A stretch of 64,000 bases of DNA, taken from positions 1 to 64,000 of the forward strand of contig WMBV01000002.1 of assembly GCA_017745595.1 (NCBI GenBank), given 5' to 3'. The notes under the pieces are model-generated. The model ran no database searches. It was not told the DNA's origin and saw nothing but the letters and a program-made list of their open reading frames with translations. The position numbers and the translations under genes were made by a program. Positions 1 through 64,000 of this stretch are shown in pieces. Source of the stretch: Bordetella petrii. Its GTDB lineage: Bacteria; Pseudomonadota; Gammaproteobacteria; Burkholderiales; Burkholderiaceae_B. Positions within the stretch are counted from its first letter, which is position 1. Every line of letters starts with the position of its first letter.

Positions 1-9
1 CTCGCGCCT

Positions 10-74
<65 letters not shown>

Positions 75-122
75 ACGACGGCAATAGGACTTACAACAGC
101 CCCACCGACAACCCAGAGACCG

Positions 123-1553
123 TTAAGCCGCGGTATAAGCCGTCTTCACCGTGGTATAGAACTCCGCCGCATAACGCCCCTGCTCCCGCGACCCATAACT
201 GGACCCCTTGCGCCCGCCGAACGGCACGTGATAATCCACCCCCGCCGTGGGGCAGTTCACCATCACCATGCCTGCCTGGGCATCGCGCTTGAACTGCGTG
301 GCGTATTTCAGCGACGTGGTGCAAATGCCGGCCGACAGGCCGAATTCGGTGTCGTTGGCCAGTTCCAGGGCATGCTCGAACGAGTCGGCCGGGATCACCG
401 CGGCCACGGGGCCGAAGATTTCTTCGCGGCTGATGCGCTGGCCGTTGTCGCAGTCGACGAACAGGGCCGGCGTCATGTAGAAGCCTTCGGTGGCGCGCTT
501 GACGCGTTCGCCGCCGTAGGCCAGCTTCGCGCCCTCTTCGCGGCCGATGCCGACGTACTGTTCGTTCTGCGCCAATTGACTTTCGTCGACCACGGGGCCG
601 ATGTCGGTGCCCGGCAGCAAGGCGTCGTCAATTTTCAGGCCTTGCAGGCGTTCTTGCACGGCGGCAACAAAGCGCGGATAGATGCCTTTTTGCACGATCA
701 GGCGGCTGGACGCGGTGCAGCGCTGCCCGGTGGAAAAGAAGGCGCCGTTCACGCAGCTTTCCACGGCCACTTTCAGGTCGGCGTCGTCGAGCACCACCAT
801 GGGATTCTTGCCGCCCATCTCGAGCTGGACCTTGGCCAGGCGCGTCATGGCGGCCTGGGCCACGCGGCGGCCGGTGGCCACCGAGCCGGTGAAGCTGATG
901 GCATCGATGCGCTTATCATCCAGGATGGCCTGGCCCACGATGCCGCCGCGCCCCATGACCAGGTTGAACACGCCCTCCGGCAGGCCGGCGCGGCTGAGAA
1001 TCTCGGCCAGCGCCCACGCGCTGCCCGGCACCAGATCGGCCGGCTTGAAGACGACCGTGTTGCCGTAGGCCAGGGCCGGCGCGATTTTCCAGGCCGGGAT
1101 GGCGATGGGGAAGTTCCAGGGCGCGATGATGCCCACCACGCCCACTGGTTCGCGCGTGACGTCGGCTTCGATGCCGGGACGCGTCATGGGCAGCTTTTCG
1201 CCCTGAATGCGCAAGGCTTCGCCGGCGAAGAACTTGAAGATATAGCCCGCGCGGGTGGCCTCGCCGATGCCTTCCGGCAGGGTCTTGCCCTCTTCGCGCG
1301 ACAATAGGCGGCCCAGTTCTTCTTTGCGCGCCAGGATCTCGGTGCCCACCGCGTCCAGGATGTCGGCGCGGCGCTGGCCGGTGGTGCGGGCCCAGCCGTG
1401 GGCGGCGGCGTGCGCGGCCGCGATGGCCTGCGCCGTCTGGGCCGCGTCGGCCTGGGCGTACTCGCCCACGACGTCGGCCAGGTTCGACGGATTGATGTTG
1501 TGGCGCGTGCCGACGCCGTCGACCCAGGCCCCGTTTATGTAATTCGCATGCAT
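123..1553 (-). CDS. NAD(P)-dependent aldehyde dehydrogenase, 2,5-dioxovalerate / semialdehyde dehydrogenase type
   Basis: A 476-residue cytosolic aldehyde dehydrogenase of normal family length. The oxyanion Asn sits in PWNFP (about N147), the general base Glu in QLEMGGK (E245) and the nucleophilic Cys in GQRCTA (C279). The C-terminal signature PFGGRKGSSYGSREQG resembles alpha-ketoglutaric semialdehyde dehydrogenases, which oxidise 2,5-dioxovalerate to 2-oxoglutarate in sugar-acid and hydroxyproline catabolism; succinate-semialdehyde dehydrogenase is the main alternative. It is the last gene of a leftward set after a FAD hydroxyacid dehydrogenase and a GntR regulator, 58 bp downstream of the former. 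That context suggests a small inducible catabolic operon. The aldehyde dehydrogenase assignment is certain; the substrate is inferred. Confidence 0.9.
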   Translation of the reverse strand: MHANYINGAWVDGVGTRHNINPSNLADVVGEYAQADAAQTAQAIAAAHAAAHGWARTTGQRRADILDAVGTEILARKEELGRLLSREEGKTLPEGIGEATRAGYIFKFFAGEALRIQGEKLPMTRPGIEADVTREPVGVVGIIAPWNFPIAIPAWKIAPALAYGNTVVFKPADLVPGSAWALAEILSRAGLPEGVFNLVMGRGGIVGQAILDDKRIDAISFTGSVATGRRVAQAAMTRLAKVQLEMGGKNPMVVLDDADLKVAVESCVNGAFFSTGQRCTASSRLIVQKGIYPRFVAAVQERLQGLKIDDALLPGTDIGPVVDESQLAQNEQYVGIGREEGAKLAYGGERVKRATEGFYMTPALFVDCDNGQRISREEIFGPVAAVIPADSFEHALELANDTEFGLSAGICTTSLKYATQFKRDAQAGMVMVNCPTAGVDYHVPFGGRKGSSYGSREQGRYAAEFYTTVKTAYTAA

Positions 1554-1611
1554 GTGTCTCTTCCTGTTGGATGGATGGAAAATGCCGGGGCCCGCCCCGG
1601 CGGCGCGGCGA

Positions 1612-3024
1612 CTACAGCAGCTTGCCCGGATTCATGATGCCCGCCGGGTCCAGCAGGCGCTTGATATCGCGCATCAGCCGCAGTTCAAGCGGGTTCTTGC
1701 TGTGCAGGAAATGATCGCGCTTGAGCTGGCCGATGCCGTGTTCGGCGCTGATGCTGCCGCCATAGCGATTGACCTCGTCCAGCACGATGTCGGTGATGGC
1801 CGCGCCATGCTCCGCCGCCCACTCGCGCGGCGCGCCGGCCGGGCGCGACAGGTTGTAGTGCAGGTTGCCGTCGCCGAAGTGGCCGAAGATGAACGGCCGG
1901 ATATCGGCGTGCGCCTGGCGCAGCCGCTGTTCGGCCGATTGCATGAAGTCGGGAATGCGCTCGATGGGCAACGAAATATCGTGCTTCAGGTGCGGGCCGT
2001 CGGCGCGTTGTGCTTCCGAGATTTCTTCGCGCAGTTTCCACAACGCCTGCAGCTGCGCCAACGACGCGGAGACGGCCGCATCCAGGCACAGGCCGCGCTC
2101 CAGCGCCGTGCCGATCACGCTTTCCAGCAAGGCGTTCAGGGCGGCTTCATCGGCCGTGTCGGCCAGTTCCATCAGCACGTAGCCCGGATACCTTTGGGCA
2201 AAGGGCTCTTGCACGCCCTGGGCATGGGCCAGCACCAGGTCGACGCATTCGCCGGTGAAGAACTCGTAGGCCTGCAGGCGCGGCCCGCATTGCTCGTAGA
2301 CCAGCTGGAACAGCTGCAACGCCTGCGCCGGCGACTGCACGGCGGCCAGCACCACCGAGCGCACGCCGGTGCGCGGAAACAGGCGCAGCGCCACCGCGGT
2401 GATCACGCCCAGGGTGCCTTCGGCGCCGATCAGCAGCTGCTTCAGGTCGTAGCCGGTATTGTCTTTGCGCAGGGTGCGCAGGCCGTTGAAGATCTCGCCG
2501 GTGGGCAGCACGGCTTCGATGCCCAGCACCAGTTCGCGCGTCATGCCGTAGCGCACCACGTTGACGCCGCCCGCGTTGGTAGAGACGTTGCCGCCGATCT
2601 GGCACGAGTCTTCGGCCGCCAGGCTGAGCGGCAGCAGGCGCCCGGCCTCTTCGGCGGCGCGGCGCAGGTTGCCCAAAATGCAGCCGGCCTCGGCCACCAT
2701 GGTGTTGGCGATGGTATCGACCGAGCGCACGGCGTTCATGCGGTCGAGCGCCAGCATCACGTTGGCCGGCTGCGTGTCGGGCGTGGCGCCGCCGCACATG
2801 CCGGTATTGCCGCCGCGCGGCACCACCGGCACGCCGGCCTGCTGGCACAGCGCCAGGCATTGCGCGACCTCTTCGGTATTGCGCGGCCGCACCACGGCCT
2901 GGGCATGGCCGTTGTACAGGCCGCGCCAATCGGACAGCCAGGGCGCGATGTCGGCGGGGGCGGTAAGGACGGTATCGGAACCCAGCGCCTGCACCAGGCG
3001 CTGCGGGAAATCGGTGGGGTTCAT
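1612..3024 (-). CDS. FAD-linked D-2-hydroxyacid dehydrogenase (GlcD / D-2-hydroxyglutarate dehydrogenase family)
   Basis: A 470-residue flavoprotein. The N-terminal FAD_binding_4 fold (about 40-180) carries the pyrophosphate-binding motif PRGGNTGMCGG near residue 70. The C-terminal FAD-oxidase domain (about 215-460) contains FGHFGDGNLHYN and SAEHGIGQLK, the conserved His-rich active-site segments of D-lactate, glycolate and D-2-hydroxyglutarate dehydrogenases. It should oxidise a D-2-hydroxyacid to a 2-oxoacid and pass electrons to a carrier. Its ATG overlaps the regulator's stop codon by 4 bp, so translation is probably coupled. The aldehyde dehydrogenase downstream would handle a related intermediate. 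The exact substrate cannot be read from sequence. Confidence 0.88.
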   Translation of the reverse strand: MNPTDFPQRLVQALGSDTVLTAPADIAPWLSDWRGLYNGHAQAVVRPRNTEEVAQCLALCQQAGVPVVPRGGNTGMCGGATPDTQPANVMLALDRMNAVRSVDTIANTMVAEAGCILGNLRRAAEEAGRLLPLSLAAEDSCQIGGNVSTNAGGVNVVRYGMTRELVLGIEAVLPTGEIFNGLRTLRKDNTGYDLKQLLIGAEGTLGVITAVALRLFPRTGVRSVVLAAVQSPAQALQLFQLVYEQCGPRLQAYEFFTGECVDLVLAHAQGVQEPFAQRYPGYVLMELADTADEAALNALLESVIGTALERGLCLDAAVSASLAQLQALWKLREEISEAQRADGPHLKHDISLPIERIPDFMQSAEQRLRQAHADIRPFIFGHFGDGNLHYNLSRPAGAPREWAAEHGAAITDIVLDEVNRYGGSISAEHGIGQLKRDHFLHSKNPLELRLMRDIKRLLDPAGIMNPGKLL

Positions 3025-3749
3025 GGCGTGGGCCTTGAATGGATAGAAGAAAAATCGAGCCGCAGGCGGGCGGCGGCGCGCCGCAGATGCAGCACGGCGG
3101 CGGCGCGCGCGCCCTGCGGGTCGCGCCCGGCAATGGCTTCGTAAAGGGCGACGTGCTCTCGATGCACATCGTCCGCCAGGTTGGCCTGGTGCTGCCAGGT
3201 GTTTTCGCGCGCGATGCGCACGGCCGCGCGCACTTGCAGATTCAGGTATTGCAGCAGTTGCTGGTAGTAGCTGTTGTGGGTGGCCACCGCGATGGCAGCG
3301 TGAAACCCGATGTCTTGCTCGACGCCCTGCTCATCGGCGTGGTTGCGGGGCTTTTGCAGCGCGGCCAGGCAGGCGGCCATCTTGGCCAGGTCGTCGTCGC
3401 CGCGGCGCAGGGCGGCCAGGGCCGCGGCCCCGCCTTCGAGTTCCATGCGCAGTTCGTACACGCTGGCCAGCTGGACGCGGTCGAGCGCCACGCCGCCGCC
3501 CGGCACCTGGAAGCCCCGGCTGGCGGTGCGCGACACCACCTTGCACCCCGCGCCCTGGCGGCTTTCCACCAAGCCCTGGGCGCGCAGGCGCTCGGTGGCC
3601 TCGCGGATGACCGCGGCGCTGACGCCGTATAGCTGTGTCAGCGCCTTGCCGGTAGGCAGCTTGGTGCCCACCGGGTACACGCCGGCGCCGATGTCGGCGG
3701 CCAGCTTGCCGGCGACCTGTTCGGTCAGGGTAAGGGACTTGGTCAGCAT
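3021..3749 (-). CDS. GntR-family regulator, FadR (FCD) subfamily
   Basis: A 242-residue DNA-binding regulator. A winged helix (about residues 5-75) carries the GntR pattern from LTEQVAGKLAADI through TKLPTGKALTQLYGVSAAV to REATERLRAQGLVESRQGAG. An FCD ligand-binding domain (about 90-220) follows, with the metal-ligand His residues of FHAAIAVATHN and a later HREH. It heads the leftward operon and probably responds to the operon's substrate or an intermediate. No Shine-Dalgarno is visible ahead of its ATG. A promoter-like pair places transcription start at or next to the ATG, so the mRNA may be leaderless. Confidence 0.88.
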   Translation of the reverse strand: MLTKSLTLTEQVAGKLAADIGAGVYPVGTKLPTGKALTQLYGVSAAVIREATERLRAQGLVESRQGAGCKVVSRTASRGFQVPGGGVALDRVQLASVYELRMELEGGAAALAALRRGDDDLAKMAACLAALQKPRNHADEQGVEQDIGFHAAIAVATHNSYYQQLLQYLNLQVRAAVRIARENTWQHQANLADDVHREHVALYEAIAGRDPQGARAAAVLHLRRAAARLRLDFSSIHSRPTP

Positions 3750-3755
3750 CCCGCG

Positions 3756-3786
3756 ATTGTACGAGACTTTTCAGGTTATATGAAAA
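3756..3786 (-). promoter_or_regulatory. Candidate promoter and operator of the GntR operon
   Basis: On the minus strand, TTCATA (3784-3779) and TACAAT (3761-3756) form a sigma70-like pair with a 17-bp spacer. The -10 element ends only 6 bp before the regulator's ATG. Overlapping the -35 is an inverted repeat, TTTTCA (3768-3773), 7-bp spacer, TGAAAA (3781-3786), a plausible site for autoregulation by the adjacent GntR protein. The sequences are seen; the role is inferred. Confidence 0.45.
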
Positions 3787-3828
3787 CTTTTATGAAATAG
3801 GTGCTCCGCCGAGCGGCCTGCCCGCCCC

Positions 3829-4404
3829 CTAGGAAAGCAGCGACAAGGCCTCGGCCAGCGACAACACCGTCGTGCGCGACTCGAAGGCTGTCGAGAACAG
3901 ATGATCGTGCACGACCGGATCCGGGTCGTAGCAGCAATCCTTCACGGTGAACAAGCGAAAATCGGCGTCGCTGGCATACGCCACCGACGACAGCACCACC
4001 CCGGTCGAGGCAATACCCGCCATGATCAGCGTATCGACCCCCCGCGCGGACAGCCGAGGCATCAGGTCGGTGCCGAAGAACACGCTGGCGCGATGCGCGA
4101 TGATGACGGGTTCGTCGGGCCGCCGGTCCAGTTCCGGCGACACCCCGTCATTAACGAAAAGCCCCAGCCGCTTGATGCCCTGGCCGTTCTTGTTCCGCGG
4201 ACTGATTTCGGGGTAGCCCGGGCCGAACTGGATCTGGGCGAAGTAAACGCCGATGCCCCGGCAGCGCGCCGCGTCGCATAGCTTGCGGGTATTGGCGAGC
4301 AGCGCGGGGGCGACCGACGGGAAGAGGTTCAGGATGTCGGTTTGATAATGCATGACCAGCAAGGCGGTCTGCTTCGGCTCGATGGCAGGAAGAGATGTAT
4401 TCAT
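3829..4404 (-). CDS. Isochorismatase-fold protein lacking the canonical catalytic triad
   Basis: A 191-residue protein from an internal ATG (MNTSLPAIEP); a longer reading from 4473 adds an unlikely basic leader. The isochorismatase fold is clear: LLVMHYQTDIL, ASVFFGTDL and the segment GIASTGVVLSSVAYASDAD. Family enzymes use an Asp-Lys-Cys triad. Here the expected Asp is H19, the Lys is H104 and the nucleophilic Cys is V136. It belongs to a recurrent subfamily with STGVVLS at the nucleophile site. It may be non-catalytic or use other chemistry, so calling it a hydrolase would overstate the evidence. It diverges from the RraA-like gene to its right and has no close operon partner. Confidence 0.75.
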   Translation of the reverse strand: MNTSLPAIEPKQTALLVMHYQTDILNLFPSVAPALLANTRKLCDAARCRGIGVYFAQIQFGPGYPEISPRNKNGQGIKRLGLFVNDGVSPELDRRPDEPVIIAHRASVFFGTDLMPRLSARGVDTLIMAGIASTGVVLSSVAYASDADFRLFTVKDCCYDPDPVVHDHLFSTAFESRTTVLSLAEALSLLS

Positions 4405-4537
4405 CGGTTGCCTGGATGTGCAGTGTGGGCGATATCGTGCCGGAAGCGGCTGTCGAAGCCCGACCCGTGGCATGATCGGGGAATTGTTGTGCTTGCTCTC
4501 AATGTATCAGCGTTCAGACCCGCGACCGAGCCCCGCC

Positions 4538-5095
4538 ATGACCCAGCCCTTCGTTCCCCCCAGCTACGACAACGCCCCGGACGCCACCTGGGCCACCGCC
4601 GATCTCTGCGACCTGGCGCTCGAGGCGCCCCAGGCCGGCCTGCGCATTCTGCCGCCCGCGTATCGCGCATTCGGCGGCCGCAGTTGGTATTTCGGCGCGC
4701 TGGTCGTCGTGTCCATGCCCAACCCGGATCACGTTCCTTCCCTGGCCAGCCTGCTGTCGACCCCCGGCGAGGGCCGCGTGTTGCTGGTGGACGCCGGCGG
4801 TGTTTCCACACATGCCGTGCTGGGCGATCGCATGGCCGCGATGGCGGTGCAAAGCGGATGGAACGGCATCGTGATCCACGGCTACGTGCGCGACACGTCT
4901 GTGCTGGCGCGCATGCCGGTGGGCGTGCATGCGCTGGGCAGCGTGCCTAACCGGGCACCCGTCATGGTGCCGGCCGCCGCCGGCACGCAACTGACGCTGC
5001 ATGGCCAGGCCTTCCGCACCGGCGACTGGCTGTATGCGGACGACGATGGCGTGATCGTGCTGGCCCGCCGGCACACGGATTTGCGCACCGCCTGA
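4538..5095 (+). CDS. RraA-family protein (HMG aldolase-like / RNase E regulator-like)
   Basis: A 185-residue RraA-fold protein. The core runs VLLVDAGGVSTHAVLGDRMA and then GWNGIVIHGYVRD, which contain the glycine loop, the GD metal-site Asp and the conserved Arg of the family. Members are either class II 4-hydroxy-4-methyl-2-oxoglutarate / oxaloacetate lyases or regulators of RNase E. Stand-alone environmental homologues are usually the former. The ATG at 4538 starts right at the family-like N terminus (MTQPFVPPSYDN); an upstream ATG at 4502 would add 12 residues. It is divergent from the isochorismatase-fold gene and convergent with moeB. Confidence 0.8.
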   Translation: MTQPFVPPSYDNAPDATWATADLCDLALEAPQAGLRILPPAYRAFGGRSWYFGALVVVSMPNPDHVPSLASLLSTPGEGRVLLVDAGGVSTHAVLGDRMAAMAVQSGWNGIVIHGYVRDTSVLARMPVGVHALGSVPNRAPVMVPAAAGTQLTLHGQAFRTGDWLYADDDGVIVLARRHTDLRTA

Positions 5096-5130
5096 AGTGA
5101 AAATCCCACCTGCGCACGAGTCCGCCCGGG

Positions 5131-5889
5131 TCAGCGCGCCCTGGCGGGCCCGCAAACCACGCATTCCGGATCCCGCTGCACATTGACGCTGCGCCATTGC
5201 ATGGTGCGCACGTCCAGCCACAGCAGCCGCCCCGACAGGCTTTCGCCGATGCCGGCCAGCAGCTTCAGGGCTTCGGCGGCCTGCGTGGCGCCGATGATGC
5301 CCACCAGCGGCGCGAACACGCCCATGGTGGCGCAATTGGCCTCTTCGACCTCGTCGGCCTCGGGAAACAGGCAGTGGTAGCAAGGGGCATCGTCGCGGCG
5401 CAGGTCATATACGCTGACCTGGCCGTCGAAGCGGATGGCGGCGCCCGACACGAGCGGTTTGCGGTGGCGCACGCAGGCGCGGTTGATGGCGTGCCGGGTG
5501 GTGAAGTTGTCGGTGCAGTCCAGTACCAGGTCGGCGGCCGCCACGGCGTCTTCCAGGCACTGCCCGTCCAGGCGCTCGACACGCGCCGTGACCCGGGTTT
5601 CGGGGTTGTAGGCGGCCAGCGTGTCGCGCCCCGACTCGGCTTTGGGACGGCCCACGCTGGCATCCACGTGCAGGATCTGGCGCTGCAGATTGCTGAGTTC
5701 GACGATGTCGTCATCGGCCAGGGTGATGTCGCCCACCCCGGCGGTGGTCAGGTAAAGCGCGGCGGGCGATCCCAGGCCGCCCGCGCCGATGATCAGGACC
5801 TTGCCGGCCAGGAATTTTTCCTGGCCTTCGATGCCCAGCTCATCGAGCAGGATGTGCCGGGCATAGCGCAGCAACTGCTGGTCGTTCAT
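5131..5889 (-). CDS. moeB: MoeB/ThiF-type sulfur-carrier adenylyltransferase
   Basis: A 252-residue E1-like enzyme that adenylates the C terminus of a small sulfur carrier (MoaD or ThiS) for molybdopterin or thiamine synthesis. It has the ATP-binding loop GAGGLGSPAALYL, the Arg-finger region ELSNLQRQILH, zinc Cys pairs CYHC and CVVC, and the catalytic-Cys region NCATMGVFAP. The ATG overlaps the ctpA stop by 4 bp, which fixes the start and indicates translational coupling. Whether it serves MoaD, ThiS or both cannot be decided here. Confidence 0.9.
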   Translation of the reverse strand: MNDQQLLRYARHILLDELGIEGQEKFLAGKVLIIGAGGLGSPAALYLTTAGVGDITLADDDIVELSNLQRQILHVDASVGRPKAESGRDTLAAYNPETRVTARVERLDGQCLEDAVAAADLVLDCTDNFTTRHAINRACVRHRKPLVSGAAIRFDGQVSVYDLRRDDAPCYHCLFPEADEVEEANCATMGVFAPLVGIIGATQAAEALKLLAGIGESLSGRLLWLDVRTMQWRSVNVQRDPECVVCGPARAR

Positions 5890-7328
5890 TTGTCCTTGGC
5901 GGGCTGGACTCCGGTCGGCGTGATGGTCATGCGCTCGGGCGCGCCGACGCCCGGCTTGGCCGAGGCCTTGGCCTGGGCGCGCGCGCTGCCCTTCTGCACC
6001 GGCTTGCCGGCCAGCAGGTTCAGGGCCTGCTGCAGCTGGAAGTCGTCTTTGCCGCCGAACTCGAACACCTTGGCCGCGGGGGGCGCGGAATCGGGATCGA
6101 GCGTGGATTTGATCTCGTCGCTCTGGTTGTTGGCCAGGTGGCGCTGCAGGTCGGCTTCGCGCGGCAGGCGGAACAGGTCGCCGTCGGCCGTGTCGGCCAC
6201 CACGTAGTCGGGTTCGATGCCGGTGGCCTGGATGGAACGGCCGCTGGGCGTGAAATAGCGCGACGTGGTGAGCTTGACGCCGGTATCCTGGCTGAGCGGC
6301 AGGATGATCTGCACCGAGCCCTTGCCGAACGTGCGGTTGCCCAGCACCTTGGCGCGCTTGTGGTCTTGCAGGGCGCCGGCCACGATTTCCGAGGCCGAGG
6401 CCGACCCCACGTTGACCAGCACCACCATGGGCACCGTCTTGACCCACGCGGGCAGGCCCGCCAGGTAATTGCCTTCGCCGCGCGCGTATTCGGCCGGCGT
6501 GGCCAGGTACTTGTGGCGGGAATCGGGCGTGCGGCCGTCGGTGGACACCACCAGCATGTCGGGCGGCAGGAAGGCCGCGGCCACGCCGATGGCGCTGGTC
6601 AGCAGGCCGCCGGGATCGTTGCGCAGATCCAGCACCAGGCCCTTGGGCGCGCCCTTGGCGCCCAGCTCTTTCAGCTGGCGGGCCAGGTCGGCGCCGGTTT
6701 TTTCCTGGAACTGCGAGATGCGCACGAAGGCGACGTTGTTGTCGAGCATCTTGCTGCGCACGCTGCGCACCTTGATGATGTCGCGCACGATGCGCACCAC
6801 CACCGGCTGCGGGTTGTCGGCGCGCATGATGGTCAGCGTGATCGGCGTCTTGGGGGCGCCGCGCATGAGCTTGACCGCTTCGCTGAGCGACATGCCCTTG
6901 GTGGGCGTGTCGTCGATCTTGATGATCAGGTCGCCGGCCAGCACGCCCGCGCGCGCGGCGGGGGTGTCTTCGATGGGCGAGATCACCTTGACGAAGCCGT
7001 CTTCGGCGCCGACCTCGATGCCCAGGCCGCCGAATTCGCCTTGCGTGGTGGACTGCATTTCGCGGAAGGCATCGGCGTCGAGATAGGCCGAGTGCGGGTC
7101 CAGGTTGGACACCATGCCGGAAATGGCGTTGTTGATCAGGGTCTTGTCGTCGACCGCCTCGACGTAGTTGTTCTTGATGGCGGCGAATACGTTGCTGAGC
7201 TGCCTGAGCTCATCGAGCGGCAACGGGCTGCCGCGCTGCGCCAGTGCCGTGACACCCACGCTGAGCAAGATGCCCGCCACCACGCCGATGGCAACCAAAC
7301 CGAAACCGCGAAACTTGCGAGTGCCCAT
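5886..7328 (-). CDS. ctpA: Carboxy-terminal processing protease, S41 family
   Basis: A 480-residue periplasmic protease with an N-terminal signal/anchor (about 8-30) and a PDZ domain (about 95-175, GLGIEVGAEDG to LMRGAPKTPITL). The S41 catalytic domain has its Ser in VGSASASE (S309 or S311) and its Lys in FGKGSV (K336). Such proteases trim C termini of periplasmic and outer-membrane proteins and cell-wall hydrolases. The start follows an AGGAAG ribosome site. It sits directly after the EnvC homologue, a conserved pairing in Betaproteobacteria that links it to envelope and cell-division maintenance. Confidence 0.93.
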   Translation of the reverse strand: MGTRKFRGFGLVAIGVVAGILLSVGVTALAQRGSPLPLDELRQLSNVFAAIKNNYVEAVDDKTLINNAISGMVSNLDPHSAYLDADAFREMQSTTQGEFGGLGIEVGAEDGFVKVISPIEDTPAARAGVLAGDLIIKIDDTPTKGMSLSEAVKLMRGAPKTPITLTIMRADNPQPVVVRIVRDIIKVRSVRSKMLDNNVAFVRISQFQEKTGADLARQLKELGAKGAPKGLVLDLRNDPGGLLTSAIGVAAAFLPPDMLVVSTDGRTPDSRHKYLATPAEYARGEGNYLAGLPAWVKTVPMVVLVNVGSASASEIVAGALQDHKRAKVLGNRTFGKGSVQIILPLSQDTGVKLTTSRYFTPSGRSIQATGIEPDYVVADTADGDLFRLPREADLQRHLANNQSDEIKSTLDPDSAPPAAKVFEFGGKDDFQLQQALNLLAGKPVQKGSARAQAKASAKPGVGAPERMTITPTGVQPAKDK

Positions 7329-7354
7329 GCACACTTCCTGATTTTGATACCGGA

Positions 7355-8917
7355 CTAGAGGGCCAGCCATTGGGCTGGATCCACCGGCGCGCCACGATAG
7401 CGAATTTCAAAGTATAGGCCCGATTCCACCTGGCCGCCGGTGGCGCCCACCGTGGCGATGGTGTCGCCCGCGGCGACCGGGTCTCCCACCTGCTTGAGCA
7501 GGCTTTGGTTGTAAGCGTACACAGTCATGTATTGCTTGCCGTGATCGACAATGATCAGGTTACCGAAGCCGCGCAGCCAGTCGGCGTACACCACCGTGCC
7601 CGGGGCCACGACCTTGACCGGCGTGCCCGCGGCGGTGCGCAGCACGATGCCGCGCCAGACCCCCCCGTCGGGCCGGTCGACCCCGAAACGACCCTGTACC
7701 GTACCACGCACCGGCGCCGGCAGGCCGTGGCGCAGGCCGTTGCCGCCGCCGGGCGGGGGCGCGGCGGCCGTCCGCCGGGGCGGCGGCGCGGGACGCGCGG
7801 GGGCGTCGGCCCGGTCGGCGGTGTCATCGGGCGCGGCCTCGGGGGCGGGCGCGGGGCGCGGCGCGGGCACGGTCACCCGGCCCGAGCCCGGCTGGGCCGG
7901 TTTCAGCCCGGCGGCGTCGGGGTCGGCCAGCGCCACCGGACCGCGCTCGCGCTCGCGGGCGCGCTGGCGCTCGGCCTCGGCCTCGATTTGCTCGCGTGCC
8001 TGGGTGGCCTCGCGCGCATCGGCGCTGCGGCGCGCCTGCTCGGCCTGACGCGCCGCGGCGGCCCGGCGTTCGGCTTCGGCCTTGCGGCGGGCCTCTTCGG
8101 CCAGGCGCGCTTCCTGGGCGCGGCGCACGGCTTCGGCCCGCAGCCGGGCCTCTTCGGCGCGGCGCGCCGCCTCGGCCTGTTCGGCAATGGCCTTTTCCAG
8201 GTCGCCGATCAGGTTCGACAGGCGGCTGTCGTCGCGGCCCAGCTGGCGCGCCTCGGCGCGCTGCGCGGCAATCTGTCCTTCCAGGCGCGCCAGCAGCGTG
8301 GCGCGCTCTTTCTGCTGGGCCACCAGTTCGGTTTTTTGCTCGGCGGCCTCGGCCGCCATGGCCTGGATATCGGCCCGCCGCGCATCGGCCTGGCCCTGCA
8401 GTTGCGCCAGCCGGTCGATATCTTGGCGCAGCGCGTGCACCGCCTGCGCCCGCGCCCGCGATACATAGCCCAGGTAGCCCAGGTTGCGCCCCAGTTGTTG
8501 CGGATCGTCGCCCGACAGCAGCGCCGTCCAGGGCGACAGGCCGCTGGTGTACTGCGTGCGCAGCTGGTCGGCCAGTTCGGCGCGGCGCTGCTGCAAGGCC
8601 TGCTGCTGCGCGTCGACCTGGCGTTCCAGGTCGGCCAGGTCGGCCTCGGCGCGGCGATTGGCGTCGGCCAGTTCGGCCAGGCGGCGGTTGATGCGCGAAA
8701 TGGCCGACTCGGACTCTTTCAGGGCATCGGCCGCCTCTTTGCGGGCGGCTTCGCGGTCTTCGATGTCTTTTTGCAGCGAACCGATGCGGTCGCGCAGCGC
8801 GGCTTGCTGCTTTTCGGCCTCGGACTGGCGCTGGGACAGGTCCGCAGACGCCGCGCCCGCCGGCCATGGCGTCGCCGCCACCGCCGCCATCAACAGCAAA
8901 CCCGCCGCAAACCGCAT
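7355..8917 (-). CDS. envC: EnvC-type murein hydrolase activator with degenerate LytM domain
   Basis: A 520-residue exported protein. A signal peptide (about 1-25) precedes long coiled coils (about 26-270, rich in Glu, Ala, Arg and Gln), then a low-complexity Pro/Ala/Arg linker and a C-terminal M23/LytM domain (about 395-520). The zinc-binding His positions are lost: YAYN stands where active enzymes have YAH, and GLYFEIR replaces LHFEIR. This matches EnvC proteins, which activate septal amidases (AmiA/B) rather than cleave peptidoglycan. It lies 3 bp after gpmA and 26 bp before ctpA in one leftward operon. Confidence 0.9.
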   Translation of the reverse strand: MRFAAGLLLMAAVAATPWPAGAASADLSQRQSEAEKQQAALRDRIGSLQKDIEDREAARKEAADALKESESAISRINRRLAELADANRRAEADLADLERQVDAQQQALQQRRAELADQLRTQYTSGLSPWTALLSGDDPQQLGRNLGYLGYVSRARAQAVHALRQDIDRLAQLQGQADARRADIQAMAAEAAEQKTELVAQQKERATLLARLEGQIAAQRAEARQLGRDDSRLSNLIGDLEKAIAEQAEAARRAEEARLRAEAVRRAQEARLAEEARRKAEAERRAAAARQAEQARRSADAREATQAREQIEAEAERQRARERERGPVALADPDAAGLKPAQPGSGRVTVPAPRPAPAPEAAPDDTADRADAPARPAPPPRRTAAAPPPGGGNGLRHGLPAPVRGTVQGRFGVDRPDGGVWRGIVLRTAAGTPVKVVAPGTVVYADWLRGFGNLIIVDHGKQYMTVYAYNQSLLKQVGDPVAAGDTIATVGATGGQVESGLYFEIRYRGAPVDPAQWLAL

Positions 8918-8920
8918 GAA

Positions 8921-9673
8921 TCAGTCCTTTTTCGCCTTGCCCTGGGCGGCCACCGCCGCCATGGCCGCTTCGATTTCAGCGGCATCGCCCAGATAATAAT
9001 GGCGGATCGGGCGCAGCGCGTCGTCGAGTTCGTAAACCAGCGGTTGCCCGGTGGGAATATTCAGGCCCACGATGTCGTCGTCCGAGATGTTGTCCAGGTG
9101 CTTGATCAGGGCGCGCAGGCTGTTGCCGTGCGCGGCCACCAGCACCCGCCGGCCGGCCCGGATGGCCGGCGCGATCGAGTCGTTCCAGAACGGCAGCACC
9201 CGCGCCACGGTATCTTTCAGGCATTCGGTGGCCGGCAGCTGGTCGGCCGGGATCTTGGCGTAGCGGTCGTCGAAACGCGGATGGCGCTTGTCGTCTTCGG
9301 CCAGCGGCTCGGGCGCGATGGCATAGGCGCGGCGCCAGATCAGGACCTGCTCGTCGCCATACTTGGCGGCCGTCTCGGCCTTGTTCAGGCCCTGCAGGTT
9401 GCCGTAGTGGCGCTCGTTCAGGCGCCAGCTGATGCCCACCGGCGTGTACATGGCGTCCATGGCGTCGAGCGCGATCCACAGCGTGCGGATGGCCCGCTTC
9501 AGCACCGAGGTGTAGGCCAGGTCGAATTCGTAGCCTTCTTTCTTGAGCAGTTCGCCGGCCTTGCGGGCCTGTTCGCGGCCGGTGTCGGTCAGGTCGACGT
9601 CGGTCCAGCCCGTGAAGCGGTTTTCAAGATTCCACTGGCTTTCGCCGTGACGCATCAGAACGAGTTTATGCAT
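8921..9673 (-). CDS. gpmA: 2,3-bisphosphoglycerate-dependent phosphoglycerate mutase
   Basis: A 250-residue glycolytic/gluconeogenic enzyme interconverting 3- and 2-phosphoglycerate. The histidine-phosphatase motif [11 protein letters not shown] gives the phospho-accepting His9. The second His lies in [11 protein letters not shown], and the dPGM-specific insert [12 protein letters not shown] is intact. It is the first gene of the gpmA-envC-ctpA-moeB operon. The ATG at 9673 starts the canonical [10 protein letters not shown] terminus; the open frame continues upstream without homology. Confidence 0.96.
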
Positions 9674-9857
9674 GGTTTTCAGCCGCGCGCGGGCGGGTTT
9701 GGAGTTGACGAATGCGCTCATTTTATAATTGACTGATTTTGCCCCTGGTTTCCCCCGGTAAGCGGCAGGCGCCGCGCGCCGGCCCGGGCCGGGCCGCCGC
9801 TTCCAGGCAGGCTGCGCACGCGGTGCGCGCCCGCCGCATTTCAGTTCAGGAATCTCC

Positions 9858-10280
9858 GTGGACCTTCTGCAATTCTTGGTAGACAAAAACAACATTTTCA
9901 TCGTGGCGGTCGCCCTGGTATCGGGCGTCATGCTGGCCGTGCCGGCCCTGCGCAAGGGCCGCAGCGGCGCGGGCATCAGCACCGCGGAAGCCATCCAGAT
10001 GGTCAACCAGCGCCATGCCGTCTGGGTCGACGTGCGCCCCGCCGAGCAATTCCGCGCCGGGCACATTTCCCAGGCACGCAATATGCCGGCAGCCGAGGTC
10101 GAGCAAAAGGCCGGCTCGCTGCCCAAGAACAAGCCGCTGGTGCTGGTGTGCGAAACCGGCCGCGATGCCGGCCGGGTCGCCAGCCGCCTGCGTTCGCAGG
10201 GGTTCGCCGAAGTGGCCGTGCTGGAAGGCGGCATGCGCGCCTGGACCTCGGCCAACCTGCCCGTCACCCAGAAATCCTGA
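9858..10280 (+). CDS. yibN: Membrane-anchored rhodanese-like protein (YibN type)
   Basis: A 140-residue protein with a GTG start. One N-terminal transmembrane helix (about 11-31) precedes a single rhodanese domain with the active-site loop [10 protein letters not shown] (Cys98). It probably faces the cytoplasm from the inner membrane and handles sulfane sulfur or assists membrane-protein biogenesis; the exact role is not settled for the family. It heads the rhodanese-grxC-secB-gpsA cluster, an order known from many Proteobacteria, with 13 bp to grxC. Confidence 0.88.
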
Positions 10281-10293
10281 TCCGGAGCCCGCC

Positions 10294-10548
10294 ATGGACA
10301 AAGTTGTCATGTATTCCAAGGATTATTGCCCCTACTGCGCGCGGGCCCAGGCGCTGCTCAAGCAGCGCGGGGTCACCGACCTGGAAATCATCCGCATCGA
10401 CCAAGACCCGTCGCAACGCGACGTCATGATCGAACGCACCGGCCGGCGCACCGTGCCGCAGATTTTCATCGGCGACAAGCACATCGGCGGCTGCGACGAC
10501 CTGATGGCGCTGGACCGCGCCGGCGGCCTGGCGCCCCTGCTCGGCTGA
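10294..10548 (+). CDS. grxC: Glutaredoxin 3
   Basis: An 84-residue dithiol glutaredoxin with the CPYC redox site at residues 12-15, the cis-Pro loop RTVPQIF and the glutathione-binding GGCDD segment. It reduces disulfides with glutathione in the cytosol. It sits between the rhodanese and secB genes in a tight rightward operon, and its length is typical. Confidence 0.96.
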
Positions 10549-10598
10549 CGGCCGCAGGCTCTTTCATTTCTTTTGCCCACCCCCAACCGGAAATTCTC

Positions 10599-11132
10599 AT
10601 GGCTGAACAGGACCAAAACAACCAGCAAGCAGGCGGCGACGCGCCTTCGTTCAATCTGCAGCGCGTCTACCTGAAAGACCTGTCGCTGGAAATGCCCAAC
10701 GCGCCTCACGTGTTCCTGGAACAAGAACAGCCGCAAGTCGAGGTCAGCATCAATGTGGGCGGCCAGCGCCTGGCCGAGACGGTGTTCGAATCCACCGTCA
10801 CCGCCACCGTCACCACCCGCATCAACGACAAGGTGCTGTACCTGGTCGAGGGCACGCAGGCCGGCATTTTCGAACTGGCCAACATCCCGGCCGAACAAAT
10901 GGATCCGCTGCTGGGCATCGTGTGCCCCACCATGCTGTACCCGTACCTGCGCGCCAACGTGGCCGACGCCATCACCCGCACCTCGCTGCCGGCGCTGCAC
11001 CTGGCCGAAGTGAATTTCCAGTCCCTGTACGAACAGCGCCTGGCCGAGCTGCAGCAACAGCAGTCGCAGCAGGGCGGCACCAACGGCTCGGATTCCGGCA
11101 TCATCCTGCCCCCGGGCACCACCCGCCAGTAA
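10599..11132 (+). CDS. secB: Protein-export chaperone SecB
   Basis: A 177-residue cytosolic tetrameric chaperone that holds preproteins unfolded and delivers them to SecA. Family landmarks are [19 protein letters not shown] near the N terminus and [19 protein letters not shown] in the middle. The Gln-rich tail is longer than the enterobacterial one. It is 50 bp after grxC and 16 bp before gpsA. Confidence 0.97.
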
Positions 11133-11148
11133 GCCGGCCCATCGCCCC

Positions 11149-12189
11149 ATGAGCCAAGCGCCCGCCCCCTCGAGCGTCGCCGTTCTGGGCGCGGGCAGCT
11201 GGGGCACGGCCCTGGCCGCCGTGGCCAGCCGCCGCCGCCGCACCGTGCTGTGGGCGCGCGATGCCGCCCAGGCCGACGCCATGGCGCGCGACCGCGCCAA
11301 TGCCCGCTACCTGCCCGGCGTGCCCCTGCCCGACGCGCTGGCCATCACCAGCGATCTTTCCGCCGCGCTGGCGCCGCTGGCGGCCGACCCGGAACACGCC
11401 CTGATCATCCTGGGCGTGCCGGTGGCCGGGCTGCACGCCACCTGCCTGGACCTGGCCGGACGCCTGCCCGGCCTGGGGCTGGCGCAGGTTCCCATTGTCT
11501 GGACCTGCAAGGGCTTCGAGGCCGATACGGCCCGCCTGCCGCACGAAATCGCGGCCGACGCCCTGGCCGGCATCCCTGATGCCCGCGGCGGCGTGCTGTC
11601 GGGGCCGTCCTTCGCCCGCGAGGTGGCGCAGGGCCTGCCGGTCGCGCTCACCATCGCCAGCGCCCACCCCGCCGTGCGCGACGCCGCCACCGGCGCCCTG
11701 CATGGCGGCGCGGTGCGCGTCTACGCCAGCGCCGACGTGGCTGGCGTGGAAGTCGGCGGCGCCCTCAAGAACGTCATCGCGGTGGCCTGCGGCATCGCCG
11801 ACGGCCTGGCCCTGGGCACCAATGCGCGGGCCGCCCTGGTCACCCGCGGCCTGGCCGAAATGAGCCGCTTCGGCGTCGCGCTGGGCGCGCAGGCCGAAAC
11901 CTTCGCGGGCCTGACCGGCCTGGGCGACCTGGTCCTGACGGCCACCGGCGACCTCTCCCGCAACCGCCGCGTCGGCCTCGAAATCGGCGCCGGACGCAAG
12001 CTCGACGACATCCTGGCCAGCGGCATCACCGCCGAAGGCGTGCGCTGCGCCCGCGCGGCCCTGCAGCGCGCGCGGGACCTGGGCGTCGAACTGCCGATCA
12101 CCGAAGCGGTCTGCGCGGTGCTGTTCGACGGCGTGGCCCCCATGACGGCGGTGTCGGCGCTGCTGGCGCGCGAGGCCCGGCTGGAGTGA
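11149..12189 (+). CDS. gpsA: NAD(P)-dependent glycerol-3-phosphate dehydrogenase
   Basis: A 346-residue enzyme that reduces dihydroxyacetone phosphate to sn-glycerol-3-phosphate for phospholipid synthesis. The Rossmann loop [12 protein letters not shown] is at the N terminus. The catalytic region includes [32 protein letters not shown] and [17 protein letters not shown]. It is the last gene of the yibN-grxC-secB-gpsA operon, and a REP-like hairpin pair lies just downstream. Confidence 0.96.
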
Positions 12190-12213
12190 TTCCCCAAAGC
12201 GCCGCGCGCTCCG

Positions 12214-12302
12214 GATGTCTGACTCCCGAAGGGTGTCAAACACCCGCGTTTGGGGCGGTTATCTCAACGGCACGGTGTCTGGCACCTTCGGAGCCAGACA
12301 CC
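12214..12302. repeat. REP-like hairpin pair, site 1
   Basis: Two copies of the REP-like family lie between gpsA and the Bug receptor gene. Copy 1 (12214-12244) is degenerate (ATGTCTGAC at one end, GTCAAACACC at the other). Copy 2 (12274-12302) is a good hairpin with arms GGTGTCTGGC and GCCAGACACC. The copies lie in opposite orientation. The rest of the 12190-12415 gap holds no gene. Confidence 0.85.
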
Positions 12303-12415
12303 TGGCGACGGCGCCTAGCGATGAAAAACTGATCAGCAGACGATAAACTTCCGCGTCGGCCCGGTTAGATACCCAAACCAGATACTCAAACGAGACACCC
12401 AGAGGAGCTTCCGCT

Positions 12416-13414
12416 ATGTTTTCCGTCCGCCCCTTGCGGGCCAGCGCGCTGCTGCGCCGCCTTGCCCTGGCGCTGGCCGCGGCCGCGCTGCTGCCCGCCG
12501 CGGCGCATGCCGAATGGCCCGACCGCCCCATCCACATGGTGGTGCCGTTTCCGCCGGGCTCGTCGCCCGACCTGCTGGCGCGCACGATTTCCGAGCCGCT
12601 GGCGCAGGCCCTGGGCCAGCCGGTGGTGATCGACAACAAGCCCGGCGCCGGCGGCAACATCGGCACCCGCCTCGTGGCCAAGGGCACGCCCGACGGCTAT
12701 ACCCTGGTCTACACCATCAACGGCCCGCTGGTGACCGCGCCGACGCTGTACAAGAAAACCCTGGGCTACGATCCGCTGAAAGACCTGGCACCCGTCACCC
12801 TGGTGGCCACCAGCCCCAACGTGCTGACGGTGCCGGGCAATCTGCCGGTGGCGAACGTGGCCGACTTCGTCAAGCTCGCGCGCGACCGCAAGGGCGCGTT
12901 GAACTACGGATCGGTGGGCCCGGGCAGTTCGGCCCACCTGGCGATGGAAATGTTCAAGAGCGCGGCCGGCATCGATCTGATGCACGTGCCGTACTCGGGC
13001 TTTCCGCAAGTGATCAGCGCCATCATTGCCGGCGACGTGCAGGCCGGCTTCATGGTGCCCGCCATCGCCATGCCGCAGGTGCGCAGCGGTAAGGTCAAGG
13101 CGCTGGCCATCACCAGCCTGGAACCCAGCGCGTCGCTGGCGGGCATTCCCACCATGGACAAGCAGGGCTATCCGGGCTTCGAGGCCATTTCGTGGAACGC
13201 CATCCTGGCCCCGGCCGGCACGCCCGCGCCCATCGTCGATCGCCTGAACCGCGAACTGGCCCGCATCATCGACAGCGAGGCCGTGCGCAAGCAACTGGAC
13301 CAGCAATACTTCACGGCGGCGCCGTCCACCCCGCAGGAGCTCACCGAGCGCATCCAGAAAGACACCGCGCGCTGGAACGAAGTCATCGAACGGCTGGGAC
13401 TGGTACTCGACTGA
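12416..13414 (+). CDS. Bug-family periplasmic solute-binding receptor (TctC type)
   Basis: A 332-residue exported protein with a signal peptide ending near AAAHA-EWPDRP (about residue 37) and the Bug domain landmarks IHMVVPFPPGSSPDLLAR, KPGAGGNIG and YGSVGPGSSAHLA. Members bind carboxylates or related small molecules for tripartite tricarboxylate transporters, and Bordetella and its relatives have very many copies. No membrane components are adjacent, so this is an orphan receptor whose ligand cannot be predicted. GAGGAG lies 5 bp ahead of the ATG. Confidence 0.92.
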   Translation: MFSVRPLRASALLRRLALALAAAALLPAAAHAEWPDRPIHMVVPFPPGSSPDLLARTISEPLAQALGQPVVIDNKPGAGGNIGTRLVAKGTPDGYTLVYTINGPLVTAPTLYKKTLGYDPLKDLAPVTLVATSPNVLTVPGNLPVANVADFVKLARDRKGALNYGSVGPGSSAHLAMEMFKSAAGIDLMHVPYSGFPQVISAIIAGDVQAGFMVPAIAMPQVRSGKVKALAITSLEPSASLAGIPTMDKQGYPGFEAISWNAILAPAGTPAPIVDRLNRELARIIDSEAVRKQLDQQYFTAAPSTPQELTERIQKDTARWNEVIERLGLVLD

Positions 13415-13463
13415 AGCGCGGGTGTCGCCAGGCATCGCAGGCGCCTGGCTCCCGCGTTTACCA

Positions 13464-13555
13464 GGTGTCTGACTCCCGCAAGGGTGTCAGACACCGTGAG
13501 GTTGAGACGACCAGGCCACGCCTCGGTGTCTGACACCCTGCGGGAGCCAGACACC
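13464..13555. repeat. REP-like hairpin pair, site 2
   Basis: The clearest copies in the window. Copy 1 (13464-13495) has perfect 10-bp arms GGTGTCTGAC and GTCAGACACC, then an inner CCC-GCAA-GGG hairpin separated by a T-T mismatch, so the tip is a GNRA-type tetraloop. Copy 2 (13525-13555) is the same unit inverted, 29 bp away. The pair lies between the Bug receptor and the MlrC-type gene. Confidence 0.92.
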
Positions 13556-13619
13556 TGGCCCTCCTCCCAGCGCCTCGATCTGGTACTGTCACAGGCACGC
13601 CTTGCCCGTGGAGCCGCGT

Positions 13620-15107
13620 ATGAAAGTCCTGATCGCCCGCCTGAACCACGAAACCAATACGTTCTCGCCCGTGCCCACGCCGCTGGCGGCCTTCGGCGAG
13701 CACGGGCCGCAATACGATGACGAGGCCTACCGGGCCAACCACGGCCAGCGCACCGCCATGGCGGCCTTCATCGACCTGGCGCAGGCGCGCGGCGCCGAGC
13801 TCGTGACGCCCGTGTCGGGGTGGGCCTACCCCAGCGGGCCCGTGGCCGCCGATGCCTATGACGCCATGTGCGCGCGCATCATCGCCGCCGCGCCGGGCTG
13901 CGATGCCATCCTGCTGGACCTGCACGGCGCCATGGTGGCCGAGCACTGCGACGATGGCGAAGGCGACCTGCTGCGGCGCGTGCGGGCCGCGGCGCCCGGC
14001 GTGCCCATCGGCGTGGCGCTGGACCTGCACGGCAACGTCACCCAGGCCATGATCGACCACGCCGATGTGATCGTGGGCTTCAAGACCTACCCCCACGTCG
14101 ATATGTACGAAACCGGCGAGCACGCCGGCCGGCTGCTGTTCGGCATGCTCGACGGCCGCTGCCGGCCCGCCATGGCCTGGCGGCAACTGCCCCTGATGAC
14201 GCACACGCTGCGTTCCGCCACCGACCAGGGCGCCATGCAGGCGGCGGTCGAGGCCGCGCGCCGGCTGGAAACACAGGGCCTGCTGGCGGTGTCGGTGCTG
14301 GCCGGATTCAGCCTGGCGGACATCGAGCGGCCCTGCATCAGCGTGGTCGCCGTGGCCGACGGCGACGCCGCGGCCGCCGACCGGGCCGCCGCGCAGGTGG
14401 CGGCGCAGATCTGGCGCGAGCGCGACGACTTCGTCTACCGCAGCGAACCGCTGGATGCCTCGCTGGCGCACGCCCGCGAACTGGCGCGCGGCCAGGATCG
14501 CCCCGTGCTGCTGCTGGACCACGGCGACAACTGCAATTCCGGCGGCACCTGCGACACCACCGCCGTGCTGGAAGCCGCATTGGCCCAGGGCCTAGACGAT
14601 ATCCTGGCCGGCCCGCTGTGCGATCCGCAGGCCGTGGCGCAATTGATCGCTGCGGGCGAAGGCGCACGCGTATCGGTAGCGGTGGGCAACAAGCGCTCGC
14701 TGGCGCACCTGGGCATCGCCGCGCGGCCGTTAGTGCTGGACGGCACGGTGCGCGCCATCACCGACGGCCAGTACCGCATCAGCGGCCCCACCTATACCGG
14801 CATGCTGTGCCACATGGGCCGCACGGCCGTGCTCGATACCGGCGCGGCGCGGCTGGTGCTGTGCGAACGTCCGCATGAGCCCTGGGACCTGGGCGTATTC
14901 GAAAGCGTGGGCCAGGATCCGCGCCGCGCGCGCTACCTGCTGCTGAAATCGCGCATGTACTGCCGGCCGGTGTTCGTGCCGATCTCGGCCGGGCTGGTGG
15001 AATGCGACAGCCCCGGCGCCACGACCTCGAACTACGGCATTTTTCCGTATCGCAAGCGCGCCCGCCCGCTGTATCCGCTGGAAGCCGCCCAGTACGATGG
15101 CGGTTAG
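13620..15107 (+). CDS. M81-family metallopeptidase (MlrC-like)
   Basis: A 495-residue protein of the MlrC/DUF1485 family, named for a microcystin-degradation peptidase. The N-terminal half carries ARLNHETNTFSP, AILLDLHGAMV and ALDLHGNVTQAM with the HGA and LHGN metal-site segments. The C-terminal MlrC domain contains LLLDHGDNCNSGG. The ATG follows GGAG at a good distance. Most members outside cyanotoxin degraders sit beside peptide or Bug transport genes and their substrates are unknown; here a Bug receptor lies upstream, separated by the hairpin pair. Confidence 0.85.
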   Translation: MKVLIARLNHETNTFSPVPTPLAAFGEHGPQYDDEAYRANHGQRTAMAAFIDLAQARGAELVTPVSGWAYPSGPVAADAYDAMCARIIAAAPGCDAILLDLHGAMVAEHCDDGEGDLLRRVRAAAPGVPIGVALDLHGNVTQAMIDHADVIVGFKTYPHVDMYETGEHAGRLLFGMLDGRCRPAMAWRQLPLMTHTLRSATDQGAMQAAVEAARRLETQGLLAVSVLAGFSLADIERPCISVVAVADGDAAAADRAAAQVAAQIWRERDDFVYRSEPLDASLAHARELARGQDRPVLLLDHGDNCNSGGTCDTTAVLEAALAQGLDDILAGPLCDPQAVAQLIAAGEGARVSVAVGNKRSLAHLGIAARPLVLDGTVRAITDGQYRISGPTYTGMLCHMGRTAVLDTGAARLVLCERPHEPWDLGVFESVGQDPRRARYLLLKSRMYCRPVFVPISAGLVECDSPGATTSNYGIFPYRKRARPLYPLEAAQYDGG

Positions 15108-15119
15108 CGGCGCGGCCCG

Positions 15120-15590
15120 CTATGCCGCGCCCGCGTAGCCCTGCTGGCGCCAGGCCTCGAACACCGTCACCGCCACGGCGTTCGACAAGTTCAGGCTGCG
15201 CTGGCCCGCGCGCATGGGCAGGCGCAGGCATTGCGGCGGGCCGAACAGGGCCATGTGCTCGTCGGACAGGCCGGCGGTTTCGCGGCCGAACACGAAGACA
15301 TCGCCCGCCTGGAAAGCCACGTCGGCCACGCTGCGCCGCGCGCGGGTGGTCAGGGCGTAGATGCGCGACGCCGCGGCGCCCGTGGCGGCCAGGGCTTGCG
15401 GCAAGGTGTCGTGCACCCGCACCGGCTGCCATTCGTGATAGTCGAGCCCGGCGCGGCGCAGGCGCGCGTCGTCGAGTTCGAAGCCCAGCGGGCGCACCAG
15501 GTGCAGCTGCGCGCCGGTATTGGCACACAGGCGGATGGCGTTGCCGGTATTGGGCGGAATTTCGGGGCAGACGAGTACGACGTGGAACAT
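15120..15590 (-). CDS. trmL: tRNA (cytidine/uridine(34)-2'-O)-methyltransferase TrmL
   Basis: A 156-residue SPOUT methyltransferase that modifies the wobble nucleotide of tRNA-Leu isoacceptors. Motifs: [18 protein letters not shown] at the N terminus, VFGRETAGL, and the knot segment [20 protein letters not shown]. Its length is typical for the minimal TrmL form without an extra RNA-binding domain. It is convergent with the MlrC-like gene (12 bp apart). The start codon was chosen at the canonical [14 protein letters not shown] terminus. Confidence 0.94.
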
Positions 15591-15807
15591 GGCTTCATCC
15601 TGGCGCGCGGCAAACGGACGGCGCGGCACGACCGCTATTGTGCCAGGGCCGCGGCCGGGCTTATGCAGCCGCAAAGCCGTCCTTTCAGAAAAGCGAAGCA
15701 CAAACGAGCGGCCAGGCGCGCCCGCGGCCGGGGCATTGGGCCACAATAGAGGGCTTCAATGCAGGCGCCGAGCCTGGGCAAACAAAGAATACATACCGGA
15801 GCCATAC

Positions 15808-17286
15808 ATGAAGCGTTACCAGCTCTACATCGACGGCAAATATGTCGATCCCGCCGCGGGCGAATGGTTTGAATCCGACAACCCCTGCGACGGCAAGCCC
15901 TGGGCCAGCATCCCGAAAGGCGACGCCGAAGACGTAGACCGCGCCGTGCAGGCCGCGTACCGCGCCGGCCGCGAAGGCCCCTGGGCCGCCTACACCCCCA
16001 GCCAGCGCGGCCAGCTGCTGCACCGCCTGGGCGACCTGATCGCCCGCGAGGCCGAATCGCTGGCGCGCACCGAAGTGCGCGACAACGGCAAGCTGTACGC
16101 CGAAATGGCCGGCCAGCTCAAGTATGTGCCGCAATGGTTCTATTACTACGGCGGCCTGGCCGACAAAATCGAAGGCACCGTTCCGCCCATCGACAAGCCC
16201 GGCCACTTCGGCTACACGCGCCGCGAACCGCTGGGCGTGGTGGCCGCCATCACGCCCTGGAACTCGCCGCTGTTGCTCACTGCCTGGAAAATCGCGCCGG
16301 CGCTGGCGGCGGGCTGCACGCTGGTGCTCAAGCCGTCCGAATTCACGTCGGCGTCCACCCTGGAATTCGTCAAGCTGTTCGAAGAAGCGGGCTTCCCGCC
16401 CGGCGTGGTGAACGTGGTCACCGGCTTCGGCGCCGACGTCGGCACGCCGCTGGTCACGCATCCGCACGTGCGCAAGATCACCTTCACGGGCTCGGACGCC
16501 ACCGGCCGGCTCATCAACGAACAGGCCTCGCGCGACTTCAAGCACGTCAGCCTGGAACTGGGCGGCAAGTCGCCCAACATCGTGTTCGACGACGCCAACC
16601 TGGACGACGCCGTCAACGGCGCCGTATCGGGCATCTTCGCCGCCACCGGCCAGACCTGCATCGCCGGCTCGCGCCTGCTGCTGCAAGACAGCATCTACGA
16701 CACGTTCGTCGAAAAACTCGTGGCGCTGGCACGCACCGCCAAGATGGGCGACCCCATGCAGTCCGACACGCAGGTCGGCCCCATTACCACGCCGCCGCAG
16801 TACCGCAAGGTGCTCGAATACATCGACATCGCCCGCAACGAGGGCGCACGGCTGCTGCTGGGCGGCGAAGCGGTGCGCGAAGGCCCCTGGAAAGACGGAC
16901 GCTTCATCCAGCCCACCATCTTCGGCGACGTCGACAATGCCATGCGCATCGCCCAGGAAGAAGTCTTCGGGCCGGTGCTGTCCATCATCCGCTTCAAAGA
17001 CGAAGAAGAAGCCGTCCGCCTGGGCAACGACGTGCGCTTCGGCCTGGGCGCGGGCGTCTGGACCCGCGACATCGGCCGCGCGCTGCGCATGGCCGAACGC
17101 ATCCAGTCGGGCACGGTGTGGGTCAACACGTATCGCCTGGTCAGCTACCTGATGCCCTTCGGCGGCTACAAAGATTCGGGCCTGGGCCGCGAAAGCGGCA
17201 TCGACGCCATGCGCGAATACCAGCAGGTGAAAAGCGTGGTCATCAATGCCGGATCGCCGGTGGGCAACCCGTTCGTGATGCGATAG
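15808..17286 (+). CDS. NAD(P)-dependent aldehyde dehydrogenase
   Basis: A 492-residue cytosolic aldehyde dehydrogenase with oxyanion N152 in TPWNSP, general base E250 in LELGGKSP and nucleophile C284 in GQTCIAGS. The closing signature MPFGGYKDSGLGRE is that of betaine / aromatic semialdehyde type enzymes. The ATG follows GGAG. It is a single gene with hairpin repeats downstream, so context gives no substrate. Confidence 0.9.
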   Translation: MKRYQLYIDGKYVDPAAGEWFESDNPCDGKPWASIPKGDAEDVDRAVQAAYRAGREGPWAAYTPSQRGQLLHRLGDLIAREAESLARTEVRDNGKLYAEMAGQLKYVPQWFYYYGGLADKIEGTVPPIDKPGHFGYTRREPLGVVAAITPWNSPLLLTAWKIAPALAAGCTLVLKPSEFTSASTLEFVKLFEEAGFPPGVVNVVTGFGADVGTPLVTHPHVRKITFTGSDATGRLINEQASRDFKHVSLELGGKSPNIVFDDANLDDAVNGAVSGIFAATGQTCIAGSRLLLQDSIYDTFVEKLVALARTAKMGDPMQSDTQVGPITTPPQYRKVLEYIDIARNEGARLLLGGEAVREGPWKDGRFIQPTIFGDVDNAMRIAQEEVFGPVLSIIRFKDEEEAVRLGNDVRFGLGAGVWTRDIGRALRMAERIQSGTVWVNTYRLVSYLMPFGGYKDSGLGRESGIDAMREYQQVKSVVINAGSPVGNPFVMR

Positions 17287-17314
17287 CGATCGGGCTGTGC
17301 GGCCCGCCGCAGGC

Positions 17315-17435
17315 AGGTGTCTGGCTCCCATCAGGGTGCCTCAGGACCGGTGTCAGGCTCCGCAGGTGCCTGACACCGATGTGTGCGGCGGCCGCTTCAC
17401 TCGAACGGTGTCAGGCACCTGCGGAGCCTGACACC
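17315..17435. repeat. REP-like hairpin cluster, site 3, reaching into comF
   Basis: Three units: a decayed copy (17315-17348) and two 29-bp copies (17349-17377 and 17407-17435) that are exact reverse complements of each other (arms GGTGTCAGGC and GCCTGACACC). The right-hand copy overlaps the 3' end of comF and contains its stop codon. Confidence 0.9.
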
Positions 17436-18196
17436 TGCCGCACCTGCCGCACCGGCGTACGGGCCGCCACCAGCACGATCACTTCCGCCGCGCCGGCCCG
17501 CAGCAGGGCGCGGGCGGCGGCGTCGACGGTGCTGCCGGTGGTCATCACGTCGTCGACCAGGCCCACGATGCCGCCCGGCATGGGCCGGGTGCAATGAAAC
17601 AGGCCGTGGGCGCCCTGGCGCCGCGCCTGGCGGTTGCCGGCAGCCTGCCTGGGGCCCTCGCGCAAGCGCCGCAAGACGCCGCGCCGCAGCGGCAGGCGCA
17701 ATGACGCAGCCAGGCTGGCGGCCAGCTCGGCGGCCGGGTTGAAGCCGCGCCGCCGCAACGACGCCTGGCTGGACGGAATGGGCACCAGCACCGTGGCCGG
17801 GGGCAGCGGCACGACCTGCCGCGCCACGGCATCGGCCAACAGTTGCGCCAGCGCCGTGGCCAGCCCGTAGCGCCGTTCGCCCTTGTAGCGGCCGATCAGG
17901 CTGTCGTAGGGCGGTTCGTAATCGAAAGCCGCGATGGTCCGCGCGAAGGCCGGCACGGCGCGCGCGCAGTCGGGACAATGCAGGCGGGCCTCCGCCTTCA
18001 GTCGCAGGGCGCAACGCGCGCAGCGCGGACTGCCGTCGCGCATGCTGTGCGCGATATCGCCGGCGCAGCCGGGGCACAGCCGCCCGCCCGCGGCGGTGCC
18101 GCCGCACAGCGGGCAGTCCGAGGGCAGGCCGGCCAGCACCTGGCGTATGGCGCGCCGCGGGAACAAAAGAAGCGAATGGGCAATAATGGGCGGCAT
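17411..18196 (-). CDS. comF: ComF-family phosphoribosyltransferase-like protein
   Basis: A 261-residue protein. An N-terminal zinc region has Cys pairs CPLCGG, CPGC, CARC and CPDC. The phosphoribosyltransferase fold follows, with the PRPP loop GLVDDVMTTGSTVDAAA and the segment RRRGFNPAAELA. ComF proteins support DNA uptake in transformable bacteria, though most Gram-negative hosts keep them for unclear reasons. The last eight residues (QVSGSAGA) and the stop codon are encoded by a REP-like repeat, so the C terminus has been extended or replaced by the repeat. Confidence 0.9.
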   Translation of the reverse strand: MPPIIAHSLLLFPRRAIRQVLAGLPSDCPLCGGTAAGGRLCPGCAGDIAHSMRDGSPRCARCALRLKAEARLHCPDCARAVPAFARTIAAFDYEPPYDSLIGRYKGERRYGLATALAQLLADAVARQVVPLPPATVLVPIPSSQASLRRRGFNPAAELAASLAASLRLPLRRGVLRRLREGPRQAAGNRQARRQGAHGLFHCTRPMPGGIVGLVDDVMTTGSTVDAAARALLRAGAAEVIVLVAARTPVRQVRQVSGSAGA

Positions 18197-18271
18197 GGCG
18201 GCGAATCCGGAACCGAACCGCCGAGATCACATCACGTTTTTGCGGCGTCGCCTCCCGGCGGCGCGCCCTTC

Positions 18272-19204
18272 ATGTCACAGTCCGCGCCCGTATCCCCGCC
18301 TACCCTGCCCCTGGTGCCCGCCCACGTCATCCAGCAATTCGCGCGCCGCGGCGACCTGTCCGATGCGCAGTTCCTGTACGGCGAAGTCGCCCGGCGCATG
18401 CTGGGGCGGCTGCAGTACATCCGCCTACGGCCGGCCGCCCTGCTGGATGCCGGCTGCGGCGCCGGCGACAATCTGCCGCTGCTGCGCGAGCGCTATCCCG
18501 ACGCGGCCTACCTGGGGCTGGACGCCGCCGAGGCGCTGCTGGAACACGCCCGCCGCCGCCACGCCGGCACGGGGGTGGCCCATTGGCTGGGCAAGCTGGT
18601 GGGCCGGGCGGGCAACGGCCCGCGCTTTGTGTGCGCCGATCTGGCCGGCACCGGCCTGGCCGCCGAATCGCTGGACCTGGTGTGGTCCAACCTGGCTCTG
18701 CACTGGCACCCGGCGCCGCACGCCGTGCTGGCCGAGTGGCGCCGCGTGCTCAAGGTGGGCGGGCTGGCGATGTTTTCCTGCCTGGGGCCGGCCACGCTGC
18801 GCGAACTGCGCCAGGCGCTGGACGACGCCGGCCTGCGCACCGCCACGCCTTCGTTCGTGGACATGCACGACTTCGGCGACCTGCTGGTGGAAAACGGCTT
18901 CGCCGACCCGGTCATGGACCAGGAAACCCTGACGCTCACCTACCGCAGCCCGCAGCGCCTGCTGGAAGACGTGCGCGCCCTGGGCGGCAACCCGGCGCGC
19001 GACCGCCGCCGCGGCCTGGCCGGGCGCGGCTGGCGCGACCGCCTGTGCGCCGCCCTGGAAGCACAGCGCAACGCCGACGGCGTGATCCCGCTGACAATAG
19101 AAGTGGCCTACGGCCATGCCTGGCGCGCGGCCTCGCGGCGCAGCGCGCCGGGCGAAACCCGGTTGTCCGTCAGCGCCATCAGCGGGCGGCGTTCGGGGGA
19201 ATGA
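18272..19204 (+). CDS. Class I SAM-dependent methyltransferase, BioC-like
   Basis: A 310-residue methyltransferase. The SAM-binding motif LLDAGCGAGDNLPLL (about residues 60-75), the acidic strand end AYLGLDAAEALL and the late motif VWSNLALHWHPAPHAVLAEWRRVLK match malonyl-ACP methyltransferase BioC, which caps malonyl-ACP to start biotin synthesis. No other bio genes are near, so the assignment stays family-level. It is divergent from comF; the start was placed at MSQSAPVSPP because in-frame upstream codons lack similarity. Confidence 0.75.
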   Translation: MSQSAPVSPPTLPLVPAHVIQQFARRGDLSDAQFLYGEVARRMLGRLQYIRLRPAALLDAGCGAGDNLPLLRERYPDAAYLGLDAAEALLEHARRRHAGTGVAHWLGKLVGRAGNGPRFVCADLAGTGLAAESLDLVWSNLALHWHPAPHAVLAEWRRVLKVGGLAMFSCLGPATLRELRQALDDAGLRTATPSFVDMHDFGDLLVENGFADPVMDQETLTLTYRSPQRLLEDVRALGGNPARDRRRGLAGRGWRDRLCAALEAQRNADGVIPLTIEVAYGHAWRAASRRSAPGETRLSVSAISGRRSGE

Positions 19205-19223
19205 ACGGCATCGGGCCGGCCGG

Positions 19224-19396
19224 ATGATCGGGTGCCCGACTTCCGCAGATGATCCGGTGTCTGAGCTCCCGCAGATGTTCAGGTGCCTGACTCCTGCAGA
19301 TGATCAGGTGTCTGACTCCCGCAGGGTGTCAGACACCGAGGTGGCCAGACTGTCTGCTGACTTCGGTGTCAGGCACCCTGGCGGGAGCCTGACACC
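19224..19396. repeat. REP-like site 4 with tandem half-units
   Basis: Four tandem, diverging 25-26 bp copies of one hairpin arm (19224-19248, 19249-19274, 19275-19299, 19300-19324), each starting ATGATC or ATGTTC and ending CTCC(C/T)GCAG or similar. The last continues into the opposite arm GTGTCAGACACC, completing one hairpin. A full inverted copy lies at 19365-19396. The site is between the BioC-like gene and the YbdK-type gene and contains no coding region. Confidence 0.9.
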
Positions 19397-19459
19397 CGGC
19401 ATATCGAGACGTTCTGTGCCCACGGCGGTGAGCGGCCTGGTGCCCCCCAGGCGCGCCCG

Positions 19460-20704
19460 TCAGTGCAGCCGGTCGGGCCGCCAGCCCGGGGTGACGCCGG
19501 CCTCGGGAGTGGCCAGGGCCTGCACGCCGTGCACGGGCTCGGAAGTCGCGCGGATGCGGCGGCGCGGCACCTCGGCCGCCGGGGTGGCCTCGCTTTCGCC
19601 GCGCCAGGCGCGCGCCATCGACTCGACCACCAGCGGCAGGTCGCGCACCCGGTGGAACTGGCTGCGCAGCCAGCGGGCGTCGTTGCCGCTGCGGATGGAC
19701 TCGTCGCGCAGCGCGACCAGCATGTCGCCGGTGCCCAGTTCATCGGCAATGGGCATCAGGCGCTGGAACAGGCCACGCAAGTGGTCGATCAGCCGCAGCC
19801 GCTGTCCGTCGGGCGTTACGTAACTGCCCTGCAGGCCGAAGCGGCACGCCTGGAAATGGTTGCTGCGGTATGCCAGCCAGGCCGCCGGCGCCGGCTCGGG
19901 CTCGCGCGTCACCAGCACCGCCAGCGCCTGCGCGAAGGCGGCCAGCTGGCAGGCGCGTTCGACCGTCAGCGGCGTGTCGCACACACGGATCTCGACCGTG
20001 CCGAATTCGGGCTTGGGGCGGATATCCCAGTACAAGTCTTTGATGCTTTCGGCCAGCCCGCTGGCGCGCAGCTGCGCCATGTGCGCCTCGAACCGGTACC
20101 AGTCGGTCACCTCGGCCGGCAAGTGCCCGGCCAGGGGGAAGCTGCTGACCGCGTTCAGGCGGCAGCACGAAAACAGGGTGTCCACGCCTTCGTAGTAGGG
20201 CGAAGAGGCCGACAGCGCGATGAAGTGCGGCACATAGGGCGACAGGCCGCGCACCATGCGCACCGCGGCGTCGCCCGACGGGACGCCCAGGTGGATATGC
20301 TGGCCGAACACCGTGAACTGGCGCGCCAGGTAGCCGTACATTTCGGCCAGGTACTGGAACCGCGGCGAATCCGAAATGGCGCGCTCTTGCCAGCGCATGA
20401 AGGGATGCGCGCCGCCGCCGGCGACCGACACGCCGACCGCGTCGGCCGCTTCGCACAGGGCGTCGCGCATTTCGCGCATCTCGGCCAGCAGGCCCATGGG
20501 GTGCTCGTGCACCGAGGAATTCAGTTCGATCATGGACCGGGTGATTTCGGGTTTGACCCGGTCGGCGATGGGATGGTTGGCCATCTGGGCGAGCAGTTCG
20601 TCGGCGGCGGCGGCCAGGTCGAAACTGCGCGGATTGATGAGTTGCAACTCGAGCTCGATGCCGAGCGTGTTGGGGGCGGACGAAATGAACGGGATCTGTT
20701 CCAT
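19460..20704 (-). CDS. ybdK: YbdK-type carboxylate-amine ligase (glutamate-cysteine ligase 2 family)
   Basis: A 414-residue GCS2-family ATP-dependent ligase. Landmarks: [12 protein letters not shown] at the ATP/metal site, [32 protein letters not shown] and [16 protein letters not shown]. coli YbdK has weak gamma-glutamylcysteine synthetase activity; the natural substrate is uncertain. The C-terminal tail (about residues 375-414), rich in Arg, Pro and Ala, exceeds the usual length of about 370. It is a monocistronic leftward gene. Confidence 0.85.
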
Positions 20705-21079
20705 CTCCGACTCCTTAAGATACGTTGGTGGGGGCGCACCGTTCGGCCTTGAAGCCCGGCAACTTCCCGGGGGGCGCTAGACGGCGTCTTATGTCTGCAT
20801 GATAGCCGCAACTTTATGTCGGGAAGATTCGAAATCGTGACAATTGTGCGCAACTTCAAGATGCATTGCGTTTTTGTCTGTGACGGCCATGTGAGTAAAC
20901 ACTTACAACCCAATAATGGTGCGGGTGCCAGGCCGGGACCTCGCGCAATGGCGCGAAAAATGAGGGTACCTGGGCGGGGATGGGATAACCCTATATCGGG
21001 TTATCCCTGATATTTTGACCCCGATAGCTGACCGAATCGTGACAAGATCCGGCGGCCTTGGCCGGCCCTTTTTGCCGGT
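20705..21079. other. Intergenic region with a perfect 10-bp inverted repeat
   Basis: This 375-bp gap precedes ybdK and follows trkH, both leftward, and has no credible gene. It contains a perfect inverted repeat, GGGATAACCC (20982-20991), TATATC, GGGTTATCCC (20998-21007). No T-run follows on either strand, so it looks more like a protein-binding site or hairpin than an intrinsic terminator. The stretch is noticeably more AT-rich than its surroundings. Confidence 0.6.
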
Positions 21080-22549
21080 CTATTTGCGCCAGAACATGGG
21101 CGTGAACAGCACCACCACCGTCAGCAGTTCCAGGCGGCCGATCAGCATGCCGAAGGTGCACACCCAGGTCTGGAAGTCGGATAGCACCGCGAAGTTGCCC
21201 ATCGGCCCCACCGGGCCCAGGCCCGGGCCAGTGTTGTTGACGCTGGCAAACACGGCCGAGAACGCGGTAATGGGCTCCAGCCCCGACACCAGCAGCAGGC
21301 TGGTCAGCACGCCGATCGACAGGCCGTACACCAGCATGAAGGCCAGTACCGACGACATGACACGTTGGCCCACCAGCCGGCCTCCCATGCGTATGGGGTT
21401 GACGGCGTGCGGGTGCAGCATGGTGACGAGTTCGTTGCGGGCCTGCTTGACCAGCAGCACCGCGCGCACCATCTTGATGCCGCCGCCGGTCGAGCCGGCC
21501 GAGGTGACGAAGCCCGACAGCAGCAGCATGGTCAGCGGCGCGATCAGCGGCCAGGCGGCGTAGTCGACGTTGGCGAAGCCGGTGGTGGTGGCGACCGAGA
21601 TGGTGTTGAACATGCCGTAGCGCAGCGCCTGCAGCGGTTCGGTATAGACGCCGCGAAAGTACAGGTAGCCCGAGATCACCAGGCCCGCGCCCAGCATGGT
21701 GACCAGGTACGGAATCGTCTGCGGGCACACCAGGTAGGCGCGCAGCCGGCCCTGGCGCAGCGCGCTGAAATGGGTAGCGAAGCTGATGCCGGCCAGGGTC
21801 ATGAAGAACATGGCCACCAGTTCGACCGGCACCGAGTCGAAATAGGCGAAGCCTTCGTCGCGCGTGGAAAAGCCGCCCAGCCCCATGGTGGTGGCCGTAT
21901 GGCACCAGGCGTCGAACCAGGTCAGCCCCACCCCGCGGTAGGCCACCAGGCACAGCAGCGACAGGCCGAAGTACACGGCGTACAGGGCCTTGGCGGTACT
22001 GGCGATGCGCGGGGTCAGGCGTTCGTCTTTCATGGGGCCGGGCGTCTCGGCCCGCACCACCTGGTGGCCGCCCACGCCCAGCAGCGGCAGGATGGCGACC
22101 GCCAGCACCAGGATGCCCAGCCCGCCGATCCAGACCAGCGTGGCACGCCACAGGTTGATCGAGGGCGGCAGCTGGTCCAACTGGGTCAGCACCGTGGCGC
22201 CGGTGGTGGTAAGCCCCGACATGGCCTCGAAATAGGCATCGGTGAACGACAGCGGGAGGCCGGCCCGGTGAAAGTAGATGAGCAGCGGAATGGCGGCCAG
22301 CAGCGGCAGGCTGACCCACACCACCGACACCAGCAAGAAGCCGTCGCGCGCGTGCAGTTCGCTGCGCCCGCGCCGGGTGGCCAGCCATACCGCCGCGCCG
22401 CCGCCGAAGGCCAGCAGGAAGCCGTCGAGAAAGGCGTTGAAGCCGGCGTCGTCGCCCGCGTAGGCCACCAGCAGCGGCAGCAGCATGGTGAGCGCGAACA
22501 CGACCATGGTCAGGCCGGCCACGTAGAAGGTTGCCAGCAGGCGTCTCAT
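21080..22549 (-). CDS. trkH: TrkH-type potassium uptake channel subunit
   Basis: A 489-residue integral membrane protein of normal TrkH length with about ten transmembrane segments and four pore-loop repeats. Selectivity-type glycines are visible in MSGLTTTGATVL, TATTMGLGGFSTRD, ISVATTTGFANVD and NNTGPGLGPVG. It transports K+ under control of the TrkA ring encoded just upstream (55 bp). Pairing with trkA in one operon indicates the complete Trk system. Confidence 0.95.
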   Translation of the reverse strand: MRRLLATFYVAGLTMVVFALTMLLPLLVAYAGDDAGFNAFLDGFLLAFGGGAAVWLATRRGRSELHARDGFLLVSVVWVSLPLLAAIPLLIYFHRAGLPLSFTDAYFEAMSGLTTTGATVLTQLDQLPPSINLWRATLVWIGGLGILVLAVAILPLLGVGGHQVVRAETPGPMKDERLTPRIASTAKALYAVYFGLSLLCLVAYRGVGLTWFDAWCHTATTMGLGGFSTRDEGFAYFDSVPVELVAMFFMTLAGISFATHFSALRQGRLRAYLVCPQTIPYLVTMLGAGLVISGYLYFRGVYTEPLQALRYGMFNTISVATTTGFANVDYAAWPLIAPLTMLLLSGFVTSAGSTGGGIKMVRAVLLVKQARNELVTMLHPHAVNPIRMGGRLVGQRVMSSVLAFMLVYGLSIGVLTSLLLVSGLEPITAFSAVFASVNNTGPGLGPVGPMGNFAVLSDFQTWVCTFGMLIGRLELLTVVVLFTPMFWRK

Positions 22550-22604
22550 GCGATCCGCTTCACGTACGTGGCCGTCTGGCGCATGGATGGATCCATCGGG
22601 AGGT

Positions 22605-23984
22605 TCAGAAGAAAGACGCCGATACTTGGAACAGTTTCTCGACGCGCGGCATCATCTGGCGCGAAGGCACGAACACGATGACGTGGTCGTCGGTCTGGAT
22701 GACGGTGTCGTCATCGGGCATCAGGATTTCGTCGCCGCGCGCCAGGGCGCCGATGCTGGCACCGCGCGGCAGGCGGATATCGCCCACCGCGCGGCCCACG
22801 ACCTTGGAACTGCCGCGGTCGCCATGCGCCACGGCCTCGATGGCCTCGGCCACGCCCTGGCGCAGCCGGTGCACGGCGGCGATGTCGCCGCGGCGCACGT
22901 GGCGCAGCAGTTCGCTCATGGTGGCCTGCGACGGCGACACGGCGATATCGATATGGCTGCCCTGCATCAGTTCGCCATAGGCCTGGCGGTTGATCAGGGC
23001 GATGACGCGGCGCGCGCCCATCCGCTTGGCCAGCAGCGACGACATGATGTTGTCTTCGTCGTCGCTGGTCAGGGCCAGCCAGGTGTCCATGTCGCCGATG
23101 TTTTCGCGCTCGAGCAGTTCTTCGTCGGTGCCGCTGCCGTGCAGCACCAGCACGTTGCTGGGCAGCTGGGCCGCCAGGTATTCGCAGCGCTGCTCGCTGC
23201 GTTCGATGATGCGCACGCTGTAGCTTTCTTCGGCCAACTGGCGCGCCAGGCGCAGGCCGATGTTGCCGCCGCCGGCGATCATGACGCGGTGCACGGATTT
23301 TTCGGCCTCGCGCAGCTGCCGCACCGCGCGGCGCGCATGCCTCGAGTCGACCACCAGCACGACCTCGTCGCCGGGGGCGATGACCGTGCCGCGGCCGGCC
23401 TGCAGGGGGCGGCCGTCGCGCACCACGTCGACCACGCGCGCGGCGACGTCGGGCCAGACGTCGCGCAGCTGCGCCACCGGATGGTGCGCCATGGGGCTGC
23501 CGTGCCCGACCCGCACCGTGACCACGCTGATGCGGCCGTCGGCGAATTCCACCACCTGCAGGGCTTCGGGGAATTCGATGAGGCTGTGCAAATAGGTGGT
23601 GACGCTGCGCTCGGGGCTGATCAGGGCGTCGATGCAGAAGCCTTCTTCGCCCATCAGTTCGGGATGTTCGGCGAAATCGGGCATGCGGATGCGGGCGATG
23701 CGCCGCGGCACGTTGAACAGTTGCCGCGTGATCTTGCAGCCCACCATGTTGGCCGCGTCGGAGGCCGAACAGGCGATGAACAGGTCAGTATCGGCGGCGC
23801 CGGCCGATTCCAGGACCTCGACCTGGGTGCCGTCGCCATGGACCACGCGCAGATCGAAGCGGTCTTGCAAATAGCGCAGATGCTCGACGTTAGTATCGAT
23901 GACCGTGATGTCGTTCTGCTCGGACACCAGGTTTTCGGCCACGCTGGTCCCGACGCGGCCCGCCCCCATGATGAGGATTTTCAT
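22605..23984 (-). CDS. trkA: Trk system potassium uptake regulator TrkA
   Basis: A 459-residue cytosolic regulator made of two RCK halves. Each begins with a nucleotide-binding loop (GAGRVGTSVAENL at residue 7 and GGGNIGLRLARQL near 240), followed by RCK_C domains. It binds NAD(H) or ATP and gates TrkH. Its ATG overlaps the stop of the NtrX-like regulator by 4 bp. Confidence 0.95.
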   Translation of the reverse strand: MKILIMGAGRVGTSVAENLVSEQNDITVIDTNVEHLRYLQDRFDLRVVHGDGTQVEVLESAGAADTDLFIACSASDAANMVGCKITRQLFNVPRRIARIRMPDFAEHPELMGEEGFCIDALISPERSVTTYLHSLIEFPEALQVVEFADGRISVVTVRVGHGSPMAHHPVAQLRDVWPDVAARVVDVVRDGRPLQAGRGTVIAPGDEVVLVVDSRHARRAVRQLREAEKSVHRVMIAGGGNIGLRLARQLAEESYSVRIIERSEQRCEYLAAQLPSNVLVLHGSGTDEELLERENIGDMDTWLALTSDDEDNIMSSLLAKRMGARRVIALINRQAYGELMQGSHIDIAVSPSQATMSELLRHVRRGDIAAVHRLRQGVAEAIEAVAHGDRGSSKVVGRAVGDIRLPRGASIGALARGDEILMPDDDTVIQTDDHVIVFVPSRQMMPRVEKLFQVSASFF

Positions 23985-24688
23985 GTGCCTCGCTTGCGCG
24001 CGGATTCGATGCCCAGCTGCTTGAGCTTGCGGTACAGGTGAGTGCGTTCGAGGCCGGTGCGCTCGGATACGCGCGTCATGCTGTGGTTTTCGCGGACCAG
24101 GTGGTATTCGAAATAAATGCGCTCGAATTCGTCGCGGGCCTCGCGCAAGGGCTGGTCGAGGGGAATGGAGCCCAGCCGGCCGTTGGCCAGCGGCGTGGCT
24201 TCGGCCGCGGCCGCCGAGGCCGGCAGCGCGGACAGGGCGGAGGGCGGATCGAGTTCGTCTTCGAGCGGCACCACGGGCGCGGCCGGGGCCAGCGGCGCCG
24301 CGATCGGCGCGGCATGCGGCGCGCGTCCGCGCGCCAGGCCGGCGGCGATGGTCTTCAGCAGACGCTGCAGCGTGATGGGTTTTTCGAGGAAATCCATGGC
24401 GCCGATGCGCGTGGCCTCGACGGCGGTATCGATGGTGGCGTGGCCGCTCATCATGATGACGGGCATGTCGAGCAGCCCCTGCGAGCCCCATTCCTTGAGC
24501 AGGCTGACCCCGTCGGTGTCGGGCATCCAGATGTCGAGCAGGACCAGATCGGGGCGCGCGCGCAGCCGCGCCGCACGCGCTTCTGCCGCGTTTTCGGCCA
24601 ATTCGACCGTGTGCCCTTCGTCGTAAAGGATCTCTGACAAAAGCTCGCGAATACCGACTTCGTCGTCAACCACCAGAATTCTGGCCAT
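23981..24688 (-). CDS. ntrX: NtrX-like response regulator without AAA+ domain
   Basis: A 235-residue regulator. An N-terminal receiver (1-120) has phospho-acceptor D52 in VLLDIWMP and the Lys of FLEKPI. A Pro/Ala-rich linker follows, then a Fis-type helix-turn-helix (about 200-228, SMTRVSERTGLERTHLYRKL). NtrX proteins usually carry a sigma54-interacting AAA+ ATPase between these domains; it is absent here, with no trace of a frameshift. It probably acts as a direct DNA-binding regulator. It lies between its kinase gene and trkA, a conserved betaproteobacterial order suggesting envelope or potassium-related control. Confidence 0.88.
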   Translation of the reverse strand: MARILVVDDEVGIRELLSEILYDEGHTVELAENAAEARAARLRARPDLVLLDIWMPDTDGVSLLKEWGSQGLLDMPVIMMSGHATIDTAVEATRIGAMDFLEKPITLQRLLKTIAAGLARGRAPHAAPIAAPLAPAAPVVPLEDELDPPSALSALPASAAAAEATPLANGRLGSIPLDQPLREARDEFERIYFEYHLVRENHSMTRVSERTGLERTHLYRKLKQLGIESARKRGT

Positions 24689-24699
24689 AAACCATCCAC

Positions 24700-27021
24700 C
24701 TATTGCGTAGCCGCATTATCCTTTTCTTGCGCGGGCGAGTCCATAGCAGTTCTTTGGGGCACCAGCCGGGTCAGCAATATCGAGACCCGCGCGCCCCCTT
24801 CCTTGCGATTGGCAAGGTCGATCCTGCCACCGTGTTCTTCGATGATTTTGCGCACAATTGCCAATCCTAACCCAGTACCGTGTGCCTTGGTGGTGACATA
24901 CGGCTCGAAGGCCCGCTGCATGACCTTCTGCGAGAACCCCTGGCCGGTGTCGGCCACTGTGAAACGCACCGCCGGCAGCGCCGCTTCGTCGCCATCGGTG
25001 CCGCGCATCAGTTGCGTGGTCACGCGCACGCGCCCCTGGCCCGCCTGTTCGGCAATGGCATCGCGCGCATTCGACAGCAAATTGTGGATGACCTGGCGCA
25101 GTTGCGTGGGATCGCCCTCGATGTGGGGCAGGCCCGGTTCGAGCTCGACATCCAGGTTCAGGGCCGGCATGCCGTGGCGCGCCGCAGCCTTTTCGCCCGG
25201 TTCCCAGCCGTACAGCGCCAGCACGTCGGCCACCAGCGCATTGAAGTCGATCGACTGCATCACGGCGGGCGGCGTGCGGGCATATTCGCGGAAATCGTCC
25301 ACCATCTGCTTCAGCGACCCCACCTGGTTCACGATGGTATTGGTGGAACGCTCGAGCATCTGGCGGTCGGCCGGCTGCAGCCGGTCGGCCAGTTTCATGG
25401 CCAGCCGCTCGGCCGACAACTGGATAGGCGTGAGCGGATTCTTGATTTCGTGCGCCAGCCGGCGCGCCACCTCGCCCCAGGCCACGGTACGGTTGGCCGA
25501 GATGACTTCGGTGATGTCGTCGAACACCACCAGATAGCCGTTGCCGCGGCCGTCTACCCGCAGGTGCGTGCCGCGCGCCAGCAGGGTCAGCGACTGCGGG
25601 GCTTCGCCCGACTCGGCGGACGGCGCCAGCGTGATCTCGAATTGCTGCTGCCAGTGCAGGCGCTCCGATCCCACCGCGGCGTGCTGGGCAAAGGCCTGGC
25701 GCACGATCTGGGTGAACTCGAGCATGCCGTCCACGGTTTCCAGCGGACGTCCGATGACCGAACGCAGGTCGGTCTGCAGAATGGACTGCGCGCCCTGGTT
25801 GACGGTGGTGACGCGGAAGCCTTCGTCGAACACCAGCACCCCCGACGACAGGTTCGACAGCACGCTTTCCAGGTAGACGTTGGAACGCTCGAGCTGGCGC
25901 CGGTTGCTTTCCACCATGTGGCGCGCTTCGTCGAGCTGGCGCGTCATGGCGTTGAACGAACGGGTCAGTTGCCCGACTTCGTCGCGCTCGGGCGGTTCGG
26001 GCAGGGGCCGGTAGTCGCCGACCCCCACCGCCTGCGTGCCGGCGGCCAGCCGCAGCAGCGGGCGCACCAGGCGCTTGGACAGCGACAGGGCCACCGCGAT
26101 GGCGGCGAACACCGCCAGCAGCAGCGCCAGGGTCAGGGTAATGCCGTACAGCTTGCGCAGCCCCAGGCGCGCCAGGGCCAGTTCCTGGTAATCGCGAAAT
26201 CCCTGCTGCACGCGGTTGGCGTTGTCGGCGATCTGCTCGGGCACGGGCTGCAGCAGCTGCAGCCAGCGCGGCTCGGACGGCAGCGAGGTCAGGCTGTCGA
26301 AGCGCGCGGGGGAACTCAGTGGAATGACCACGCGCAGCAACAGGCGGTCTTTGCCGCCCGACACATTGGAATCGTCGGCCTCGGCGGCCGAATAGCCGCG
26401 CCCCAGGCGCAGCTGGTTCAACACCGTGGCGGGCGGCATTTCGGGCAGCAGCTGGCCGTATTGATCGGTGGAAAACGCCACCAGCCGGCCGCTGCCGGTA
26501 AACACCATGACGTCTTGCACGCCGCTGGATTCGCGCAGGCGCGTCAGCGTCAGGGGGATATCGCGGTCGGGCGTATTGTTGAGCTCGGACGCCATCGCGC
26601 GGGCCTTGGCATCCATGTCGGCCAGCAGCGAATCGAGCGCCGCGCGGCCCAGGTTCAGGCCCGATTCCAGGGCGCTGTCGACCCGCACGTTGAACCACGA
26701 CTCGATCGAGCGCGACATGAACTGCACCGACACCGTATAGATGAGCGCGCCCGGCACCACGCCGATCAGGGCGAAGGCCAGGGCGAAGCGGGCCGTCAGG
26801 CGCGCGCCGAACTGGCGCCGGCGGATCTGCCGCAGCAGGCGGGTGGTCAGCGCCACCACCCAGACGAACAGCGCCAGGGCGAACACGCCGTTCAGCAGCA
26901 GCAGGGTGTCGTAATAGCGCGCGAAGCGCGAGGCGTTGCCGGTGGACCAGGCCAGCAGGCCCAGCAATGCCAGTCCGCTGATCGCTCCGATGATCAGCGC
27001 AACGCGCAGCAGGATTCTCAT
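24700..27021 (-). CDS. ntrY: NtrY-like sensor histidine kinase
   Basis: A 773-residue membrane kinase. Two N-terminal transmembrane helices lie in about the first 65 residues, with a third near 85-105. A periplasmic/extracytosolic sensor region, another transmembrane helix (about 290-315), HAMP and PAS domains follow. The HisKA box (RRLAHEIKNPLTPIQL, phospho-His) and the HATPase domain (NLLSNARDAI, DTGQGF, GTGLGLAIVRKI) complete it. This is the NtrY architecture. It shares a 4-bp overlap with the DUF4390 gene upstream and lies 11 bp before the NtrX-like gene. The input signal is unknown. Confidence 0.92.
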   Translation of the reverse strand: MRILLRVALIIGAISGLALLGLLAWSTGNASRFARYYDTLLLLNGVFALALFVWVVALTTRLLRQIRRRQFGARLTARFALAFALIGVVPGALIYTVSVQFMSRSIESWFNVRVDSALESGLNLGRAALDSLLADMDAKARAMASELNNTPDRDIPLTLTRLRESSGVQDVMVFTGSGRLVAFSTDQYGQLLPEMPPATVLNQLRLGRGYSAAEADDSNVSGGKDRLLLRVVIPLSSPARFDSLTSLPSEPRWLQLLQPVPEQIADNANRVQQGFRDYQELALARLGLRKLYGITLTLALLLAVFAAIAVALSLSKRLVRPLLRLAAGTQAVGVGDYRPLPEPPERDEVGQLTRSFNAMTRQLDEARHMVESNRRQLERSNVYLESVLSNLSSGVLVFDEGFRVTTVNQGAQSILQTDLRSVIGRPLETVDGMLEFTQIVRQAFAQHAAVGSERLHWQQQFEITLAPSAESGEAPQSLTLLARGTHLRVDGRGNGYLVVFDDITEVISANRTVAWGEVARRLAHEIKNPLTPIQLSAERLAMKLADRLQPADRQMLERSTNTIVNQVGSLKQMVDDFREYARTPPAVMQSIDFNALVADVLALYGWEPGEKAAARHGMPALNLDVELEPGLPHIEGDPTQLRQVIHNLLSNARDAIAEQAGQGRVRVTTQLMRGTDGDEAALPAVRFTVADTGQGFSQKVMQRAFEPYVTTKAHGTGLGLAIVRKIIEEHGGRIDLANRKEGGARVSILLTRLVPQRTAMDSPAQEKDNAATQ

Positions 27022-27605
27022 GAGGGGTCCTGGGGTTCGGCCAGCGAGAACGAAAAGTCGGTCCAGGGCGTGCCCAGCGACCAGGAACTGCTATTGAGCG
27101 CGTTCACCTGGAACGGCCGCGCCAATTGCGAGGTGTCGAGCCGCAGGCGCATTTGTCCGTTATAGCGGACGCCGTAATCCAGTTCGGATACCTCGATCAG
27201 TTGCCAGCCGCGGATGTGCCGCACCATGTCCATGGCCTCGTCCAGCGAGGCCACCGGCAGGCTGAGTTCGCCCGCGCCGGCCCGCCATTGCCGCGTCAGG
27301 GCGTTGTAGACGACGCGCCAGGTCAGCGTGGTGTCGACCACCGTGTCGTCGAACCACCACCAGCGCGAACGGCTGATGACCACGTCGGCCGTGAAATACA
27401 GCGGCAGGCCGCGCTCGGCGGCGTCGCGCAGTTGCTCGTTGAGCTCGATATCGATTTCGGCATCGATTTCGAGCTTGCCGTCGCGAATAACGGGTTCGAT
27501 GCGCGTCACGCGCGGTTCATCGGCGTGCGCCTGCCCGCCCGCCCCCAGGGGAAGCAGCGAAAATACCAGCAATAGCGCGCAACATAGGCGAGAAATCATC
27601 GACAT
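27018..27605 (-). CDS. DUF4390-domain exported protein
   Basis: A 195-residue protein with a signal peptide (about 1-28, ending near GGQAHA). The conserved region has LEIDAEIDIELNEQLRDAAERGLPLYFTADVVI and FDDTVVDTTLTWRVVYNALTRQW, characteristic of DUF4390 proteins. They are found almost always between rsmB and ntrY in Betaproteobacteria, and their function is unknown. The 4-bp overlap with ntrY suggests it works with the kinase, perhaps in the periplasm near the sensor domain; that is inference from position. Confidence 0.85.
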   Translation of the reverse strand: MSMISRLCCALLLVFSLLPLGAGGQAHADEPRVTRIEPVIRDGKLEIDAEIDIELNEQLRDAAERGLPLYFTADVVISRSRWWWFDDTVVDTTLTWRVVYNALTRQWRAGAGELSLPVASLDEAMDMVRHIRGWQLIEVSELDYGVRYNGQMRLRLDTSQLARPFQVNALNSSSWSLGTPWTDFSFSLAEPQDPS

Positions 27606-27642
27606 TTACAATCCGGTCGAGCGACTAGCTATTCTTGGCGAT

Positions 27643-29010
27643 TCATGACTGCTTGGCAAACAAGGCATAGAAAAAGCCGTCATGCTCGGCCTGCGGTGTT
27701 GCGCCAATGGCAACAGGCAACAATTGGCCGGGCGCGTCCAGGCGCCGGGCATCGGGATGGCGCCGCGCGAAGGCCTCGGCCTGGCGGACGCCCTCGGCAG
27801 GGAACACCGAGCAGGTCACGTACAGCAGGCGCCCGCCCGGGGCCACGGTGCGCCACAGCGCGTCGACGATGCGGGCCTGCAGCGCCGCCGTGCGGGCCAC
27901 GTCGGGCGCGCGGCGCAGCCAGCGGATGTCCGGGTGGCGGCGCACGATGCCCGAGGCCGTGCAGGGCACGTCGGCCAGCACGGCATCGAACGGCCGGCCG
28001 TCCCACCAGGCATCCGGGTCGGCCGCGTCGGCGGCGGCCAGCGCGACCCGGCCGGAACGCAGGCCCAGCCGGTCGAGGTTCTGCCCGACCCGCGCCAGGC
28101 GCGCGGCATCGGCGTCGAGCGCCAGCAGGTCCAGGTCGGCCAATTCCAGCAAGTGGGCGGTCTTGCCGCCCGGCGCGGCGCAGGCATCCAGCACGCGCTC
28201 GCCGTCGCGCGGCGCCAGCAGGGGCGCCGCCAGCTGGGCGGCGGCGTCCTGCACCGACCACCAGCCCTCGGCGAAACCGGGCAATTGCGCCACCGGCCGG
28301 GCCTCGGCCAGCACCAGGCCGGCCGCGCCCACCGGCTCGGCGGCGATGCCGGCATCGAGCAGGGCCTGGCGCACCTGCTCGCGGCCGGCCCGCCGCGCAT
28401 TCACGCGCAGGGTCAGCGGCGCCGGCACGTTGGCGGCCTGCAGGATGGCCTGCCATTGGTCGGGATAAGCGCGGCTGAGCCGATCCACCCACCATTCGGG
28501 ATGGTTCCAGCGCGCCTCGGGCTGGGCGGCCACGGCGGCTTCCAGCGCGTCGTGCTCGCGCAGGAAACGGCGCAGGCAGGCGTTGAGCAGGCCCTTGTAC
28601 GCGGCCAGCTCCCGCTGGCCCGCCGTGGCGCCGACCGCCTGGTTGACCACCGTGTGAGGCGCGTAGACCGGCATGCCGGGCACTGGGGGGGCGGCGGCCT
28701 GCCCGGCGTCGCGCGGCCCCCGCAGCAGCGACAGCGCCACGCGCAGCAAGGCATCGAAGAGCGGGCCCGGCGAGCGCTGCACCAGGATGCGGCCGACGGC
28801 CGCGGCCCATCCCCATTGGCGCATGGCATGAAACGACACCGCCTGTGCGGCGGGACGCAGCGGCGCGGGCACGGCGGCCAGGGCGTCGGTCAGGGAACGG
28901 CCGTCGTCCACGGCGCGCAGGGCGCCGGCGGCGGCCAGCAATACGGCCGACAACGCCGGGCGGGGCGGTGCGGGAGCGGGAGAATCCGAAGCGGCGGAAG
29001 GCGCAGACAT
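27643..29010 (-). CDS. rsmB: 16S rRNA (cytosine(967)-C(5))-methyltransferase
   Basis: A 455-residue enzyme. An N-terminal NusB-like RNA-binding domain (about 15-170) precedes an m5C methyltransferase domain with SAM loop LDACAAPGGKTAHLLEL, the Cys of ADVPCTASGIVRRHPDIRW and the catalytic Cys of TCSVFPAEG. It methylates C967 of 16S rRNA. It heads the rsmB-DUF4390-ntrY-ntrX-trkA-trkH block. The start was chosen at MSAPSAASDS, with a frame open further upstream. Confidence 0.94.
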   Translation of the reverse strand: MSAPSAASDSPAPAPPRPALSAVLLAAAGALRAVDDGRSLTDALAAVPAPLRPAAQAVSFHAMRQWGWAAAVGRILVQRSPGPLFDALLRVALSLLRGPRDAGQAAAPPVPGMPVYAPHTVVNQAVGATAGQRELAAYKGLLNACLRRFLREHDALEAAVAAQPEARWNHPEWWVDRLSRAYPDQWQAILQAANVPAPLTLRVNARRAGREQVRQALLDAGIAAEPVGAAGLVLAEARPVAQLPGFAEGWWSVQDAAAQLAAPLLAPRDGERVLDACAAPGGKTAHLLELADLDLLALDADAARLARVGQNLDRLGLRSGRVALAAADAADPDAWWDGRPFDAVLADVPCTASGIVRRHPDIRWLRRAPDVARTAALQARIVDALWRTVAPGGRLLYVTCSVFPAEGVRQAEAFARRHPDARRLDAPGQLLPVAIGATPQAEHDGFFYALFAKQS

Positions 29011-29187
29011 GGGGAACACACAACAATGCAACCCCATTATGGTAGCCGCTGACTGGACGAATCCGCCGCGGCGGCTCAGACTGGGGGAATTTTCCGGCGC
29101 CTGCGCCCTTGCCGGCCCACCCTGCCATGACACTCGCCACCTTGCTTCTGTTCGCCGTGGCCGCGGACTATGTCATCCCGGATACCA

Positions 29188-29268
29188 GGTGTCTGACTCC
29201 CGTCAGGGTGTCAGACACCGACGCTCATGCCTCAGCGGTGTCAGGCACCCTGACGGGAGCCAGACACC
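29188..29268. repeat. REP-like hairpin pair, site 5
   Basis: Copy 1 (29188-29219) has arms GGTGTCTGAC and GTCAGACACC. Copy 2 (29237-29268) is inverted, with arms GGTGTCAGGC and GCCAGACACC. The 29011-29302 gap between rsmB and the sensor kinase holds nothing else that looks coding. Confidence 0.9.
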
Positions 29269-29302
29269 TGGCAAGACTGGCAAAACACCCGGCAGATACA
29301 AG

Positions 29303-30607
29303 TCACGAAAACCGCAGCAGGAAGCAGGTGCCGCGCCGCGCCCCTTCGCGCTCGGATTCGACCTGCAGGTGCCAGCCCTGCATGTCGCACACCCGCTTCG
29401 CGATGGCCAGCCCCAGGCCGCGCGGAAATCCGCCGCCGTTGTCGGGCGCCGGGGCCGGCGCGTCTTTCAGACGGCCGCTGTAGTAGCGCTGGAACACAAA
29501 GGGCAGCTCTTCGGCCTGGATGCCCTTGCCCGTGTCGCGCAGTTCCAGCGAGCCGTCGGCCGCCAATGCCGCGACCAGCTTGGCCGGCGCGGCGTGTTCG
29601 ATGGCGTTGCGCACCAGGTTGCGCAAGACAGTCAGCAAGGCGTAGCGGTCCAGCGTTTGGGCGGTGCCGGCCGGGATATGGTTGTAAAACAACAGCCCGG
29701 CGGCCTCGGCCTCGACCTCCAGCCCGCGCCACGCGTCGTCCATGCAGGTGGACAGGTCCACGAGCTCGGTGGGACGCGGCTGGTCGATGGCCAGCGAGCG
29801 GGCGCTTTCGAGCGAAGCGACGATGTGATCGACATTGGCGATGATGCGGGCCAGGCGCTGGCGGACATCGGGCGGCAGCGCCGCGTTCAGCAACATGACC
29901 TCGCTGTCGGAACGGATGGCCGCCAGGGGCGTGCGGGCTTCGTGGCTGAGATTGGCGGCGAATTCCCGCTCGCGGGCGATCGAGCGGTCGACCTGGTTCT
30001 GCACCCGGTTGAAGGCCTCCATCAAGCGGCCGGCTTCGTCGTCGCGCGTGACGGCCATGTCCGGGGAGCCCGGCGCCCAGTTCGACAGGCGCCCGGTCAG
30101 GTCCAGCAGCGGCCCGACCGCGATGCCGGCCACCCGGCGCGACAGCGCATAGGCGGCCATGATGCACAACGCGCCCATGCCCAGCACGATCAGGCCGAAA
30201 TCGCGCACCCGGGCTTCGTGATCGGTGGCGTCGTACAGCACGAACAGGCGCCCCCGCGGGGTATCGGCCACCATCACGTGCCAGGTTTCCGCGCCCGGCT
30301 CCAGCAGATGCAGCCCGGGCGACAAGCTGTTCAATTGCGCGGGCATGTCGTCTTGCACCGCGCCCTCGTGCAGCCAGGCCCGCATCGATCCGCCGAGTTC
30401 CCGCGCGCCCTGCGACGGCAGGAACTGCGGATCGGCCGCCACGTGCTGCGCCACCCGGCTCGCCTCGGTCGTCAATATCTGGTCGACCAGCCCGTCTTCC
30501 ATCTGGTCGAAGGTCAAATAGGCCAGCAGGGCCAGCGCGGCGACGAACACGGCCACCGCGCCGGTCAGTGCCCATACGACGCGCTGGGTCAGGGTGCCGC
30601 CTTTCAT
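29303..30607 (-). CDS. Sensor histidine kinase of a two-component system
   Basis: A 434-residue kinase. Transmembrane helices near 12-34 and 155-180 flank a periplasmic sensor region; HAMP, HisKA (NLSHEARTPLAAIRSD) and HATPase (NLVRNAIEHA, DTGKGI, GLGLAIAKRV) follow. Its ATG overlaps the response-regulator stop by 4 bp. It lies beside genes that resemble the Bordetella lipid A glucosamine locus, so control of surface charge is a reasonable but untested guess. Confidence 0.9.
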   Translation of the reverse strand: MKGGTLTQRVVWALTGAVAVFVAALALLAYLTFDQMEDGLVDQILTTEASRVAQHVAADPQFLPSQGARELGGSMRAWLHEGAVQDDMPAQLNSLSPGLHLLEPGAETWHVMVADTPRGRLFVLYDATDHEARVRDFGLIVLGMGALCIMAAYALSRRVAGIAVGPLLDLTGRLSNWAPGSPDMAVTRDDEAGRLMEAFNRVQNQVDRSIAREREFAANLSHEARTPLAAIRSDSEVMLLNAALPPDVRQRLARIIANVDHIVASLESARSLAIDQPRPTELVDLSTCMDDAWRGLEVEAEAAGLLFYNHIPAGTAQTLDRYALLTVLRNLVRNAIEHAAPAKLVAALAADGSLELRDTGKGIQAEELPFVFQRYYSGRLKDAPAPAPDNGGGFPRGLGLAIAKRVCDMQGWHLQVESEREGARRGTCFLLRFS

Positions 30608-31314
30608 GGCGCGGCCCCGGGCAAGATCAGGCGCCAGCCCACGCCGTGCACGGTTTCGATGCCGTCGAAACCCGCCTCGGCGAGCGACCGGCGCAGCAGG
30701 TGCACCTGGCCGCGCAAAGCGTCGGGCGACGGCGGCTCGTCGTCCCACAGCGCGGTTTCGAGCTCTTCGCGCGAGACGATCCGGCCGGGGTCGCGCAGCA
30801 GGGCCTCGACGATCAGGGCGGACTTGCGCGCCAGCCGCACCGGATGGCCGGCCACCGAAACAGCCCGCGTGCGCGAGTCGAACCGCAGCGGACCGAACTC
30901 GCGCACCACGTCCACGACGGCCCCCTGCGCGCGGTGAATCAGCGCAAGCAGGCGCGCCTGGACCTCGGCCAGGGCAAAAGGCTTGGTAAGGTAATCGTCG
31001 GCGCCCAGCCCGAAGCCGGTCAGCTTGTCGTCGAGCGTATCCCGCGCCGTCAGGATCAGCACGGGCACGGCCTGGCGCCGCTCGACCCGCAGGACGCGCA
31101 GCAACTGGTGGCCGTCGATGCCCGGCAGCCCCACGTCGAGCACGACGGCATCGAAGCGCTGGCCCTCGAGCAGCCGCAGCGCTGTCCGCCCGTCGTAGGC
31201 CACATCGGGAAGAAAGCCGCCCATTTCCAGGAACTGATAAAGATTGCCCGCGATGGTCAGATCGTCTTCGACGATCAGTACACGGTAATGGGCATCGGCA
31301 GAGACGGTGGTCAT
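30604..31314 (-). CDS. OmpR/PhoB-family response regulator
   Basis: A 236-residue regulator. The receiver has D60 in VVLDVGLP and Lys in YLTKPF. A winged-helix DNA-binding domain (about 140-232) contains RKSALIVEALLRDPGRIVSREEL. The ATG at 31314 (MTTVSADAHY) was preferred to 31374 because the extra 20 residues lack family similarity. It is the first gene of the regulator-kinase operon and starts 10 bp downstream of the stop of the deacetylase gene, so co-transcription with it is possible. Confidence 0.92.
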   Translation of the reverse strand: MTTVSADAHYRVLIVEDDLTIAGNLYQFLEMGGFLPDVAYDGRTALRLLEGQRFDAVVLDVGLPGIDGHQLLRVLRVERRQAVPVLILTARDTLDDKLTGFGLGADDYLTKPFALAEVQARLLALIHRAQGAVVDVVREFGPLRFDSRTRAVSVAGHPVRLARKSALIVEALLRDPGRIVSREELETALWDDEPPSPDALRGQVHLLRRSLAEAGFDGIETVHGVGWRLILPGAAP

Positions 31315-31324
31315 GGCGTGGTGG

Positions 31325-32236
31325 TCAGCCTGTGGCGCCCGGTTGAAATTCGTGGCCGGCACCATAGTACGCAACTGCGGCGGACCGCGCCACGCGCACG
31401 CCGTTCAGCCGCATCCAGTCGCCCAGCCCGGGGCACATGAGCACCTCGAATTCCGCGGCACGCTGCGCGGCCAGGGCGTCGCCCGCGCCCGGCGCGGCCG
31501 GATGGCACATCAGCAGATCGCCGTCGCGCGCATTGTTCAGCCACCGCTGCAGCAAGCCCGCATAATAGCGCCCCCCGCCGCGCAAACCATACACGCCCAG
31601 CAGCCGGCGATTGGTGCGCCAGCCTTCGCCGCGCGCCGCGCGGGCCACCGCGCCGGCGCCCAGGGCGCCGATCAGGCGGGCCTTGGCCGATTCGCGCAAG
31701 GGAATGCTCTCTTGCATGCCGGGGGCCGTATAGCGTATCCACGGCGCGCGCCGGCCGTAGCGCTGCCGCAGCAAGCGCAAGACACCCGGCAACACGCCCG
31801 GCAATTGATGCACATGCTGGTGCCCGTCGACAAAATCGGGAGCCCGCCCCATGACCGCCTCGAAAGCGTCGAGCTGGCGGACCACTTGCGCGTACACCCA
31901 GGCCGGATCCAGCCGGCCCGCATAGGCCCGCGCCAGCAACGCCGGCAAGGGCATTACCGGCATCTGCAGCGGCGCGCCCAGGGCTTCGGTCAGGTTCAAG
32001 TGCACGCCCAGGTCCAGGTCCAGCCCTAGCAGGCCGGGGCCATGGGCGGCAAAGCTGGGGCCCTGGGCCAGGCAACTGGCGGCGCTCAGCCGCCCCAGCC
32101 CGGCCAGGCGCATCATGCCGGCATCGATTTCCGCATTCATGCCAAAATCATCGCCGCACACCACGATGCGTTTCCACCAACCGCCGGCGGTGCCCTGCCC
32201 GCGGCCCTTGTTCTCGTTGCCCCGTTCGCCATGCAC
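31325..32236 (-). CDS. YdjC/ChbG/HpnK-family polysaccharide or lipid deacetylase, LgmC-like
   Basis: A deacetylase-fold protein. The metal-site motif VCGDDFGMN comes early and DGHQHVHQLP later. In Bordetella, LgmC deacetylates undecaprenyl-phosphate-GlcNAc to GlcN before transfer to lipid A. The start is uncertain: no ATG precedes KRIVVCGDDFG at a sensible distance. A GTG at 32236 is used here and would overlap the first codons of the divergent gtrA-like gene; a GTG at 32164 trims the first strand. It sits next to GtrA-, ArnT- and ArnC-like genes, the same four functions as lgmABCD. Confidence 0.78.
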   Translation of the reverse strand: MHGERGNENKGRGQGTAGGWWKRIVVCGDDFGMNAEIDAGMMRLAGLGRLSAASCLAQGPSFAAHGPGLLGLDLDLGVHLNLTEALGAPLQMPVMPLPALLARAYAGRLDPAWVYAQVVRQLDAFEAVMGRAPDFVDGHQHVHQLPGVLPGVLRLLRQRYGRRAPWIRYTAPGMQESIPLRESAKARLIGALGAGAVARAARGEGWRTNRRLLGVYGLRGGGRYYAGLLQRWLNNARDGDLLMCHPAAPGAGDALAAQRAAEFEVLMCPGLGDWMRLNGVRVARSAAVAYYGAGHEFQPGATG

Positions 32237-32626
32237 GCCCTGATCAAACAAATTGGCTGGTTCATCGCCGTAGGGTGCGCGGCCGCGGCGACGCACTGGA
32301 TCGTTGCCGTGGGCTGCGTGGAACTGCTGGGCATGCCGCCCCTGGCCGCCAATGCCGCGGGCTGGCTGGTGGCATTCGTCGTATCGTTCGGCGGTCATTA
32401 TCGGCTTACCTTCCGTCATCTCGCATCACGCTGGACCATCGCCGCGCGCCGCTTTTTCCTGGTGTCGGCGTGCGGATTCATGTTGAACGAAGCGTCGTAC
32501 GCGTGGCTATTGCACACAACCCGCCTGCGCTACGACGTCCTGTTGGGCCTGATCCTGCTGGGGCTGGCCGTGCTTACTTTCCTGGCCAGCCGGCTGTGGG
32601 CGTTTCGCCGCAAACCCGCTGCATGA
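32231..32626 (+). CDS. GtrA-family membrane protein, LgmD-like flippase candidate
   Basis: A 131-residue protein with four predicted transmembrane helices (about 5-25, 35-55, 72-92, 102-122) and the GtrA landmarks GWLVAFVVSFGGHYRLTF and FLASRLWAF. GtrA proteins are proposed to flip undecaprenyl-phosphate-linked sugars to the periplasm. It is the only rightward gene of the group. It diverges from the deacetylase gene at its 5' end and overlaps the 3' end of the ArnT-like gene by 53 bp on the opposite strand. Confidence 0.82.
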   Translation: MHALIKQIGWFIAVGCAAAATHWIVAVGCVELLGMPPLAANAAGWLVAFVVSFGGHYRLTFRHLASRWTIAARRFFLVSACGFMLNEASYAWLLHTTRLRYDVLLGLILLGLAVLTFLASRLWAFRRKPAA

Positions 32627-34166
32627 ACGCCGCGTCGGTATCGACGCGCCAGACGCGATAATGGGCGTCGGAAAAATGCGCCGGCAGTCCCTGCAAAACC
32701 CGAAAACGCGTTCCGTCATCGACGCCGCCCCAGATCCAGAACCGGCTGCCCGGCGCCGCGCACAGGCGCGCCGCCAGTTCGCCGCGCGGCACCAGCACGC
32801 GCGCGGCGGTTTCGGGTCGGAACTGGCCCGCGTCGTAAAGTTCCTTGCGCCAGTTATCCCGCAGCGGGATTTCGGGGTTGTCCCAGTCGTCGACGACCCA
32901 GGCGGGCCGGCGCGCGCCGGTATAGAAACCCAGGTCGAACGGATACGAATGCAGGGTGACCAGCGTATCGGCGGGACCCATTTCCGCCGCGATCTGGCGG
33001 CCCAGCGGCTGCGCGCTGCGCCGCGGGTTCGCGGCAAAGACCCCCACCAAGACGATGCACAGGCCGGCCGACACCGCGGCGCATATCGCCACCAGGCGAC
33101 GCTGGCGCCGGATATCGCCGCGCTGCATGGCGGCGTGCACCACCTCGGCCAGCAGCACGGCCAGGGGGGGCAGCGCGGGCACCACATAACCGATCAGCTT
33201 GGAACTGGGAAGGGAGAAAAAGCCCAGCACCACGGCCGCCCACACGGCCATCAGGCTGCGCAGGCCATGCGGATCATTTGCGGCCCAGAAAGTCTTGCGC
33301 AAGATTCCGCCGCCCCACAGCGACCAGGGCAGCGCCAGCCCCACCACCACCGGCAGGTAGAACCAGAACGGCTGCACATTGTTGAAGCCCGACTGCGCGA
33401 ACCGTTCGAAATGCTGGTACACGAAGAAGTAGTGGAAGAAGCCCGGAAAACGTTGCTGCATGACCCAGAACCAGGGCACGGCCACCGCCGCGAACACCAG
33501 CAGGGCGGACGGCCGCAGCAACACCGCATAACCGCGCCAGCGGCGCGTCAGCAGCAGCCATAGGCACAGCGAGCCGCCCGGCAGCACCAGCCCGATCAAG
33601 CCCTTGGCCAGCACCGCCAGCGCGGCCAGCGCGGCGGCGGCCAACGACATGGCCCGGTACGCGCGGCCGGTTTCGGCGCGCAGCACCGCATCGGCGCCCG
33701 CCAGCACACACAGCGTGATCAGGCCCGCCACCAGCATGTCGGTATTGGCGAACTGGGCGCCGCCGTAATAAAACGGCATGGTGCCCAGGATGACCGCGGC
33801 CAGGGTGGCCGTCGCGGCATCGCGGTAGTGCCGGACGAAGGCATACAAGGCGGCCAGCGCGCCCCACGCCGCCAGCCACGACGGCACGCGCGCGGCCCAT
33901 TCGTTCAGGCCGAACAGCGAAAAGCAAAGCTCGGCCAGCCAGTAGTACAGCGGCGGCTTATGGAAATACGGCATGCCGTCGAGCAGAGGCACCGCATGCG
34001 AACCGCTGCGCAGCATTTCCCAGGCCACGCCCGCATAGCGGCCTTCGTCGGGCAACGTCAGCACGCGCGCCCAGGCCAGCCAGCCCAGCCACACGCCCAG
34101 GGCAAGCAATAGCCGTCCCGGTGCGGGCACCCAATCCCACACCTTGCGTTCGCCGGAAACCGTCAT
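32574..34166 (-). CDS. ArnT-like lipid A glycosyltransferase (GT39/GT83), LgmB-like
   Basis: A 530-residue polytopic membrane glycosyltransferase with about twelve transmembrane segments. The first periplasmic loop has acidic residues PDEGRYAGVAWEM, with the PYFHKPPLYYWL motif after it. These are hallmarks of ArnT, which moves an amino sugar from undecaprenyl phosphate to lipid A phosphate. In Bordetella the homologue LgmB transfers glucosamine. Such a modification lowers negative surface charge and raises resistance to cationic peptides. It follows the ArnC-like gene with a 4-bp overlap. Confidence 0.88.
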   Translation of the reverse strand: MTVSGERKVWDWVPAPGRLLLALGVWLGWLAWARVLTLPDEGRYAGVAWEMLRSGSHAVPLLDGMPYFHKPPLYYWLAELCFSLFGLNEWAARVPSWLAAWGALAALYAFVRHYRDAATATLAAVILGTMPFYYGGAQFANTDMLVAGLITLCVLAGADAVLRAETGRAYRAMSLAAAALAALAVLAKGLIGLVLPGGSLCLWLLLTRRWRGYAVLLRPSALLVFAAVAVPWFWVMQQRFPGFFHYFFVYQHFERFAQSGFNNVQPFWFYLPVVVGLALPWSLWGGGILRKTFWAANDPHGLRSLMAVWAAVVLGFFSLPSSKLIGYVVPALPPLAVLLAEVVHAAMQRGDIRRQRRLVAICAAVSAGLCIVLVGVFAANPRRSAQPLGRQIAAEMGPADTLVTLHSYPFDLGFYTGARRPAWVVDDWDNPEIPLRDNWRKELYDAGQFRPETAARVLVPRGELAARLCAAPGSRFWIWGGVDDGTRFRVLQGLPAHFSDAHYRVWRVDTDAAFMQRVCGETPTAGWPGK

Positions 34167-35242
34167 GGCCGCGTCCGCTTGCTGTGGGCGCGCCGGGCCC
34201 GCCCGCGCCGCTGGCGCGTCACGAACAGCGGCCGGCCCTTGACCTCGTGGAAAATGCGGGCCACATATTCGCCAACCACGCCGAGCGAAATCAGGTTGAT
34301 GCCGGCAAAGAACAGCAGCGCGGTCATGATGGTGGTCCAGCCCGACACGCGGTTGCCGCTGATCAGGTAGGCCAGCACCAGATATCCCCCATACGCGAAC
34401 GACATGAGCGAAAACGCGCAGCCCAGCAGGCTGACCATGCGCAGCGGCCAGGTGGTGAACGCGGTCAGGCCATCCAGCGCCAGGCGCAGCAGCCGCCGCG
34501 CGCTGTAGCGGCTGGCCCCATGGCCGCGGGCGGCGGGCATATAAGGCAACGCTTCGGTCCGGAAGCCCACCCAGGCATACAGGCCCTTCATGAAACGCGT
34601 GCGCTCGGGCAGCGCGATCAGGGCATCGACCACGCGCCGGTCCATCAGGCGAAAATCGCCCGCATGGGCCGGCACTTGAACCCCCTGGGCGCCGCTGAGC
34701 AGGCGGTAGAACCCCCGCGCGCCAACGCGCTTGAACCAGGGCTCGTCGTCGCGGTGCTCGCGCACCGCGTAGACCATTTCCGCGCCGGCGCGCCAGCGCT
34801 GCAGCATAGTGCGGATCAGCGTCGGCGGATGCTGCAGGTCGGCGTCCAGGCAGACCACGACATCGCCGTCGGCCGCCTCGAAGCCCGCCGACAACGCCGC
34901 CTCTTTACCGAAGTTGCGCGACAGCTGCACATACCGCATGCCGTCGACGGCGGTCCATTCGGTCATCAGTTCGGGCGTGGCGTCGGTGCTGCCATCGTCC
35001 ACCACGATGATTTCCCACTGCGTGCACAGGGCTTCTACCTGGGCTTTCAAGGAAGGCAATAACAGACGCAGGTTTTCGTACTCGTTCAGGCACGGGACCA
35101 CGCAGCTGAGGTAGACGTCGCCGAACGGCGCCGCGTCGCCGGTCAGTGTGTGCAGCGGCGCGGCCGTGCGCCGGAACAGCGGATCGGGCAGGGGTTGGGG
35201 CAGGGCAGGCGCCATGGCCTCTGCCCGGGATTCAATAGACAT
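34163..35242 (-). CDS. GT2 undecaprenyl-phosphate glycosyltransferase (ArnC/GtrB-like), LgmA-like
   Basis: A 359-residue protein. The GT2 domain (about 45-255) contains IIVVDDGSTDAT and the metal-site CLDADLQHPPTL. Two C-terminal transmembrane helices (about 265-330) anchor it, and the last stretch is basic. It should charge undecaprenyl phosphate with a sugar at the inner face of the membrane. Together with the ArnT-like, deacetylase and GtrA-like genes it matches LgmA (GlcNAc donor formation). It is the first gene of the leftward pair. Confidence 0.88.
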   Translation of the reverse strand: MSIESRAEAMAPALPQPLPDPLFRRTAAPLHTLTGDAAPFGDVYLSCVVPCLNEYENLRLLLPSLKAQVEALCTQWEIIVVDDGSTDATPELMTEWTAVDGMRYVQLSRNFGKEAALSAGFEAADGDVVVCLDADLQHPPTLIRTMLQRWRAGAEMVYAVREHRDDEPWFKRVGARGFYRLLSGAQGVQVPAHAGDFRLMDRRVVDALIALPERTRFMKGLYAWVGFRTEALPYMPAARGHGASRYSARRLLRLALDGLTAFTTWPLRMVSLLGCAFSLMSFAYGGYLVLAYLISGNRVSGWTTIMTALLFFAGINLISLGVVGEYVARIFHEVKGRPLFVTRQRRGRARRAHSKRTRP

Positions 35243-35268
35243 ATATCAGACTTGCAGAACGAGAGCGC

Positions 35269-35862
35269 TTAGTGTGCGCGGCCGTGCGTCGAATTTTCGT
35301 TGAGCCGCGCAAAAAACCGGATCAACGCAATCCAGCCGCGGTAGGCAAGGTGGCCCCACGCCATGCACCAGACCGAGATCACGGCCGCGCCGACCATGTC
35401 CAGCGGCCAATGGATGCCGACGAAGACGCGCGCCCAGGCCACCAGCAGCCCCAGGACCGCCAGCACGGCCGCCAGCCCCCATTGCCTGCGGGCAGCGATG
35501 ACGGCGGCCAGCGTCCAGACGAACAGGGCGTGCGAACTCGGCATCGAGTTATTGGCGGCATGGGCGACCAGAGCGGGGCCGTAGCCCGCCGCGAAAGGCC
35601 GCGGATGATAGGCGTAGGCGCCGATCGCGAGTTCGGTCAGCCGTGCGCCGATACAGGCGACGAAAATCATGATGGCGGCAGCGCCATCCCGCCTGCGGAT
35701 CAGGTACCAAAGCGTCAGGGCGGCCGCAATGTAGACGGGCCATTCGGCGAGCCGCGTCGCCGCCCACACCCAGACGAGCGCGCTGTCCGCGCTGCCGCGC
35801 AGCAGCTCGAAGGCGGCGACATTCCAGTTTTCCAGGGCTTCGAACAAGCTGTGCATGGGCAT
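35269..35862 (-). CDS. PAP2-superfamily membrane phosphatase
   Basis: A 197-residue protein with about five transmembrane helices. The PAP2 motifs are YHPRP (the upstream Lys of the KX6RP motif is not seen), PSSHALF and ARVFVGIHWPLDM. Such enzymes dephosphorylate undecaprenyl pyrophosphate or lipid A. Adjacency to lipid A modification genes fits either role. Its last codons lie across a 15-bp sequence that recurs upstream of its start. Two in-frame ATG codons (35862, 35856) are equally plausible starts. Confidence 0.82.
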   Translation of the reverse strand: MPMHSLFEALENWNVAAFELLRGSADSALVWVWAATRLAEWPVYIAAALTLWYLIRRRDGAAAIMIFVACIGARLTELAIGAYAYHPRPFAAGYGPALVAHAANNSMPSSHALFVWTLAAVIAARRQWGLAAVLAVLGLLVAWARVFVGIHWPLDMVGAAVISVWCMAWGHLAYRGWIALIRFFARLNENSTHGRAH

Positions 35863-35897
35863 GGCGCAGTATGCACAGCGACGCGTCGAATTTTCGT
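35286..35897. repeat. 15-bp direct repeats flanking the PAP2 gene
   Basis: GCGTCGAATTTTCGT occurs at 35286-35300 (inside the 3' end of the PAP2 gene) and again at 35883-35897 (just upstream of its start, inside a sulfate-permease remnant). The enclosed unit is nearly the whole PAP2 gene. This could be a footprint of recombination or insertion at microhomology. No transposase is present. Confidence 0.8.
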
Positions 35898-36266
35898 CGA
35901 ATTCACCGGACTCATCAACGCGCTGGCCATCCTGATCTTCCTGGCGCAACAGCCGGAGCCGACCGATGCGCCCTATACCCCACGCGCCGGTATATCGTGC
36001 GCGGCCAGGTGTTCTTTGCGTCGTCCGAATCGCTGGTGTCGGAATTCGACTTCAAAGAGGGCGTGAAAACGGCCATTCTCGACCTGTCGCATGCGCACTT
36101 CTGGGACATCACGGCAATCGAATCGCTGGACCGGATCGTGCACAAGTTCCGCCGCAATGGCATCGAGGTCAGCCTGCAGGGCTTGAACCGCGCGTCGGTA
36201 ACCCTGGTCGAGAAATACGCGCGGCACGACAAGCCCGGCGCACAGGCCGCCGAGCCGGGGCACTGA
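35881..36266 (+). pseudogene. SulP-family anion permease remnant with STAS domain
   Basis: Two pieces in different frames. The first (about 35881-35965) reads EFTGLINALAILIFLAQQPE, a membrane segment typical of SulP transporters. The second (about 35985-36266) reads VRGQVFFASSESLVSEFDF through DITAIESLDRIVHKF, a STAS domain as found at SulP C termini. The several hundred residues normally between them are missing, and there is no start or complete reading frame. It is best explained as a permease gene destroyed by internal deletion and frameshift next to the PAP2 gene. Confidence 0.7.
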
Positions 36267-36436
36267 GGCTATGCTTGCATCTTCGCGGACGATCAGGGTC
36301 CGGGCTATGGGCCACCATCCTGCGCAGATCCGACAACCCGAATCCGGCGATGATCCATGGCCCGCATACTGACGGCCCTGTCGCCGGCGGCTGACCATGC
36401 CGGAACGACAGCGTTTTCAAGCCGCCCGAACCGCCC

Positions 36437-37846
36437 CTATCGCATGGCGAACAGTTCCTGGTGAAACCGTTCCGCCACTGGCAGCCCCTGCGCCGCGAAA
36501 TCCTGGCGCAGCGCGTGCCCAAAGCCCGCCGGACCACAGAACCAGATGCCCGCCTCGCGCCATTGCGGCACGGCGGCGCGGATACGCTCGCCAGTCAGCA
36601 GGCCGTCGCGCTGGCTGACCAGGACATGCAGGCGGACGTCCGCGGCGTGGGCATCCGCCGTCAGTTTCTCGATAACGGTTTCGTCATGATTGGCCGTTGT
36701 GTAGAACAAGTCGACCGTCGGGCGGGGCAGGCCAGGCTGCTGGCGGCGGCGCTGTGCCAGATGTTTCATGCCGGCGATGAACGGCGTGATGCCGATGCCC
36801 CCGCCAACCCATATCTGCTGGCGCTGCCCGCTGTCGAAGTCGAAACAGCCGTAAGGCCCTTCGACTTTCACGTCTTGCCCCACCTGCAGCGTTTCGCGCA
36901 GGCGGCGGGTATGGTCGCCAAGTTCTTTGGTGACGAAGCTGATGCACCGGACGTTGTCGTCCCAGGCTGACGCAATGGTGTAAGGATGCGCGCCTTCGGA
37001 CGCGTCGGAGGTCGCGAAGGCGAATTGTCCGGGTGTATGGCCCGGCCAGCCTTGCGGAATGTTGATCTGGACCTCGATGGTGCGCGCTGCGGGGTAATAC
37101 TGAAGCGACACGATTCTGCCCCGGACTTGCCGACGGATACCCACGCGGCGCAACAGGACGACTGCCGCCGCGTAAGTGCCGGAAGCCATAAGAACCGCCA
37201 TCACCACGCCGATGGGCGATGTCCAGTAGCTGAAGTGGGTCAACACCACCGAATGGAACACTAGCACCAGGTAGGCCACCGCCAGCAGCCGGTGCGTTTT
37301 GTAGAACAGGCGATACGGGAAATACTTGATGAGTGCCAGCACAATCAGCACGACCGCGGCGTAAAACGCCCATTCGCCAAGATTTTCCGCCAGGCCCCGC
37401 GAGGTTCTGAAGAACTGCTCGATGGCATTTTCCAGGGGCGGCCTGGGCCCCTGGCCGCGCGCGGGCCGCTCAAGCCAGCCCCAGCCGACCGCCCATTTCG
37501 GCCCCTTGGACCAGAGCCAATGGACCACAGAGACAATCAGCGCGGTGATTCCCAACCATTTGTGCAGGCGGTACATCTTGTCCAGCCCGCCAAGCCACCG
37601 CTCGGGCCAACTCGGCCGCAGCGCCAGGATCATCGCAACGCTCATGGCGGCCATCGCGATGACGCCGCTGTACTGGACCATGTTGTCACGCAGGGCGAAG
37701 AAGCCGCTAGTCTGGAAAACGCCAGGCTCCGCAATCAGCCACAACCCCGACAGGACGATCAGCCCCGTCCAGAAAGCACGCTTGATGTTTTGTTTGTCGG
37801 CGACTTTGGCAGTGGGGCGCATTTCAGGGCCGTTAGCTGGAGCCAT
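36437..37846 (-). CDS. Ferric reductase-like transmembrane flavoprotein
   Basis: About 469 residues. Six or so N-terminal transmembrane helices form a ferric-reductase/NOX-like haem domain, with His-bearing helices around RLHKWLGITALIVSVVHWLW and THRLLAVAYLVLVFHS. A FAD-binding barrel (about 235-330, HPYTIAS) and an NAD-binding domain (WVGGGIGITPF, WFCGPAGFG) follow. It should move electrons from NAD(P)H across the inner membrane to an oxidised acceptor such as ferric iron. Starts at 37846 or 37822 (MRPTAK) are both possible; neither has a clear ribosome site. Confidence 0.82.
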   Translation of the reverse strand: MAPANGPEMRPTAKVADKQNIKRAFWTGLIVLSGLWLIAEPGVFQTSGFFALRDNMVQYSGVIAMAAMSVAMILALRPSWPERWLGGLDKMYRLHKWLGITALIVSVVHWLWSKGPKWAVGWGWLERPARGQGPRPPLENAIEQFFRTSRGLAENLGEWAFYAAVVLIVLALIKYFPYRLFYKTHRLLAVAYLVLVFHSVVLTHFSYWTSPIGVVMAVLMASGTYAAAVVLLRRVGIRRQVRGRIVSLQYYPAARTIEVQINIPQGWPGHTPGQFAFATSDASEGAHPYTIASAWDDNVRCISFVTKELGDHTRRLRETLQVGQDVKVEGPYGCFDFDSGQRQQIWVGGGIGITPFIAGMKHLAQRRRQQPGLPRPTVDLFYTTANHDETVIEKLTADAHAADVRLHVLVSQRDGLLTGERIRAAVPQWREAGIWFCGPAGFGHALRQDFAAQGLPVAERFHQELFAMR

Positions 37847-38027
37847 CCAGAATGGCAATGGATCAAAGCATAGACTTATTCGAATCTGGATAGCGCCCCC
37901 GTCGCTGATCTTTACCCCGGCTCGTTGCGGGAACGCATACGCACGGCACAACCCACGCCCGGAGCGGCTCAGTTCGCGTACAGGCGGTGCGGGGAAGGCG
38001 GCCGGGCCCCCTCAATTTTCCTACGGC

Positions 38028-38048
38028 AATGCCGTATAATCCGGCATT
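38028..38048 (+). promoter_or_regulatory. Promoter -10 inside a perfect inverted repeat, upstream of an XRE regulator
   Basis: AATGCCG (38028-38034) and CGGCATT (38042-38048) are perfect inverted arms flanking TATAATC. The consensus -10 hexamer TATAAT (38035-38040) is the loop; the -35 is weak. Binding of a dimer here would block RNA polymerase. The HTH protein encoded 77 bp downstream is the obvious candidate autorepressor. Confidence 0.65.
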
Positions 38049-38124
38049 CGCCTTTGCCGCCATGGCACGACGGCCTGCCCCCGGGGAAGCCACGTACAGG
38101 CGCCACCCGACTTTTGAACGAGCC

Positions 38125-38382
38125 ATGAAGAATGCAGCCCCGATGGCGCGCAGCGTACGGTGGCAGGCGTCGCATATCAGCGAAGCACGCAGCCGCGTGG
38201 GCCTGCCGCAGACGGATTTCGCCGAACTGCTGGGCGTGAGCGTGCGTACTCTGCAAGATTGGGAACAAGGACGGCGCACCCCCTCGGGTGCGGCGAAGAC
38301 CCTGCTGCAGGTAGCCATGCTGCACCCCGAGACCCTGCGCGAGCTGCCCCCGTGGCGCGCCAGCGAGCAGACTGAATCTTGA
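38125..38382 (+). CDS. XRE-family helix-turn-helix protein, antitoxin-like
   Basis: An 85-residue protein. A single HTH (about 25-60) reads LPQTDFAELLGVSVRTLQDWEQGRRTPSGAA and is followed by LLQVAMLHPETLREL, the pattern of HigA/NadS-type antitoxins. No RelE/HigB toxin gene is found on either side, so it is an orphan antitoxin or a stand-alone repressor. A strong inverted repeat covers the -10 element upstream and an intrinsic terminator follows, so it is a self-contained unit. Confidence 0.8.
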   Translation: MKNAAPMARSVRWQASHISEARSRVGLPQTDFAELLGVSVRTLQDWEQGRRTPSGAAKTLLQVAMLHPETLRELPPWRASEQTES

Positions 38383-38425
38383 AGTCTGCCGCCCCGGCTT
38401 CGCCTGACACGAACAACACATCCGC

Positions 38426-38454
38426 CGCGCGACACACTGGCCGCGCGTTTTTTT
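38426..38454 (+). terminator. Intrinsic terminator after the XRE gene
   Basis: Stem CGCGCG (38426-38431) with CGCGCG (38442-38447), 10-nt loop, followed by seven T residues (38448-38454). It separates the XRE gene from the truncated rimO reading frame. Confidence 0.7.
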
Positions 38455-38465
38455 GGTGAACGACA

Positions 38466-38627
38466 TTGGAAATCCTCGAAACCTCCCGGCCTGGCAAGGG
38501 CCCCGGCAAGGCCAACAGCGCTGACGCGAACGCGTCCGCCGCCTCTACCCTGGCCGACACCATCGCCGCCGCCAACACCGGCGGCCGGGCCCCACGCGTG
38601 GGGTTCGTTTCACTCGGCTGTCCGTAG
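38466..38627 (+). pseudogene. rimO: rimO 5' fragment cut by element insertion
   Basis: A TTG-initiated frame of 53 codons ends in RVGFVSLGCP followed directly by TAG. RVGFVSLGCPK is the conserved start of RimO, the radical-SAM methylthiotransferase of ribosomal protein S12. The Cys in SLGCP is the first ligand of its auxiliary Fe-S cluster. After the CCG codon the sequence switches to lower-GC DNA with no rimO similarity. The remaining roughly 400 residues must lie at the other end of the element, outside this window. A perfect 14-bp palindrome, CCCCACGCGTGGGG, sits at 38590-38603 just before the junction. Confidence 0.75.
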
Positions 38628-38742
38628 CATATTGAAACTAAACTTCCCCGCCAGGCGCATTCGTAGCCTGCATTAGCGCCGCCCTGCGCGAGCGCCTCAC
38701 CCCGTTCCCGCCGATACCGTCGGCGCCCCTCAGAATTTGTCT

Positions 38743-39030
38743 ATGAGGCCACATGATCTGGCGGGCGCACGCGCGCCCATGGGCGTTGACGCGCCATTTG
38801 AATATCCGCTAACCGCTCGTGCTGCTCACCGGGCGGCTCGCCTGTGGTTCCAGACGGCGACGGCACTACCGGCCGCACAATTCCGGGACCAATTCTTTCG
38901 GGAACATTGCCAGGGGCACAACTACACCCCAGCCGAGCGCAACGGGCGGCAGCTTGCGTTTCGTCAGGCATTCGCAACCGCCATCGGGCACATCCTGGTT
39001 GAGGAGGGCCGACTCCGTGCAACTACTTGA
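38743..39030 (+). CDS. Hypothetical protein, first gene of the element
   Basis: A 95-residue soluble, mildly basic protein; no family recognised. Central features are AAHRAARLWFQTATALPAAQFRDQFFREHCQ and a C-terminal helix. It overlaps the next gene by 14 bp, and GAGGAGGG near its 3' end is that gene's ribosome site, so the two are translated together. An earlier TTG at 38737 adds two residues. Confidence 0.55.
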   Translation: MRPHDLAGARAPMGVDAPFEYPLTARAAHRAARLWFQTATALPAAQFRDQFFREHCQGHNYTPAERNGRQLAFRQAFATAIGHILVEEGRLRATT

Positions 39031-39361
39031 ATGCCCGGTAAGTTTTCGCCTATCCGCCGAAACGCACCGCAAATACTCTGTTGCGGCCAAGCAACACGGC
39101 ATGGACCTGTCGAAATACCTTCGCGCTCGGCTGGAAACTGAGGACGCGGTATCAGAACACGTCTCCCAACTGCGCCTCACGCTGCTGGATACCGCTTCAG
39201 ATCAACTTGGTACAGAGCATCTGACGCCCATTCTGCTCGAACTGCTGCTGCTGGCGCGTCGGGTGTCCTCTCCCGGCGACCTACGTGCAGTCCATCTAGA
39301 ACTCGAACGCCAGGGGATTCCATGCTGGACCCCTGACCGGCATCAGGATTTGCCGGAGTAA
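39017..39361 (+). CDS. Small putative DNA-binding protein, MobC-like N terminus
   Basis: A 114-residue protein with a GTG start preceded by GAGGAGG at good spacing. The N terminus CPVSFRLSAETHRKYS with AKQHGMDLSKYLRARLE resembles ribbon-helix-helix relaxosome accessory proteins of the MobC/TraJ kind, which bind oriT. The C-terminal half is Leu-rich (LTPILLELLLLARRV). No relaxase gene is adjacent, so this is a suggestion from pattern only. Confidence 0.5.
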   Translation: MQLLECPVSFRLSAETHRKYSVAAKQHGMDLSKYLRARLETEDAVSEHVSQLRLTLLDTASDQLGTEHLTPILLELLLLARRVSSPGDLRAVHLELERQGIPCWTPDRHQDLPE

Positions 39362-39401
39362 AGCTCCGACCAGTCCGGCCGACCAATTCCGGGAGAAATC
39401 A

Positions 39402-40238
39402 ATGCAATTGAACCACCTGGTCACCATACTCTCGGTGGCCTGCCTCTTGTCGGCCTGCGGTTTTGCACCGCCTGCCCCGCCCCAACCTGCTGACAGTCCT
39501 CGCATAGCCATCAACAATGGCGACCCTCGTCTAGAGCCTAATCGGCAGGACGTCGAGGTTTCCGCGCCACTGCCGGAGCCCATCAAGCTCAGCCTCGCGC
39601 AAACGGAAGCGAACAGCAACAGCGCGGCGAGCGCCCCGGCGCATGCCGATGGTGCGACCTCGGACAAGTCGAAAGAGGAAACCATCCCCGTGCCGACTGC
39701 GCCACCGAAGGCCGGCTCTTCAAACTTGGGAGCCCCTATCGAGGATGATCCGGTAAAAGGCTCTTCAAGCGATTCGGCAACGCCGTCAACGCTGCCTGAC
39801 AGCGCGACAAGGGAAATAGCTCGGCCCATCATGGCATCACCCAGCCTGGCTCCAATCGCCGACGCGCAGGCAAGCCTCCCCTCGGCCGATCCCATCGCCG
39901 TCGCGGAACCCACGCTGGAAGCCACCCCTGTTGTGATCAAGGAAGTTTGGCACATTGGACCGGAAGACGGCACTGTCCGGCAGGCGCTGGCCCGTTGGGC
40001 GGCGAAGGCGAATTGGACATTCGGAGCCGATCAATGGGAATTGAACTTCGACCTCCCCATCGAGGCGCCAGCTGATTTCGAAGCCGAAAACTTTCGGGAA
40101 GCAATCCAGGCGCTTTCTCAGGCCATCGCCATGACCGAGTCGCCAGTACGTCCCTGCTTCTACGCGAACCATGTGCTGCGCATGATCCCATTTACTCGCA
40201 GCTGCAGTCGCACGGCAAGTCCGACACCCCAAACCTAA
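39402..40238 (+). CDS. pilL: PilL-like pilus lipoprotein with TcpQ-type C-terminal domain
   Basis: A 278-residue lipoprotein with lipobox LLSAC (Cys19). A long Pro/Ala/Ser-rich linker (about 25-185) leads to a C-terminal domain beginning VWHIGPEDGTVRQALARWA and including WTFGADQWELNFDLPI, the TcpQ_C pattern. In IncI-type thin pili PilL starts the operon and is thought to help assemble or dock the outer-membrane secretin. It is the first gene of the pil operon, 24 bp before the secretin gene. Confidence 0.8.
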   Translation: MQLNHLVTILSVACLLSACGFAPPAPPQPADSPRIAINNGDPRLEPNRQDVEVSAPLPEPIKLSLAQTEANSNSAASAPAHADGATSDKSKEETIPVPTAPPKAGSSNLGAPIEDDPVKGSSSDSATPSTLPDSATREIARPIMASPSLAPIADAQASLPSADPIAVAEPTLEATPVVIKEVWHIGPEDGTVRQALARWAAKANWTFGADQWELNFDLPIEAPADFEAENFREAIQALSQAIAMTESPVRPCFYANHVLRMIPFTRSCSRTASPTPQT

Positions 40239-40262
40239 ACCGCCGCTCCACCAGGACCACCC

Positions 40263-41978
40263 ATGACAGCATTCCGCTCTGCGGCGGCCGTGCTGGCGCT
40301 CATCGCGCTTGCCGGTTGCTCTGCTCTCCAATCGACTCAACGGATCGCCGAGCGCGCCGAAACCCAATCTGAACAAAACCGCCGAACGCTGGACGCCTTC
40401 AAGGAACAAGTGCGCGACCCTGCCCGAGCCGATGGCCAGGTCGTCGCTCTCCCCTGGATTGCAGGCCGACCCCAGCCGCTGGCGCGGGAGGTATCGCTAC
40501 CGGCGGCGCTGCGCGCCAACGTCAATACCACGATGCTGTTCGACGACGGCGCTGCTGACCTTGCCACGTTGGCCGAAAGGATCCAGCTGGCCACCGGCAT
40601 TCTTACGCAGGTAGCACCGGACGCACTTCTGCCCCGTGAATATTTCCTGCCGCGACTGGGGACGGAGCAGCTGGATCTGTCGGTCCATGGTGGAAACCTC
40701 GCAACCGCCGACACTCTCGTTCCTGCACTCGTGCCCGACGTCAGTGTGGACCGCGTGGCTGGGCCCGCGCTACCCAGGGGTGTCGCCCGGACAAAGATGG
40801 CGCCGTTGCCTGGCGGGAAAGCCCCACTCTCGACTGTCCTCGACTCGATCGCGCTACGCCTCGGCGTCTATTGGCGCTACGACCCGAAATACGGCGCCAT
40901 TCGGTTCTACCGCACCGAGACTCGCACCTTCTACGTCAAGGCGTTAGAACTTACCGCCGAGACAAGTCTCGAGCTCGGCTTGTCAGGGAATGGAGGTTCG
41001 CAAGGATCCGACGGTCAGTTTGCCTCACAGAATCGATCCAAATATGCCACCTCTGACCAAACGCGCCCAGCTGAAGCGGTACTCGTGAAGGTAAGCCAAT
41101 ACCTCACCCGCGCTGGCGTAGTCAAAGCTGCCCACGGCGCTGCGAACAGCATCGTGGTGACAGACACCAAAGACGCTCTGGACGCAGTGGGGCGGTTCCT
41201 GGATTCTGAAAATCGAATCATGGCGCGCAGCGTGCGGATGCTCTTCGAAGAGATCACCGTGCAACTGGATCACGTCAACCAAGCAGCCCTTGACTGGCAC
41301 TTGATCTACAACAGTCTGGGTCGGGCCAATGCTGCCGCCGGCGATGCTCCTGGTCCCCTCCTGGACACTACCAAGGCCGCCGGCACCATTGGCGGCACAG
41401 TGGGAAGTGGTCCTTTTGCCGGCACAGGCCTGCTCATGAGCGCCTTGAGCGAGGTCGGCACCGTTGTGCGGCATACCAGCATTCCGATTCTCGCCTCCAA
41501 CCTGCGGCCGGCCACAGTCGCCGTGCGGCAAACAATCCCCTACGTAAAGGACCTCCAGCAGACACAAAGCTACTCCGACGCCTCGGGGCCCACGGTCAGT
41601 GTCACGCAAGATGAGAAAACTGTTGGCACATTCCTGACAGTGGTTCCGAACGCGCAGGACGACGGCCGCGTCCAGCTGACCGTTTCCTACGATGACACGC
41701 GACTTATTGGCGCTCTGCAAAAGCTTGAATTCGGGTCGCCTGATTACCCCTCTTTTGTTCAGCAGGCAAAGATCGGTGGCAGAGGCGCGATCCAACAGGT
41801 CGAACTGCGCCCGGGCCAGCCCGCGCTCATCGGCGGTTTCGAACAGTCCGCCGGCAATAGCACACGCCGACGCCTGGACGATAGTGCGCCTATCGCGTTG
41901 GGAGGATCCGATGCTACCCAGGATCAGAAGCAGATCACGCTGCTTCTGATGACAGCCATTCCTGAAGAAGGCTTTTAA
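40263..41978 (+). CDS. pilN: PilN-family secretin (type IVb pilus outer-membrane channel)
   Basis: A 571-residue outer-membrane lipoprotein with lipobox LAGC (Cys19). N-terminal periplasmic N-domains contain LDSIALRLGVYWRYDPKYGAIRFYRTET. The C-terminal secretin barrel includes SIPILASNLRPATVAVRQTIPYVKD and FLTVVPNAQDDGRVQLTVSYD. It forms the gated pore through which the pilus emerges. It is followed 2 bp later by pilO, so the genes are co-transcribed. Confidence 0.9.
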   Translation: MTAFRSAAAVLALIALAGCSALQSTQRIAERAETQSEQNRRTLDAFKEQVRDPARADGQVVALPWIAGRPQPLAREVSLPAALRANVNTTMLFDDGAADLATLAERIQLATGILTQVAPDALLPREYFLPRLGTEQLDLSVHGGNLATADTLVPALVPDVSVDRVAGPALPRGVARTKMAPLPGGKAPLSTVLDSIALRLGVYWRYDPKYGAIRFYRTETRTFYVKALELTAETSLELGLSGNGGSQGSDGQFASQNRSKYATSDQTRPAEAVLVKVSQYLTRAGVVKAAHGAANSIVVTDTKDALDAVGRFLDSENRIMARSVRMLFEEITVQLDHVNQAALDWHLIYNSLGRANAAAGDAPGPLLDTTKAAGTIGGTVGSGPFAGTGLLMSALSEVGTVVRHTSIPILASNLRPATVAVRQTIPYVKDLQQTQSYSDASGPTVSVTQDEKTVGTFLTVVPNAQDDGRVQLTVSYDDTRLIGALQKLEFGSPDYPSFVQQAKIGGRGAIQQVELRPGQPALIGGFEQSAGNSTRRRLDDSAPIALGGSDATQDQKQITLLLMTAIPEEGF

Positions 41979-41980
41979 CC

Positions 41981-43324
41981 ATGGCCAGGCAACAGAGCTA
42001 TCGAACGCTCCCAATTACCGGCACTCAGAACGCACTGGTCATGGGCATGAGCTGGCAGACGGTACTCGGCCAGGATCTCACGGTCGCTGCCATGAAGGCC
42101 GCCCGACAGGCCGGCGCCACGCACTTCACGCAGGCGGGCCCGCGCAGTCCCGCCGTCGGCCTTCTGAAAGCGGAGGGACGCGACCGTCGCGCCAAAGCAA
42201 AAACTCGCCTCTACTCCGCAGCTGCGGCATTCGCCCAGTTGCATCGGCATGGCACCCAGATCGTGAGCGCCGAACTCGCGAGCGGAGAGGTCTGGATCGC
42301 CGTGGCAGTCGATGGGACAGTGCAAACCGGAGGAGACAAAGTACTCCCCAATGCGGAAGCTGGCCAACAGGCACTGGATGCCCTCATCGAGCGTTACCGC
42401 GACGCCGTAATACATGGTGCCGCGCGCACTGGCGCAATGCCGTTTCAGTTGAGCCAACTGGCAACTTTGGCCAACACGCAGTCGTCCTTACGGCGTGCCG
42501 CGTTCCGGTTGTCCATGATTTCGCCGGTCTGGTGGGTTGTCCTGACGCTGCTAGTGTCCTACCTCGCTTGGGATGCCTTCCAGACCTGGTGGCATGAGAA
42601 ACAAGCATTGGAACAGCAGCGCTTGGAAGCCATGCGCACCTCTGTCGATGCACATGCACTCTGGCAACAAGCGCTCGACAAGTGGGCTCGGACCACTCGG
42701 GCCGATGGTGAATCTGGCCTGGTGCAACTCCTGGAGTCGGTCGCCCAGGCGCCAGTCACGCCTGGCAGATGGGTACTGGCGGAAGTCTTCTGCCAGCCCG
42801 CCGCTCAGGCCTGCTCCGCGAAATACAAGCGATCGCGGCTGGCAGACAACAATACCCTGCAGGCCGCTCTTCCCGCCGATTGGCATGTTGTCTTCCCGGA
42901 TCTGGAAACTGCGAGAGTGGACTGGAAAATGGCCTCGCAAACCAAAGGCAGGCCGCTTCGACTTGCCGAGATTCCCGATGCCGCCGCCGTGGAGAATAGC
43001 TGGGCCGTCAGCTGGCAGGCGCTAACCCCGGCGCTACAGGACTTCAAGCTCGACCCGGTGAAAAAAGTACCAGTTCGTGTACCGAATATCCGGCTCCCCA
43101 ATGGTCTTGAACAACCCGTTGAGCTTCCCTCTGACATGACCGTGCCTGCCATGCTGGCCTTCACCATCAACGCGCCGCTGCGCTCGCTCTATGCACTGGC
43201 TCTGCCAGACACCACGACACTTGCACATCTTCAGGTTCGCTACCAACCTGACGCAATGGCCAAGCTCAACGCCAGCAGCTTCTCGGCCACGCTCGAAGGA
43301 GTCATCTATGTACAACCACGCTGA
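41981..43324 (+). CDS. pilO: PilO-like type IVb pilus assembly protein
   Basis: A 447-residue bitopic inner-membrane protein. The cytosolic N-terminal domain (1-180) has a RNase H/actin-like feel (WIAVAVDGTVQTGGDKVL). One transmembrane helix (about 183-205, PVWWVVLTLLVSYLAWDAF) and a periplasmic domain complete it. It matches PilO2 proteins of conjugative thin pili, which link the ATPase complex to the periplasmic apparatus. Its 3' end overlaps the pilP start by 17 bp. Confidence 0.85.
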   Translation: MARQQSYRTLPITGTQNALVMGMSWQTVLGQDLTVAAMKAARQAGATHFTQAGPRSPAVGLLKAEGRDRRAKAKTRLYSAAAAFAQLHRHGTQIVSAELASGEVWIAVAVDGTVQTGGDKVLPNAEAGQQALDALIERYRDAVIHGAARTGAMPFQLSQLATLANTQSSLRRAAFRLSMISPVWWVVLTLLVSYLAWDAFQTWWHEKQALEQQRLEAMRTSVDAHALWQQALDKWARTTRADGESGLVQLLESVAQAPVTPGRWVLAEVFCQPAAQACSAKYKRSRLADNNTLQAALPADWHVVFPDLETARVDWKMASQTKGRPLRLAEIPDAAAVENSWAVSWQALTPALQDFKLDPVKKVPVRVPNIRLPNGLEQPVELPSDMTVPAMLAFTINAPLRSLYALALPDTTTLAHLQVRYQPDAMAKLNASSFSATLEGVIYVQPR

Positions 43325-43862
43325 CAGGCGTCGGCCGACGCCTTTCTGGCCAATGTTTTTCGGCCTACTCGTCGGATGGACGCTTCCGCTTGCAGTATCG
43401 GCCGAGTCAAGCAATCTGGCAGTCGCGCCAGCCCCGCCACCTGCGCCTCCGGCACATCTCGTCCGAGAATTGCTCGAACAGGATGCGCGTCGAGCTTTGC
43501 TGAATGAACAGATGGCCGACATATCGAAGTCTGGTAGCGCCAGGTCGCCGTCGTCGACAACTCTGCCAGAAATGGCGCGTGCGAACGGCCCGGACGAACC
43601 AATCGAGGCACCGGCCAAACCGACAGAGCAAGCGACTGCTACGCGGTTGAAGGCCATCGTCGGTGTTGACGGCAAGCTGTCGGCCATCGTGGAAGTAGAC
43701 GGCCGGGCGGTCGTATACAGAGCCGGCCAGGCGCTCCCTGCTGGTGGCCACGATGGCGGCCTGCGGCTCGTTCGCATTGCAGCGCCGTGCGTCGAGTTGG
43801 CTGATCCTAGGCATGAACCGGAAGCCCGCCTCTCGGCCTGCTTGAACGAAGGGCATCAATGA
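43308..43862 (+). CDS. pilP: PilP-like type IVb pilus protein
   Basis: A 184-residue exported protein with a signal/anchor (about 14-31). A coiled-coil-like stretch RELLEQDARRALLNEQMADI is followed by a Pro/Thr linker and a C-terminal domain, RLKAIVGVDGKLSAIVEVDGRAVVYRAGQ. That domain resembles the beta-rich PilP module contacting the secretin. The start is set by GAAGGAG 7 bp upstream of the ATG. Its stop overlaps the pilQ start by 4 bp. Confidence 0.82.
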   Translation: MYNHADRRRPTPFWPMFFGLLVGWTLPLAVSAESSNLAVAPAPPPAPPAHLVRELLEQDARRALLNEQMADISKSGSARSPSSTTLPEMARANGPDEPIEAPAKPTEQATATRLKAIVGVDGKLSAIVEVDGRAVVYRAGQALPAGGHDGGLRLVRIAAPCVELADPRHEPEARLSACLNEGHQ

Positions 43863-45655
43863 AACACCTGCTCAACTTAATCCGCCGGCTTCCTACACGA
43901 GCTCTGGCTTCCGCGGCCCCCTCTGTGCCCGAAACCTCCCCCGTGCACATAGACACTGATCCCGCAGATCCCGACACGCGACCTCTGGATGAGCCGCGAG
44001 CGGACCTCGCCTCCATGAAAGACATCGCCGAGCTACAACCGAGCTTTCGAGCGCTAAAGGTTGATTGGGTCGGCCCTGACGCGGCTATCACCGCGTCGGT
44101 GGCCGAGCTCGAAGGAGATCGGTACGCCGTCTTCGTAAAGCGCGGCCAGCTGGATACCGACATCTTTCGCGCCGTCCAGGCTCGTGCACGCGAGGCTGAC
44201 AGAAAGCATCTAGGCGTACCCATCTACACAGTGGCCCCCGTCGTGCTCCTGACGTTGGTGCGTGAGCGAATCGGCGCCAAAGACCTCGTCGGACTTGCGT
44301 CGAATACGGGGGGCCGGTCAGCTGTTCGCACTGGCTTTCACGATCTCGTCGCTTGGGCCGTCCGCAACGGTGCGAGTGATCTCCACCTGAACATCGACCT
44401 TTACTCACCTGTTTCGAAGGTCAGCGCGACCATCGACGGGCAGTATGTCACGCCGGCCCACCTCATCATGCCGACCGAGCGCTTGCATGAGATGGCGCGC
44501 GTGGCCTGGCAGGATGTCACTGGCGGGAACGGAAGTGTGTTTGATACCAAGCGCGAGCAGCAAGGTCGCATGTACGAAGTCATCGATGACCGGAATTACA
44601 TGCTTCGATGGGGCTCGTTCGTCGCCGATACTGGCCCATCAATCACCCTCCGCGCGCTTGACCTCGATGCCAAAGTGGAATCAGTCGACTTGGCCAGACT
44701 GGGGTACCTGCCGTCACAGGTGGAGCAACTGGAACGGGCCCTGCAGAGCAAGGGTGGAGCGGTGATCTTGGGCGGGGTTCCCGGATCGGGCAAGACGACG
44801 ACTATCGGCGAGCTAATCTCACGCTTGCCTGAGACCCGCAAAATCATGTCCATGGAGGACCCGGTAGAGAAGCGCCTTCGTGGTGCATTGCAAGCCAGCC
44901 TGTCGCGCAGCCATAGTGACTCTGATCAGGAAGCGTTCCAGTCCAAGTTGATGGCGCTGAAACGTGCCGCCGCAAGCGACGTGCTGCTCGGCGAGATTCG
45001 AGACAAACTCACCGGCGCCGCATTTCAGGACATAGTGCAGTCGGGCGCGAACTGCTACACGACAACGCACGTGGGCAGTGCCTTGGGTATCCCTCAGCGC
45101 CTTGCTTCCGTACAGATCGGCATTCCTTGGGATGTGTTGGGTTCACCGCGGATCTTGAAACTACTCGGCTATCAGACTTTGATGCCTGTGCTGTGCCATT
45201 GCGCATTGCCGGCAGAGAGTCTGTTGGAAGGTTCGCCCGATGCGATCGGCGTGCACCGCTCGGGAGAATGGTGGAAAACCTATCTCGACCGCATCGAACG
45301 TCTATACCGCATCTCGCCGAAAACCATTCGCGTACGTAACAGCCAAGGCTGTGAGCAATGCCGGCGCAAAGGTATTCCCGAACTTTTCGGGTACGCGGGC
45401 CGCACGGTGGTCGCCGAGATCTTTGAGCCTGGCGTCGACCCAGAGGCGCTGCGTGCCATCAATGACGGCAACGAGCTTCGCCTACATCAGGTCTTTGCGT
45501 CGCACAGGGTTGCGCCCTTTGACGCTCCGGACATGGATGGCAAGACCGCCATGGAGTGCGCCGTTTACAAGATGAGCCAGGGCGCCATCGATCCGCGCGA
45601 CATTGAACCGCACTTCGTTGCGTTCGCCTCGTTGGATAAGGACAAGTCAAAGTGA
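43859..45655 (+). CDS. pilQ: PilQ-like assembly ATPase of the type IVb pilus (GspE/PilB superfamily)
   Basis: A 598-residue cytosolic ATPase with Walker A GVPGSGKTTTIGEL (about 303-316), the Asp-box region MSMEDPVEKRL and the His-box-like YTTTHVGSALGIPQRL. A CXXC pair (QGCEQCRRKGIPEL) corresponds to the zinc motif of assembly ATPases. It powers pilin polymerisation. It overlaps pilP and pilR by 4 bp on each side, so the three are translationally coupled. Confidence 0.9.
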   Translation: MKHLLNLIRRLPTRALASAAPSVPETSPVHIDTDPADPDTRPLDEPRADLASMKDIAELQPSFRALKVDWVGPDAAITASVAELEGDRYAVFVKRGQLDTDIFRAVQARAREADRKHLGVPIYTVAPVVLLTLVRERIGAKDLVGLASNTGGRSAVRTGFHDLVAWAVRNGASDLHLNIDLYSPVSKVSATIDGQYVTPAHLIMPTERLHEMARVAWQDVTGGNGSVFDTKREQQGRMYEVIDDRNYMLRWGSFVADTGPSITLRALDLDAKVESVDLARLGYLPSQVEQLERALQSKGGAVILGGVPGSGKTTTIGELISRLPETRKIMSMEDPVEKRLRGALQASLSRSHSDSDQEAFQSKLMALKRAAASDVLLGEIRDKLTGAAFQDIVQSGANCYTTTHVGSALGIPQRLASVQIGIPWDVLGSPRILKLLGYQTLMPVLCHCALPAESLLEGSPDAIGVHRSGEWWKTYLDRIERLYRISPKTIRVRNSQGCEQCRRKGIPELFGYAGRTVVAEIFEPGVDPEALRAINDGNELRLHQVFASHRVAPFDAPDMDGKTAMECAVYKMSQGAIDPRDIEPHFVAFASLDKDKSK

Positions 45656-46752
45656 AACCGATTTTCGCCAGATGGCGGGTCAAGTGGGCGGCTAATCAGT
45701 TCGCCAAGCATCGTGACGACTGGTACGAATACTTGGCGGACATGATCGCCGACAGTGCGGGGCATCGGTCCATTCGCGACATCTTTGAGGCGGACGCGCG
45801 ACGTTACGGCCCCCATTCCGCCAGAGGTATCTTGTCGGCGCACTGGGCGCACGGCATCGGCGACAGCGGCGATCTTGGGCAGGCGACCATAGGAACATTG
45901 CCCCGCCGCGAAGTCGCGGAGCTGGCGGCGCTGCAGCGGCGCGGCCAGGCGGTATTCGCAGACGGGCTGCGCGACATGGCCGCGATCGTGCGTCTGTCGA
46001 AGCGACTGAAGGACATCCTCAAATGGACCCTGATGGCAGGCGTTGTTTCCGCCCTCGTCCTCTGGCTCGTCGTAATGGTCGCCGTCCCCTACATCTCTGC
46101 CCCCGAACTCCGTGACGCATTCCCCGACATGCCTGCCAGCTATTACGGGCCCTATGCGCGGACGTTCTTTGGCCTCGCGGAATGGATCCGCAACAGGGGC
46201 GTCGTTGTCTGGCTGGTGTCCATCGGCGCCGTCGCTCTATTGATAGTGTCCTTTCCACACTTTGACGGCCGCCTGCGGCGTTGGCTGGACACTTGGGGAC
46301 CATATCGTCTCTATCGCGATATCCAGGCCGTCTCTGTGGTGAGTTCCGTGGCCACGTCCGTCAAACAGCGCGCCGGTATCACGATTCCGATTCGAGACGC
46401 TCTGGACGCTCAACGGTCCGGTGCTTCCCGCTGGTTAGGTGCGCGCATTCAAGCGATGGTCGCGCGCCTCGACGATGACGGCGCCGGGGCATCGATCTTT
46501 AACGTAGGCATCTTCGACCGCGAGACTTATTGGTACCTCGAAGACTTGACTGGATCTCTCGGCCTGGATCTTGCACTTCAGAGGACGCGCATGCGGCTGG
46601 AGACATCCATGCTCAAGCGAATCGAGCACCGCGCCCTCATCATACGGTGGGTACTGCTGATTGCATCTGTACTGTCGCTAATGGGCATTCTTGCTTGGCA
46701 CTATGCGGTCATCTTCGATTTGCGCAACGCGATGATGCTCGCAAACTTCTGA
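45652..46752 (+). CDS. pilR: PilR-like inner-membrane platform protein (type II secretion F domain)
   Basis: A 366-residue polytopic protein with a GTG start overlapping the pilQ stop. Transmembrane segments lie near 125-148, 185-203 and 325-345. The cytosolic repeats include SSVATSVKQRAGITIPIRDALDAQRSGASRWLGARI, typical of GspF/PilC. It forms the inner-membrane platform on which the ATPase acts. A terminator follows immediately. Confidence 0.85.
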   Translation: MKPIFARWRVKWAANQFAKHRDDWYEYLADMIADSAGHRSIRDIFEADARRYGPHSARGILSAHWAHGIGDSGDLGQATIGTLPRREVAELAALQRRGQAVFADGLRDMAAIVRLSKRLKDILKWTLMAGVVSALVLWLVVMVAVPYISAPELRDAFPDMPASYYGPYARTFFGLAEWIRNRGVVVWLVSIGAVALLIVSFPHFDGRLRRWLDTWGPYRLYRDIQAVSVVSSVATSVKQRAGITIPIRDALDAQRSGASRWLGARIQAMVARLDDDGAGASIFNVGIFDRETYWYLEDLTGSLGLDLALQRTRMRLETSMLKRIEHRALIIRWVLLIASVLSLMGILAWHYAVIFDLRNAMMLANF

Positions 46753-46774
46753 CCCTTCATCTAATCCCATCTTG

Positions 46775-46798
46775 AGACCCCGCACTTCCGGGGTCTTT
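46775..46798 (+). terminator. Intrinsic terminator between pilR and pilS
   Basis: Perfect 8-bp stem AGACCCCG (46775-46782) and CGGGGTCT (46789-46796), loop CACTTC, followed by a short pyrimidine/T run. It lies between the platform gene and the major pilin gene, so it may cap the assembly-gene transcript or act as a partial terminator. Confidence 0.65.
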
Positions 46799-46836
46799 CT
46801 CATTCTGCGGCCGGTTGGCCATCATAGGAGTTCTCA

Positions 46837-47505
46837 ATGGGCAATATCGCCTCTGTTCAAACCGCTGCTGTCCAAGCATCCCGCTGCCGCCTGCGCTTTC
46901 GACCCACCTGGCAGCTCAGCAGGACTGATCCGCTCCACCACCAGCGTGGGCAATTCAGCCTGATTGAAGTCGGTATCGTGGCTGGGCTAATGATCCTGGC
47001 CGTCGTGTTCGGTGTGCCTGCCTTTCAAGGGATATTGACCGAAATGCGCGTACCTTCGGCGGCAGGAGAGCTGCAGCGCTTCATGGCCCGCACGCGCGTG
47101 CTCGGCGAAGGGGACAACGTTACTCCTTATGCCAACCTGACGACGGCCGACAACCTCGTGCCGGCGCTGCGGGGGTCCTCCACCTTCAAGGTGTCCGATA
47201 CGACGGTTGCCCACCGCTTGGGCGGATCGGGCGTGGGAACGAACGGAACCATTTCTCTCGAGCCTGCAGCGCTGGGCGGAGGCGCGATGGGAAGCGCATT
47301 CTCCATCACGCTCACCAACGTCAACATGAAGGCTTGCCCCACCTTGGCATCCACGCTTAACGCGGTGGCAGAAACGATTTCCGTCAACGGGGCGGTCGCC
47401 AAAGCGCTCGGCACCAATAACGCGGCCGGCACATACGATCCTGCAATCGCAGAGGGCCTCTGCGAGAAGGGCGACTCCAATACCTTCGTCTTCGCGAGCC
47501 GCTAG
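46837..47505 (+). CDS. pilS: PilS-like major type IVb prepilin
   Basis: A 222-residue prepilin with a long leader of about 38 residues, as in type IVb pilins. The segment RGQFSLIEVGIVAGLMILAVVFG holds the processing site and the N-terminal assembly helix. A C-terminal disulfide is possible (Cys in MKACPTL and EGLCEKG). Classical prepilins have Gly directly before the Phe so that Glu is residue +5; here a Gln intervenes. Cleavage after Gly would put Glu at +6. A separate terminator precedes the gene, fitting higher independent expression of the major pilin. Confidence 0.82.
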   Translation: MGNIASVQTAAVQASRCRLRFRPTWQLSRTDPLHHQRGQFSLIEVGIVAGLMILAVVFGVPAFQGILTEMRVPSAAGELQRFMARTRVLGEGDNVTPYANLTTADNLVPALRGSSTFKVSDTTVAHRLGGSGVGTNGTISLEPAALGGGAMGSAFSITLTNVNMKACPTLASTLNAVAETISVNGAVAKALGTNNAAGTYDPAIAEGLCEKGDSNTFVFASR

Positions 47506-47550
47506 GGCATCCTCACGAACCCATGGCCAGGTCCACACCTGCGCTCGCCT

Positions 47551-48807
47551 TTGCACAGGGGCCGAGCCGCACTCTCACGAGGATACGTCTTGATCGCCTT
47601 TCTCTTTACCCTCCTTGTCGGAATCCTAGCTGCCGTTCTCGCCTCGGGGCAGTACCGGGACGCGGTGGACGACAGCGCCGCGGCGAGTACTGGTCGGTAC
47701 CTTCTACAAGTGCGCGGCGCCGTGGTCGACTTGCAGGTTAAGTATCAGGCCTGGCTGGGCGATGGAAGCGGCGCCGGCCCCCCCAGCGACACGCCCATAC
47801 CGGAGGGCCTAGCTTGGCAATCGGTCGCCGGTGTTCAAGTTGCGCGGGGCAGCGTATCGGATCTAGTCGATTTGGGGCTCTTGTCCAGCAATACGCCCCG
47901 ATACCCTCTCTTGGGTGACGCAGTGCGGTTTGTCCTAGTCCGCCAAGGTGCATGCCCGAGTGCAGAATGTCGCACAACCGCCTTTGTCTACACCTGCCAC
48001 CCGATCAATGGGGAGCGGAGCCGTCGGCAGCCAGGGGAATGTACCAATCCTACGGGTGATCGGGCCAAGTTTTCATCGGCGCTTTTAGCCAAGGTGTTGA
48101 TGTCGGCCGACGGCTACGGCGGGCACGACGCACAGGGTGGGCCCAATGTCGTCGGTCCATTGATGAACGCCCCAAAGGCCTGGTTCGACTTCGGCACAGA
48201 GCGTGGCCATGCGGTGCTTGCTGCAGGACTCGACGCGACGCCATTTGGACAGTTTGTTCGGCACGGAGAAACCAGGCCCGTCACCCTGCACAATACGCTC
48301 ACCGTTGACCAAACGATCCAGTCGAACACGGGCCTCTTGTTGAACACTGCGATCGTTCCCGGCACCGCTTGCTCCCCGGAAGGTCTTTACGCCTCTACGC
48401 CTGACAAGACCCTCGCGGTGTGTCTGGAGGGAGCCTGGTTCGCCGCTACCAGCCATATGGTCACCGGCGTGTATGGCGATCTACCCAATAACGCCACAAT
48501 CCCCGCACTTGCGTGTCCGACGGGGCTCATCGCGTGGCGGTATGTCGCCATGCAGGACTCAGATCTGACGGTGACAGGCAGCGATATCAATGTGGCGGGC
48601 GATGTCAGCGGAACGATTCAGGGCTCCGGCTCGGTGAACGCCGCTGGTTCCGTCTCAGTCAACGGCTCGTTCACCGGTACGTTTCAGAACGCTGGTTCTA
48701 GCTACGTTCACGTCACCCAGAACGTCTCTGTCGTGGGTGACCGCATTGCCATCACACCGGCAGGCCCGAATGCCCGGGCCGCCGTCATCCAGGGCTGCAA
48801 GAGCTAG
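47551..48807 (+). CDS. pilV: PilV-like minor pilin / tip adhesin
   Basis: About 418 residues from a TTG codon. A prepilin-like N terminus SRGYVLIAFLFTLLVGILAAV precedes a long extracellular part. The C-terminal region is rich in Gly, Ser, Thr and Val with repeated motifs (DINVAGDVSGTIQGSG, SVNAAGSVSVNGSFTG) suggestive of beta-helix or adhesin structure. In IncI plasmids PilV sits at the pilus tip and picks the recipient, with its C terminus switched by a shufflon; no recombinase or inverted segments are seen here. The start codon is uncertain. Confidence 0.72.
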   Translation: MHRGRAALSRGYVLIAFLFTLLVGILAAVLASGQYRDAVDDSAAASTGRYLLQVRGAVVDLQVKYQAWLGDGSGAGPPSDTPIPEGLAWQSVAGVQVARGSVSDLVDLGLLSSNTPRYPLLGDAVRFVLVRQGACPSAECRTTAFVYTCHPINGERSRRQPGECTNPTGDRAKFSSALLAKVLMSADGYGGHDAQGGPNVVGPLMNAPKAWFDFGTERGHAVLAAGLDATPFGQFVRHGETRPVTLHNTLTVDQTIQSNTGLLLNTAIVPGTACSPEGLYASTPDKTLAVCLEGAWFAATSHMVTGVYGDLPNNATIPALACPTGLIAWRYVAMQDSDLTVTGSDINVAGDVSGTIQGSGSVNAAGSVSVNGSFTGTFQNAGSSYVHVTQNVSVVGDRIAITPAGPNARAAVIQGCKS

Positions 48808-48832
48808 CCCTTCCAAAATGGAGGTTTCCATC

Positions 48833-49672
48833 ATGCTCCGCTTCTCCAAGCGCCAGGGCAGGCGCCGGCTCGCCCTCGCGGGCGTCCTTCTCCCTCTCGC
48901 GTCACCGTTCGCATCCCCGACCACCAACCAGGCCGACGTGCAGCTGCAGACGGACCTGAGCCACATGGTGATTCGTGTGGACCAGGCCGATCCGTTGCCC
49001 CCAGGTGGTTGCACGGCTGGCCATGCTTGGCACCCAACGTTTGGCGGCTGCCGGCGCCAGGAGACGCGTTCGGAGGTAGCCCAATGTGCAGCCGGCTGGA
49101 CCGGGTCCAAAGTCCGGTACCGAACTGCATATATCTTGCAGGCCAACGCTGCTGATGTCGCGTACGGCGACTGGGGGCCTTGGCAAGAAAGTTGCAGTCC
49201 GCCCCGTCGGGCGGGGGTGGTCGATACCGTCATTGCGAAGGCGCGCGGGAAACAGAACGGAGAGTCGTCGAACTCCAGCAATCTGTCGGGCAATATCAAG
49301 AAGCAAATGCAGGTCAGCTACGGCACCATGTATGGCGTCACGGTCTATCGTCCGAACGCGACCCTGAACTGCATCTACGCATCCGGGTCGACCTCCAGTA
49401 GCGGCGAAAGCTCCAACCGTATCTGGTTCGGTCGGCTTCTCTCGCCAGGGCAGTCGATCGACAAGGGAAGTGCGGGCCATTGTCGGCTCTCTAGCGGTGG
49501 CCGGGTCGCCGAGGTCTATGGCAGCTGCGACAGCACCTCAGGCGGCGACAGCGATTCGTGCCGACGCGCCACGCGCACCGTTCGTATCACTGCAACGAGT
49601 GATTGCAAGGTGAACACGGAAGTGCATGATGGCAGTCGTCTAATCGGCACCCCCAGCTACAGCCTTTGCTGA
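48833..49672 (+). CDS. Exported Cys-rich protein of unknown function
   Basis: A 279-residue protein with a signal peptide (about 1-28, ending near PFASPT). It has about ten Cys residues and a segment DWGPWQESCSP that looks like a thrombospondin type 1 style Trp/Cys motif. A Ser/Gly-rich middle and a C-terminal Cys-containing beta-rich part follow. The ATG at 48833 has GGAGG 8 bp upstream. Position between the pilin-type genes and trbM suggests a surface or periplasmic part of the mating apparatus. No family recognised. Confidence 0.6.
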   Translation: MLRFSKRQGRRRLALAGVLLPLASPFASPTTNQADVQLQTDLSHMVIRVDQADPLPPGGCTAGHAWHPTFGGCRRQETRSEVAQCAAGWTGSKVRYRTAYILQANAADVAYGDWGPWQESCSPPRRAGVVDTVIAKARGKQNGESSNSSNLSGNIKKQMQVSYGTMYGVTVYRPNATLNCIYASGSTSSSGESSNRIWFGRLLSPGQSIDKGSAGHCRLSSGGRVAEVYGSCDSTSGGDSDSCRRATRTVRITATSDCKVNTEVHDGSRLIGTPSYSLC

Positions 49673-49683
49673 AGGGGACTCCA

Positions 49684-50316
49684 ATGATCTTCAGATTTGC
49701 CAGGCAACTAGCTGCCTTCTTCGTGTTGTCCGTGGTCGGAGTGTCTCCTGGCCTGGCGGCTGGCACGACCGCACCACCGCAAATGTCGATTGAGCCGTCA
49801 CTGCTGACTGGCGATGTGCGTCTTGCCTGCGAGGCGATACTTTGCCTGTCAAGTAGCCAAGGCCAAGCGCAATGTGACCCCGCACTGTCGCGTTACTTCG
49901 GAATCAGAAAGCGCAAACTCTCTGACACGCTCGATGCTCGCCTGGATTTCCTCAACCTATGTCCATCTGCTGACGATTCGGCTGAGATGGGTTCGTTGGT
50001 GAGAGCTTTGGCGCGCGGAGCAGGAAGGTGCGACGCAAAGACCCTGAACCAAACCCTGCGCCACTACATTGGGCAGGGAGGTGACGCGGGCTACGACGGC
50101 GCCGTCATCTCCAATCGACTGCCGACGTACTGCTCCGCATACATATTGCACACATACACCGACCTACGCGGCCAACTCCCGCGCTATGTTGGCACACCCG
50201 AGGAAGACGGATTCTGGAGCGAAGCCAAAGACTATGCGGCGGCTCTTGCCCGCTACAAGCGGGAGCAGGCCGCCAAGAAGGCCCGGAGGGAAAACTACGG
50301 CGGGGGAGACAACTAA
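49684..50316 (+). CDS. trbM: TrbM-like exported protein
   Basis: A 210-residue protein with a signal peptide ending near SPGLAAG. It carries the TrbM/KikA signature CEAILCLSSS, CDPALSRYFGI and a later LNLCPS, with conserved Cys residues in disulfide-type spacing. TrbM proteins are encoded in conjugative transfer regions; their role is not established. It starts after AAGGGGA and lies 2 bp before the lytic transglycosylase gene. Confidence 0.78.
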   Translation: MIFRFARQLAAFFVLSVVGVSPGLAAGTTAPPQMSIEPSLLTGDVRLACEAILCLSSSQGQAQCDPALSRYFGIRKRKLSDTLDARLDFLNLCPSADDSAEMGSLVRALARGAGRCDAKTLNQTLRHYIGQGGDAGYDGAVISNRLPTYCSAYILHTYTDLRGQLPRYVGTPEEDGFWSEAKDYAAALARYKREQAAKKARRENYGGGDN

Positions 50317-50318
50317 AA

Positions 50319-50999
50319 ATGGATCTCCCGGCTGTCGACTTCCCCACTCTGGCACGACGGTGCGCGCCCGATGTTCACATCAGCACCCTCGCAGCCGTGG
50401 TGCGTCATGAATCCGCCTTCAACCCTTTGGTGATCGGCGTTAACAGCAAGCCGCACCGTAGCATTCGCCCTTCATCGCGCGCAGAGGCTGTCGAAGAAGT
50501 ACGCAAGCTAATCGACAAGGGCGTCAACTTTGACGTTGGCTATGGCCAAATCAACGTACGCAACTGGAAATGGCTGGGCGTCACCGCTGAAACGATCTTC
50601 GACCCATGCGTAAATTTGGCGTCGGCGCAGCGTGTCTTAGTCGCCTGCTATGAACGGGCCGCTAAACAAGCCGGACCAGGTCAAAGGGCACTTTACGCTG
50701 CCTTCAGCTGCTATAACACCGGCAACCTCACCGATGGCTTTCGAAACGGCTATGTGGGCAAAGTCTTGGCCGGCGCGGGGCTCGCCGTCCCGGCAATTGG
50801 CCAAGACACACGCGGTGCGCCCCGAGAGGCCAATTCTGAAGCTGGCCCAAAGGACGCAACGCGGCCCCCACGTGCAGACGCATTTGTGCAACCACGGCCA
50901 GACGTCTTTGCGAATACCCGCCGAGGTGCCTTCGAAAGATCAACGTCCGCTGTCTTTGGCATCCCAATCGCGCGACCGGAACCTGGCTCGCGTAAGTAG
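50319..50999 (+). CDS. virB1: VirB1-like lytic transglycosylase
   Basis: A 226-residue SLT-fold enzyme with catalytic Glu in VVRHESAFNP (E31) and the conserved FDVGYGQINVRNW and YNTGN segments. It opens peptidoglycan for assembly of the secretion channel, and could serve the pilus as well. There is no obvious N-terminal signal peptide, as for several VirB1 homologues whose export is unclear. The C-terminal tail is Pro/Arg-rich and probably disordered. Confidence 0.87.
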   Translation: MDLPAVDFPTLARRCAPDVHISTLAAVVRHESAFNPLVIGVNSKPHRSIRPSSRAEAVEEVRKLIDKGVNFDVGYGQINVRNWKWLGVTAETIFDPCVNLASAQRVLVACYERAAKQAGPGQRALYAAFSCYNTGNLTDGFRNGYVGKVLAGAGLAVPAIGQDTRGAPREANSEAGPKDATRPPRADAFVQPRPDVFANTRRGAFERSTSAVFGIPIARPEPGSRK

Positions 51000-51046
51000 C
51001 CGCGGCATGTTTAGCCGCTGAACACCCCCCTATTTTCTTTTTGGCA

Positions 51047-51079
51047 AGTGCCGACCGCGGCCGCGCGCTGGTCGGCGCT
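51047..51079 (+). promoter_or_regulatory. Hairpin upstream of virB2
   Basis: AGTGCCGACC (51047-51056) and GGTCGGCGCT (51070-51079) pair over 10 positions with one wobble. It lies 17 bp ahead of the virB2 ATG. No T-run follows, so it may stabilise the downstream mRNA or attenuate rather than terminate. Confidence 0.4.
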
Positions 51080-51096
51080 CGCCTATGGAGTTTGAA

Positions 51097-51399
51097 ATGC
51101 AATTCACCGCACGCAACGTTCCGCGCAAGCTGTCCTTTATCGCCAATCTGATGATTGCCACTCTGCTGCTCGTACAGCCGGAGCTGGCTATGGCGCAGTT
51201 CGAGAAGGTCACTTCCGGGCTCGACACTTTCAAAGCATGGCTCTGGCTGATTATTCCGGTCGCTGCCTTGTGCATTGCGGGGATACTCGGCTTGCTCTAT
51301 TCGGCCGAAGTCATTCGCAAAGACACGTTGATCCAGTGGGGCGGCGGTGTTGTTTTTGCCGGCGCCATCGCCGGCGGAATCATTAAGCTCTTCTTCTGA
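51097..51399 (+). CDS. virB2: VirB2-like pilin subunit
   Basis: A 100-residue prepilin of the P-type T4SS. A long signal peptide ends near LAMA-QFEK (about 33). Two hydrophobic helices (about 46-68 and 82-100) are joined by a short basic loop, RKDTLIQ. GGAG lies 6 bp ahead of the chosen ATG; an earlier ATG at 51085 adds four residues. Mature VirB2 forms the conjugative pilus. Confidence 0.85.
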   Translation: MQFTARNVPRKLSFIANLMIATLLLVQPELAMAQFEKVTSGLDTFKAWLWLIIPVAALCIAGILGLLYSAEVIRKDTLIQWGGGVVFAGAIAGGIIKLFF

Positions 51400-51401
51400 G
51401 C

Positions 51402-51800
51402 ATGGCCAGCTCGTCCAAAGCTGGGCGCCCGGCGCCAGCGGTGGCGGCGCCCAACCAGAAATCGGCCGTCCCGCCCAATCAGTACCCCCTCTTCAAGGGC
51501 GCCACCCGTATAGCGACCATCAAAGGTGGCGTGCCGACCCGGGCGTTCATGGGTCTGGTCTTCGTCACGGTAGTGATCGCTATGTTCACACTTTGGGGAT
51601 GGCTGGTGGGTCCGGTGCTCTATCCCGTCCTGGCCGTACTCAGCCGCAATGACGACCGCGCGTTTTGGATTTGGGAACTTTGGCTTCGAACAAAGTTTCT
51701 TGCCCGGAACAAGCGCTTCTGGGGCGCAGTCTCGCTCACCCCGACCCCACACAGCAAGCGCCGGCCATGGCGCCGGCAGTCCGGAGGCCACAAGCAATGA
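51402..51800 (+). CDS. virB3: VirB3-like inner-membrane protein
   Basis: A 132-residue protein. The N-terminal Pro/Ala-rich segment precedes YPLFKGATRIATIKGGVPTRAF, the VirB3 signature, and one or two transmembrane helices (about 50-80). The tail is basic. The stop overlaps the virB4 start by 4 bp; VirB3 and VirB4 work together in the inner membrane and are fused in some systems. Confidence 0.82.
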   Translation: MASSSKAGRPAPAVAAPNQKSAVPPNQYPLFKGATRIATIKGGVPTRAFMGLVFVTVVIAMFTLWGWLVGPVLYPVLAVLSRNDDRAFWIWELWLRTKFLARNKRFWGAVSLTPTPHSKRRPWRRQSGGHKQ

Positions 51801-54244
51801 CCGAACACGCACCAGCGCCGCCTGCTCACGAGCCGGCCGTCAGCCAATATGTGCCATTTTCGCACCACGTCACCGAGTCGATCATCGCGACCCGAGATTG
51901 GGAGTATCTGTCCACATGGCGTATCGATGGCCGTACCTTCCAAGGCTACTCCGACAGCGAGCTCCAGCAGTGGATCGAGGAGCTGAACAACGTCATCCGT
52001 GGCTGGCCGACTGGCTTTGGATTGTGGACTCACCTCGTACGGCGGCGCGTGTCTGAGTACCCTGATAGTGAGTATCCGGACGCATTCTCCCGGGCCCATG
52101 ACGCCGCGTACCGAAAGCTCTTCGACGGGAAACCGCCGATGATCAATGAGATGTACTTGACGGTCATCACTCGCCCGCAGATTGACCCTGCCCTGCGCTT
52201 GCTCTCGAAGTTCGAGCGCCGCACCGCCCGAGAGGCACTCGCCTGGCAGACGCAGGCGATCGAGCAGCTCGACGATATCAACCGTAAGCTTGGCTCGACG
52301 CTCAAGCGCTACGGCCCAGAGTTGCTCACCATCGTGGAGAGGTCAGTGCCGTCGAATGACACTGGCGGCGAGCGCGTCGGACATTTCTCCGAGCCAGCAG
52401 AATTCTTCGGGTTTCTGCTCAACGGAAAGATGTCGCCTGTTCCGGTCGTGGATGCTCGCCTCTACAACTACCTGGCAATCGGCCGCCAGTTCTTCTCCAC
52501 CCACGGCGAACAGGGCGAAATGCGCGGCCCTGACTGGACGCGGCGCTATGTCATGTTGGAAGTGCGTGAATACTGCAACAACACAAAGCCCGGACATCTG
52601 AACTGCCTGCTGAATCAGCCTCACGAATTTGTGCTGTCGCAATCCTTCGGAGCCATGTCCAAGGCCGACGGGCTCAAGGCACTCTCACGCCAGATCAAAT
52701 GGCTGGAGGACTCGGGAGACTATTCCACCTCGCAAATCGACGACCTGAAGCGGGCCCGCGACGATCTCTCGGCCGGCAAGTTCGTGATGGGTGATCATCA
52801 CGCCACACTGCAGATCTTCGGCGACAACAGCGAGCGGACGTTGCGTGCCGCAGCCGAAATCAGCGGTGCTCTCGCGAGCTGCGAGGTCGTTGCCCGCCTT
52901 GTCGACCGCGCGTTGATTGCCGCCTGGGCTGCCCAGCTTCCTGGAAACTGGAAATGGCGCCCGCGGCCATGCCCCATAACGTCTCTCAATTTTCTCTGCT
53001 TCGCATCGATGCACAACTATCTCTTTGGGAAGCCCGCCGGCAACCCGTGGGGACCGGCCGTGACGATGCTAAAGACCACGGGCGGCACGCCGTACTACAT
53101 GAATTTTCACGCCTCTCTCGATGACACCGACGAGACAGGCAAGCGCAGGTTGGGCAACACGTCACTTCTCGGGCAATCTGGAACGGGGAAGACAGTCAAT
53201 CTCGGACATTTTGTCTCGCAGGCTCGCAAGTTTTCGTATACCGGCGCAATCTTCGACCACCTACGTGGCATGCAGGTGCTCGTGATGCAGCTGGGTGGGA
53301 AGTACTTTGCTATGCAACTGGGCGCTCCTACCGGCTGGAACTATCTGCAGCTGGAGCCTACGAAGGGGAACGTCACTTTCATGGCAACGTTCACCAAACT
53401 TCTCGCCGCCAACGGCAAAGAGCCGGCTTCCATGGCCGAGCAGAAGCAAATCGAGACGGCGGTGAGAAAGCTGGTTGAGTTCATCGACCGCCCTCAACGA
53501 CGACTCTCAACACTGCTGCAATTCTTGCCCGCGGCGCCATCGGAGGGCATTTCGCTCAGCTTGCGCGAGCGCCTCGAGCGCTGGTGCGCTGGTCGGGAGA
53601 ATGGCTGGCTTTTCGACAATCCCATAGACGAACTCGACTTGTCCGTGACCGACCTGTTCGGCTTCGACCTGACTGAGTTCTTGGATAAAGAGGAAATTCG
53701 AGACGCTGCGATCACATACCTGTTGTACCGAACGGAGCAGATGATTGACGGGCGTCGCTTCGCATACTTCTTCGACGAGGTCCAGCATCCGCTGAAGGTG
53801 CCCTATTTTCAGGAGTTCATGCAGAACAAGAGCCGGACGATACGCAAGCAGAACGGTGTCTTCGTCTTTGCGACTCAGGAGCCCGAAGCAATCAGCGGAA
53901 ACCCTGTTGGCCGGTCGATGATCCAGCAGTCGGCTACGCAAATCTACCTTCCCAACCCGAAGGCATCGGCCGATGAATACATCAACGATTTCAAGCTTAC
54001 GCCGGCCGAGTTCAAGCTCGTCAAAGACCTTGGCGAATTCAGCCGACAGTTCTTGATCAAGCAGGGAGACTCAACGGTCACGGCGGAACTTGATCTTTCA
54101 ACATGCCCCGATTCGCTTCTCGTTTTCTCGGGCTCCCCCGATATGGCGGAACTCGCTGAAGAGGCCGTTGCGAAATATGGGAACGATCCTGAACAGTGGC
54201 TTCCCCATTACCTCAAGCTCGCCCGTGAGGCGACAAGGAGTTAA
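51797..54244 (+). CDS. virB4: VirB4-like T4SS ATPase
   Basis: An 815-residue ATPase with the CagE/TrbE/VirB family N-terminal half. Walker A is LLGQSGTGKTVNLG near residue 457; Walker B is the strand FAYFFDEVQHPL, followed by KQNGVFVFATQEPE. It energises pilus biogenesis and substrate transfer at the cytosolic face. It starts inside the virB3 stop codon (ATGA). Confidence 0.94.
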   Translation: MTEHAPAPPAHEPAVSQYVPFSHHVTESIIATRDWEYLSTWRIDGRTFQGYSDSELQQWIEELNNVIRGWPTGFGLWTHLVRRRVSEYPDSEYPDAFSRAHDAAYRKLFDGKPPMINEMYLTVITRPQIDPALRLLSKFERRTAREALAWQTQAIEQLDDINRKLGSTLKRYGPELLTIVERSVPSNDTGGERVGHFSEPAEFFGFLLNGKMSPVPVVDARLYNYLAIGRQFFSTHGEQGEMRGPDWTRRYVMLEVREYCNNTKPGHLNCLLNQPHEFVLSQSFGAMSKADGLKALSRQIKWLEDSGDYSTSQIDDLKRARDDLSAGKFVMGDHHATLQIFGDNSERTLRAAAEISGALASCEVVARLVDRALIAAWAAQLPGNWKWRPRPCPITSLNFLCFASMHNYLFGKPAGNPWGPAVTMLKTTGGTPYYMNFHASLDDTDETGKRRLGNTSLLGQSGTGKTVNLGHFVSQARKFSYTGAIFDHLRGMQVLVMQLGGKYFAMQLGAPTGWNYLQLEPTKGNVTFMATFTKLLAANGKEPASMAEQKQIETAVRKLVEFIDRPQRRLSTLLQFLPAAPSEGISLSLRERLERWCAGRENGWLFDNPIDELDLSVTDLFGFDLTEFLDKEEIRDAAITYLLYRTEQMIDGRRFAYFFDEVQHPLKVPYFQEFMQNKSRTIRKQNGVFVFATQEPEAISGNPVGRSMIQQSATQIYLPNPKASADEYINDFKLTPAEFKLVKDLGEFSRQFLIKQGDSTVTAELDLSTCPDSLLVFSGSPDMAELAEEAVAKYGNDPEQWLPHYLKLAREATRS

Positions 54245-54246
54245 AT

Positions 54247-54969
54247 ATGTTCTCAGTCAATGCGCTCTGCCGCCGCCATGTCGCCAGCGCCCTTGCCCTC
54301 GCCCTGCTCCTCAACGCGGCCATGCCCGCGCAAGCGAGCGGCATCCCGGTCGTTGATGGCGCCAGCATCGCTGATCGTGCGATCAAGCATGCGGCGACGA
54401 TGGGCAAGTTCATCGAACAGATCGAAGTGCTGCGCAATCAGCTCGAGAGCCAGCGCCGCCAGTTGGAGTCGCTGACGGGCACCCGAAATCTGGGCGATAT
54501 CCTGAACAACCCTTCCATACGGGCGCTGCTTCCCGACGATGCGCGCTCCATATTGCGCGGCGCCGACGGTGGAGATCTTCAGGAAATCCTGAAGCGGCTT
54601 GAAGTCGAAGAACGGCTCACTGGCAACTACGAGACGGATCGCCGCAACCTGGATACCCGCGCGGCGCAGTTCAAACTGCGAAGCCAGGCATTGATGGAAC
54701 AAACGCAGGAGGCCATGACAGCGCGAATGGAGCAGGTCAGCCAGCTGCAGGCACAGATCAACCAAACACAGGATCCGAAGGCCATCGCAGACTTGCAAGC
54801 TCGCCTCTTGGTCGAGCAGGCCAATATTCAGGCGGACCAAACGCGCGCGGATATGCTTACGCGTCAGCTTGCGGCCGAGCAAGCCTTAATGCAGGCGCAA
54901 GCGGACAAGTTGGCGGCCACTTCGTTCAGTATCGACGCGATTCGCGCGCCGCTGCCAGGAGCGCGATGA
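54247..54969 (+). CDS. virB5: VirB5-like minor pilus component
   Basis: A 240-residue exported protein with signal peptide cleaved near AQA-SG (about residue 30). The helical core has the family segment LESLTGTRNLGDILNNP. Long amphipathic helices with Gln-rich heptads (about 135-225) follow. VirB5 proteins sit at the T-pilus tip and may act as adhesins. The stop overlaps the virB6 start. Confidence 0.82.
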   Translation: MFSVNALCRRHVASALALALLLNAAMPAQASGIPVVDGASIADRAIKHAATMGKFIEQIEVLRNQLESQRRQLESLTGTRNLGDILNNPSIRALLPDDARSILRGADGGDLQEILKRLEVEERLTGNYETDRRNLDTRAAQFKLRSQALMEQTQEAMTARMEQVSQLQAQINQTQDPKAIADLQARLLVEQANIQADQTRADMLTRQLAAEQALMQAQADKLAATSFSIDAIRAPLPGAR

Positions 54970-55859
54970 TGGCCACGGGCGCAGTGACCCTTGTCAGCCT
55001 TGGAGAGATTGCCAACTGGATCGACCAATCGGTGACGACCATGCTGACGGACGTCATTACGCCGATGGTGGCCTCGATCACCGAGAAGATTCTGCCTGTC
55101 GTGGCTCTCGGCCTCTCCATCGCGCTGATCTGGTATGGTTGGGCGATGATGTCTGGTGCAATCCAGACGCCGGTTCTCGCTGCCGCTCGACGCATTGTCA
55201 AGATCGGCGTCATCGTCGGCATAGCGGGGAGCGGCGGCCTCTACCAGCAGCAGATCGCTGGCGCCATGTTGGCTCTTCCAAGTGCCGTGGCTCAGGTCTT
55301 CACCGGAACAACAAAGACCCCATCGCAGATAATGGATGAAGCAGCCAATACGGGCGCGGAGATCGGCACTCGCGTCCAGGACCGTGCACCCGACGGCATC
55401 TCGAACATTGGCAGAGCGTTCGTCTTTGTTGTCGTCTCAATCATCATTACGGTTATCTCAGCCATCATGAGCGCGGCAGGCATGATGGTCCTGATCACTG
55501 TAAAGACGGGCATGGGCCTGGTCGTCGTCCTCGGGCCGATCTGTATCCTCGCCCTGCTTTTTGACCGAATGGAATATCTGTTTGTGGGGTGGCTCAGGCA
55601 AGCTCTGTATTACGCCATATACGGAGGACTGTTCATGGTCGTCTTCATGTTCATAATGGGCATGTTCGGCATGCTGCAGCAAGGGCTACTAGACCTTAGC
55701 AAAACGGATCAGATCAACATATTTTCCATGCTGACGGCGATTGTGTTTTTCATGATTTGCTCAAAGTTCATTCTCGATCAGGTGTCTACCGTGACAAGCA
55801 CGATTACTGGTGGTAGGGGTGGCGGATTTAGCATTCCCTTCCTTGGCAGAATCGGCTAA
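54966..55859 (+). CDS. virB6: VirB6-like polytopic channel protein
   Basis: A 297-residue inner-membrane protein with about six transmembrane helices (VVALGLSIALIWYGWAMM, AFVFVVVSIIITVISAIM, MVLITVKTGMGLVVVLGPI, YAIYGGLFMVVFMFIMGMF and others). The central periplasmic loop and the aromatic-Gly pattern are TrbL/VirB6-like. It contributes to the DNA translocation channel. The ATG overlaps the virB5 stop by 4 bp. Confidence 0.85.
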   Translation: MMATGAVTLVSLGEIANWIDQSVTTMLTDVITPMVASITEKILPVVALGLSIALIWYGWAMMSGAIQTPVLAAARRIVKIGVIVGIAGSGGLYQQQIAGAMLALPSAVAQVFTGTTKTPSQIMDEAANTGAEIGTRVQDRAPDGISNIGRAFVFVVVSIIITVISAIMSAAGMMVLITVKTGMGLVVVLGPICILALLFDRMEYLFVGWLRQALYYAIYGGLFMVVFMFIMGMFGMLQQGLLDLSKTDQINIFSMLTAIVFFMICSKFILDQVSTVTSTITGGRGGGFSIPFLGRIG

Positions 55860-55919
55860 GATCTATCGAAACAAACACATACAATGTTTCTTGCACAGAA
55901 CGCCGCCGGAGCGCTACTC

Positions 55920-56249
55920 ATGGCACCAATCACGCCTTTTGGTAAACCACTCTCCCAGAGTCCCTTGATGGGCTCGGAAACCTTGCCGCCGTCGGCCACG
56001 ACGACCGGCGCGGAAAAGCCGATCTCGGCATTTCAATGGGTCAGCGTTCTCCGTGCAACCTGGACCTGGATTCTTCGCCCACTCTGGTACGTCTGCTTCA
56101 AATGGCCGGCGCAGCTGTTGTTTGTGGGAATGACGCCGAGGTCTGTTTCACGCGCCGATGAAGAGCGTCGCAGGGACGATGATGAATGGTGGGCGCAACG
56201 GCAGCATGAGGAATTGAACGCTGCGTGGCAGCGCAGTAAGCGCGATTAG
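55920..56249 (+). CDS. Small hypothetical protein of the virB operon
   Basis: A 109-residue protein from the ATG at 55920, chosen for GGAG 8 bp upstream; an ATG at 55884 lacks a ribosome site. It is Ser/Thr/Pro-rich at first. A Trp-rich hydrophobic helix (about 45-70, TWTWILRPLWYVCFKWPAQL) and a charged tail full of Asp, Arg and Glu follow. It may be a membrane-associated accessory factor. No lipobox, so it is not the VirB7. A terminator follows it. Confidence 0.6.
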   Translation: MAPITPFGKPLSQSPLMGSETLPPSATTTGAEKPISAFQWVSVLRATWTWILRPLWYVCFKWPAQLLFVGMTPRSVSRADEERRRDDDEWWAQRQHEELNAAWQRSKRD

Positions 56250-56277
56250 CCGCAGCGATCCCTCTTTCCCTCCTTTC

Positions 56278-56310
56278 AAGGCACAGCGCTCGCTGTGCCT
56301 TTCTCTTTCT
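56278..56310 (+). terminator. Intrinsic terminator inside the virB cluster
   Basis: Perfect stem AAGGCACAGC (56278-56287) and GCTGTGCCTT (56292-56301) with a 4-nt loop, followed by TCTCTTTCT. It splits virB1-virB6 from virB7-virB11. No clear downstream promoter was found in the 60 bp that follow, so it may be leaky. Confidence 0.7.
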
Positions 56311-56371
56311 AGCTAGCTCCTAGTCTAGATTTCCTGATCTCCCCCCTTTTTTTACCTCCCCCGGAGAACCG

Positions 56372-56485
56372 ATGAAGCACGCCTTTTTGGCCGCGCTTGG
56401 CGCGGCTTGCCCTTTGTCGTCTGCACGAACCCTGCTGCGTATCATCAGATCCAAAGCGCCCGCGGAAAAAAGCCATGGCAACTGA
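56372..56485 (+). CDS. Candidate VirB7-like small lipoprotein
   Basis: A 37-residue frame starting MKHAFLAALGAACPLSSA, preceded by GGAGA about 5 bp before the ATG, and overlapping the virB8 start by 11 bp. The basic-hydrophobic N terminus followed by Cys13 fits a lipoprotein signal, although the residue at -3 is Gly rather than Leu. Position between virB6 and virB8 and the tiny size match VirB7, which anchors VirB9 in the outer membrane. The peptide past the Cys is short and basic. Confidence 0.45.
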   Translation: MKHAFLAALGAACPLSSARTLLRIIRSKAPAEKSHGN

Positions 56486-57173
56486 CGATCCCAAGCAGTC
56501 ACTGCAGCAGGAGCTCGAGCGCAACCGCGGCCTTGAACGTGATCTTCTTACTGAATTGTTGAGCTCACGGCGAACGGCCTGGCGGGTAAGCATTTCCGCC
56601 ATGGTTATCACGCTCGCAGCCATCGCGACTATGGCCAAGGTCTTATATCTCTATGAGCCGCCGCCAGCCGTTGTCGTCCGTGTGAACGATGCAACGGGCG
56701 AGGTCGAACAAGTCAGCCGCCTCGACGGCGAGCCGGTGGAAAGCTATGGCGAGCGGACCGACAAAGCAAACATCTTTCAGTATGTCTTGGCCTGCGAAAG
56801 CTACGACTGGAATATTCAACAGAACATTTACGACCGCTGCGGCCTGTTCAGCGCTCCCGATGTTCAGCGCGCCTACTACGCCAAGTTCGAAGACGATCCC
56901 AAGTCTGGCTATGAAGCGCTCGACACTCGCTATGGCAAACACACCCGCGTTGTGGTCAACATACGCAGCATTACTTTGGGCCCCAACAACACGGCGACCG
57001 TCCGCTTCACCCGGCACCTAGACGGCGCAAGCCACTCAGCCGCGCCCGAGTATCTCCTCGCCACGCTCGGCTTCCGATACGTGAAGTCACGAGTAAAGGA
57101 GAAAGATGGGTGGCAAAACCCCCTCGGATTCCAAGTCGTCTCCTACACCACTGACGTCGAAAACTTGAGATAA
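56475..57173 (+). CDS. virB8: VirB8-like T4SS assembly factor
   Basis: A 232-residue bitopic inner-membrane protein with a short cytosolic N terminus (coiled, ELERNRGLERDLLTELL), one transmembrane helix (about 39-60) and the periplasmic VirB8 domain (LACESYDWNIQQNIYDRCGLFS, IRSITLGPNNTATVRFTRH). It bridges inner-membrane and core-complex parts. Family members are near 230 residues. Confidence 0.88.
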   Translation: MATDDPKQSLQQELERNRGLERDLLTELLSSRRTAWRVSISAMVITLAAIATMAKVLYLYEPPPAVVVRVNDATGEVEQVSRLDGEPVESYGERTDKANIFQYVLACESYDWNIQQNIYDRCGLFSAPDVQRAYYAKFEDDPKSGYEALDTRYGKHTRVVVNIRSITLGPNNTATVRFTRHLDGASHSAAPEYLLATLGFRYVKSRVKEKDGWQNPLGFQVVSYTTDVENLR

Positions 57174-57178
57174 AGACC

Positions 57179-57754
57179 ATGAAGAAAGAACAGATCGCTG
57201 AGCTCGCCAGTCGCCTCGAGAACGCGCACCGGCTTTCCAACGCCGACCGCACGGCTCTCTTTCGGGACCTCGAACGCTACGCCAAGACGGACCTCTATGG
57301 CGCCGCCCGGCTGGCCAAAGATCACCTCAACAAGGAGGCCAATCTCCGCCTGCCCACCGTTGTCGCTGCAGCCGATCGAATCGGCAAGCATTTTGAAGAG
57401 CGAATCCGACAGGCGCGTCGACCGGTGGAACTTTACGGCGAGCAGGACCGTCAGATCCGCCAGCCCGAAGACGGTCGCGAATACCGAGGCCCTGTCGTGG
57501 GAACGACACCCAATTGCCTGATTCAGCTCGATAAAGATTCAGGCGACCTTATCGTTCATGCCCGCAATACCCTGAATCGGTCTTTCGAACTGTCGGGCAA
57601 CGAAGAGTCGCTCGCGATCAGCTACCCCTTCAAGGCGGTGGGCGGCGTGGGCCTGGTGCGGGACGCCGATCACGACAAGCAGGCCGACATGGATCTGCAG
57701 CACGCCCACCACCGCACCAAAGAGCAACATCATTTCATGGAACGCGGCCAATGA
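57179..57754 (+). CDS. Hypothetical protein with KfrB-like segment, inside the virB operon
   Basis: A 191-residue soluble protein with no signal peptide. The N-terminal half is helical and charged (AELASRLENAHRLSNADRTALFRDLERY). The middle segment YRGPVVGTTPNCLIQLDKDSG with DLIVHARNTLNRSF recalls the small beta domain found in KfrB-type plasmid proteins. The tail is His-rich (HAHHRTKEQHH). It lies 5 bp after virB8 and overlaps the virB9 start by 4 bp, so it is expressed with the secretion channel although it looks cytosolic. Confidence 0.55.
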   Translation: MKKEQIAELASRLENAHRLSNADRTALFRDLERYAKTDLYGAARLAKDHLNKEANLRLPTVVAAADRIGKHFEERIRQARRPVELYGEQDRQIRQPEDGREYRGPVVGTTPNCLIQLDKDSGDLIVHARNTLNRSFELSGNEESLAISYPFKAVGGVGLVRDADHDKQADMDLQHAHHRTKEQHHFMERGQ

Positions 57755-58569
57755 AAATTCGCGTCAAGTGCGCCATGACAGTGGCGCTCGCGGTCTTGCT
57801 CAGCACGACCACGCCGCCGTCCTGGTCGCTGGATCGACCGGCGTTCTCTCCCAAGGACCAGCGAATTCGGTGGACCGACTACGACCCGGCGGACGTCATC
57901 CAGGTTGACACCACACTGGGCGTAGCCACGCAAATTCAACTCAACGATGACGAGGACTACGTCACGCACGCCTTTGGTGATTCTGCCGCATATGCCTTTC
58001 AGCAAATTGGCAAGCACCTACTTCTGAAGCCGATCGTAGAGCAGGCCGACACCAACTTGCTCTATATCACAACCAAGCGCAACTACTCGTTCCTTCTCAA
58101 GTACGCCAAGGAGCGCAAAGGCCGGGAAGTATTTCGTCTGGTGCTCCGCTACCCTGAGAGCGAAAAGGCAAAAGCCATGGCACTGGAGGCAGAGGCACGT
58201 GTGCAGCGTGGGCTGGCGATCGCCGACATGGCAATAAGTTGGGAGAACTACGCCATGAGCGGCGACACAGCCATTGGACCCGAGGCAGCCTGGGACGACG
58301 GGGCGCAGACATGGCTCCGATTCGCACCCGGCCAGGACCTACCCACTGTCTACTTCGTCGATCCCGACGGTCAGGAAATTATCGCAAATCGCCATATGGA
58401 AGGTGAGCGCACCATCGTGCTCCATCGCGTTGCCCCCCGCTGGCATTTGCGCCTGGGCAATATGGTCGTGGCCATCCATAACGACACTCCCAAGGCCACG
58501 CGCACCCTTCCCTCTGGCACGATCTCGCCAGCAGTAGAACGGGTCCTGCGACAGGAGCAGCGCCAATGA
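57751..58569 (+). CDS. virB9: VirB9-like outer-membrane core component
   Basis: A 272-residue exported protein with signal peptide ending near PPSWS-LD (about 26). The family start IRWTDYDPADVIQVDTTLGVATQIQL and the C-terminal domain IVLHRVAPRWHLRLGNMVVAIHNDTP are clear. With VirB7 and VirB10 it forms the core complex spanning the periplasm. Its stop overlaps the virB10 start by 4 bp. Confidence 0.9.
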   Translation: MKIRVKCAMTVALAVLLSTTTPPSWSLDRPAFSPKDQRIRWTDYDPADVIQVDTTLGVATQIQLNDDEDYVTHAFGDSAAYAFQQIGKHLLLKPIVEQADTNLLYITTKRNYSFLLKYAKERKGREVFRLVLRYPESEKAKAMALEAEARVQRGLAIADMAISWENYAMSGDTAIGPEAAWDDGAQTWLRFAPGQDLPTVYFVDPDGQEIIANRHMEGERTIVLHRVAPRWHLRLGNMVVAIHNDTPKATRTLPSGTISPAVERVLRQEQRQ

Positions 58570-59720
58570 AGTTCTTTAAACGCCGACGCTCAGCCGGCAA
58601 GGCCGTCGATGCTGTGGCAGAGATTGAGAGCCGCCAGGCACATCTGGATGAGCGAGGCCTGCCTGACCTTCATGGGTCGGCCAGGCCCGCAGCTCCCGGC
58701 GCCAAAGCCTTCTTCTATCTCCTCCTTTTTATGGCCATGATGATCCTCAGCACGCTGGCTTGGCGCTGGACGAACAGCGCCGACGCTCCGCAAGCCGGGT
58801 CGCAGTCTGAGCCCCAGGCACGCATCGAGAATATTCTGCCCAGGTGGAAGCCCAGAGAAAGCCCGGCCGCCGCGCCACCACCCGCGCAAACGGTGGAGCC
58901 TCCGGCCGCTCCCGCGCCTGCGCCGAAACCCGCTAGTCGACTTGGTGACCTCGTCGACGGCGTCGTGGAAGATCCCCTCATCACGCGACGTCTGTCCAGT
59001 GGCCTTCAGGCAAAGAAACAGGACGGCGAGGGTGGGACAAGGGCGGAGGCTCCGGAGCAACCCGCGCGCGCAGGCGATAGTGGCCCTATGGCTGAGCGGC
59101 TAACGCCCATGAAGCTGACCGCCGCTCGGGCAGCAGTATTACCCGATCGAGACATGCTTATCACCCAGGGCACCATGATCGATTGTGTTCAGGACACTAT
59201 GCTCGTGAGCGCGCAAGCCGGAATGATTACCTGCTTCGCGCCGCATGACGTGCGATCGACCAGCGGACGAGTTGTGCTGATCGACGCAGGTACAAAGTTC
59301 GTGGGCTATCAGCAGGGTGTACTCGCGCAGGGACAGCCTCGCATTGGTGTTGTCTGGTCACGCCTGGAAACCCCTAACGGCGTGGTGATCCATCTGGATT
59401 CGCCCGGCACTGGGCCACTGGGCGAAGCTGGCTTGGACGGCCATATCGACACGCACTTCGGCGAACGATTTGGAGGCGCAGTTTTGGTCAGCCTCATTAG
59501 CGACTTCGGCTCTTGGGCGTCATCCAGAGGCAACGATAGCGATTCGATTCGCTTCGACTCGACCGGCGATGCCGCCCAAGACGCCGTCAGCACAGTGCTT
59601 GACAACTCGATCAACATCCCGCCCACACTCTATCGCAACCAAGGGGGCCGGATTGGCATTTACGTTGCCAGAGACCTGGATTTCAGTTCCGTCTACGCGC
59701 TGCGGCCTGTTGCCCGCTAG
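58566..59720 (+). CDS. virB10: VirB10-like core component
   Basis: A 384-residue protein. The cytosolic N terminus (1-45) leads to one transmembrane helix (about 48-65) and a Pro-rich periplasmic linker (about 95-130). The beta-barrel domain (about 180-384) has SGRVVLIDAGTKFVGYQQG, RIGVVWSRLETPNGVVIHL and DGHIDTHFGERFGGAVL. It links energy at the inner membrane to gating at the outer membrane. Confidence 0.93.
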   Translation: MKFFKRRRSAGKAVDAVAEIESRQAHLDERGLPDLHGSARPAAPGAKAFFYLLLFMAMMILSTLAWRWTNSADAPQAGSQSEPQARIENILPRWKPRESPAAAPPPAQTVEPPAAPAPAPKPASRLGDLVDGVVEDPLITRRLSSGLQAKKQDGEGGTRAEAPEQPARAGDSGPMAERLTPMKLTAARAAVLPDRDMLITQGTMIDCVQDTMLVSAQAGMITCFAPHDVRSTSGRVVLIDAGTKFVGYQQGVLAQGQPRIGVVWSRLETPNGVVIHLDSPGTGPLGEAGLDGHIDTHFGERFGGAVLVSLISDFGSWASSRGNDSDSIRFDSTGDAAQDAVSTVLDNSINIPPTLYRNQGGRIGIYVARDLDFSSVYALRPVAR

Positions 59721-59794
59721 ATCGCCCGCCGATCCCTAAAGTCCATTGCTAGCCTGGCACCTGCCTCAGGTCATCGACATCATCTCGGATCCCC

Positions 59795-60820
59795 ATGAAA
59801 GACTCTCACCAGGACGCCGCCTCGGCCGTGGTGGCAAGCGATGTTGCCCTGCGCCAACTGCTTCGCCCGATCGGCGCTTATATGGCCGACGATGCGGTGC
59901 GCGAGATCGCTATTCCCCGACCAGGCGTAATTCTTACCCGGCAACATGGCCGGTGGCAGCAGCACGGCGACCCGTCGCTCTCCTTCGGCTATCTGGACGC
60001 CCTCGTGTCCGCCATGGCCAGCTATAACAACGTGAACTTCAGCCCCATCATGTCACTGCTGCTGCCGGACGGCGAGCGTGGCCAGGTCGCGAGACCTCCC
60101 GCGGTCGTCGACGGTACGCTGTCGATAAACATCCGAAAGCACAGCAGCCTGGTCAAGAACTTGGACGAGCTACAGGCCGAGGGCGCGTTCGATAATTGGA
60201 CGGATGTGAGCGGTGCCACCAGTAGCGGCGCGCCCTTGACTCCGGAAGACCAGCAGCTTCTGGCGCTGAAGAACGAAGGCCGCATGCGGGAGTTTCTCGA
60301 GCTCGCAGTCAAGAGCTGCAGAAACATCATCGTGGCGGGCAAGACGGGGTCAGGCAAGACTACTTTCGCGCGTAGCCTTATCGAGTGCGTCCCTGTGTCG
60401 GAACGGATCCTCACAATCGAGGATGTTCATGAGCTATTCCTGCCCAACCATCCGAATCGCGTTCACATGATCTACGGCACGGGCGCCGGGCGCATGTCGG
60501 CCACCGACTGCATTGCCGCTGCCATGCGTAGTTCGCCAGACCGCATCTTCCTGTCTGAGCTGCGTGGCCCAGAAGCTTGGGACTATCTGAATGCGTTGAA
60601 TACCGGGCACCCCGGCTCGGTCACGACGACCCACGCCAATAGCGCACGTGACACATACAGTCGCGTGGCATTGCTGGTGAAACAGTCGGCCGCCGGCAGC
60701 CAAATGGATCTCGATACCATTCTGCGTTATCTGCACGCGACGCTGGATGTCGCCCTCTACTTCGCAGACTACAGGCTGGTCGAGGTCTATTTCAACCCCG
60801 GGCACAATGTTGCGCTATAG
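59795..60820 (+). CDS. virB11: VirB11-like hexameric ATPase
   Basis: A 341-residue ATPase with Walker A VAGKTGSGKTTFARSL near residue 181, the Asp box ILTIEDVHELFL, Walker B RIFLSELRGPEAWDYL and the His box GSVTTTHANSARD. It drives substrate transfer and pilus assembly together with VirB4. It begins 74 bp after virB10 with a weak ribosome site. Confidence 0.94.
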   Translation: MKDSHQDAASAVVASDVALRQLLRPIGAYMADDAVREIAIPRPGVILTRQHGRWQQHGDPSLSFGYLDALVSAMASYNNVNFSPIMSLLLPDGERGQVARPPAVVDGTLSINIRKHSSLVKNLDELQAEGAFDNWTDVSGATSSGAPLTPEDQQLLALKNEGRMREFLELAVKSCRNIIVAGKTGSGKTTFARSLIECVPVSERILTIEDVHELFLPNHPNRVHMIYGTGAGRMSATDCIAAAMRSSPDRIFLSELRGPEAWDYLNALNTGHPGSVTTTHANSARDTYSRVALLVKQSAAGSQMDLDTILRYLHATLDVALYFADYRLVEVYFNPGHNVAL

Positions 60821-60897
60821 CCCTGCAAACATGGCCCGGAATGCCTGCCAATCCGACCCTGGCTGTATCGCAGTTCTGCCTCCCTCCGGAGACCTCC

Positions 60898-61170
60898 ATG
60901 ACCAAAGCGAGCCGCCAGCGGGGCGCGCAGGAAGCGCGTACCCGTATGGCATACAAAATCATGCAAGAAGTGTACGAACGCGGCCAGGCCGACGGCCAGT
61001 CGCTCGACCAGATTCACCTGGCCATTCGCGCAGCCTATCCTTGGGGAGAGCGCCGAGCCTGGCCCTACAAGGCGTGGCTGTTGGCCAGGCGCGAATTCTA
61101 TGAGCGGCACGGGCTACCGCTTCGGCCGCGCGCCTCCATCGCCGAGTCCCTTCAGGAGGGTGGCGCGTGA
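60898..61170 (+). CDS. Small hypothetical basic protein
   Basis: A 90-residue, basic, largely helical protein (TRMAYKIMQEVYERGQADGQ, IRAAYPWGERRAWPYKAWLLARREF) with no signal peptide. It lies 77 bp after virB11 and before the replication-type gene. Trp/Tyr and Arg content suggests nucleic-acid or protein binding. Family not recognised. Confidence 0.6.
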   Translation: MTKASRQRGAQEARTRMAYKIMQEVYERGQADGQSLDQIHLAIRAAYPWGERRAWPYKAWLLARREFYERHGLPLRPRASIAESLQEGGA

Positions 61171-61192
61171 GCGACCCAGTCTGTACAGATCG

Positions 61193-61205
61193 TTTACCCG
61201 GTAAA
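61193..61205. promoter_or_regulatory. Palindrome ahead of the replication-type gene
   Basis: TTTACC-C-GGTAAA is a perfect 13-bp palindrome 26 bp before the ATG of the following gene. It may be an operator. No protein can be assigned to it. Confidence 0.45.
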
Positions 61206-61231
61206 AACATGCAGCAAGGAAAGGGGCGGCC

Positions 61232-62173
61232 ATGAGCGTCGAAGCAACAAAATGGGCCAGGCTGGCCATGGTTGAGAAGTCTTCATCCAAACTCGTCCTT
61301 TTGAACCTCGCCATGCTGGTGCGCTACGACGCCGAGGAATGGACCGTGTTTGCCTCGATCGAGTACCTGAGCAAGGTTACCCACCTAAACCGCAAGACGG
61401 TCATCGAGGCGCTGAGCCGCCTGCGCGAACAGGGGGTCATTCAGGACACCGGACGCCGTGCTGGCGAAAACCGCAGCTGCATTGTCTATCGCTTGTGCCC
61501 TAATGCAGTGCCGCTCGTGAACCTGACCTCCGCGTCTGGTGTCAACGCAGGCAATGTCGCCGAGTCGTGGCAAGCAGGGCTGGACTTTCACAGAGTCGAG
61601 CCGTGCAGTGAGTCCGATGAGGAGCCTGGCCACGAGCCCCAAGTGCCCGAGGCGGTCACGGCTCTGACGACAATGGGTGCGTCGATGCAAGATCGGGCCA
61701 CCGACTGCGCCGCGGTGGCCGCCGCCGTGCGGCAGCAGCCTGCCGAGGCCGAACACGCATCCGCACCAGCGCAACGGCCCGGCCGGCGTCGGCATATCCA
61801 GTCGCCGGCCGCCGGAGCTGCGCCCACGCGGCTACCTGCGGGATGGACACTGCCGGAGCGATGGCGCGTTTGGACGGCGCGCGAACGCCCGCACTGGAAT
61901 CCGGAGAAGATCGACGCGATGGCGGCGACTTTCGCTGCCTACATGCGTTCCCGACCAGGCGAAGCTGGTATGTCGTCCGATTGGTTCGAATCGTGGCGGC
62001 TTTGGGTCTTCCGGGAATGGGAGGCCAAGGCCTCACGCGCGCCGTGGCATGCCACCTGGAGTGGCATTGTCGCCAAAGGCAGGAGTCTGGGGCTGATCGC
62101 CTCTCCCAACGAGCCGGAAGCCCACTTCAAGGTGCGCGTGTTTCAAGCTGCTGGCATGCCTCCGCCGCAGTGA
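61232..62173 (+). CDS. HTH replication-type protein (phage O / plasmid Rep-like)
   Basis: A 313-residue protein. The N-terminal winged HTH (about 15-90) reads LNLAMLVRYDAEEWTVFASIEYLSKVTHLNRKTVIEALSRLREQGVI. A variable Ala/Pro/Glu linker follows. The C-terminal segment WTLPERWRVWTARERPHWNPEKIDAMAATFAAYMRSRPG with SDWFESWRLWVFREW resembles the tail of phage replication O-type proteins. The origin-like region starts directly after its stop codon, which favours a role in replication initiation, though transcriptional control is possible. Confidence 0.6.
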   Translation: MSVEATKWARLAMVEKSSSKLVLLNLAMLVRYDAEEWTVFASIEYLSKVTHLNRKTVIEALSRLREQGVIQDTGRRAGENRSCIVYRLCPNAVPLVNLTSASGVNAGNVAESWQAGLDFHRVEPCSESDEEPGHEPQVPEAVTALTTMGASMQDRATDCAAVAAAVRQQPAEAEHASAPAQRPGRRRHIQSPAAGAAPTRLPAGWTLPERWRVWTARERPHWNPEKIDAMAATFAAYMRSRPGEAGMSSDWFESWRLWVFREWEAKASRAPWHATWSGIVAKGRSLGLIASPNEPEAHFKVRVFQAAGMPPPQ

Positions 62174-62176
62174 TGG

Positions 62177-62337
62177 TTATCCACAGCAAGTACCGATTTA
62201 GGTACTGGTGCCTATTTCGGGCCTAGCCCGAAAAGTTGTCGAGCTTGGCCCAATTTTGGCATCGGCTAGGCCCGAAAACGGCTTGGCACCAGTCCCAAAA
62301 ACGGGACCCAATAGGTTTTATAGGTTTTATAGGTTTG
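62177..62337. other. Origin-of-replication-like region (DnaA box, inverted repeats, iterons)
   Basis: TTATCCACA at 62177-62185 is a consensus DnaA box. An 8-bp inverted repeat with a 3-nt centre, TTTCGGGC / GCCCGAAA, follows at 62215-62233, and a related CTAGGCCCGAAAA lies near 62266. GGTACTGGTGCC (62201-62212) and GGCACCAGTCCC (62286-62297) are inverted with one mismatch. Three tandem 9-bp direct repeats ATAGGTTT(T/G) occupy 62311-62337 in an AT-rich patch. Together these are the usual parts of an iteron-type oriV. Confidence 0.6.
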
Positions 62338-62700
62338 AGAGAGAGTCGCGCGCGAGGCGCCGGCCGAAAATCGAACGCCGATCCGCCTACCCTCCGGTCG
62401 CTTCGCTCCCTTCGCCCCGCCGCCTGCGGCGTCGGCCTGAAACCCATAGGTTCAGTCCCCCTCCCCGTCGGCGCTGTGCGCCGCCGGGCGGGGGAAAGGT
62501 AGACCCCCTGGGCGCTGGCGCGCCTCTCGGCCCGCCGCGCCCTGTTCACCACCGCCCTGGTTCTTAACACCGCGTCCACGCTGCTCAGGTCGTTGCGATC
62601 GGACCCGGCGTAACGTTCTGCTGCGCATCCCCGAGAAGGCGACTCCCCATCCGGGCGGCAACAACATCCGCCGGGCGGGGATGGATGGACCCCAAAGCGC

Positions 62701-62796
62701 GGGGGCATGCTGCCCCCCTGGCCGGCCGCCTGCCGTCGGCCGCACTTCCGACCCCCCAGGGGAACCGCAACGGTTCCCCCACGCCCGCGAGCGGGC
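62701..62796. other. Cluster of strong hairpins upstream of the partition operon
   Basis: The stretch 62338-62852 has no credible gene. Within it, GGGGGCA-TGC-TGCCCCC (62701-62717), GGGGAACCG-CAA-CGGTTCCCC (62759-62779) and GCCCGC-GA-GCGGGC (62783-62796) form three hairpins in under 100 bp. They may be a centromere-like or oriT-like site, or an mRNA leader of the operon. Confidence 0.5.
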
Positions 62797-62852
62797 GCGG
62801 CTCCCCCTCCCCCTCAACCCCGTCTGCAGCCCGATGGCCCGGGCATTTCACC

Positions 62853-63272
62853 ATGCAAAAAAGCGACTCTCCACCTGACGGCATGCCCCTGGACATCGTT
62901 CAGCGGCTAAACGCGCTTCAGCACGTCGAACAGCGCGCCAGGCTGCGTTGCCTTATGCCGCTCATCGATGAACTCGTGCGGGCCGGCGTGTCCCATGCCG
63001 CGATCGTTGCCACTCTCGCCACCGACGGCATCGCCTTGACACCAAACGCGGTGCGCCAGGCGCTGTACCGGTGGCGCAAACGCCATCAAGTGCAGGCTGT
63101 CCGCCCACTTGCACCGACGCCGACGTCGGGACTCGCCACGCTGGCGCCGCCGCCAGCGCGGCCACACGTCGCCGCTGGCGGCGGCATCACGAGCAAGGCT
63201 GACCTCGTCCGCCTGCGTACTTCCAATGAAATTGACCTCAACGCGCTGGCCGAAATCGGTCGGCAGAAATAG
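62853..63272 (+). CDS. StbA-like HTH partition/stability protein
   Basis: A 139-residue protein from the ATG at 62853; the frame is open further upstream without similarity. The N-terminal half carries LVRAGVSHAAIVATLATDGIALTPNAVRQALYRWRKRH, a helix-turn-helix of the kind seen in plasmid StbA-type proteins. The linker and tail are Pro/Ala-rich. It is followed 12 bp later by an StbB-like ATPase, with AGGAG at its stop codon serving the next gene. Assignment rests on pairing and HTH pattern. Confidence 0.55.
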   Translation: MQKSDSPPDGMPLDIVQRLNALQHVEQRARLRCLMPLIDELVRAGVSHAAIVATLATDGIALTPNAVRQALYRWRKRHQVQAVRPLAPTPTSGLATLAPPPARPHVAAGGGITSKADLVRLRTSNEIDLNALAEIGRQK

Positions 63273-63284
63273 GAGTGATTCCCC

Positions 63285-64000
63285 ATGAAAGAAACTTCTC
63301 TGGCCACCCCGGGCGCACTGAAAATCGCCGTCTTGAACTATTCGGGTACCGTCGGCAAGACCACCGTCACCAGCCACGTGCTCGCCCCGCGTACCCAGGG
63401 CGCTGAAATCATCGCGGTGGAATCGACCAATGAAAGCGCGGCCGACCTGGGGCTGGACGTCGAGCAGATGCGGGGCGGCCATTTCGGCCGCCTCTTTCGC
63501 AAGCTGCTGATGGCCGAGGCCGCCATCGTCGACGTGGGCGCTTCCAACATCGAAGACTTCCTGACCGAACTGGTCAAGTACGACCAGGCGCATCTCGAGA
63601 TCGATTACTACGTGCTCCCTGTGATCCCGCTGGGCAAAGCGCAGCGCGAAACCATCAAGACGATCCAGGCCCTGGCCGAAATCGGCGTTCCCGCCGAGCG
63701 CGTGCGCGTGCTCTTCAATCGTGTCGATGCCGATGTGAAGGAAGAATTCGCAGCCATCTTCGGCTATGCCAGGCAAGCTGGCGGCTTCGTGGCCAACCCG
63801 GAGGCGGCAATCTTCGAGAACGAGGTGTTCGACCTCCTCGGTAACAGGCGCATCACCATCAAGGACATTCTTTCGGACCAGCGAGACTACCGGCAGGCTC
63901 TGCGGGAAGCGGCGCGCGACGACGTCAAGCTGATCGCGCAGCTGAGCGACATGCACGCCCTGCAGTCGCTTGCCCGACCCGTGGATCGCCAGCTCGACCG
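63285..64000 (+). CDS. stbB: StbB-like ParA-family ATPase (partial, runs off the window)
   Basis: The first 238 residues are present; the 3' end is outside the window. The deviant Walker A NYSGTVGKTTVTSH (about 19-32) and AAIVDVGASNIEDF mark a ParA/MinD-type ATPase of the StbB group found on conjugative plasmids. It should act with the HTH protein upstream in stable inheritance or in positioning for transfer. A strong AGGAG precedes the ATG. In an integrated element its persistence suggests an extrachromosomal phase. Confidence 0.75.
   Translation, partial: MKETSLATPGALKIAVLNYSGTVGKTTVTSHVLAPRTQGAEIIAVESTNESAADLGLDVEQMRGGHFGRLFRKLLMAEAAIVDVGASNIEDFLTELVKYDQAHLEIDYYVLPVIPLGKAQRETIKTIQALAEIGVPAERVRVLFNRVDADVKEEFAAIFGYARQAGGFVANPEAAIFENEVFDLLGNRRITIKDILSDQRDYRQALREAARDDVKLIAQLSDMHALQSLARPVDRQLD

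Follow-up and report, generated by a model that had tools for sequence, protein, structure and literature searches.

A 91-kb ICE in rimO of Bordetella petrii that probably re-supplies the start of its target gene

Locus and gene content

The window, a stretch of 64,000 nucleotides from Bordetella petrii, comprises positions 1-64000 of one contig (C22) in a 6.1-Mb draft assembly of 68 contigs (genome G000). Within it, the plus-strand frame 38466..38627 is a 5' fragment of rimO that reads LEILETSRPGKG...RAPRVGFVSLGCP* (LEILETSRPGKGPGKANSADANASAASTLADTIAAANTGGRAPRVGFVSLGCP, then TAG). By our reading, the fragment starts with the TTG at 38466 and runs for 53 codons to the TAG at 38625-38627, which lies just past ...VSLGCP, and foreign DNA follows from there, in agreement with an earlier note on this DNA that had described the frame as RVGFVSLGCP, a stop and an immediate transition. 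Two genomes of another genus in the same family (G080 and G083) have a near-identical rimO beginning (GGAAATCCTGGAAA, compared with GGAAATCCTCGAAA here). The chromosomal HTH gene in the left flank upstream of rimO, outside the element (38125..38382, plus strand; PF01381, 6.3e-9), has homologous DNA upstream of rimO at loci L218 and L219, with 78-79% identity to G080 and G083. Because these genomes share both the gene beginning and the upstream HTH DNA, the left fragment looks like the native start of rimO, severed by the element. The residues preceding the motif are PKVGF[VI] in six of the eight congeners.

The attL site (38601..38643, plus strand) consists of a host half, GGGTTCGTTTCACTCGGC, a core TG at 38619-38620 and an element half, TCCGTAGCATATTGAAACTAAAC. 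The left part of the element occupies the rest of the window (38619..64000), and the whole element runs to C22:129762, that is, 91,144 bp from core to core. The GC content is 0.63-0.72 over 20-38 kb and drops to 0.57-0.65 over 40-64 kb. A tRNA-type integration site was considered and rejected, the 64-kb window containing no tRNA.

The genes identified in the left part of the element all lie on the plus strand. A TcpQ-domain protein (39402..40238; PF10671, 5.1e-17), a secretin (40263..41978; PF00263, 1.3e-9) and a T2SSE ATPase (43859..45655; PF00437, 5.6e-34) are presumably PilL-like, PilN-like and PilQ-like, respectively. Further along are an SLT transglycosylase (50319..50999; PF01464, 4.5e-8), a VirB4/TrbE-type T4SS ATPase (51665..54244; PF03135, 1.3e-24), a type IV secretion protein that we take to be VirB5-like (54247..54969; PF07996, 3e-34), VirB6/TrbL (54966..55859; PF04610, 2e-26), a CagX-type conjugal transfer protein, on our assumption VirB9-like (57751..58569; PF03524, 3.1e-47), TrbI/VirB10 (58566..59720; PF03743, 5e-47) and a second T2SSE ATPase, presumably VirB11-like (59795..60820; PF00437, 8.1e-27). 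The proteins at 41981, 45652, 47551, 48737 and 57179, as well as the one at L004:6200-6847, had no Pfam match. Six VirB-type proteins, a TrwB-type coupling protein and a TrwC relaxase make up the conjugation gene set by which the element is classed as an ICE; the relaxase shares 47.6% identity with plasmid relaxases annotated as MobF. The element also carries partition genes (ParA and ParB) and a catabolic cargo that includes a LigXa-type Rieske oxygenase, an FAD hydroxylase, a citrate-synthase-like protein, a TctC receptor, an amidase, an M20 peptidase and an oligopeptide ABC protein. We infer from the sequence that the element still excises and transfers.

The rebuilt rimO gene

The earlier note had proposed that the remainder of rimO, marked by KALVDSE, should lie 30-100 kb to the right. 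It was found on the same contig, on the plus strand at C22:129718-131043, 91,144 bp away as counted between the first bases of the two core TGs (38619 and 129763), and the presence of both junctions on one contig supports the claim of a large element within the 5' part of the gene. The remainder is in frame behind a new start supplied by the element, MATSKPASIAMISLG, and the gene now begins with MATSKPASIAMISLGCPKALVDSE. The rebuilt ORF encodes 441 amino acids without a stop, with KALVDSE directly after SLGCP; the cysteine is preceded by 15 residues, as against 51 in the left fragment if the TTG is the start. In a whole-genome profile search, its product scored 593 bits with TIGR01125 (cut-off, 356.95), and it is 89-93% identical to the orthologues in eight congeners. 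This RimO (L007:5718-7043 in our set of loci) is about 79-82% identical to Pseudomonas loci, compared with 60-66% for many Burkholderiales loci; an old transfer is one possible explanation.

The gene neighbourhood was compared in six of the eight congeners. The genes to the right of rimO (129718) match in all six, and those to the left in three (G097, G099 and G101). The left block, at 21.1-28.9 kb of the window, contains trkH, trkA, ntrX, ntrY and rsmB (names assigned by reading the proteins, with no family search); from trkH to rsmB it matches G097, and also G099 and G101 as far as their fetched stretches extend. Different genes lie upstream of rimO in G094, G095 and G098. By its neighbourhood, the C22 rimO is the orthologue of the interrupted gene. 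Two observations that the earlier note had named as speaking against its reading, a complete syntenic rimO elsewhere and a missing continuation, were not borne out: the continuation is present and is itself the syntenic orthologue, and the only other TIGR01125 match in the genome, on contig C4, reaches 263.3 bits, for which reason it was rejected as a second orthologous rimO. The C22 protein is the sole RimO above the cut-off.

Two side observations concern the congeners. In the window, about 9.5 kb (29000-38400) separates rsmB from the rimO fragment, compared with a gap of about 2 kb in G097 and G101; the HTH gene at the right end of this interval is one that genus g8 also has. In G095 (locus L204), rimO has an AT-rich start, MTYKSKSPKVGFISLGC, and the DNA is unlike that of the other congeners; this start is perhaps another replacement.

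The earlier note had left a choice between inactivation of rimO and its rebuilding by a new start. The in-frame ORF bears out the rebuilding, and inactivation is unsupported because this ORF has full length, no stops and high identity to its congener orthologues. Some features do point toward a disrupted gene with S12 unmodified until excision: the original 5' end and upstream region are severed, a consensus scan of L007:5560-5800 picked up two promoters on the strand of the recombinase but none on that of rimO, and the ribosome-binding site preceding MATSK is weak by eye. The relatives described below also bear on this reading. The rebuilt enzyme is presumably active, and its promoter would now lie within the antisense of the recombinase 5' end.

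The crossover site

The earlier note had expected a repeat of the left-junction sequence at the right junction, but TTCACTCGGCTGTCC occurs only once on the plus strand of C22:1-144000, and the junctions have only TGTCCG in common. So short a shared sequence is consistent with a serine integrase whose core is 2 bp long. The attR core lies at C22:129763-129764, directly after the last base of the element, and the attP half at the right end is AGTATAGCTATGATCTCTTTGGGG. The attP of Burkholderia phage JC1 includes CTCGGG-TG-CCCGAG, both arms of which are similar to those of the element. When the element arm of attL is compared with the corresponding arm of JC1 attP and with those of four other rimO elements, 12-15 of 20 positions agree. 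The plus strand of C22:1-144000 has 405 further TGYCC sites, all with fewer than 12 matches (mean, 4.4), so the agreement at the left junction is not due to chance.

Junction pairs are present in four other genomes: 50.9 kb apart in G498 and 51.8 kb apart in G480, both single-contig genomes, on two contigs in G397, and 7.1 kb apart in G509, where the pair is only probable and has no recombinase beside it. In G498, the bases flanking the TG differ on both sides, so that only TG is shared there. All five pairs are compatible with a TG core, given no later mutation. The crossover thereby maps to the TG with which the Cys codon in SLG-C-P begins, and it falls, as in the JC1 type of integration, within the SLGCP codons of the 5' part of rimO. 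We take the cysteine of this motif to be an Fe-S cluster ligand. Xanthomonas phage Rb1 has an M-I-S-L-G-C-P stretch near its recombinase start; by eye, no such half-site was seen in the approximately 160 bp before the recombinase of phages Bcep176 and LPPA36.

A draft genome of 68 contigs might raise the suspicion of an assembly chimera or of a rimO fragment present by coincidence. However, a single 379,513-bp contig holds both junctions together with matching att arms, and the same architecture is found in the single-contig genomes G498 and G480; we regard such an artefact as scarcely credible.

The recombinase and its relatives

A large serine recombinase with Resolvase (PF00239) and Recombinase (PF07508) domains is encoded on the minus strand at C22:128020-129702 (TTG start by reading). 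It is divergent from the rebuilt rimO and directly abuts it, its TTG lying 15 bp from the rimO ATG. Among the best 80 of 105 relatives, the nearest full-length one (67%) is located beside rimO in Paraburkholderia rhynchosiae. Identity to gp1 of phage JC1 is 65.4% over 99% of the query, and the element thus shares with JC1 both a homologous large serine recombinase and an element-supplied in-frame start.

At E<=1e-20, the recombinase is found in one of 268 genomes of the family, namely the present one. Across 399 genomes sampled from the order, a relative occurs in 17, and in four of the 16 besides the present one it lies beside rimO (G498, G397, G480 and G353). The other relatives in the order are mostly distant; yet those at L010 and L012 are 52-53% identical, and no rimO was found within 1.5 kb of either. 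At locus L105 (Sansalvadorimonas verongulae), a divergent ORF adjoins the recombinase relative; inspecting its motif, we take it to be a dihydrouridine synthase, and the recombinase may have shifted there from the SLGCP of rimO to the GCP motif of another gene.

For a broader survey, a recombinase alignment was scanned against one genome per species (84,980 species), and the best 80 of 105 relatives were analysed; relatives on viral contigs (best 80 of 212) are outside these counts. rimO is present in the examined stretch at 58 of the 80 loci, directly adjacent at 55 and at 1.2-1.5 kb at three. The remaining 22 have no rimO in that stretch; two of them, L043 and L084, lie at contig edges, with no more than 15 and 118 bases ahead of the recombinase match, and are uninformative. 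These 22 and the three more distant loci (25 in all) were not counted as adjacent. The hosts of the adjacent loci, according to record titles, include beta- and gammaproteobacteria, Acidithiobacillus and one Verrucomicrobiota MAG.

Among these best 80 of 105, an in-frame start is rebuilt at 54 of the 55 adjacent loci, with SLGC intact and an ATG, GTG or TTG at least 5 codons upstream; the control frames +1 and +2 gave such a start at 0/54 and 10/54. TAGG occupies bases -11 to -8 in all 54, and the Gly codon before the TG is GGG in 41. The half-site mostly codes for [RS]-[IV]-G-x-[VI]-S-L-G. In the open-access literature we found no description of this family-wide half-site, although subscription papers may have been missed. 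The one exception among the 55, L037 (Aromatoleum toluclasticum), has the motif frameshifted at the core and was excluded from the frame counts; sequencing error, imprecise recombination and real loss of RimO are all possible. A recombinase tree (n=85; quick search, no bootstrap; L106 and L109 left out for short matches) requires 13 changes of the rimO label, compared with 24.2 for shuffled labels, so the rimO target is conserved but not fixed. That recombinase kinship by itself does not determine the target is seen in the 22 of 80 loci without rimO in the examined stretch, in the order sample, in L010 and L012 and in phages Bcep176 and LPPA36.

L037 thus looks broken, as disruption by insertion would have it. 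Against disruption stand the frame rebuilt at all other adjacent loci, the intact ORF in B. petrii and the (nearly) synonymous differences among element-type starts described next, and we consider it very improbable.

Element-type starts kept after loss of the recombinase

Element-type rimO starts, MATSKPASIAMISLGC and METKRAPSIAMVSLGC, occur respectively in G094 and G097, two congeners in which no recombinase was detected at E<=1e-20. Their homology to the element extends through approximately the first ten recombinase codons, in antisense, and then stops. In G028, a 78% complete genome of another genus, the start is METKRAPSVAMVSLGC, and an internal deletion has left residues 1-14 and 144-218 of the recombinase. 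The att pattern occurs in 13 of 268 family genomes, nine of which were judged by reading to have native GTA or ATA codons.

An att-type rimO start is present in 9 of the 399 genomes sampled from the order, and recombinase decay was examined in these pattern matches and in G353. Beside the att-type start, the recombinase is intact in G000, G498 and G397 and broken in G480. G463 retains a weak trace of the first recombinase codons (12 residues, E 0.13), and G408 a doubtful one. No recombinase was found within 1.5 kb in G311, G398 and G509, the latter two of which have relatives elsewhere in the genome. G353, missed by the att pattern, has a recombinase fragment.

Between G000 and G094, the element-type codons show six differences, all synonymous (simulated P 8.5e-5); between G097 and G028 they show eight, of which seven are synonymous (P 8e-5). 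These are two pairwise comparisons, and the P values assume uniform substitution. Differences that are nearly all synonymous indicate translation of the rebuilt start and purifying selection on it, no matter whether the starts go back to one insertion or to several. The retained non-coding stretch would be the new promoter. A search of the open-access literature, which may have missed subscription papers, found no description of such fossil starts.

Discussion

The junctions, the neighbourhood, the frame, the recombinase and the conjugation genes can all be read from the DNA itself, as can the recurrence of this arrangement in relatives. On these grounds, we are highly confident that a 91-kb ICE entered rimO within a Cys codon and re-supplied the start, leaving RimO at full length. 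In this model, the element-encoded large serine recombinase would recombine attP with the TG of the S-L-G-C-P Cys codon, stranding the original 5' end of the gene at attL as a dead ORF. At the other end, the right-hand attP half would act as a recombinase arm and also forms the last codons (S-I-A-M-I-S-L-G) of the replacement start, whose frame continues into the host codons C-P-K-A-L-V-D-S-E. It is this in-frame start that keeps RimO at full length.

The suggestion of the earlier note that excision is an on/off switch for ribosome modification was not supported. Such a switch would have its target non-functional while the element is integrated, and by sequence the rebuilt ORF is intact, as is the uninterrupted rimO of congeners, so excision would give the gene another promoter and other residues ahead of the cysteine. 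What survives is a question of dosage: rimO could have a different promoter in each state, and the recombinase bound at attR could repress it. The attR arm overlaps the first rimO codons, and this overlap, with the 15-bp spacing between the two start codons, suggests that the divergent genes share control DNA. On the other hand, G094 and G097 keep element-type starts with no detectable recombinase, so such a start can serve without one. A dosage switch seems unlikely to us.

A bolder, speculative and rather doubtful proposition is that rimO elements act as vectors of a portable gene start. The attP arm would then be selected at once as recombinase site, coding sequence and part of a promoter, S12 methylthiolation would come under the control of the element, with attR binding able to lower RimO, and the starts would later be kept by the host.

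The arrangement shows how an element can live in a conserved gene across many bacterial lineages without killing that gene: with the crossover so placed, the element need re-supply no more than a short leader plus the residues immediately preceding the cysteine. If, as suggested, starts outlast the element, the 5' end of a core gene, and perhaps its promoter, would be of mobile-element origin. The conserved half-site could be used in annotating rimO starts and in choosing sites for serine integrases.

Several known systems resemble the present element in part. The dusA-associated islands likewise replace the 5' end of an RNA-modification gene with their own sequence and bring putative promoters, but they use another integrase family and another target; in the main text of that paper, as available, rimO is named once, for Polaromonas (PMC4482086). 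Prophage 2 of Variovorax boronicumulans J1 has a serine integrase and a target listed as RimO; unlike our element it is a prophage, with another att sequence, and the available part of the report gives no detail of the gene start (PMC9658991). In Acidithiobacillus ferrooxidans, an island and an ICE (iMGE1) reside in rimO; iMGE1 is similarly large, of conjugative type and equipped with ParAB, whereas its relaxase is MOBP rather than the TrwC/MobF type found here (PMC10322971). Site occupancy by the A. ferrooxidans elements was validated by PCR, and five of the six tested excised after mitomycin C; in the portions of the paper at hand the sixth is not named and no rebuilt start is described for iMGE1, and the tables contain no integrase for it (PMC10322971).

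The closest parallel is Burkholderia phage JC1, which, according to the available part of its description, integrates in the rimO 5' end and supplies an in-frame ATG, integration having been shown experimentally (PMC9144972). Phage and element share the integration site, a related serine recombinase (65.4%), the preserved frame and similar attP arms, and the ATG of JC1 lies 15 bp upstream of the att overlap; they differ in that JC1 is a 61-kb podovirus and not a conjugative element, in their hosts, and in the evidence, which is experimental for JC1 and sequence-based here (PMC9144972). The site and the start-supplying trick are therefore already published for JC1, and the element of B. petrii is a further case, to which the present analysis adds a family-wide survey of the half-site and the fossil starts.
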